Source: a virus. Taken from it: 25,100 nucleotides of DNA. A program made the position numbers and the translations under genes. Where the stretch lies: positions 1 to 25,100 of IMG/VR virus record IMGVR_UViG_3300024262_000222; one strand, 5' to 3'. Below the pieces are notes generated by a model that saw nothing but the letters and a program-made list of their open reading frames with translations, was not told the DNA's origin and searched no databases. Shown here in pieces: positions 1-25,100 of the stretch (position 1 is the stretch's first letter; every line of letters begins with the position of its first letter).

Positions 1-27
1 GAACGCTATGCTTCTGAAAGTCGCCAT
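1..27 (-). CDS. start of an unidentified downstream gene (partial)
   Basis: An ATG at 27 opens a frame that runs off the left edge after nine codons (M-A-T-F-R-S-I-A-F). An AAGG Shine-Dalgarno lies six bases before it, and it begins nine bases after the stop of the preceding gene, so it is the next gene of the same operon. In contractile phages the gene after the spike is often a gp25-like baseplate wedge protein and this N-terminus would fit, but nine residues are too few to identify it. Confidence 0.55.
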
Positions 28-35
28 AATAAACC

Positions 36-500
36 TTATGCTATAGGTACCGGAGGTCCAGGTACAGCAGGTTTTACCAATACGAGTCTTGTAGCCGTGT
101 CGAAGCAGTTAGCTATTTTTCTAGCAGCTTGAGAAGTAGGTACACCTGTACTCCTCATACTCTTTAAACAACCTAGTAGTACAGAGAACCCTGCCCACGA
201 CACCGTTATGTTAGGGCCGAAGGCTATGGGAGGAGCTAACCAAAACGCTTGTACACCTGCGGCCATGCCAGCTGCTGCGGTGGCCGCGTTACCTTTTGGG
301 TTGAACGCGGTAGCCATGGCGTTAGCCATTCGGGAAGCTTCTGTACCTGTAAAAATAGCGGGCACGCCGACACCGGTAGCAGGCTTAGCGTACCGGGCGT
401 AACCGTCCGCTATTACTTTCGCGGCCTCGCGAGGAGTCTTGGGTGGATTTCTAGCTAGGGATAAGAAGGCGTTCTCTAGCTCTGCTATTATGAACGGCAC
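36..500 (-). CDS. conserved-looking baseplate-region protein, unknown function
   Basis: A 154-residue protein that I do not recognise. It starts with GTG at 500, overlapping the TAG of the spike gene by one base (TAGTG), with AAGG nine bases upstream, so it is translationally coupled to the spike. The N-terminal 45 residues look helical and charged. The middle and C-terminus are rich in Ala/Gly and hydrophobic residues (roughly residues 74-112, around FWLAPPIAFGP and VSWAGFSVLLGCL), followed by a Pro-rich tail PGPPVPIA. There is no signal peptide and no clear enzyme motif. Its position between the spike and the next structural gene suggests a virion or tail-assembly role. This is inference from context only. 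Confidence 0.75.
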   Translation of the reverse strand: MPFIIAELENAFLSLARNPPKTPREAAKVIADGYARYAKPATGVGVPAIFTGTEASRMANAMATAFNPKGNAATAAAGMAAGVQAFWLAPPIAFGPNITVSWAGFSVLLGCLKSMRSTGVPTSQAARKIANCFDTATRLVLVKPAVPGPPVPIA

Positions 501-1255
501 TATTTGACCTTAGTGTTCTTGGATAGAATGGTCTGAGGAGGAGGATTCGTGGGAGGAGAAGATGGCCCCCACGCGGTCCCATGTACGTGCGAAGTAGCCC
601 ACTGCAACCACTCGTTGCCCCGCATAGCTGGAGTGTCCGCGCCTGTACCAATCTCTACCTGCTCTGCGTCTATAGTTATCTTCCCATCTTCTATAACGAT
701 CTGCGTCTTCGAATCCTTGACCTGTAGGGTTATGCTGTCTTCGGTAAAGCGTAAAAACGCAGTCTGCCCGGTACGGGCTGGCGTTTCTTTTCTGTCGGAT
801 ACCGTAGCGGAGGGCTTGTGCCACGTTATCTCTATGCGCTCATCTCCGGGGGTATCGGAAAAAACTACGCTGTGCCCACCCCTGGTAACCATCCCGCGCT
901 TATCGGGGACATCGGAGTCGGTAGCGAATTCTGCGGGCACCTCACCTTTTCCGTACCACCCGCCTTCGTAGGATTTTGGCTTGGAGGGGTCTCCATTAGA
1001 AAACCTAACCCATACGCCGTCTCCTATTTCTGGAGGCCAGAAAGTGCCTCGGTTCTTACCAGCACCCTGAAAAGTGGGTTGGATCCAAACAGCGGGCCCG
1101 GGGTCCTGCTGCCCTACCTCAGGGCAATACGCTTTTATGCGACCGCGCCCAGTGGGGTCTTTGTTGTCTTTAACAATAGCCATGTAGGACCCGTAGTACC
1201 TCTTAAAGTACTCAAGTCCGTGTAGCGCTATATTGTGTAGGAAATCCTCAAACAT
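500..1255 (-). CDS. baseplate central spike protein (gp5/gpV-like, OB fold)
   Basis: A 251-residue puncturing-spike protein, expected to form a trimer at the tip of the tail tube and pierce the host envelope. Residues about 20-110 look like the N-terminal OB domain of gp5/gpV/VgrG: YYGSYMAIVKDNKDPTGRGRIKAYCPE, then WPPEIGDGVWVRFSNGDPSKP and GGWYGKGEVP. Residues about 120-205 are short alternating beta strands (FLRFTEDSITLQV, IVIEDGKITIDAEQVEIG), as in the triple-stranded beta-helix needle. Near the C-terminus is SHVHGTAWGPSSPP: an HxH motif followed by a Pro-rich end, as in P2 gpV and phi92 gp138, where HxH binds an iron ion at the apex. No lysozyme domain is present, unlike T4 gp5. ATG at 1255 overlaps the hub stop (TAATG). 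Family assignment is confident; the metal site is inferred from the motif. Confidence 0.88.
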   Translation of the reverse strand: MFEDFLHNIALHGLEYFKRYYGSYMAIVKDNKDPTGRGRIKAYCPEVGQQDPGPAVWIQPTFQGAGKNRGTFWPPEIGDGVWVRFSNGDPSKPKSYEGGWYGKGEVPAEFATDSDVPDKRGMVTRGGHSVVFSDTPGDERIEITWHKPSATVSDRKETPARTGQTAFLRFTEDSITLQVKDSKTQIVIEDGKITIDAEQVEIGTGADTPAMRGNEWLQWATSHVHGTAWGPSSPPTNPPPQTILSKNTKVK

Positions 1256-2835
1256 TAGGCTTGCTCCGTGGGCTCTACGGTTACGCCTTCATCCTCAGTA
1301 GTAGGCTCAGTCTGCTTAGCTACATTACCTTGTGCTTTTATCTGGCTCTCTACTTTACCAGCATTAGAAAAGCACTCTAGGGACATAGTAGATCCGTTAC
1401 CACCAAACGTGTGGATGGTCTTAAATACCACGTAGGACCCTGAAAACCTCCAACCCAGCCCCCGTACCTCTATCATATCCCCTGGAAATAGCTTCGGGTC
1501 CGCTAACGACTCTATCGTCAGGTTTACGCCCATACCGTGGGACATCTTCTGAAACTCTGATTTAGCTTTCCCTACAGCGTCTTCATCGCCGGGGCTTCCG
1601 GGCATAGTGGTCTGCCCGTCGCCTGTGGAGTCGTCTGTACCTGAGAATACTTCACCGTCCACAGGTGCTACTCCTCCGTCGCTGGTACGGGATGTATTCT
1701 CTGAGGCGTCGTTTATTACCGTCGTTTTAGGCTCTTTTGTGTCTTCATCTATACCCCGGACAGCTATACCCCTACTAGCGCCCGGCAAAAACATAGCCAT
1801 AGTTGGGCTCGACGCAGATAGAATAGGAAACTCCCCCTGAGCAGGATATAGTCCTCCGTTAGGGAAATCAAAAAGCCTGAAGTGCCGCTTGGTCTTCTTG
1901 GTGTAGTTCCTAGGTATTATTTTAAGATTCGCGCCCTCCATGACGAATACGCATCCTATCTCATCACATATCTCTCGGATAACGTGCCAGTCCGTTCTCC
2001 CGCCTTGGACGTATGGTAGCCTGGGCTCTGGACCTACAAGCTTCTTTAGAAGCTCTGGATCGTCTTTAAGAGCGTCGTAGTTTATTTTTACATTCCTAGT
2101 AGGTTTACCCACTGTAGCTACTAATGCCCCTGCGGCCTTGTTGAATAGACCTCCCACCAATCCAGCTATGCCGGTGCGAGGACTACGCAATACGGTTTCC
2201 GGGTTCTGGTTTTTAAGGGATTCGTCTATGGGATCTACAGTTGTGGAGTTTAGACCTTGAGTTTGGGTCTTATCCCCCTGCTTACGCGGGTCCTGGATGT
2301 GCCCCTCGGCGCACGCTGTTATTATCTCAAGCCTAGTGTTGAAACTAAACGTCCTAGTACCGGATTGAGTGGACGCCGCTAAACCAGATACGCCTATAGC
2401 GTTAAGCGTTATAGTAATGTCGGTCCCAAAGTTAACTTCAGGCTTCATTAGAATCCCGCTGTACACAGGAGATAGTACGGTGTTGGACGTAGTATCACTA
2501 ACGTACCCAAATTGAACTTCTATGGTGTTTACTCCCCAGGTTAGAAGCTTACTGTCCATGAGAGCCACAGCTTCCCGAAATGGGGGAGTGAGAGTGGCTT
2601 TGATAATGGGCAGTAAGGCTAGTTGTACCTCTACTACTATCTCAGATAGGAATGATAGCGCGCGTAGGCCTACGTCGTAGTTCCCCCCGCCATCGTTTCT
2701 ATTGGCGATCACAGCCTCTTTATTGTTAGTCCATAGAGGGTATTTTCCGTCTGGAGTGACTATGGTTGCAATCATGAAGGGGTTAGAGAAGTCGTACCTG
2801 TCTGAACTGCCTGTGGTTCCTAGATTAGACGCCAT
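1255..2835 (-). CDS. baseplate hub protein (gp27/gpD-like)
   Basis: A 526-residue protein just before the spike gene, the usual place for the hub that links the tail tube to the spike. The C-terminal part (about 435-500) holds a stretch typical of the gpD/late-control D and gp27 group: LADPKLFPGDMIEVRGLGWR, then SGSYVVFKTIHTFGGNGSTMSLECF. The N-terminal half is beta-rich with a swapped-barrel look (IEVQFGYVSD, ITITLNAIGVSGLA). A segment at about 380-430 is Ser/Thr/Asp/Gly-rich and probably a flexible loop, and the last 30 residues are acidic and Thr-rich. ATG at 2835 follows AAGGG and lies directly after the TAA of the gp53-like gene. Role is inferred from position and C-terminal motif; it could be called a tail protein of the same family. 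Confidence 0.8.
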   Translation of the reverse strand: MASNLGTTGSSDRYDFSNPFMIATIVTPDGKYPLWTNNKEAVIANRNDGGGNYDVGLRALSFLSEIVVEVQLALLPIIKATLTPPFREAVALMDSKLLTWGVNTIEVQFGYVSDTTSNTVLSPVYSGILMKPEVNFGTDITITLNAIGVSGLAASTQSGTRTFSFNTRLEIITACAEGHIQDPRKQGDKTQTQGLNSTTVDPIDESLKNQNPETVLRSPRTGIAGLVGGLFNKAAGALVATVGKPTRNVKINYDALKDDPELLKKLVGPEPRLPYVQGGRTDWHVIREICDEIGCVFVMEGANLKIIPRNYTKKTKRHFRLFDFPNGGLYPAQGEFPILSASSPTMAMFLPGASRGIAVRGIDEDTKEPKTTVINDASENTSRTSDGGVAPVDGEVFSGTDDSTGDGQTTMPGSPGDEDAVGKAKSEFQKMSHGMGVNLTIESLADPKLFPGDMIEVRGLGWRFSGSYVVFKTIHTFGGNGSTMSLECFSNAGKVESQIKAQGNVAKQTEPTTEDEGVTVEPTEQA

Positions 2836-2837
2836 GG

Positions 2838-3152
2838 TTATGCGCCCTTAAACAGTTCTTGTAGTACGTATCTAGGAGAGGGGATGGTTAGCGTGTCACC
2901 CTCGTTTAGATCTGTAGGAACCAGCTCTAACCCGTTAGCGGCTGCTATTACCCACCACAGCTTAGAGTCCCCATAGAACCTAACTGCTAATTTGTCTATA
3001 CGCTCTATGACGCCTCGTTTTACTTGGTAAAGAAGATCGTCCTGTTGCTCGACTATGGAGGGTAGGTCTAATACGTCCCAGTGCTCTACACCGTCTATGA
3101 TGTATAGCTCTCCGAACCTTAGTCGGCTATGGGGGGCTACTTTTACAGACAT
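2838..3152 (-). CDS. gp53-like / tail protein X-like LysM baseplate protein
   Basis: A 104-residue protein whose second half matches the small LysM-bearing tail proteins (T4 gp53 and P2 gpX): a VRFYGDSKLWWVIAAANGLE core at about residues 57-76, then PTDLNEGDTLTIPSP. In T4, gp53 is a wedge protein that starts baseplate assembly around the hub. In P2-like phages gpX is an ejection or connector component. The N-terminus (LRFGELYIIDGVEHWDVLDLP) fits these families too. It sits between the tape measure and the hub, the usual order. ATG at 3152 overlaps the tape-measure stop as TAATG, so translation is coupled. Assignment is good; which of the two roles applies is not decided by sequence. Confidence 0.8.
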   Translation of the reverse strand: MSVKVAPHSRLRFGELYIIDGVEHWDVLDLPSIVEQQDDLLYQVKRGVIERIDKLAVRFYGDSKLWWVIAAANGLELVPTDLNEGDTLTIPSPRYVLQELFKGA

Positions 3153-6100
3153 TACCTAACCGTACCCCCAGCCGTAGGTCCAGCAGTTCCGTTCCTACTG
3201 GCGGCGCTATTTGTGGCTTTAGTACTTTTAAGAGTAATTCGGGCGCCAGCGGAAGCTGAAGGTCCGCCCCCACCAGCGACAGACTGAGCTTGCATAGAGT
3301 CCCGCATAGCAGTAGCTATCTTCTTGAAGTCCTGTGTGTACCAGTCTGGCCAGTGCGTGGCGTTTAACATGGCTTCGTCTTTAGACTCTCCGGCCTTGAA
3401 GGTCTTAGTTACTACCGGGGTATCATCGGCTTGTTTAGATACTGTCTCGCTAGCGCGTGCGATAGCGTTAAGCTTACCAGCCACGGTCATAGCGTCCATT
3501 TGTAGCGCGTTCATAGCTACGATAGTCATAGCTAGAATATCGGACCATATGTCGCGCATGATGTCCTTAAATTCTAGTGCACGCTTCTCTATCCTGGAGA
3601 ACGCCTCATCCGCTATTACTGATATGTTCCTCTTCTTGTCTTTGTGGAAGGTATTGTCCATAGTTTTGCTGAAACCGTCTACAGCGGCTCCGGCCCGGCC
3701 GAGCGACTTTTCTGCCACCTCCCCTATGTTTTTAACGCCCCTAGCGTTTAGAACTAGAGACGTAGTAGGTGTGTCCTTTTCGGGCTCTGCGCTAATGTCT
3801 ATAATTCCGTTCTTTTTCTCCTCCTCCATCTTCGCGTTAATCGCAGTAAAAGCTGAGGCTATCTTAGATTTTACTGCGTTAGTATCTATGTCGAACAGCC
3901 CGAAGAGCTTACTGGTCTTTTCCTCTACACCCGCTACGATAGAATCGGCCTCCGCTAGAACCCCGCTACCAATGTCGTCAACGGTATCCATCATAATACC
4001 TAGCTGGGTGGCGCTTTCGTCACCGAGCGTCTTGGTTACGTCGAACATGGCCGCTTTTTCGGACTCAGCCGCGCGTTGTGCCTCCCACTCCATCTTATTG
4101 GCTAGCTGCTCTGCGGAGCGCCATCTCTGCATAGCAAAGAAGTCTGTATCGTCAGCTATAGCCGCCTGTACGTCGAAGTTGTTCTTACGTAGCTTCATGT
4201 AGAACGGATTGTTGTTTTCTCCTATGTCTAGTCCCTTAAGGTCTCCAGAAGCCTGCGCAGCCTTTACAGCCTCTGCTATTTGAGCCTCAGACTGCCCACG
4301 CATTTTTAGAGCGTTGGTCAAAGTGTCTATTTGCCGCTCACTCTTAGACATTAGAGCTGGTACTAAGTCGCCAGTGAACAAATCTTTTGTGTCGTTACCG
4401 AAGCTCTTTACGTTGTTCCAAGCTTTCTTGGGGATGTCTACTAGATCGTCAAATAGGTCTCCAAACCACCCGACTAGACCACCCCACGCCTCTTTGATAG
4501 CCCCTATAGGGTCCGTGAATATACCGGTTACTAAGTTCCAAGCACCCTTAGCTAGGTCAATAGGCGCCATTAGGATTTTACTTATAGGCTTCCATACTGT
4601 TTCAACAGCCCCTACTACTAAATCGAACATGTTAGAGAACCAGTCTTTAATAGCTCCCCACTTCTCATAGATATACATGATTGGATCTACTATGGCGTTC
4701 TGAATAATCCACCAAGCGGCCAACGTAACACCTTCTACAGCTGTCCAAATAGTCGAGAATAGAAGTACGAACATACCCCACGTATCAGCTATTAGATCGA
4801 ATACACCTTTGGCTACTTCCCAAATAACCCAGAATATAGCGCCTACTACAGGCCCCGCTATCTTGAACGCCAATGAAAGCGCCGTAGCTACAGCCTGGAA
4901 TATGAACTTCAGCGTCTCGCCTATGGCGTACACTATTCCGCCAATCACGGAGAATACTTTGTGTATGGTAGCTGCGGAGTCGGGGAACTTCTTAACTAAG
5001 TAGTCTTCTAGGGATTTGAAGACCATCAGTACAGCGTTTATAACCACGTCTACGACAACTACCAGAGCGTCTCCTACTTTAAGTAATAGCCCCGGCAGCT
5101 CCATGAGGATACGTTCTGCTACGACTAGCATACCGTTAAGCATCTCACCTACGAAGTCCCAGAACTGCGCCATAATAGCAGGCCCATGCGTCTGTATTCC
5201 TGCCCCTATGGCTAGGAATATTCTCTCTACGGCTGCGGGAATCTGTAGAACTATGTCGATGATAGCGTTGCTCGCCTGTACTAATAGCCCAGGTAGTTTG
5301 TTAGCTATTTCTTGTATTATTGGGCCCAGAGCGGCACCTAGTGCCAGCACTGCGGTAGTAATAATGTTAAGTAGATCTTGTACTATGGGCCCTATCTTTA
5401 TCTTAGCGATGTACCCTACAGCCTGCTCGAACATCCAAAGTATAGCCGCGCCTAGCATAGCCACGCGCGATCCTATAGCAGACGAGAATCTTACTATCCA
5501 ATTCTGGAACTCTTTACCGGTTAGGAAGTCCCATACTTTGCCTATGGCTTGGAACGTTCCGGTCCATATCTTCTTCCACGGTATTTTTAGAAGTAGTTTG
5601 TTAGATTTCTCTATTCCTCCTGCTATACCAGACAGAATACTTTTCCCGATCTTACCCCAGTCTACGGACTTGAACCACGCGGCTAGTCTCTTGAACGCCT
5701 CTAGAACCTTCTCTCCTACTATCTCGGCCAAGTCCATGAACTTTCCGCCCATGTGCCCGAGGGCAGCCGCTGTAGACATTCCAGATTTCTTTAGCTTAAT
5801 GAACCAATAGACTAAAGCGCCTACGGCAACTACGCCTAGCATGACTGCGGCCATGGGAGTCATAGCAGCTTTAAGTGCTACACCTAGGGCTATAATCCCG
5901 CCCACCATGGGTATAAGCTCCTTAGCGACCTTACCAATTAGGGCGGCCCACGGGCGCATAAATTTAGGTAGAAGGGCCTTAGCTCCTAGTTGATGTATCT
6001 CGGATAGCTTGGTTACAAACTTACCCATGACCCCGCCGTTACCGGCTACTTTCTTCATGGACTTACCGAAAGCTTCGTATTGTACAGCTGCGTCATCAAC

Positions 6101-7666
6101 GAAGCTCTCGGCGCTGGCCTTACCTATGGAGCGGAACGACGTGACCATGCTGTCCTCCATCTCTTCAAAGCGCACAGCTAGTGTCTTAGCGGATTTGTGT
6201 CCCTCGTCTGCCATCTTACCTAGCTCGGCTGGAGTGTTTTTTACAGTCTTCATAAGGTCCAGTGTGGCCTGGTCTGCCTTATCGAAGAACAGCATAAGCT
6301 CTGCGGCCCTGTCATCCCCGAACGCCTTACGTAGGTGCGCGGACATAACGTTAGTCTGCTGTGTAGTAAGATCTCCGTTCTTTTTAGCCTTCTGTACCAT
6401 CTCCGCCATACCGGATATGAACTCTTCTGGCCCTTTAGACATGGACTCGAATGATACGCCTACGTCTCCGAAGGCTATAGCTATGTCCTTGTTGAAGTCA
6501 CTTAGATCTGCGCCTACGCCTCCGAACATATCCTGGAAGCCCTCTTTGGACTTAATCATCTCCTCAGTTAGTGACATAGCGTGCTCTCGCGCCTGCGCGG
6601 ACGACTGTCCCATCTGCATGAACCCCGCCGCCAGACCCGCAGACGAGGCAGCGTAGGAAGCTAGTTGCTTGGAGTCTAGACTCTTACCCATGGACGCAGC
6701 TCTACGTCTGAGTAGATCCATCATCTTGGGCATCTCGCCCATAGCTCCTGTGACGTCTCCGGTTATCTGGCCCATCTTGGCGAAGGCTCCAGTTACTTGG
6801 CTTATCTCCTTATCCCCCATGCCGAATTCTTTACGCATGCGTAATCCAGAGTTCCTCAGAACGTCGGCGTTAACTCCGTAGACCTCAGAAAACTTAGCCA
6901 CCTGCTTAGCGTTCTTGAAACCCATAGCGGCTAGCTCGCTACCAGCCTCATCCCACGCCCTTAGAGAGGTCGCAGCCGTGTTGGCATCAATAGCCAGCCC
7001 TTTCGCCATACTTGTGGCTTTGCTGGTGAACTTCTTAAGCTCTTTACCGGTGTAGCCGAAGTTAGCCCCTGTAGCTCGGGCGGACTTACTCAAGGAGTGC
7101 AGCTCCGCTTCGTACCCAGTAGTTAAGTTAGTACCTTCCGACCCTATGTCGCCTATAGCGCTAGCTATACCGCCTAGCTGAACCAGGCTTAAACTCTGTA
7201 TGAACGTCTGTAGTTTGCTATGGCTAACTAGAGAACCTAGCTTCTCCATGGCGTCTCGAATGAAGTTAAAGCCTCCGCCAACTTTTCTGGTGTCGGCCTC
7301 CATCTGACGGGCGTCTCCCTGAAATTGCCCTTTAGCGTTTCTGGATTGCTCCTCGAAGTTACCAAGCGTATCTGTAGCCTCTTGTACCCCGGCTCCCATA
7401 GCCTCAAATTGCCCTTTAGCGTTTCTAGACTGATTCTGCCAGTGCCCGGCTTGTACTGAGGCTTTTTCTAATCCTTCACCTAACTTGTCTAATTGTTCTG
7501 TCTGCCCAGGAGATACGATGTCACCCATGTTGGCTTTATCGGCGGCCTTACCGAGTTCCAGCATGCGAGTGGACATAGATTCAAAATTGGATAGGATAGC
7601 GTTCTGCTTATCCTCCAATCCTGAATCTTTGGCTCCGAATGAGAATCCAAGGCCGAGGAAATTCAC
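3152..7666 (-). CDS. tail tape measure protein
   Basis: A 1504-residue protein, the longest in the window. It lies after the tail tube and tail chaperone genes and before the baseplate hub, which is diagnostic. The N-terminal 170 residues are helical and charged and include two copies of QSRNAKGQF 28 residues apart. Residues about 150-560 are Ala/Met/Lys-rich helix (SATSMAKGLAIDANTAATSLRAWDEAG type). Residues about 590-640 are strongly hydrophobic (GGIIALGVALKAAMTP, AVMLGVVAVGALVYWFI) and many further hydrophobic, Trp-rich helices follow to about residue 1080, as expected for a protein that inserts into membrane on ejection. The C-terminal third is charged and helical. The start is GTG at 7666, with AAGGAG nine bases upstream, located inside the preceding endonuclease gene. 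By the 0.15 nm per residue rule the tail would be near 225 nm. Confidence 0.93.
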   Translation of the reverse strand: MNFLGLGFSFGAKDSGLEDKQNAILSNFESMSTRMLELGKAADKANMGDIVSPGQTEQLDKLGEGLEKASVQAGHWQNQSRNAKGQFEAMGAGVQEATDTLGNFEEQSRNAKGQFQGDARQMEADTRKVGGGFNFIRDAMEKLGSLVSHSKLQTFIQSLSLVQLGGIASAIGDIGSEGTNLTTGYEAELHSLSKSARATGANFGYTGKELKKFTSKATSMAKGLAIDANTAATSLRAWDEAGSELAAMGFKNAKQVAKFSEVYGVNADVLRNSGLRMRKEFGMGDKEISQVTGAFAKMGQITGDVTGAMGEMPKMMDLLRRRAASMGKSLDSKQLASYAASSAGLAAGFMQMGQSSAQAREHAMSLTEEMIKSKEGFQDMFGGVGADLSDFNKDIAIAFGDVGVSFESMSKGPEEFISGMAEMVQKAKKNGDLTTQQTNVMSAHLRKAFGDDRAAELMLFFDKADQATLDLMKTVKNTPAELGKMADEGHKSAKTLAVRFEEMEDSMVTSFRSIGKASAESFVDDAAVQYEAFGKSMKKVAGNGGVMGKFVTKLSEIHQLGAKALLPKFMRPWAALIGKVAKELIPMVGGIIALGVALKAAMTPMAAVMLGVVAVGALVYWFIKLKKSGMSTAAALGHMGGKFMDLAEIVGEKVLEAFKRLAAWFKSVDWGKIGKSILSGIAGGIEKSNKLLLKIPWKKIWTGTFQAIGKVWDFLTGKEFQNWIVRFSSAIGSRVAMLGAAILWMFEQAVGYIAKIKIGPIVQDLLNIITTAVLALGAALGPIIQEIANKLPGLLVQASNAIIDIVLQIPAAVERIFLAIGAGIQTHGPAIMAQFWDFVGEMLNGMLVVAERILMELPGLLLKVGDALVVVVDVVINAVLMVFKSLEDYLVKKFPDSAATIHKVFSVIGGIVYAIGETLKFIFQAVATALSLAFKIAGPVVGAIFWVIWEVAKGVFDLIADTWGMFVLLFSTIWTAVEGVTLAAWWIIQNAIVDPIMYIYEKWGAIKDWFSNMFDLVVGAVETVWKPISKILMAPIDLAKGAWNLVTGIFTDPIGAIKEAWGGLVGWFGDLFDDLVDIPKKAWNNVKSFGNDTKDLFTGDLVPALMSKSERQIDTLTNALKMRGQSEAQIAEAVKAAQASGDLKGLDIGENNNPFYMKLRKNNFDVQAAIADDTDFFAMQRWRSAEQLANKMEWEAQRAAESEKAAMFDVTKTLGDESATQLGIMMDTVDDIGSGVLAEADSIVAGVEEKTSKLFGLFDIDTNAVKSKIASAFTAINAKMEEEKKNGIIDISAEPEKDTPTTSLVLNARGVKNIGEVAEKSLGRAGAAVDGFSKTMDNTFHKDKKRNISVIADEAFSRIEKRALEFKDIMRDIWSDILAMTIVAMNALQMDAMTVAGKLNAIARASETVSKQADDTPVVTKTFKAGESKDEAMLNATHWPDWYTQDFKKIATAMRDSMQAQSVAGGGGPSASAGARITLKSTKATNSAASRNGTAGPTAGGTVR
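7322..7426 (-). repeat. 21-bp direct repeat inside the tape-measure gene
   Basis: The 21-base stretch at 7322-7342 is repeated exactly at 7406-7426, 84 bases (28 codons) apart and in frame. It encodes QSRNAKGQF twice near the tape-measure N-terminus. This looks like a tandem duplication of a 28-residue helical unit whose remainder has diverged. Confidence 0.8.
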
Positions 7667-8667
7667 GTCCTGTAACTCCTTGGAATCATTGAGGATTTCC
7701 TAGAACACTCGATATTATCGTTGGAGTCCTCGTACAGCCATTTAGAAAACTTCTTGGTAGGCCACGACCTTAATCTTACTGTATTTGTAGCAAACTTTTT
7801 ACCCTTTAATACAGTAGTACCACTCCAAGTGGTAACCGATATACCTCTGGATGAGAGCAACTCTGTCAAGTCTTCAACCATACCAATACTGGCGGTGGTC
7901 AAAGACGTATGTAAAGAATGAGTCGGTTTGGGTTGACGCCAATGTCCGTCCGCGTCCCATAACCCACGCAGGAAGTGCCCCATTAGCTCTTCGGGAAGGT
8001 TTGGCAGTCTTAGTCTCGTGGATTTCTTACCTGAGATCCCGTACGTCGCCTCTAGCGCCTTCACCATTCTCCTTGAGGACCACTTTAGTACCCAGCAGTT
8101 TGCGCCTTGATTGTGGGGCACAGGTCCGCGCTCGTGTCCGATGAGCTTCGCTACCTTGCGGCACACCTCTTCGGTTCCGGCTAGGTACACCATGTATTGA
8201 TAGTGCTCCGCGTTGTTGCGAACATGCCCGTCTCCGTAGATAAGACCTAGCACCCAAGCGCTCCCAGCAGTTAGTTCTTCGAAAAGGTAATCGTCAACCT
8301 GTACGTCGTTAGATCTAATCTTGCCGTTATCTACTGCTAGGCGTACTGCCTCCGTGCGCCCTCTGAGTACGCCCATGTTCTTTAGGTGAGTTCGTACTAG
8401 TCGTCCATCTCTACCTACCTCTTCCGCTACGTCATTAGACGATAGGCCGTCCTGGTAAAGAGCGTACATGATAGCGCGCTCTTTATCGGTGACGGTACAC
8501 TCTTTGTGAGCTGCGGCCTCTTTGAGGGTCCTTGTAGGTATTCCTAATCGCTGGAACCAACCCCACACCGTACCCGGGGAGCGCTCGTACAACGCCCCCA
8601 GTTCCACGAGAGTTTTACCTTCCTCGTGGTACATGCGGTTTAGGGTTTCTTTGGTTCGGTCTAACAT
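7663..8667 (-). CDS. free-standing LAGLIDADG homing endonuclease with N-terminal HTH domains
   Basis: A 334-residue protein with two LAGLIDADG motifs: AWVLGLIYGDG at 137-147 and HFLRGLWDADG at 231-241, each ending in the catalytic acidic residue. Two motifs in one chain mean a monomeric enzyme that cuts a long asymmetric DNA site. Two helix-turn-helix-like segments precede them (about 10-45 with GALYERSPGTVWGWFQRLGI, and 62-100 with GLSSNDVAEEVGRDGRLVRTH cut short here), probably for DNA binding. No intein splice-junction residues frame it and it has its own start and stop, so it is free-standing. It separates the tail chaperone pair from the tape measure, which are normally adjacent. Its last codons carry the ribosome binding site of the tape measure and overlap its GTG by four bases. 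Its own ATG at 8667 has no good Shine-Dalgarno. Confidence 0.88.
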   Translation of the reverse strand: MLDRTKETLNRMYHEEGKTLVELGALYERSPGTVWGWFQRLGIPTRTLKEAAAHKECTVTDKERAIMYALYQDGLSSNDVAEEVGRDGRLVRTHLKNMGVLRGRTEAVRLAVDNGKIRSNDVQVDDYLFEELTAGSAWVLGLIYGDGHVRNNAEHYQYMVYLAGTEEVCRKVAKLIGHERGPVPHNQGANCWVLKWSSRRMVKALEATYGISGKKSTRLRLPNLPEELMGHFLRGLWDADGHWRQPKPTHSLHTSLTTASIGMVEDLTELLSSRGISVTTWSGTTVLKGKKFATNTVRLRSWPTKKFSKWLYEDSNDNIECSRKSSMIPRSYRT

Positions 8668-8690
8668 ACTTAACTCTGGCCCAGGAGAGA

Positions 8691-8708
8691 CTGGACCGTG
8701 TGGTCCAG
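8691..8708 (-). other. RNA hairpin between chaperone extension and endonuclease
   Basis: Perfect 7-bp stem CTGGACC/GGTCCAG with a 4-base loop, lying between the stop of the frameshifted chaperone (8710) and the endonuclease start (8667). It is not followed by a T-run on the minus strand, so it is not a standard terminator. It could protect the transcript end or limit endonuclease translation, as hairpins do for some T4 homing endonucleases. The role is inferred. Confidence 0.5.
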
Positions 8709-8709
8709 C

Positions 8710-9689
8710 CTACTTGTTTCTAGCTGCTTTGCGCTTCTCTAGATCGTTTTTCTTACGTATCATTCTATACCTTCTAGTCACCGGCATTGACATAATCGCA
8801 TCGTAATTCTGATCTAATAGCTCCATACAGTAGAAGATTTCGTCTTCTAGCTCTCCTGAGCTACCGTAGGGAAAAAGAAACCAGCTTGACTAACGTCTAG
8901 GTCCTCTTTAAATTCCGCATAGCACTCGGGGCAATCAAGCTCGACGGATGTTTCTACTCCACCCTCTACTTTGGTAAAGCTGTCTCGTAGGTAGATGCGG
9001 TCTACAGAAGACATGTTCTTAACAGCCTTCAAAGTAGGTCTAGCTCCCTCTATCTCGGTCAGTCGCATTAGTAGCGCTAGAGACAGCGTGTCTTCTGTAT
9101 TTTTACCTAGGTTAGATAGCTTCTCCTCACCTCGTCCGGTCATAGGTGTGAACGTTACGTGAAGTTTAGACTTAGGTAGAGTCACTTCGAACTCACGCTT
9201 AGTGGGGTCCGGCATGTACTTAACTTCTAGTGTAGACAAGTCCATGGTCACAGTATTAACTGCGTTGCACTCTTTGCACTTAACTTGGTAAGTGTAGTTG
9301 TCGCCTACTGTTACGCGTCGAATAGCGAAGATAGCGAAGAGCCTGTCGCCTACGGTCATATCTAATACAACCTGTGACAGCTTACCTTTATCCGTTATGG
9401 TACCGATGCGCTCTACACACCTAGTGATAAGCTCGTTGAGCTTCTTAGTGGACTTTAGCTTACGGTTGGCAAGCATGTCCTCCTCGTGACCTGTTATCTC
9501 TCGTACCTTTATCTCGGTATGGAGCGTCCCGTCCGAGTCTATATACCCGCAGGGGAGGTCAAATAAACCTATAGACGACTTAGGCTCTGTGATCTGGTTT
9601 TCTATAATAGTCCCAGCGATGTTTGGATCTAGTCCAAGGGGGACAGTTACTTCCTCTAACTCTTCTGTATTTTCTAGTTCTTCAGACAT
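8710..9689 (-). CDS. tape-measure chaperone, -1 frameshift long form
   Basis: If ribosomes slip back one base at TTTCCCT (8868-8874), the 274 residues up to GFFFP continue into a 52-residue extension (YGSSGELEDEIFYCMELLDQ and on to KRKAARNK) that stops with TAG at 8710-8712. The whole product would be 326 residues. The extension has no start codon of its own near the junction, is acidic then strongly basic, and has the character of real coding sequence. The arrangement matches lambda gpG/gpGT and P2 E/E+E', where a minor -1 product bridges the chaperone to the tape measure. The gene sits in that exact position, except that a homing endonuclease now lies between it and the tape measure. The slip itself is inferred, not measured. 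Confidence 0.75.
8847..9689 (-). CDS. tape-measure/baseplate hub chaperone, short form, with zinc-ribbon-like cysteines
   Basis: The zero-frame product is 280 residues, ending in FFFPTVAQES with TAG at 8847-8849. I chose ATG at 9689 (MSEELENTEELEEV) because AAGGA lies about nine bases before it. An upstream in-frame ATG at 9719 has GAGG directly against it and lies inside the previous gene. The N-terminus is acidic. Residues about 140-160 carry KCKECNAVNT and residues about 250-262 DCPECYAEFKED, two CxxC knuckles suggesting a zinc site, as seen in the T4 gp26/gp51-type 'base plate' chaperone family. The central part (TLPKSKLHVTFTPMTGRGEE) is beta-rich. Expected to keep the tape measure soluble while the tail tube polymerises round it. 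The family name is a likely rather than proven match. Confidence 0.78.
   Translation of the reverse strand: MSEELENTEELEEVTVPLGLDPNIAGTIIENQITEPKSSIGLFDLPCGYIDSDGTLHTEIKVREITGHEEDMLANRKLKSTKKLNELITRCVERIGTITDKGKLSQVVLDMTVGDRLFAIFAIRRVTVGDNYTYQVKCKECNAVNTVTMDLSTLEVKYMPDPTKREFEVTLPKSKLHVTFTPMTGRGEEKLSNLGKNTEDTLSLALLMRLTEIEGARPTLKAVKNMSSVDRIYLRDSFTKVEGGVETSVELDCPECYAEFKEDLDVSQAGFFFPTVAQES
8848..8874 (-). promoter_or_regulatory. programmed -1 ribosomal frameshift site: slippery heptamer plus hairpin
   Basis: On the minus strand T TTC CCT at 8874-8868 fits X XXY YYZ exactly. After slipping, tRNA-Phe pairs TTT in place of TTC and tRNA-Pro pairs CCC in place of CCT, both only wobble changes. Four bases later TAGCTC (8863-8858) and GAGCTA (8853-8848) form a perfect 6-bp stem with an AGGA loop, a plausible stimulatory hairpin that overlaps the zero-frame stop. 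Confidence 0.78.
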
Positions 9690-9693
9690 ATCC

Positions 9694-10272
9694 CTATTCC
9701 TTATCCTTAGCGGTCTCATCCTCGTAAACCATGACTAGAGATTTTATGGCGTCTGTTACAGTCATGCCGCGCTTACCAATCATAGTTTGAAATGTTGCGT
9801 AGGTTTCTCTAGGTACCCAGGCGTTAACCTTAGCTGTATCGATACCCTCCGCGTCTTGGAAGCGATCCAAGTCGTCGAATTGTGTCTCAGCTGTTATGTA
9901 CTTGTTCATTAGATATCGGATTAGGGCCGACTTACTTTTGAACCCTCGGTCTGAACACAATCCGTTGTTCATACGCTCAAATAGTCTTCGGGAAACCCAA
10001 AAGTTGATAGGCCTGTTGTCGGAGTGCTTAGTCTTAGGCTCCGACGAGTCCATAGCCATCTCACAGGCTCTACAAATTAAGCTGGCGTTACTCGCAGCCT
10101 TTTGACCTCCAGCTATCTCTGGCACCATTAGCTTAACGCGTACTTTATGGTCGGATCCGCAGTTTCCGCAGTTTCCGTTTGTGCGTTCCCACACCTCTTG
10201 TTGCCACTGGGTGCCGTGGGATATATCTACAGGGTCTCCCAGCACCTCTACTGATTCGTCTTCTTCACTCAT
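9694..10272 (-). CDS. HNH-like zinc domain fused to ribbon-helix-helix-like repeats
   Basis: A 192-residue protein from ATG at 10272, chosen because AAGGAG lies ten bases upstream; the longer reading would need a TTG. Residues about 22-73 look like an HNH fold: QQEVWERTNGNCGNCGS, then PEIAGGQKAASN, then LICRACEMA. The CxxC...CxxC zinc ligands and the GG...N turn are kept, but the catalytic histidines are absent (KLMVPEI where HHI is usual, and CEMA where CH is usual), so nuclease activity is doubtful. Two segments that look like ribbon-helix-helix DNA-binding units follow: INFWVSRRLFERMNN...SKSALIRYLMNKYI (about 87-125) and VNAWVPRETYATFQ...TVTDAIKSLVMVYE (about 148-185). A DNA- or RNA-binding regulator derived from an HNH protein is my best reading. 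It stops five bases before the chaperone start. Confidence 0.65.
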   Translation of the reverse strand: MSEEDESVEVLGDPVDISHGTQWQQEVWERTNGNCGNCGSDHKVRVKLMVPEIAGGQKAASNASLICRACEMAMDSSEPKTKHSDNRPINFWVSRRLFERMNNGLCSDRGFKSKSALIRYLMNKYITAETQFDDLDRFQDAEGIDTAKVNAWVPRETYATFQTMIGKRGMTVTDAIKSLVMVYEDETAKDKE

Positions 10273-10326
10273 TTTTTGGGTCTCCTTACTTACTTCCAAA
10301 ACGGTGTATTGGGTTGATAGTAAAAA

Positions 10327-10352
10327 GGCGTAAGAGGTTATTCCCTTACGCC
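10327..10352 (-). terminator. rho-independent terminator
   Basis: Perfect 8-bp stem GGCGTAAG/CTTACGCC with a 10-base loop, followed on the minus strand by TTTTTA (plus positions 10321-10326). It lies 14 bases after the stop of the 59-residue gene and before the HNH/RHH gene, so it should end or attenuate the tube2-RNR transcript. Confidence 0.85.
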
Positions 10353-10365
10353 AAGCTAAGCTAAA

Positions 10366-10545
10366 TTATTTAACTTTTTTCTTACGTGTGTTTAAAGGTA
10401 GGTATCCTTTAGATACCCCAGCGTCTGAATCCGCGTAGCCCAAGGGCACTTGATATGATCCCGCGTTTGACGACATAGTCGCCTCCGCGTGTAGTTTGCG
10501 GAGCTGCTCAATAAGTTTACGTATGTTGGGTGTCTCCCAGCTCAT
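10366..10545 (-). CDS. 59-residue small protein
   Basis: ATG at 10545 with AAGGTAGG upstream, stop TAA at 10366. The protein begins MSWETPNIRKLIEQLRKLHAEA, then SSNAGSYQVPLGYADSD, and ends in a basic tail (TRKKKVK). I do not recognise a family. Residues 11-21 (LIEQLRKLHAE) resemble the leader seen in three other small proteins of this window, so it may be a packaged or processed virion component. It is followed by a strong terminator. Coding character, Shine-Dalgarno and snug placement make it a real gene despite its size. Confidence 0.7.
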   Translation of the reverse strand: MSWETPNIRKLIEQLRKLHAEATMSSNAGSYQVPLGYADSDAGVSKGYLPLNTRKKKVK

Positions 10546-10583
10546 AAACCTACCTTATAACGCTAGTGGTGTAAGCGCAACAA

Positions 10584-11267
10584 CTACTGTGGGGACTTCT
10601 GTAAGATAGCGGCTATATCGTCTTCCGACATGTCCCCCAGCTTCTCTACGCGATCCGCTATATCCTGTATCAGACTCTTAACCCACTCGTCGAAAGCCGA
10701 TTCGTCTGAGGCCTCGTATATTAGGTGCGCCAGCAGCGCGGCCTTTCCTACTGATTTTATAGCAGTCTCGGCGGCGAAGTGCTGAGCGAGTGCGCCCGCT
10801 GTAAGGTGGGCTATGCCTCCCATGACAAGCGTTCCAGCCACAGTCATAGCTACGGCCTTTACGACCGCCTTTATGGCCTTCTTCTCGTGAGAGGAAATGC
10901 TCTCCCTACGGGCCAACTTAGCTACTGCCTTACCGGCCATTTTGAATTCTTTTACTTCGTGCTTGATGGTGCCTAGAGCGTGAGCCGCCTTAGATCTCAA
11001 GGACTTGCTGGCTTTAGCCCCGACTTCTTTCCTGAACTCTTTGTTCGCTACCAGCTTAGCGGCGCCCTTTGGCAGCGCTTTTATACTTTTAGCTGTGCCT
11101 ACGATCTTATCTTTTATCGCGGCCTTAGCTTTGCGTTTCATTCCGCCTATTTGGCGCCACTTACCAAACACCATAAACCAACCCTTACCCGGAGGCCTAG
11201 GTACAGACGACTTCTCTTCGAGTTCGAATCGTACAGATTCCAATAGAGTGGCGGTCCGGTAGTTCAT
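10584..11267 (-). CDS. Lys/Ala-rich virion-type protein with a hydrophobic segment and possible capsid-targeting leader
   Basis: A 227-residue protein of unknown function. I chose ATG at 11267 (MNYRTATLLESVRFELEEK) over a TTG at 11285 because the ATG puts its leader in exact register with that of the gene at 23319-23591. No Shine-Dalgarno is visible, and it starts 22 bases after the RNR stop, so it may depend on coupling. After the leader come an aromatic stretch (GKGWFMVFGKWRQIGG), a strongly basic helix region (about 45-135, many Lys and Ala) and a hydrophobic segment at about 141-170 (AVAMTVAGTLVMGGIAHLTA). An acidic C-terminus ends it (DIADRVEKLGDMSEDDIAAI). A basic protein with a removable leader would suit an internal head protein, while the hydrophobic segment could suit membrane passage. 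Both are inference. Confidence 0.75.
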   Translation of the reverse strand: MNYRTATLLESVRFELEEKSSVPRPPGKGWFMVFGKWRQIGGMKRKAKAAIKDKIVGTAKSIKALPKGAAKLVANKEFRKEVGAKASKSLRSKAAHALGTIKHEVKEFKMAGKAVAKLARRESISSHEKKAIKAVVKAVAMTVAGTLVMGGIAHLTAGALAQHFAAETAIKSVGKAALLAHLIYEASDESAFDEWVKSLIQDIADRVEKLGDMSEDDIAAILQKSPQ

Positions 11268-11289
11268 TATCGTATGGTAGCGCAAATAA

Positions 11290-13599
11290 TCAGATTTCGC
11301 ACTTACCGCCTGCGCAACTTAATTCACCGGTTAAATTAGTACCGTCATCCTCTTCCACCATCTTAGTGTAGTCCACTTTAGTATAGTGTTTCAACAACAT
11401 GTTCCACTTCACTTCGTCCGCCTCCGTGGAGATCACTTCTCTAGGCGCGAAAGCGTAATCTTTATCCCCTGTGTGGGGTAGGAAGGAGATACCCGAAAAG
11501 TCCTCTTTATTATTCCAAACATAGTCTGACACGTCATCCCACTCATCTGGTCGCACTATCACGGTATTACTAACATTATGGCAAGCGCCAGGACTTCTAT
11601 CCGGGTCCGCAGTGCCTGGTTTTACCCAATTATCTTGAGTGCTTTTAACTGTTTTTAGGAACTCTACAGCGCCAAAATCATCTAAAATAGCTGCGCCTTC
11701 TGGAGCGGCAATTGGGAACTCGATTACCCAATCTCCACCTTTTGGTTTTTTTTGGCACATGTGTGGATTTACACTCCTAAAGTACTGAAACACAGGCTCC
11801 AGCTCATTAGCCGTTACGCGCCTTATATAGCGCCTTCCTGGGTGCGCGTGTATACCCGACCCTACGCACCCCAGCTCCAGGGAAGACGTCCCTGCGGGCT
11901 TTACGCACGTTGTGCGGGACGCTGGACGCACTCCTAGCTTAGCGGCCATTCTGGCGTTCTCGGCTATGACCACGGCTGCGGCGTTGCGTTGGTACTCGGG
12001 GTTCAGCGCGATACCAGGGGAGTCCATCATTCCCGTCATCGAGACACCCAATAGGGCCTCGCGCTCCGCTATCAGTTCAGATACCCAGCCCAGATACGGG
12101 AAGTCCGTGTAGGCCGTCTGTAGCGTTCCTATACACGCTGCGGCTTTAGCAGCTGCGTACATATCTTCTGGGGTATCGAAAGCCGCTGCGTTCATCTCCG
12201 TTAAGTTACAAAATGCTACACCAGTATGAGTATCCCCTATCTTGACCTTAGGTATGAACATCCCGGTCTCTCGCTTAGCTTCGATAGCTAGTAGGAGGGC
12301 CTCGTCGATGGTCAGCACAGGGTTCAAATTTATCTCTACACACGGGTTGAAACCGTAGTCATAGTTATCGGTAAATACGAATCCGGGCTCTCCGAACTCT
12401 TTTATGTACTTGAAGATCCGGTTGAACTGACGCTTCTTTATATCGCTGCGCATTAGTACAGCAGAGTTGTTAGAGTTAGCGCGCCACGGGTGTATGTCGA
12501 ACCAGTTACCGGTCTTAGCGGCCATCATCTCCCCATCCTCTAAGGAGAAAAGAGCTATTGTGGCTGAGCGTCTGATACCACCGGATAGTACTGCGTCCGC
12601 CGCTAAGCACATAATGTCATAGCACTCTATAGGTCGGAGCTGCCTACCTTGAGCTAGGTTTAGGCGCTCACGTATAGCCTCCAGAGAGGTTTTTAACCCT
12701 ACGTGACCTGGGGCTTTACCGCCCGAAGTTTTAAGAGGCGTGCCCTCGGGTCGTATCTTGCTGTAGTTGAATTCTATGAAGTACCCCTTAGTGTAGGAGT
12801 TAAGTAGGGTCGTCAAAGCGTTAGCCCAACCCTCTATGGTGTCCACTATAGTGTAGTGGCGGACCATGCGGGCGTCCACGTGCTTCAGCGCCGGTAGTTT
12901 CTCTACGTGGTCGTACTGAATGGAGTAGCCCACGCCGCAACCGCACAGTAGTAGGTATAGAGCATCTCCGAAGGCTCTAAGCTTATCGATGTGCATGAAC
13001 GAACAGTTGTACTGGCGTGCGTTCACAGTCTCTATAGCGGAACCGGCGAACTGCATAGATCGCATGGACGGTAGAACCTTCTTAGCTCTGACCATGTCGA
13101 AGGCTTCAGTTATGTCTTCACGGGCTTCGGGAAACTTCTTTAAGTGCATGTTTTCCACACGCGCTACTGTCTCCTCGTATACCTCTCTGCGCTTTTCTTC
13201 TGGGAGGTAGCGTGAGTATTTACCGGGGTGGATATAGTCTGAGATAGCTAGAGGGTCCGGAGCTAATCTATTAGCTCTCAACCCCTCTCGCTTGGACCTG
13301 TACAAAATGTAGGCTTTAGCTACGTCCGTACATCCGGTCTCCATTAAAGAAGTTTCTACAAAGTCTTGAATGACTTCTACAGGTACATCCTTCTCCCCGT
13401 ACCTTAGTAGAAGTTTGGCTTTTACTAGCCTAGCCATTTGAACTAAGAAGTGATCTTCTATGGTCTGCCCTACCTCGTCGAACGCAGCACGTACTGCGCT
13501 TTCGATCTTGGTTATGCTAAATTCTTGAGTGTTTTTACCACCCCGCTTAAGGACGCGTAAACGTCCCTCTATCCCAATCTCGTCTGAGAATAGGTTCAT
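11290..13599 (-). CDS. nrdJ: class II (adenosylcobalamin-dependent) ribonucleotide reductase, monomeric type
   Basis: A 769-residue enzyme converting ribonucleotides to deoxyribonucleotides for phage DNA synthesis. Residues about 14-108 form an ATP-cone (RVLKRGG, FSITKIESAVRAAF, YILYRSKREGLR), pointing to allosteric control by dATP/ATP. Active-site residues can be placed against the Lactobacillus RTPR: C199 (YNCSF) and C464 (FCNLTEMN) as the reducing pair, N418/C420/E422 (NPCVE) as the thiyl centre, and C762/C767 (SCAGGKC) as the C-terminal shuttle. KPAGTSSLELG and GIHAHPGRRYIRRV are also typical of class II. No small subunit gene is present, as class II needs none. Between C420 and C464 there are 44 residues against 11 in RTPR, an insertion of about 33. 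ATG at 13599 follows AAGGAG. Finding it among tail genes is unusual. It should work without oxygen but needs host B12. Confidence 0.92.
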   Translation of the reverse strand: MNLFSDEIGIEGRLRVLKRGGKNTQEFSITKIESAVRAAFDEVGQTIEDHFLVQMARLVKAKLLLRYGEKDVPVEVIQDFVETSLMETGCTDVAKAYILYRSKREGLRANRLAPDPLAISDYIHPGKYSRYLPEEKRREVYEETVARVENMHLKKFPEAREDITEAFDMVRAKKVLPSMRSMQFAGSAIETVNARQYNCSFMHIDKLRAFGDALYLLLCGCGVGYSIQYDHVEKLPALKHVDARMVRHYTIVDTIEGWANALTTLLNSYTKGYFIEFNYSKIRPEGTPLKTSGGKAPGHVGLKTSLEAIRERLNLAQGRQLRPIECYDIMCLAADAVLSGGIRRSATIALFSLEDGEMMAAKTGNWFDIHPWRANSNNSAVLMRSDIKKRQFNRIFKYIKEFGEPGFVFTDNYDYGFNPCVEINLNPVLTIDEALLLAIEAKRETGMFIPKVKIGDTHTGVAFCNLTEMNAAAFDTPEDMYAAAKAAACIGTLQTAYTDFPYLGWVSELIAEREALLGVSMTGMMDSPGIALNPEYQRNAAAVVIAENARMAAKLGVRPASRTTCVKPAGTSSLELGCVGSGIHAHPGRRYIRRVTANELEPVFQYFRSVNPHMCQKKPKGGDWVIEFPIAAPEGAAILDDFGAVEFLKTVKSTQDNWVKPGTADPDRSPGACHNVSNTVIVRPDEWDDVSDYVWNNKEDFSGISFLPHTGDKDYAFAPREVISTEADEVKWNMLLKHYTKVDYTKMVEEDDGTNLTGELSCAGGKCEI

Positions 13600-13626
13600 G
13601 GTTTATCTCTCCTTGAGCGTAATGGC

Positions 13627-14331
13627 CTAGCCTATGGGGGATAGACTAATTTCTTCTATCATTTCTGGTTGAATATCTAATTCGGCTATAGAAACATCGC
13701 CCGCTTTAGCGTCGAAGTCTCCACCGGATTTGAATCGTGTGGGTATACAGTCGTAAAGCATCCACGCGCGCGCGGGCACGTGGGCGGCTACGTCAGCTGG
13801 ACCAAAGGATCCAACAGCTACTTGAGCAGCTATACGCGCTATACCTGCGGCTGAGTTTATACCCGTCCCCCCGCTTACAGCTCCCCGACTTTGTGCGGCT
13901 CCTGCGGTTATCAGACCACCCGCTATACCAGCAGCGGCTAGTCCTGGATACCTAGAAAAGAAGTGAATCAACATTAGGTTTCTGCGGGGTGTTACTCCGC
14001 CTACGCTGCCTACTTGCACTCCGCCTACCTTAACCCCAGACGTGTTGCCAGTCAACGCCGACATAGCCCACTTGTAGAAATCTGAATCCCAAAAAGTTAC
14101 ACCTCTAGTTAAGGTCATAACATCTATGTCAGCTTTCTTAACGACCTTCTTGCGAAACATAGCGTTGCCCTCTGTGATGTCGTACATCTCAAAGGTCATA
14201 CCTGGCGCGGTTATACTACTAAACCCCGCTAGAGGGTTAAATATGGGCAGGGCTAGTCCTTCTATAGGTGCTACGTCTAATAACCAAAAGGAGTTAACTT
14301 GTAAGTAGTCGCTGAATAATGATCTAGCCAT
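13627..14331 (-). CDS. second tail tube-like protein with a Gly/Ala-rich insertion
   Basis: A 234-residue paralogue of the tail tube protein encoded just before it. Shared landmarks are MAR-L---DYL at the start, then AGFSSITAPGMTFEMYDITEG, DIDVMTLTRGV with WDSDFYKWAM, and the end P-R-K-GGD-DAKAGDVSIAELDIQPE. These are marks of the gp19-type tube family. Between about residues 128 and 186 it carries a Gly/Ala-rich, partly hydrophobic stretch (LAAAGIAGGLITAGAAQSRG and on) where the paralogue has a short polar loop. It could form a specialised ring at the tube end, or a minor tube protein. ATG at 14331 has GAGG upstream. A terminator separates it from tube 1, so it should be made in smaller amount. 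Confidence 0.75.
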   Translation of the reverse strand: MARSLFSDYLQVNSFWLLDVAPIEGLALPIFNPLAGFSSITAPGMTFEMYDITEGNAMFRKKVVKKADIDVMTLTRGVTFWDSDFYKWAMSALTGNTSGVKVGGVQVGSVGGVTPRRNLMLIHFFSRYPGLAAAGIAGGLITAGAAQSRGAVSGGTGINSAAGIARIAAQVAVGSFGPADVAAHVPARAWMLYDCIPTRFKSGGDFDAKAGDVSIAELDIQPEMIEEISLSPIG

Positions 14332-14379
14332 GCAGGAGCCTCATAGTAGCAACGTATGACGTACTACTGAAATGAAAAA

Positions 14380-14399
14380 GGGAGGACATTAGTCCTCCC
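14380..14399 (-). terminator. rho-independent terminator after the tail tube gene
   Basis: Perfect 8-bp stem GGGAGGAC/GTCCTCCC with a 4-base loop, followed on the minus strand by TTTTT (plus 14375-14379). It lies just after the tail tube stop and before the second tube gene, so the sheath-tube transcript can end here and downstream genes depend on read-through or an unseen promoter. Confidence 0.92.
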
Positions 14400-14426
14400 A
14401 TCTTTCTAGTGGTGTTTGATTAGTGT

Positions 14427-15011
14427 TTAGCTTGGGATTGCGTGCTCTTCGACCTCGAAGTGCTCGTACGCTAAATCAAGTTCCATGATAGAAATCTCAG
14501 AAGCGGTAGCATCTAGGTCTCCGGCCACCTTGTGACGAATTGGGAAAGCCTCTTTAACATGGTAAGACCTTGCAGCTGTAATATCCGCAGGCTTGATGTT
14601 AGTTCGGTTTGGTAGTCCGCCGTTTGTAGGTTGATCACGAACCAAAGAGTTGTCTCGGTGGTAGTGCTTGATAGTTAGGTCAGCGCGGTACTGCGCTTCG
14701 TTAGATCCTAGAGGACCGCCCTCAAGGACAACGCGTAACCAGCCCCAGAAGGAGCTATCCTGACGAGCCACACCTCTAGAGAGGGTGATGTCGGATACAG
14801 TAGGGTTACCAGGATACTTACGTGTGTAGATCATGGTCCCCTCCTTGTATTCTACGGCCTCGACCGTAGCTTCTGGAGTAGTGACGTTGGAAAAACCCGC
14901 GTCTGGCCTACCGGTAGGATTCAGGTCTATGATAGGACTATTCTGCGCATCATCGATTGATACGTGGAATCGCATTGAGTGGAGATAATCTGTATTTAGT
15001 GGGCGTGCCAT
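14427..15011 (-). CDS. tail tube protein (gp19-like)
   Basis: A 194-residue protein directly after the sheath module, followed by a strong terminator as is common for the abundant tube protein. It forms the inner tube through which DNA passes. Landmarks: MARPLNTDYLHSMRFHVSID, then GFSNVTTPEATVEAVEYKEG (about 39-58), SDITLSRGVARQDSSFWGWL (about 73-92), and the C-terminal KVAGDLDATASEISIMELDL (about 161-180). The same order of blocks occurs in T4 gp19-type tubes. ATG at 15011 with GAGG upstream. It pairs with the paralogue at 13627-14331. Confidence 0.87.
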   Translation of the reverse strand: MARPLNTDYLHSMRFHVSIDDAQNSPIIDLNPTGRPDAGFSNVTTPEATVEAVEYKEGTMIYTRKYPGNPTVSDITLSRGVARQDSSFWGWLRVVLEGGPLGSNEAQYRADLTIKHYHRDNSLVRDQPTNGGLPNRTNIKPADITAARSYHVKEAFPIRHKVAGDLDATASEISIMELDLAYEHFEVEEHAIPS

Positions 15012-15065
15012 CTTAAACCTCGTTCTTTAGGGTGCTGTACTACTGTGTGTCTAAGCTGCTAGGGC

Positions 15066-15416
15066 TTAGGTTGCTACGCCCGCAGCGTCGCGCCAGATAG
15101 TACCGTCGCTCCAGTTAGGCGCAGCGTCATCCGTATTAAAGATAAACGTGAACGCTGGAACTGCGGTAGCAGCTGGCCTTGCGGCATTGGTGTACGAAGG
15201 TGGGGTATCCCCAAATCCGCCTACGACGTCATCTCCGGCTTCCTTAGTAAAAACTAGGGATACGTCGCCAGAAACGATTAGAGCTTTTAGGCTCTCGTCT
15301 CCGACGATGTCGGCCATTCCGCGACGGGTTTCGAGTACACCGCCAGGATTCAGCACCGTGCCATAAGCAGAGAGGTGGATCTGGTCGGAACCAATATTAG
15401 TAATTTTAACAAGCAT
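15066..15416 (-). CDS. small protein between sheath and tube, unknown
   Basis: A 116-residue protein from ATG at 15416, 20 bases after the sheath stop with AGGAG between them. The first half (KITNIGSDQIHLSAYGTVLN, GVLETRRGMADIVGDESLKAL) reads as a small beta-rich domain with a VSLVFTKEAG end. The second half is Gly/Pro/Ala-rich, ending in FTFIFNTDDAAPNWSDGTIWRD, which resembles decoration or tip domains of phage structural proteins. I do not recognise the family. Co-transcription with sheath and tube suggests a virion component. Confidence 0.7.
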   Translation of the reverse strand: MLVKITNIGSDQIHLSAYGTVLNPGGVLETRRGMADIVGDESLKALIVSGDVSLVFTKEAGDDVVGGFGDTPPSYTNAARPAATAVPAFTFIFNTDDAAPNWSDGTIWRDAAGVAT

Positions 15417-15436
15417 GGGTTATCTCCTACTGGGAC

Positions 15437-17944
15437 TTATGCAGATGTCTGCTGAAAACGGAATCGAACAAACTCAGCGGGTGTGTTAGCGGCTACACCG
15501 ATATCGATGATGACTTGTCCGGCAGCGATGGAGCTAGCATCGTTGTTAGAGTCGTCTACAATTACAAAGAACGCTTCGGAGGGTGTAGCACCTGCGAACA
15601 TACCTTCATTGTATAGATTAGTTAAGAAACCGGATAGCTGCGCTTTGATACGAGCCCAAAGTGCGGGACCGTTGTTCTCGAACACAATCCAATGGGTTGA
15701 GTTGAAAACAGACTTCTCCATGAACATGAACAGACGACGTACGTTAACGTAACGCCATTCCGATTCGGTGGCCATGGTACGAACACCCCAGACAGCTAGT
15801 CCGGTCTGAGGGGAAGAAATAAGAGGGTTGACCTTGTTAGGGTAAACAAAGTCTCGCTCACCTTGTGTAGGATCTATCTCTAGACCCGTTAAGAAGCGCA
15901 GAGCGCCGTCAACTGTTCCGCCTGGAGCCTTAGCAACGTTCTTGTTAGAATCGGTGCGGGCGTAAATACCAGCGATGTGTCCTAGAGCAGGCATGACCTT
16001 AGGGCGGTTATCCGCTAGAGGGTCAGCTACTCGAACATGCGGCCAGTATAGAGCTGCGAACTTGCTGTAACGACCTAGGTCGTAACGGATCCAGTCCACT
16101 GCCTCTTGTGCGCTAGAGCCTACTGGAGGCTGAAGAATTGCGAAGCGATCTCCACCAGAAGGTAGAGCTGCTCTGCTATCTACGTAGTCCAAAATGTCGC
16201 CTGTGATTACGAGGTCACCTACGAAGTCTGGAATAGCGAGCTGCATTAGCTCCTCTACACGATCAAGAGCGTACATACCCTCACTAGACGCGGCTAGCGC
16301 TGGAGCTGTGAACTCATTTCGACCGTAAGTACCAGCACCGAACGTACCGTTAGATCCGCCAGCAAACTGCTCAGTGTGAGTAGTCTCTGTGGGAGCCTGA
16401 GTGTAAGCTGCGGTTACTAGAGACGCGCCGTTAAGGGGTCCTGATGTTTTGAAATCCAGGGCTCCTGTGGTGTAGTTTACAGTATTGTTTCCCGTAGGAT
16501 CTATCCAGCCTATTAGGTTACCAGAACCGTCGTCTGTGATGGTCTTGGCTACGCCGGTAGCGTCCTGCATGGAGATGGTAATAGAACGAGAAGCTACAGG
16601 AGCCTCGCCTAGAGAAGTTACAATAGTTTGACCTGTGGCGGATTCGTCACCACCAGCTAGTACCAACGACCTTACGATTCCGTTTAGTTGATTAGGAGCC
16701 TCGTCGCCAGCAGGCTCGTTGACGTTGATGTAATCAGACAATTCATTGATTACGTCTGGCATGTATTGAGCGTCGGTAGAATCGTTTAAGCTGAGCTGCT
16801 CAAAAGTTTCTACGATACTGAATAGGCCGGACGAGGTATTTAGAAGTAATACGTTTACTTGGTACCTAGAGTAGGACGCGGTAGCTACGGTGAAGAAGTC
16901 TTGATCACCTGTGATCTGAACTCGCATGTTATTGGCCCAGGTACCCTTAGAGATAGGGTCCATGTTCCAAGCACTGATGCTGTAATTAGCCAGTATTCTA
17001 GCGTCATCGTGAGGAGCTGCGGTGGGATCAAAAGAGTAGGCACCTGTGACGTAATCGATAGCGCCAGGAGCCGAAAGAGCGCCCCCTGTTACAGGTAGAA
17101 CTCCAGCACCGTCGTCAGTTACAGCTAGGGTAGCTGTAGCTGGGGTGATGTCCATGGTCACGGCGATACCGTCACCGCCTATGACAATAGACTCCGCTCC
17201 TGCGAATTCTACGGAACCGATACCGGTTCTGTGGTCGAACACAACAACTGTACCAGCGCCACTAGTCGTAGTAGACACACTACCTGAGGTAGGCTTGACT
17301 AGTAGTAGAGTAGTTGGGGTAGCGCCATCGAAGTCCCAGTTAAGGGTAAGGGTACCAGGAACAAGAGCGTCAAGCTCTCCGTCGATAGCTGGAATAGAAG
17401 TAGGATCTACGCGGAACTCGTAAATTTGAGTAGCGCCTGCACCGTCTAGTACTAGAGGAGTAGTTCCGTCACGAGCCATCAAAGGGTCGGCCGCAGCAGG
17501 AGTACCCGCCCCGCGCCAAGACACTGTAAAGCTCCCAGCAACAATAGGGCTGGCGCCGGAGTTAACCTTAAGAGAGGTAGTAACATCGGTCTTGGAGAAG
17601 GTCGTAAGAGCGCCGTCGCCTACTTCGATCTCTTGATCCGTCTGTAGACTGTCAACTAGGGCGTCGGCAGCCACGGCGTCACTAGGTACAACGCGAACGA
17701 CGAACGCGCGGCGTCCTCCGTTGTTGAAGTACGCCGCCATTGTAAGGGTTAGGTGAGATTCAGCCACTTGAGGGCCGAAGGTGCGGATAAACCCTGGGTA
17801 CGAGGTTACAAGGGTCGCGATGTTCTCGGGACCTCTATCTGTATAACCGATAGTACCTAGGTTGGACGTCGAAACGGCCTGGATAACCTGGACCTGACTT
17901 GGAACCTCTTCGATGAAGACTCCGGGGCTCAATAATTCTGCCAT
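15437..17944 (-). CDS. contractile tail sheath protein
   Basis: An 835-residue sheath subunit. The N-terminal LSPGVFIEEVPS (5-16) and the following TIGYTDRGPENIATLVTSYP are hallmarks of the family and form the start of the domain that contacts the tube. The C-terminal 200 residues contain the conserved core: GLAVWGVRTMATESEWRYVN, then VRRLFMFMEKSVFNSTHWIV, and LSGFLTNLYNEGMFAG. Residues about 100-480 are a long beta-rich, Asp/Thr/Gly-rich region with repeat-like units (TVNYTTGALDF, IDYVTGAYSFDPTA) that makes it longer than T4 gp18 (659). This part probably forms surface domains. ATG at 17944 uses AGGAG located inside the last codons of the upstream endonuclease. Its first four codons encode MAEL, like the endonuclease. 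Confidence 0.95.
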   Translation of the reverse strand: MAELLSPGVFIEEVPSQVQVIQAVSTSNLGTIGYTDRGPENIATLVTSYPGFIRTFGPQVAESHLTLTMAAYFNNGGRRAFVVRVVPSDAVAADALVDSLQTDQEIEVGDGALTTFSKTDVTTSLKVNSGASPIVAGSFTVSWRGAGTPAAADPLMARDGTTPLVLDGAGATQIYEFRVDPTSIPAIDGELDALVPGTLTLNWDFDGATPTTLLLVKPTSGSVSTTTSGAGTVVVFDHRTGIGSVEFAGAESIVIGGDGIAVTMDITPATATLAVTDDGAGVLPVTGGALSAPGAIDYVTGAYSFDPTAAPHDDARILANYSISAWNMDPISKGTWANNMRVQITGDQDFFTVATASYSRYQVNVLLLNTSSGLFSIVETFEQLSLNDSTDAQYMPDVINELSDYINVNEPAGDEAPNQLNGIVRSLVLAGGDESATGQTIVTSLGEAPVASRSITISMQDATGVAKTITDDGSGNLIGWIDPTGNNTVNYTTGALDFKTSGPLNGASLVTAAYTQAPTETTHTEQFAGGSNGTFGAGTYGRNEFTAPALAASSEGMYALDRVEELMQLAIPDFVGDLVITGDILDYVDSRAALPSGGDRFAILQPPVGSSAQEAVDWIRYDLGRYSKFAALYWPHVRVADPLADNRPKVMPALGHIAGIYARTDSNKNVAKAPGGTVDGALRFLTGLEIDPTQGERDFVYPNKVNPLISSPQTGLAVWGVRTMATESEWRYVNVRRLFMFMEKSVFNSTHWIVFENNGPALWARIKAQLSGFLTNLYNEGMFAGATPSEAFFVIVDDSNNDASSIAAGQVIIDIGVAANTPAEFVRFRFQQTSA

Positions 17945-17945
17945 T

Positions 17946-18473
17946 TTAGTTGACTCCTGCTAGTAGGGTAGAGTAGGTTCTTAAGGATCTAAGATCCTCG
18001 CACATGCTGCCTAGAAGATCCACCTCGTTAGGGAACCTCCTCAACCAACCTTTCCTACCTATAAGGTTGTCGCTAGCGTAATTTAGTAAATCCTTCCAGA
18101 TGGCGTAGTCTCTGGACTTCTTACTTTGAAGCGGATATTTATCGAAATGAGGTACAACGTAGTCTAATAGGTCTTGTGGTTTGCGTATTTGGAAGTTGCG
18201 AACAGGTTTACCTTTTAAACCAAGTCGAACTACAGATGGAGCGTTAATACTAAACTTCTTATTAGTTACGATTCCACAACCAAAGTACGAAGGGAGTCTA
18301 TCCAATACAGCAGTATCGTCCGCCCTAAGCGCTACTTGCAGACGTATGTCTAACTCAACACAAGCTACCGTGTTCCCACTAGAGGTTTTTTTGTTTCTGT
18401 GTTGCAGTCCTGCGTAGAAACAGCCCTCGCCGTCTACTAGTCCGGTAACCCACCAGCCGTTTAGTTCAGCCAT
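17946..18473 (-). CDS. LAGLIDADG homing endonuclease, single-motif type
   Basis: A 175-residue protein with one LAGLIDADG motif, WVTGLVDGEG at 8-17, followed by CFYAGLQHR. Further matches to the LAGLIDADG_1 group are VELDIRLQVALRADD (39-53) and PHFDKYPLQSKKSRDYAIWK (108-127). One motif implies a homodimer. ATG at 18473 has a strong AGGAGG, which overlaps the stop of the preceding Pro-Ala-rich gene. The first four codons encode MAEL, identical in protein and nearly in DNA to the sheath start just downstream. Its final codons carry the sheath ribosome binding site. It therefore seems to have landed at the sheath start without harming the sheath. I see no intron or intein boundaries. Confidence 0.85.
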   Translation of the reverse strand: MAELNGWWVTGLVDGEGCFYAGLQHRNKKTSSGNTVACVELDIRLQVALRADDTAVLDRLPSYFGCGIVTNKKFSINAPSVVRLGLKGKPVRNFQIRKPQDLLDYVVPHFDKYPLQSKKSRDYAIWKDLLNYASDNLIGRKGWLRRFPNEVDLLGSMCEDLRSLRTYSTLLAGVN

Positions 18474-18479
18474 ATCTTG

Positions 18480-18848
18480 TTACCTCCTGGTCCTTTTTTT
18501 TCTGGTCTTCTTGCTGTCGCCGTCCTCTTCAGGATCGCTTGGCATGTCTTCCATATCTTCGGACGCTTCTAGTTTAACGGGTTCTTCCGGCTCAAAAATA
18601 ACAGGCGCGGGTGCAGGAGCAGGGGCGGGCACAGGCGCGGGGGCGGGGGCGATAACAGGGGTAGGAGGGGAAAGCTCCATCCTGAATTTAGGTGGAACTA
18701 ACATATTCTTTTTAACATAACGAACTACGGAAGCACACCCTTCATCTTCGCGAGATAACTCAACATAACTCTTGGCTGCTACGACTGTCGAACCACTTGA
18801 GAGTGATAAGGGTAGCGGACCTCTTGTTTTATTGTAGTATCTGGGCAT
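18480..18848 (-). CDS. Pro-Ala-rich small protein before the sheath, unknown
   Basis: A 122-residue protein. Residues 1-52 (MPRYYNKTRGPLPLSLSSGS, then YVELSREDEGCASVVRYVKK) form a compact domain I cannot name. Residues about 60-83 are a Pro-Ala run (PAPAPVPAPAPAPAP), mirrored in DNA as GC-rich low-complexity sequence around 18600-18660. Next comes an acidic stretch (EASEDMEDMPSDPEEDGDS) and a basic end (KKTRKKRTRR). The layout, a domain on a stiff linker with a charged tail, suggests an assembly or tethering role. ATG at 18848 starts three bases after the tail-terminator stop; its stop is overlapped by the endonuclease ribosome binding site. Confidence 0.72.
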   Translation of the reverse strand: MPRYYNKTRGPLPLSLSSGSTVVAAKSYVELSREDEGCASVVRYVKKNMLVPPKFRMELSPPTPVIAPAPAPVPAPAPAPAPVIFEPEEPVKLEASEDMEDMPSDPEEDGDSKKTRKKRTRR

Positions 18849-18851
18849 AGT

Positions 18852-19628
18852 TTAAAGTACCTCGGTAGTAATTGTGGGAAGGCTTGTAACAGTATTGTGC
18901 TCCTCGGGATCCAATAGATCAAGCTCTCCTTCAATTCGTATCGTTACGGCAAATCCTATCACACGATCTGCCACTTCGGGAACCTCATCTAAATGACTAA
19001 TCGACTCTTGGAAGCAATCGTACGTTCTTCCGTCGCCTATAGAGTCGTTTAGGTATAGGTAGGAGTAGGGCTGAAATACGCGTAGGACAGCTTTTAGGAT
19101 AGCGTTGGCTTGATTCGTTTGACCCATCCCGCCTCTGTTACGAGCGAGAATAGAAATCGTATACGTTATATCGTAAGGCGCAGCTTGCTGTAATTGCTCC
19201 ACCTTGTCCCAGTTAACGAGAGCCGGAGCGTCTGGGTTTCCTGGATTTGAATCGACTGTAGTTTCTTGAGCTGTTACTGCGGGAGCGCGGTATTGTAAGG
19301 TACCAGGATGCCAACGATTCATCGTAGGAGCGATATCATCCCGTCGTATAGAAATAAGCGGATAATCGAATTTTTCTAAAACATCCTCAGGAAAAGCAAA
19401 TATTATGGGGACGCCTGGAAGCCCTGGACGCCCAACCCTACCTCGCACCAAAGGTATGTTTAGGAAATAGTTACTAGCTTGCTGCCCATTGGGGAACGTA
19501 ACTGTCTCCAAGGTAGCACCTAAAGTAGTAACGACTCCTTGGTCGAAACTACGTAGGTCTACCGTGCCGGTTCTAGCTCTACCCTCGATACGGTCTCGTA
19601 GAGCTTGGGTTGCTGCGTCGTCTGCCAA
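18852..19628 (-). CDS. probable tail terminator / sheath-stabiliser protein
   Basis: A 258-residue protein located between the neck genes and the sheath, the usual site of the protein that caps tube and sheath and joins tail to neck (T4 gp3/gp15 role). The segment APYDITYTISILARNRGGMG (about 156-175) followed by ILKAVLRVFQPY and, after 25 residues, VADRVIGFAVTIRIEGELDL has the alternating alpha/beta pattern of tail-terminator proteins. The N-terminal part (TLETVTFPNGQQASNYFLNI, GRVGRPGLPGVPIIFAFPED) I do not recognise. The start appears to be TTG at 19628: the next in-frame Met is beyond residue 100, and the TTG lies eight bases after the previous stop, so coupling is likely. Function is inferred from place and fold pattern. 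Confidence 0.6.
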   Translation of the reverse strand: MADDAATQALRDRIEGRARTGTVDLRSFDQGVVTTLGATLETVTFPNGQQASNYFLNIPLVRGRVGRPGLPGVPIIFAFPEDVLEKFDYPLISIRRDDIAPTMNRWHPGTLQYRAPAVTAQETTVDSNPGNPDAPALVNWDKVEQLQQAAPYDITYTISILARNRGGMGQTNQANAILKAVLRVFQPYSYLYLNDSIGDGRTYDCFQESISHLDEVPEVADRVIGFAVTIRIEGELDLLDPEEHNTVTSLPTITTEVL

Positions 19629-19636
19629 GTGAGGTA

Positions 19637-20188
19637 CTAGATAGCCTTAGCCATCTCCAGTACTTTGTTTGCGAAACCGCTGGTTTTAGCGGCTCCCATC
19701 CACATAGACACTTCGTTGTCCGAGGCATCTTCGCCGGGCATAGGAGGCATAGATCCGTCCTCTTCCATCTCGTCCGCCATAAGCATAATGAACTCTATAG
19801 CCATGTCCTCATCAGCGTTAAGCGATGTCGTAAGGCGCTCTAGGATGGAATCTAGGTATAGGTCGAAAGCGTCGTTTACGTCGGTCTCGTTGTCGTCGGC
19901 GTCCTCCGCCTCCATACCGTCCATCATCTCAAGTCGGATGCGGTCTAGTAAGTCTTTGGCGTCTTCCCCTATGGAGAAAGCTCCTTTAGATTCTGAGGAA
20001 TCTCCGGTCTCTAGAACAGATTTACCGCTGTGCTTGGACAGCTTCTTCTTGCTCAGGGCCTTCTCTTTTTTGCTAACGGACTTGCCGTACTTCTTGGGGT
20101 TTTGCTTATCCCAAGGAGCGGATTTAGCCTCTAGCTTGGCCTTTATTTGGCCTAGCAGTTCGGTGGTAGTTTCATTTAAAAGGTACAT
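19637..20188 (-). CDS. Lys-rich/acidic two-part protein with capsid-targeting-like leader
   Basis: A 183-residue protein of unknown family. The leader TTELLGQIKAKLEAKS (8-23) matches those of the genes at 10584-11267 and 23319-23591. Next is a very Lys-rich stretch (about 28-60: PKKYGKSVSKKEKALSKKK), then a strongly acidic helical C-terminus (about 75-165) with several Met. A basic segment behind a removable leader would suit a DNA-associated internal protein, while the acidic half resembles scaffold-like helices. ATG at 20188 with GAGG upstream; stop TAG at 19637, eight bases before the next start. Confidence 0.75.
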   Translation of the reverse strand: MYLLNETTTELLGQIKAKLEAKSAPWDKQNPKKYGKSVSKKEKALSKKKLSKHSGKSVLETGDSSESKGAFSIGEDAKDLLDRIRLEMMDGMEAEDADDNETDVNDAFDLYLDSILERLTTSLNADEDMAIEFIMLMADEMEEDGSMPPMPGEDASDNEVSMWMGAAKTSGFANKVLEMAKAI

Positions 20189-20202
20189 ACTGGGGTCCTC
20201 GG

Positions 20203-21015
20203 TTAGGGTCTAATTCCTAGTTTACGCTGGAAAGGCACGAATTTCCTGGCCTCGCCAGGTCGGATCTTGGATGCTGTATGGATCTTCTCCCATCGCTTCC
20301 AACCTGTAAAGGAAGCGTTTGTGAAAAGCATCTTTATTTTTGGGTTCCTAGCCATCCTCTTGATTCCGGAAGTCTTAAGATCTTGCAGGGTGGGCCTCCA
20401 GTGGGGGGCAGGTTTCTCTCCTAGTCCAAACTCTAGGCGGAAGGCCGCGTAACCTATATCAGGTACAGCCTTAGGAGTTTTTATTCTAGAGGTGCGGGAA
20501 GACGTTACGGCTTTACCTACGCTTAGTAAGGCTGGCCTCCACTTGTATTCATCTTTGCGGCGCGCCTTACGTATCTTAGTCACCGTATTACCGGCCACTT
20601 TCTTAGAGGTTACTATGGCCTTTGTACCGTCTGGCGTGAACGGTAATGTATCCATAGTCCACGGATTATGCTGCTCTAGTACTTGTACAGCTGGATCTGG
20701 CCTAGTTAGTCTAGGGCGAGATCTTACGTACAATAGTGTGTTAGGAGCATCTACTTTAGAGGTACCTACAGCTCCTGGATTAGAACGCACGGCGTAGGCG
20801 TAGTCGTTACCACCTACTGACACCTCTACTACATCCAATGAATTTCTGTACACAGCCTGGTCTGGGCCGTTGGGTAGGCGCTCTAGTAGACCTGCTTTGG
20901 TCTTCATAGCGGCCTCGTAAGCGAGGCGCTTACGTAACGCGCGCGTGCGCCTGGGCCACGACTTCGTTACAGCTACGGCGTTATGAAACGCTTGGTCTCC
21001 TTTGACGTAGAACAC
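20203..21015 (-). CDS. neck/tail-completion-like protein, basic
   Basis: A 270-residue, strongly basic protein in the connector block. Parts resemble the HK97 gp10-type tail-completion pattern: an N-terminal helix (RRTRALRKRLAYEAAMKTKA), then DYAYAVRSNPGAVG (about 77-90) and later YAAFRLEFGLGEKPAPHWRP (about 194-213), where such proteins have a 'YA..VE.GT...P..P..RP' signature. A head-to-tail joining role fits the location between neck genes and the tail terminator. GTG at 21015 overlaps the previous TAG by one base (TAGTG), with AAGGA upstream. The homology is suggestive only. Confidence 0.6.
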   Translation of the reverse strand: MFYVKGDQAFHNAVAVTKSWPRRTRALRKRLAYEAAMKTKAGLLERLPNGPDQAVYRNSLDVVEVSVGGNDYAYAVRSNPGAVGTSKVDAPNTLLYVRSRPRLTRPDPAVQVLEQHNPWTMDTLPFTPDGTKAIVTSKKVAGNTVTKIRKARRKDEYKWRPALLSVGKAVTSSRTSRIKTPKAVPDIGYAAFRLEFGLGEKPAPHWRPTLQDLKTSGIKRMARNPKIKMLFTNASFTGWKRWEKIHTASKIRPGEARKFVPFQRKLGIRP

Positions 21016-21464
21016 TACTCGTCGTCCTTCTTGAAGGATGCCTCTACTTCGCTGATAGCCTGGAATAGGGACTTAACCTCTGGTCCCATAATTTCCCGAA
21101 TAGTTAGGGCTCCGTTGTTGGACCGTATAGCGAAGGTAGGGTGTATGCCTGGTTGTCCCATGGGCTTCAGCTCCGCTAACATACGAACGTGCTCCTCGCA
21201 TACACCTATGATGCGGGAGCGGCCGGTTACCTGGATACCGTACTTAGAGTCGGCGCCGCACTTGAAGCACCATCTAGACAAGTCGGACACTGGACCGTCG
21301 TACTCGGGAAAGTCGCTCCCGCCCACAGGGCCCGCGCATCCGCGCTTAGCCAAGCACACGTCTCCGGGTATATTGCGGTCTCGGGCGCCCCAATATTTCT
21401 TGCAGGTGCTGCACACCACAGACAGTCCACCCTGAACAGCTAGTCCTATTTTTACTGGATCCAT
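21015..21464 (-). CDS. small protein with two zinc-finger-like cysteine sets
   Basis: A 149-residue protein. The first set is VCSTCKKYWGARD...DVCLAKRGCAGP (about 17-44), the second WCFKCGADSKYG...GVCEEHVRML (about 65-95), with CxxC paired to C-x5-C or CxxH. They could bind two zinc ions. Between them is GGSDFPEYDGPVSDLSR. The C-terminal 50 residues are helical and charged. I do not recognise the family; it lies inside the neck block and overlaps both neighbours (TAATG upstream, TAGTG downstream), so its amount is tied to theirs. An assembly factor or small structural protein is equally possible. Confidence 0.7.
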   Translation of the reverse strand: MDPVKIGLAVQGGLSVVCSTCKKYWGARDRNIPGDVCLAKRGCAGPVGGSDFPEYDGPVSDLSRWCFKCGADSKYGIQVTGRSRIIGVCEEHVRMLAELKPMGQPGIHPTFAIRSNNGALTIREIMGPEVKSLFQAISEVEASFKKDDE

Positions 21465-22078
21465 TAGTCGTTATCCATTCTACGCTCTGGTGAATACTCT
21501 GTGTTCCTTTTTAGTACACACTTAAATCCTACGAACCCGGCCTGGTCGAACAAGTGCCCGTCTTCGTCTACTTTTGTGATGTTAAAGAAGTAACCGGACC
21601 CAGGTATGTCTTGCTCTGCTACTGAGTACTTCTTGTAGAAAGGCGTATTCCACAGGCGGACCACGTCGTCCTCTGTCGGAATAGGAGCCCCTACGGATTC
21701 TATGTTAGCGCGAGGTATCCACAGCGTGGCGTCCCACTTGACGTGAAAACCTTGCTCCGTAGCTTCGGTGTCAGCTTCGGGATACTCTACAAAGGCTTTG
21801 AACTTGTAAGATCCGTCGAACACGCGCTCAATAGCCTCGTCGTACAACGGGTCCCGCGTAGACGTGTCTAAGTTAAAGTGGAAGAACTCTATCTCCACGC
21901 CAGCTGCGTTTACGTGTTCTGCGGCCCAGCAGTCGAATATGCTCTGCTCTGCGTCGCACAGACTTAGCTCGCAGCTACTCAAGGTAGCTGGGATAATAAG
22001 ACAGTCTATGGGCCCTATATCGCAACCTTTTGGTAGACAGTCTAGTAGAGGGGTACCTTTAATTTTACAACCGGACAT
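21464..22078 (-). CDS. neck/connector-region protein with Cys-rich N-terminus
   Basis: A 204-residue protein. The first 50 residues hold eight cysteines (CKIKGTPLLDCLPKGC, then DC, SSCELSLC, DC). The rest looks beta-rich: VEIEFFHFNLDTSTRDPLYDE, KFKAFVEYPEAD, HVKWDATLWIPRANIES, VRLWNTPFYKKYSV. This resembles head-closure or adaptor proteins in general but I cannot match a named family. It follows the connector-like gene and precedes the zinc-finger gene. ATG at 22078, four bases after the previous stop, with GGGG upstream. Confidence 0.68.
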   Translation of the reverse strand: MSGCKIKGTPLLDCLPKGCDIGPIDCLIIPATLSSCELSLCDAEQSIFDCWAAEHVNAAGVEIEFFHFNLDTSTRDPLYDEAIERVFDGSYKFKAFVEYPEADTEATEQGFHVKWDATLWIPRANIESVGAPIPTEDDVVRLWNTPFYKKYSVAEQDIPGSGYFFNITKVDEDGHLFDQAGFVGFKCVLKRNTEYSPERRMDND

Positions 22079-22081
22079 AAA

Positions 22082-22825
22082 TTACCCCGCTATGAAGTGC
22101 ATAGGCATCGCGCTATCGGCGATCTCCTCTTCTAGTTTTTCCATCTCTTCCCTAGCCTCATCTAGTAGGGTTAATCCGTCCATGGTCGAAGACCCTTGGG
22201 CGGTTGGGAAGGCATCGTACTTAGATCGTATTCTTCCTACAATCTTCTTGGTCCACGCAAGTGCGTAGCGCTTAATTAGATCGTGGTCACGCTCGTTAAG
22301 CTGCTGGATGTCGAAGTTATTTGTCTTGTACTCCACCAGTACGTTGGCGGTGTGCTTAGGGAGTGGGAAGATATTAAGCGTGCGACCGTATTGATTCCAG
22401 TCGGGCTCCGCACCTAGAACACGCTTGGCCATCTCAGTGTACTGACGAACCTGAACTAGGGTAGAGTACAGACCCCCAGAGTCTGGGGCGGCGAACACGT
22501 CATATGGAACTGCGTCGTCTATGAGTCCGAATGGGTTGAAGATCAACGAGAAGTCGAACGGGTTCACAGTAAATACAACATCCGTTACTGTGTCTACGTC
22601 ATCCGGTAAGCAGTAAGCGGTAACGCCGTCCTGCACAGGTAGAACCAATACTTTGGTAAGACCTTTCTTAGCTGTGAACCATCGGATGGCCGTCTCAATG
22701 ACGTCACACATATGCTCTTGCGTAACTTCTACCTTTAGAAAGGGCGCGCCCATTTGGCGAAGGATCCACTCCTTCACCTGACCGTCGTCCATTAACTGGG
22801 AGTTATGCGCGAATTCAGTAGCCAC
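22082..22825 (-). CDS. neck protein / head-tail connector-like virion protein
   Basis: A 247-residue protein. The N-terminal QVKEWILRQMGAPFLKVEVT and EHMCDVIETAIRWFTAKKGL (about 16-58) match a pattern I associate with neck proteins of T4-related myoviruses (the gp13 position). A beta-rich middle follows, with PDDVDTVTDVVFTVNPFD and LNIFPLPKHTANVLVEYKTN, then a long C-terminal helix (RDHDLIKRYALAWTKKIVGR, and EEMEKLEEEIAD near the end). It heads the connector block. The start is GTG at 22825 without a visible Shine-Dalgarno, so the exact start is uncertain; ATG at codon 12 is another choice. Confidence 0.68.
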   Translation of the reverse strand: MATEFAHNSQLMDDGQVKEWILRQMGAPFLKVEVTQEHMCDVIETAIRWFTAKKGLTKVLVLPVQDGVTAYCLPDDVDTVTDVVFTVNPFDFSLIFNPFGLIDDAVPYDVFAAPDSGGLYSTLVQVRQYTEMAKRVLGAEPDWNQYGRTLNIFPLPKHTANVLVEYKTNNFDIQQLNERDHDLIKRYALAWTKKIVGRIRSKYDAFPTAQGSSTMDGLTLLDEAREEMEKLEEEIADSAMPMHFIAG

Positions 22826-22866
22826 TTTCGCATTTTAGCGCGTTTCGGGCTATTCGGGAAGATGTT

Positions 22867-23280
22867 CTACAGGGCTATAGATATGTCACCCATAGCATCA
22901 GCCTCTCCTTGGGGGTTACGCTCCACAGGGCTGCTGTAATCGTCGTCTAGGGCCTCCTCCTCGGAGGTCAAGAGTGCCGCGTCTTCTACTAGGGAGGGCG
23001 CTGACGGGGCTGCTAGCTCCTCACGTAGGGCCTCTACCGCCTCTTTGACAGTAGTGAGTGCGTTCACTGCTCTGTCGAACTCTTGTATGACTAGATCTGT
23101 CAACGCTAGAATTTTATAACCGCGTTCGTCGAGGTCGTCCTTGGGCACGGATTTGGGAGTGGCCTCTACGGTCAGGGCCTCGCGCGCGGGCTCGTATGCA
23201 GGCGCGGGCGGGTCTACGCGCGTAGGCGTGACCGGTTCTAAATCTGCAAGCTCGGCGAGTAGGTCATCTGTAGATGTCAT
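22867..23280 (-). CDS. acidic Pro/Ala/Glu-rich small protein, unknown
   Basis: A 137-residue acidic protein. ATG at 23280 is preferred to an in-frame TTG one codon earlier because AGGA lies seven bases before it. The N-terminus (TSTDDLLAELADLEPVTPTR) loosely resembles the leader found in other small genes here. Residues about 25-50 are Pro/Ala/Glu-rich and likely disordered. Residues about 52-90 (GYKILALTDLVIQEFDRAVN, ALTTVKEAVEALREELA) form a helix with coiled-coil spacing. The C-terminus is disordered and acidic. It could be a core, scaffold or chaperone-like factor; nothing identifies it. Confidence 0.65.
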   Translation of the reverse strand: MTSTDDLLAELADLEPVTPTRVDPPAPAYEPAREALTVEATPKSVPKDDLDERGYKILALTDLVIQEFDRAVNALTTVKEAVEALREELAAPSAPSLVEDAALLTSEEEALDDDYSSPVERNPQGEADAMGDISIAL

Positions 23281-23318
23281 CAAAACATCCTACATAAAAA
23301 CTATCCGCTACACAACAG

Positions 23319-23591
23319 TTAGGTTAAGTCGATTAACTCTTGGCGGAGCTTATCTGCCTTCTTCTTGCCGATGCGGTCGGATAGATCGTTCCACGGAGCT
23401 TTACCTGTTTTGTGAATGGTCCACAGGTAATGGCGTATGTTAGGCCAATCTGGGTTATCGTGCCTAGTCTTAGCGTACTTCGTGTGCAGCTTGAGCGCCG
23501 CGCCCTTATACTCGGGGCCAGCGGCGTACGGATCCTTGCCTTCTAAGGTTTCCCGAACAGCTTCAAGTAGTTCTAATGTCGCTTTATTCAT
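23319..23591 (-). CDS. small basic protein with capsid-targeting-like leader
   Basis: A 90-residue protein, ATG at 23591 with AAGGA upstream. Its leader MNKATLELLEAVRETLEGKD shares T5, L8, L9, E10, V12, R13, L16, E17 and K19 with the gene at 10584-11267 at identical positions. The rest is basic and aromatic: YKGAALKLHTKYAKTRHDNP, DWPNIRHYLWTIHKTGKAPW, ending in a Lys-rich helix. No family recognised. It is one of several short genes in tandem after the capsid gene. A packaged internal protein is the favoured inference. Confidence 0.72.
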   Translation of the reverse strand: MNKATLELLEAVRETLEGKDPYAAGPEYKGAALKLHTKYAKTRHDNPDWPNIRHYLWTIHKTGKAPWNDLSDRIGKKKADKLRQELIDLT

Positions 23592-23606
23592 GGAGAGTGT
23601 CCTTAT

Positions 23607-23825
23607 CTAGCCTAAGCGCTGTAGGGCCTTCATAGCCTGTAGTAAGTGGTCTACTACGTCTTTGTAAGCGGCTTTACGGGTAGGGTTGCGAGGTCTTCCG
23701 TACTTCTTACCGAGCTGTATATCACCCGCGAGTTCGTTGATAGTACCCCAAAGCTTGTCGGCGCTAGCCTTCTCGGAGTCTTCTGGGGACTCCAGTAGGG
23801 ACTCCATGCGTTCGCGTACCGACAT
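23607..23825 (-). CDS. small protein, unknown
   Basis: A 72-residue protein. ATG at 23825 overlaps the preceding stop (TAATG). The first 14 residues, MSVRERMESLLESP, contain an LLE reminiscent of the leaders of nearby genes, though the match is short. The remainder is a mixed helix (KLWGTINELAGDIQLGKKYG, then AAYKDVVDHLLQAMKALQRL) with a basic centre. No family recognised. Confidence 0.65.
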   Translation of the reverse strand: MSVRERMESLLESPEDSEKASADKLWGTINELAGDIQLGKKYGRPRNPTRKAAYKDVVDHLLQAMKALQRLG

Positions 23826-24088
23826 TATTTCATCGCCGATAGAGCTAGGAGGTCCTGCTGGATGTTGTATAGCCTAGACCCTATGTCGGAGCCGCCAACA
23901 GCCCCTTTTTTTCCGTATACACCTAAGGATTTTAGGTGCTTATTAAGCTGTTGGGCGAGGTCTTGTGCTTGTAGGATGTGCTTGTACATCTTCTTAGCTA
24001 CAGCAGCAGCTTCGGGAGCCCCCTCTTGTAACTCCGAGCCTAACCGCGCAGATACAGATTCTAGGGCAGATACAATTTCGGGGGTCAT
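23825..24088 (-). CDS. small helical protein, unknown, leader-like N-terminus
   Basis: An 87-residue protein, ATG at 24088 with AGGA upstream. Its N-terminus MTPEIVSALESVSARLGSEL has L9, E10, S11, V12 and L16 in the register of the shared leader, followed by a possible cleavage region ELQEGAPEA. Helices follow (KKMYKHILQAQDLAQQLNKH), then a Gly-rich hinge and a short C-terminal helix. No family recognised. Confidence 0.68.
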   Translation of the reverse strand: MTPEIVSALESVSARLGSELQEGAPEAAAVAKKMYKHILQAQDLAQQLNKHLKSLGVYGKKGAVGGSDIGSRLYNIQQDLLALSAMK

Positions 24089-24123
24089 GGATAAGATCCT
24101 ACCACAATATGTATATCGGGTAC

Positions 24124-24510
24124 CTAAAATCCCTTACCACACAGCTGGCAGGTACCTTCTTTCTCTGCGTTCATATTACTAGTCCATTCAACAGTATGGG
24201 GGCAGTGAAGTCTTAAGTCGTGAAGCTTTTCGTAGATGATCCCTATTCTAGCGTTAGCCTTGGCTAGGCTAGCTCGGGCCTTGGCCATTTCTTTCTTTAT
24301 GTAGGACTCATCGTAAGACTCTATGAGGTTATAGCGAGTATCGTGCTGTTCATGCAGCTCCCGCAAAAGTGAACCAGCTAAATAGTGACATCCGTGTGGT
24401 CCGGGATAGCAGTGGGAGGTCTTATCTCCGATAGGCTCGCTACATACACCACAGTGGTTGGTGGTGTACCAGGACTTAACTCGTAACTTGGGTTTGGGTT
24501 TGTAATCCAT
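24124..24510 (-). CDS. Cys/His-rich (zinc-binding-like) small protein
   Basis: A 128-residue protein. N-terminal Cys/His set NHCGVCSEPIGDKTSHCYPG with PHGCH (about 18-42), a central helix with coiled-coil character (SYIKKEMAKARASLAKANAR), and a C-terminal set LHCPH...GTCQLCGKGF. The two Cys/His ends could bind zinc, either as separate knuckles or brought together by the helix. ATG at 24510 has no good Shine-Dalgarno, and upstream lies the 25-bp palindrome at 24532-24556, so it may be regulated. It is the first clear gene after the capsid terminator. Function unknown. Confidence 0.7.
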   Translation of the reverse strand: MDYKPKPKLRVKSWYTTNHCGVCSEPIGDKTSHCYPGPHGCHYLAGSLLRELHEQHDTRYNLIESYDESYIKKEMAKARASLAKANARIGIIYEKLHDLRLHCPHTVEWTSNMNAEKEGTCQLCGKGF

Positions 24511-24520
24511 GAGGTTCTTA

Positions 24521-24655
24521 CTACACTAGGCAACTATTAAGTTCAACTTGATAGTTCAAAATAAAACCTAACCAGCCCCATTTGAGGGTTCCCCGCGCGG
24601 AGGTACTACCAAGCCAGGGGCCGAATTGTACAGAGGTGTTACTGGGGTCGTTCAC
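24521..24655 (-). CDS. possible 44-residue ORF (doubtful)
   Basis: A GTG at 24655 opens 44 codons beginning V-N-D-P-S-N-T-S-V-Q-F-G and ending in a TAG at 24521, ten bases before the next gene's ATG. The Shine-Dalgarno is weak (GGG) and composition differs from neighbours (GC-rich middle, Trp-rich product). If real it would explain how the gene at 24124-24510, which lacks its own Shine-Dalgarno, is translated. I regard it as unproven. Confidence 0.2.
   Translation of the reverse strand: MNDPSNTSVQFGPWLGSTSARGTLKWGWLGFILNYQVELNSCLV
24532..24556. promoter_or_regulatory. 25-bp near-perfect palindrome, operator-like
   Basis: Arms AACTATTAAGTT (24532-24543) and AACTTGATAGTT (24545-24556) around a single C are inverted repeats with 11 of 12 positions matching. 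The 1-base centre is too tight for a hairpin loop, so a dimeric DNA-binding protein site is more likely. It lies 22-46 bases before the ATG at 24510, where it could cover a promoter or transcription start. Confidence 0.6.
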
Positions 24656-24762
24656 ACGTATACCCGCGCGCTTTGCTCTGGGGCGGTTAGGTCAAGTCTC
24701 CATTTACTTTTAGACTACTTGATAAAGCTACCAACTACCATAGCGGGACCATGAAAATAGAA

Positions 24763-24796
24763 AAACCCTCTGCGATTCGTTCATCACAGAGGGTTT
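24763..24796 (-). terminator. rho-independent terminator after the major capsid gene
   Basis: Perfect 10-bp stem AAACCCTCTG/CAGAGGGTTT with a 14-base loop; the minus strand continues into a T-rich stretch (TTTTTC after GGG). It lies 48 bases after the capsid stop and should terminate this abundant transcript. Confidence 0.92.
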
Positions 24797-24843
24797 ATCA
24801 ATTCCGTAAAACGCTGTCAAGCGTTACGCATCAGATTCTGAAA

Positions 24844-25100
24844 TTACAGATTCTGAATGCGTACTTGGCCATAGAACTCGGATCTTAAAAGTTTTTTGGC
24901 ATACCTTGTGCGGAGACCCTTGCGGAACGAGAAGTCGTTCGGATCAAGGAAGGTCGGAGTAACCTGTAGAGGGATGTATGGAGCCCATACGTAACCTGCA
25001 TCGAGGTAGCTACCGCCCTTAAGGCCGATTAGCATCTGGTCGCGGCTGAAGAACGGATCTTCGTACACAAGCCATTTGTTGCTAAGGGTACCAGTTTTGT
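24844..25100 (-). CDS. major capsid protein, T4 gp23-type (C-terminal part only)
   Basis: The last 85 codons or so of a gene running in from the right edge. The visible end includes TGTLSNKWLVYEDPFFSRDQ, then DAGYVWAPYIPLQVTPTFLD, PNDFSFRKGLRTRYAKKLLR and the stop TAA at 24844. The 'APYIPLQ-TPT--DP-DF--RKG--TRYAKK' block is a hallmark of gp23-like HK97-fold capsid proteins of T4-related myoviruses. No true start is in the window: GTG at 25068 is an internal Val. A strong terminator follows. The T4-type capsid implies a prohead protease, which supports the leader-peptide idea discussed for the small genes. Confidence 0.9.
   Translation of the reverse strand, partial: KTGTLSNKWLVYEDPFFSRDQMLIGLKGGSYLDAGYVWAPYIPLQVTPTFLDPNDFSFRKGLRTRYAKKLLRSEFYGQVRIQNL

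Follow-up and report, generated by a model that had tools for sequence, protein, structure and literature searches.

An N-terminal leader shared by unrelated proteins of uncultured T4-like phages: a candidate capsid-targeting propeptide

The locus and its leader-bearing proteins

The window, that is, the whole stretch of DNA analyzed here, is a 25,100-base IMG/VR virus fragment. Its minus strand holds the structural block of a contractile-tailed phage with the capsid C-terminus, neck adaptor (PHROG 211), sheath, tube, baseplate hub, and tape measure (features under discussion are listed in Table 1). An earlier note on this DNA had placed a T4-type capsid gene beside the leader-bearing genes, and the gene is real, although it is truncated by the record end. 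Close relatives of the window phage are uncultured. The nearest capsids in a phage collection (~35–37% identity) belong to two unannotated huge-phage assemblies, and more distant kin in the same collection are gp23-like capsids of Bacillus, Listeria, and cyanobacterial phages. Comparisons were made with a 145 kb genome syntenic with the window (G001, also L003; adaptor 54% identical) and with a further set of 80 related loci reached through the capsid of G001. Records of the relatives are fragments, and gene calls are simple longest-ORF calls.

Table 1. Features of the window and positions of the leaders in G001.
Feature	Record	Position	Strand	Remark
Leader 1, MNYRTATLLESVRFELEEKS	Window	11208..11267	-	N-terminus of the 10584-11267 ORF
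Leader-bearing ORF 1	Window	10584..11267	-	227 aa; basic, helical body
Leader 2, (L)NETTTELLGQIKAKLEAKS	Window	20120..20179	-	Residues 4-23 of the 20188 ORF; model helix 6-22
Leader-bearing ORF 2	Window	19637..20188	-	Leader, disordered linker, second leader-like helix, conserved helical domain (104-182)
Second leader-like helix in ORF 2	Window	19919..19966	-	Residues 75-90, within EDAKDLLDRIRLEMMDGM
Leader 3, MNKATLELLEAVRETLEGKD	Window	23532..23591	-	N-terminus of the 23319-23591 ORF
Leader-bearing ORF 3	Window	23319..23591	-	90 aa; basic body
Borderline leader, MTPEIVSALESVSARLGSEL	Window	24029..24088	-	N-terminus of the 23825-24088 ORF; 8.2 bits with the leader profile
gp23-like major capsid protein, C-terminal fragment	Window	24844..25100	-	PHROG 138, E 3.8e-10
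Leader, MNRELNRLLESVRAELAEG	G001	88382
Leader, MNRAINHLLEQVLAELSEA	G001	13529
Leader, MNRELNRLLEDIRRELGEA	G001	13112
Leader, MNRELNAKLEEVRSILEGA	G001	133892
Leader, MNREINERLDDVRALLESF	G001	113209

The leader is an amphipathic helix of ~18 residues with the consensus M-N-R-x-[LI]-N-x-L-L-E-x-[VI]-R-x-x-L-x-E. The motifs that the earlier note had read in three proteins match the minus-strand translations exactly: MNYRTATLLESVRFELEEKS (11267), MNKATLELLEAVRETLEGKD (23591), and MYLLNETTTELLGQIKAKLEAKS (20188, residues 8-23). In the 20188 protein the codons before Asn are ATG TAC CTT TTA with no usable start in register, and the leader therefore carries three extra residues, as no alternative start codon restores the register. 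The mature parts had also been described as mostly basic, which holds for the 11267 and 23591 proteins but not for the 20188 protein, where a basic linker is followed by an acidic C-terminal domain. Searches with the body of the 11267 protein gave no family match, and its single-sequence model, all-helical and of low confidence, was not used as evidence. A search for relatives of the 23591 protein found none. As for further carriers, the 24088 protein does keep L9, E10, S11, V12, and L16, but its score with the leader profile is borderline, and the weaker candidates starting at 10545 and 23280 were rejected at about -20 and -21 bits. The 23825 protein was likewise rejected as a carrier (-24 bits). 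No leader was found in the G001 proteins at the gene positions matching the rejected candidates. For the window by itself, the two most similar N-termini scored 35 BLOSUM units; shuffled N-termini gave a mean of 20.8, and 2 of 300 shuffles reached 35. The evidence of the window alone for a shared leader is modest, and it is the comparison with relatives that decisively settles its reality.

Distribution of the leader among relatives

The three window leaders alone were used to build a profile, which was then run along every predicted protein of G001. Of the six top scores among 43,769 positions, five fell on start codons, of which there were only 544 candidates (hypergeometric P 1.7e-9). The profile check called for by the earlier note thus found N-termini enriched among the best positions. 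The leader-bearing ORFs of G001 are unlinked, lying tens of kilobases apart and on both strands. In addition, G001 has a related shorter form, K-I-x-x-C-x-x-I-L-(x)-E-A, at 106211, 106774, and 115398; a regular expression for this form, run over ~170,000 residues in total, matched six times in G001, always at an N-terminus, and never in the other records. In another relative, G008, an identical 19-residue leader, MNKRINRLLEGIRRELGEA, stands on three consecutive genes with unrelated bodies. The DNA of these copies is near-identical from ATG through GAGGC and divergent beyond, and the identity of the peptides ends at LGE-A. A six-frame search of 38 more relatives gave 11 distinct matches, of which nine were N-terminal; in G043, the ATG precedes the matching part by a few codons.

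The claim that the mature parts are otherwise unrelated was borne out when the parts after residue 20 were compared by BLAST, similarity being confined to obvious orthologues and two paralogue pairs. The N-terminal module is found on at least 14 unrelated bodies, and the same short peptide thus recurs on otherwise unrelated proteins of one phage. No leader was found in G003 and G005 or in many of the records searched in six frames, all of these being fragments, nor was one found in the two huge-phage assemblies that gave the nearest capsids. A search of viral contigs for the exact DNA pattern of the window-type leader gave no match. Two matches to the L003-type DNA pattern, L066/L069 and L071, begin with MNRE, lie in other reading contexts and have none of the rest of the motif; they were set aside. 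Most bodies matched no family, and the only one named is that of the G001 113209 protein (PHROG 2859, unknown function). HExxH occurs in two G001 bodies, as VHEVTH in the 114018 protein and AHEAAH in the 115398 protein, and would suit zinc peptidases.

Homologues of the 20188 protein occur in about 25 relatives, and where synteny is readable the family lies between the genes matching 20203-21015 and 18852-19628. Most members follow one layout in the alignment (A4): the leader comes first, then a hypervariable linker that may be nearly absent or reach about 70 residues, and last an acidic helical domain, which is conserved. The leader is clear in about 18 homologues and diverged in five (e.g., MDERVVEGLSKVRKALNET); the remaining, more distant homologues have no recognizable leader. 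AlphaFold modeling of the 20188 protein with the A4 alignment placed the leader in a helix, left the linker disordered, and showed another helix resembling the leader ahead of a helical domain modeled with confidence (residues in Table 1). A similar second copy is present in G032. A fold search with the modeled protein found no significant match in viral or PDB libraries.

Selection on the leader

Differences among the window leaders fall at 83% of synonymous vs. 42% of non-synonymous sites, and among the G001 leaders at 68% vs. 38%. The G008 copies show a synonymous difference of 0.25 and a non-synonymous difference of 0. With synonymous sites far more diverged than non-synonymous ones, the leader is constrained at the protein level, as might be expected of a signal read by one partner. 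A DNA- or RNA-level element was rejected because synonymous sites are near saturation. Leaders resemble one another more closely within a genome than between genomes (label permutation p 0.0004), with G029 as an exception. In both the window and G008, the 20188-type leader is more like its fellow leaders in that genome than like any foreign cargo leader, even though orthologues of its body exist elsewhere; such resemblance of the 20188-type leader to own-genome leaders is expected if there is one genome-specific reading partner. Gene conversion or duplication contributes too, as is shown by the recent DNA copies in G008.

Protease, capsid, and candidate cleavage sites

The gene just upstream of the capsid in the relatives encodes a fusion of a head-maturation protease with a scaffold-like helical region. 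This fusion matched PHROG 207 (E 4.7e-42) and the T4 gp21 structure 5jbl (E 7e-10), and its GELDHP and SSRGYGS, which presumably hold the catalytic His and Ser, aligned to gp21. A protease of this type is encoded at 70 loci of the relatives. The expected place of the protease, upstream of the capsid gene, is thus seen in the relatives, but the window phage's own copy lies beyond the record end. The capsid of a relative matched gp23 (E 1e-27), and all listed capsid variants keep (L/M/I)-x-E about 20–25 residues before a conserved PNLIANE, which is a plausible place of maturation cleavage. By similarity and by this motif, the major capsid protein of the window fragment and the relatives is of the gp23 type.

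The earlier note had proposed cleavage at LLE-S, LLE-A, or later LE-G/A sites. Over the leader set as a whole, (L/I)xE is strongly enriched at the leader end: of 38 distinct leaders, 16 have (L/I)-x-E-(G/A/S) within residues 13-22, vs. 2.4 in shuffles and 1% of body windows, statistics that are not independent because the leaders are partly related by descent. However, the LLE of residues 8-10 is absent from the 20188 protein and many relatives, and at residues 15-18 only the 11267 protein has a proper LxE among the window leaders (LEE-K). The other two end in TLE-G (23591) and KLE-A (20188), which makes cleavage in the window phage less certain, and several leaders of relatives have no (L/I)xE at the leader end. 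The predicted cut would follow the E at position 17 or 18; in MNKRINRLLEGIRRELGE-A, for instance, it would come after LGE. The idea that the leader copies the N-terminal propeptide of the capsid itself was rejected, since the profile does not single out that region in seven capsids. When the profile was compared with the alignment of the protease-scaffold fusion, one column stood out (mean 1.0 vs. -3.1 for the next), but this score was also reached by 10 of 300 profiles after full permutation and by 37 of 300 when the permutation preserved amphipathicity. Mimicry of a scaffold helix by the leader may be taken as a lead, not a result.

Interpretation of the leader

The leader is probably a capsid-targeting propeptide, T4-like in its working, as the earlier note had suggested. 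Its N-terminal place, its presence on unrelated carriers, its concerted variation within genomes, and the gp21-type protease and gp23-type capsid of the relatives all fit this reading, but the exact cut sites are unsecured and two of the weaker candidates have fallen away. The N-terminal helix of ~18 residues of each cargo protein would dock on the forming prohead core, where its partner is probably the scaffold half of the fusion with the gp21-like protease, and docking would carry the unrelated cargo proteins into the head. During maturation, the protease would cut at (L/I)-x-E near the leader end, and the freed cargo would stay in the head and then be ejected with the DNA. A wider and less probable view is that one portable helical tag makes up a large cargo-loading system of an uncultured T4-like clade, with up to about a dozen accessory proteins per genome. 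In that case the tag would evolve in concert with a docking site particular to each genome; a possible site is the conserved scaffold helix in the protease-scaffold fusion, which the tag may resemble.

The main rival, though an unlikely one, is a docking helix that is never cleaved and stays on the mature protein. Such a helix would anchor unrelated proteins to one shared phage complex, either in the virion or inside the cell (neck, tail, or the machinery of replication or transcription). The start-codon enrichment, the G008 leaders, and the within-genome likeness apply to it equally, and the place of the 20188 family among neck and tail genes, the second leader-like helix inside that family, and the two window leaders that have no clear cut site would all suit it. 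Removal of the leader is favored over its retention by the frequency of (L/I)xE at the leader end, far above that in body windows, by the stop of the shared G008 identity right after LGE-A, and by the encoding of a matching type of protease beside the capsid in relatives.

Less probable still is the spread of a piece of a 20188-type protein by local duplication and gene conversion, with the N-terminus serving solubility, oligomerization, or expression only and targeting nothing. The adjacent G008 copies with their near-identical DNA are what such spread would leave. The window and G001 leaders, however, are synonymously saturated with a conserved peptide and the carriers are separated by tens of kilobases and found on both strands, and likeness within a genome that does not come from recent conversion needs a shared partner. 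Chance resemblance among generic amphipathic N-terminal helices, which the modest significance in the window (2 of 300 shuffles) would allow, is very improbable, being refuted by the independent start-codon enrichment in relatives and the identical leaders on unrelated G008 genes.

Proteins carried in phage heads and injected have so far mostly been found by proteomics of isolates. If the leader is a capsid-targeting propeptide, the tag would mark which proteins the virus carries and injects, and a portable, recognizable leader would allow the injected set of a large uncultured clade, including candidates for anti-restriction and host takeover, to be predicted from sequence alone. The binding partner of the capsid-targeting sequence would also be open to test via leader/core co-variation across many genomes.

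Comparison with known systems

N-terminal residues of DarB of phage P1 suffice to direct a reporter into the head (PMC9024508). The leader is like DarB in its predicted N-terminal capsid targeting, and unlike the Dar N-termini, which have no consensus according to the authors (PMC9024508), it has a consensus evident across unrelated proteins. In SPN3US, a giant phage of the phiKZ group, the processed paralogues gp53 and gp54 are identical over their N-terminal 15 residues (PMC5694885). The conserved N-terminus and the x-x-E sites in the diverged, processed head proteins of SPN3US (PMC5694885) are similar to what is found here, whereas gp53 and gp54 are paralogues of 34% identity and the bodies behind the leader are unrelated, and both cleavage motif and sequence differ from those of the leader.

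In T4, gp21 cleaves after L/I-x-E, and the propeptides of internal proteins, 10–20 residues long, direct proteins to the core (PMC9026906; PMC5694885). Like the capsid-targeting sequences of T4 IPI, IPII, IPIII, and Alt, the leader is a short N-terminal peptide common to otherwise unrelated proteins (PMC9026906), and it shares with T4 a gp21-type protease and gp23-type capsid (here in relatives) and, in part of the leaders, L/I-x-E near the peptide end; the T4 IPI sequence has ITE-A at residues 17-20. In contrast to these likenesses, the N-terminus of IPI, the T4 propeptide compared, scores -37 bits with the leader profile and is not similar to the leader in sequence. The leader clade also has more carriers per genome than the few internal proteins of T4 and a protease fused to a scaffold-like region, and its packaging is predicted from sequence. 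Overall, the best reading is that the leader, with undetectable similarity to IPI, would be a new sequence class of capsid-targeting sequence with a T4-like working.

Leader-like helices and a leader-like peptide outside N-termini

The scaffold half of the relatives' protease-scaffold proteins (gp21-like protease fused to a scaffold-like helical region; e.g., L003 5641–7257, in the syntenic 145-kb relative) contains a conserved helix, roughly [SN]xxxLKxK[VL]ExVRxEL..[KR]R. This helix (column 602) was the most leader-like of all columns in the protease-scaffold alignment, and its leader likeness had no significance against an amphipathicity-preserving control. The window 20188 protein and its G032 homologue (L178) each carry one further leader-like helix, C-terminal to the first. 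In two other relatives, G038 and G039, a leader-like peptide, MNRSVNEIFEDVKKTLADHFGIGKYKK, forms the extreme C-terminal end of a 411-residue open frame, and is either a coincidence or a C-terminal variant of the leader.

Leader-like segments away from N-termini
Feature	Location	Sequence
Second helix, 20188 protein and G032 homologue (L178)	window 19919–19966 (20188 protein)	LLDRIRLEM (20188 protein); ILDRIRMEL (G032 homologue)
C-terminal peptide	G038 24377–24424; G039 115696–115743	MNRSVNEIFEDVKKTLADHFGIGKYKK

Other shared N-termini

Adjoining genes of the 145-kb relative (G001 89917–91434 and 91478–92215) have a common N-terminal motif, RRLMGVAPRPLGPW / RRLMGLEPRPMGPW, which differs from the leader. 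Three proteins of another relative (G005 18723–21284, 32431–34560, and 36004–36462) begin alike, with MAVI(T/K)NLT..; this is probably a structural domain that recurs, not a leader.

Other genes in and near the structural modules

Two ORFs between structural genes of the window (7663–8667 and 17946–18473) read like homing endonucleases; the latter has a homologue at the equivalent position in L003 (14127–14684). Upstream of the L003 head genes, a long ORF (72–3170) contains repeated blocks, ..HNFVADGVVVHN.. and ..HNFVADGLVVHN.., that appear intein-like as read from sequence. A ribonucleotide reductase of class II (B12-dependent) is encoded at window 11290–13599, within the tail module and immediately adjoining a leader-bearing ORF. 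In addition, the window encodes a tandem pair of tail-tube-like paralogues (13627–14331 and 14427–15011), both matching PHROG 4542.
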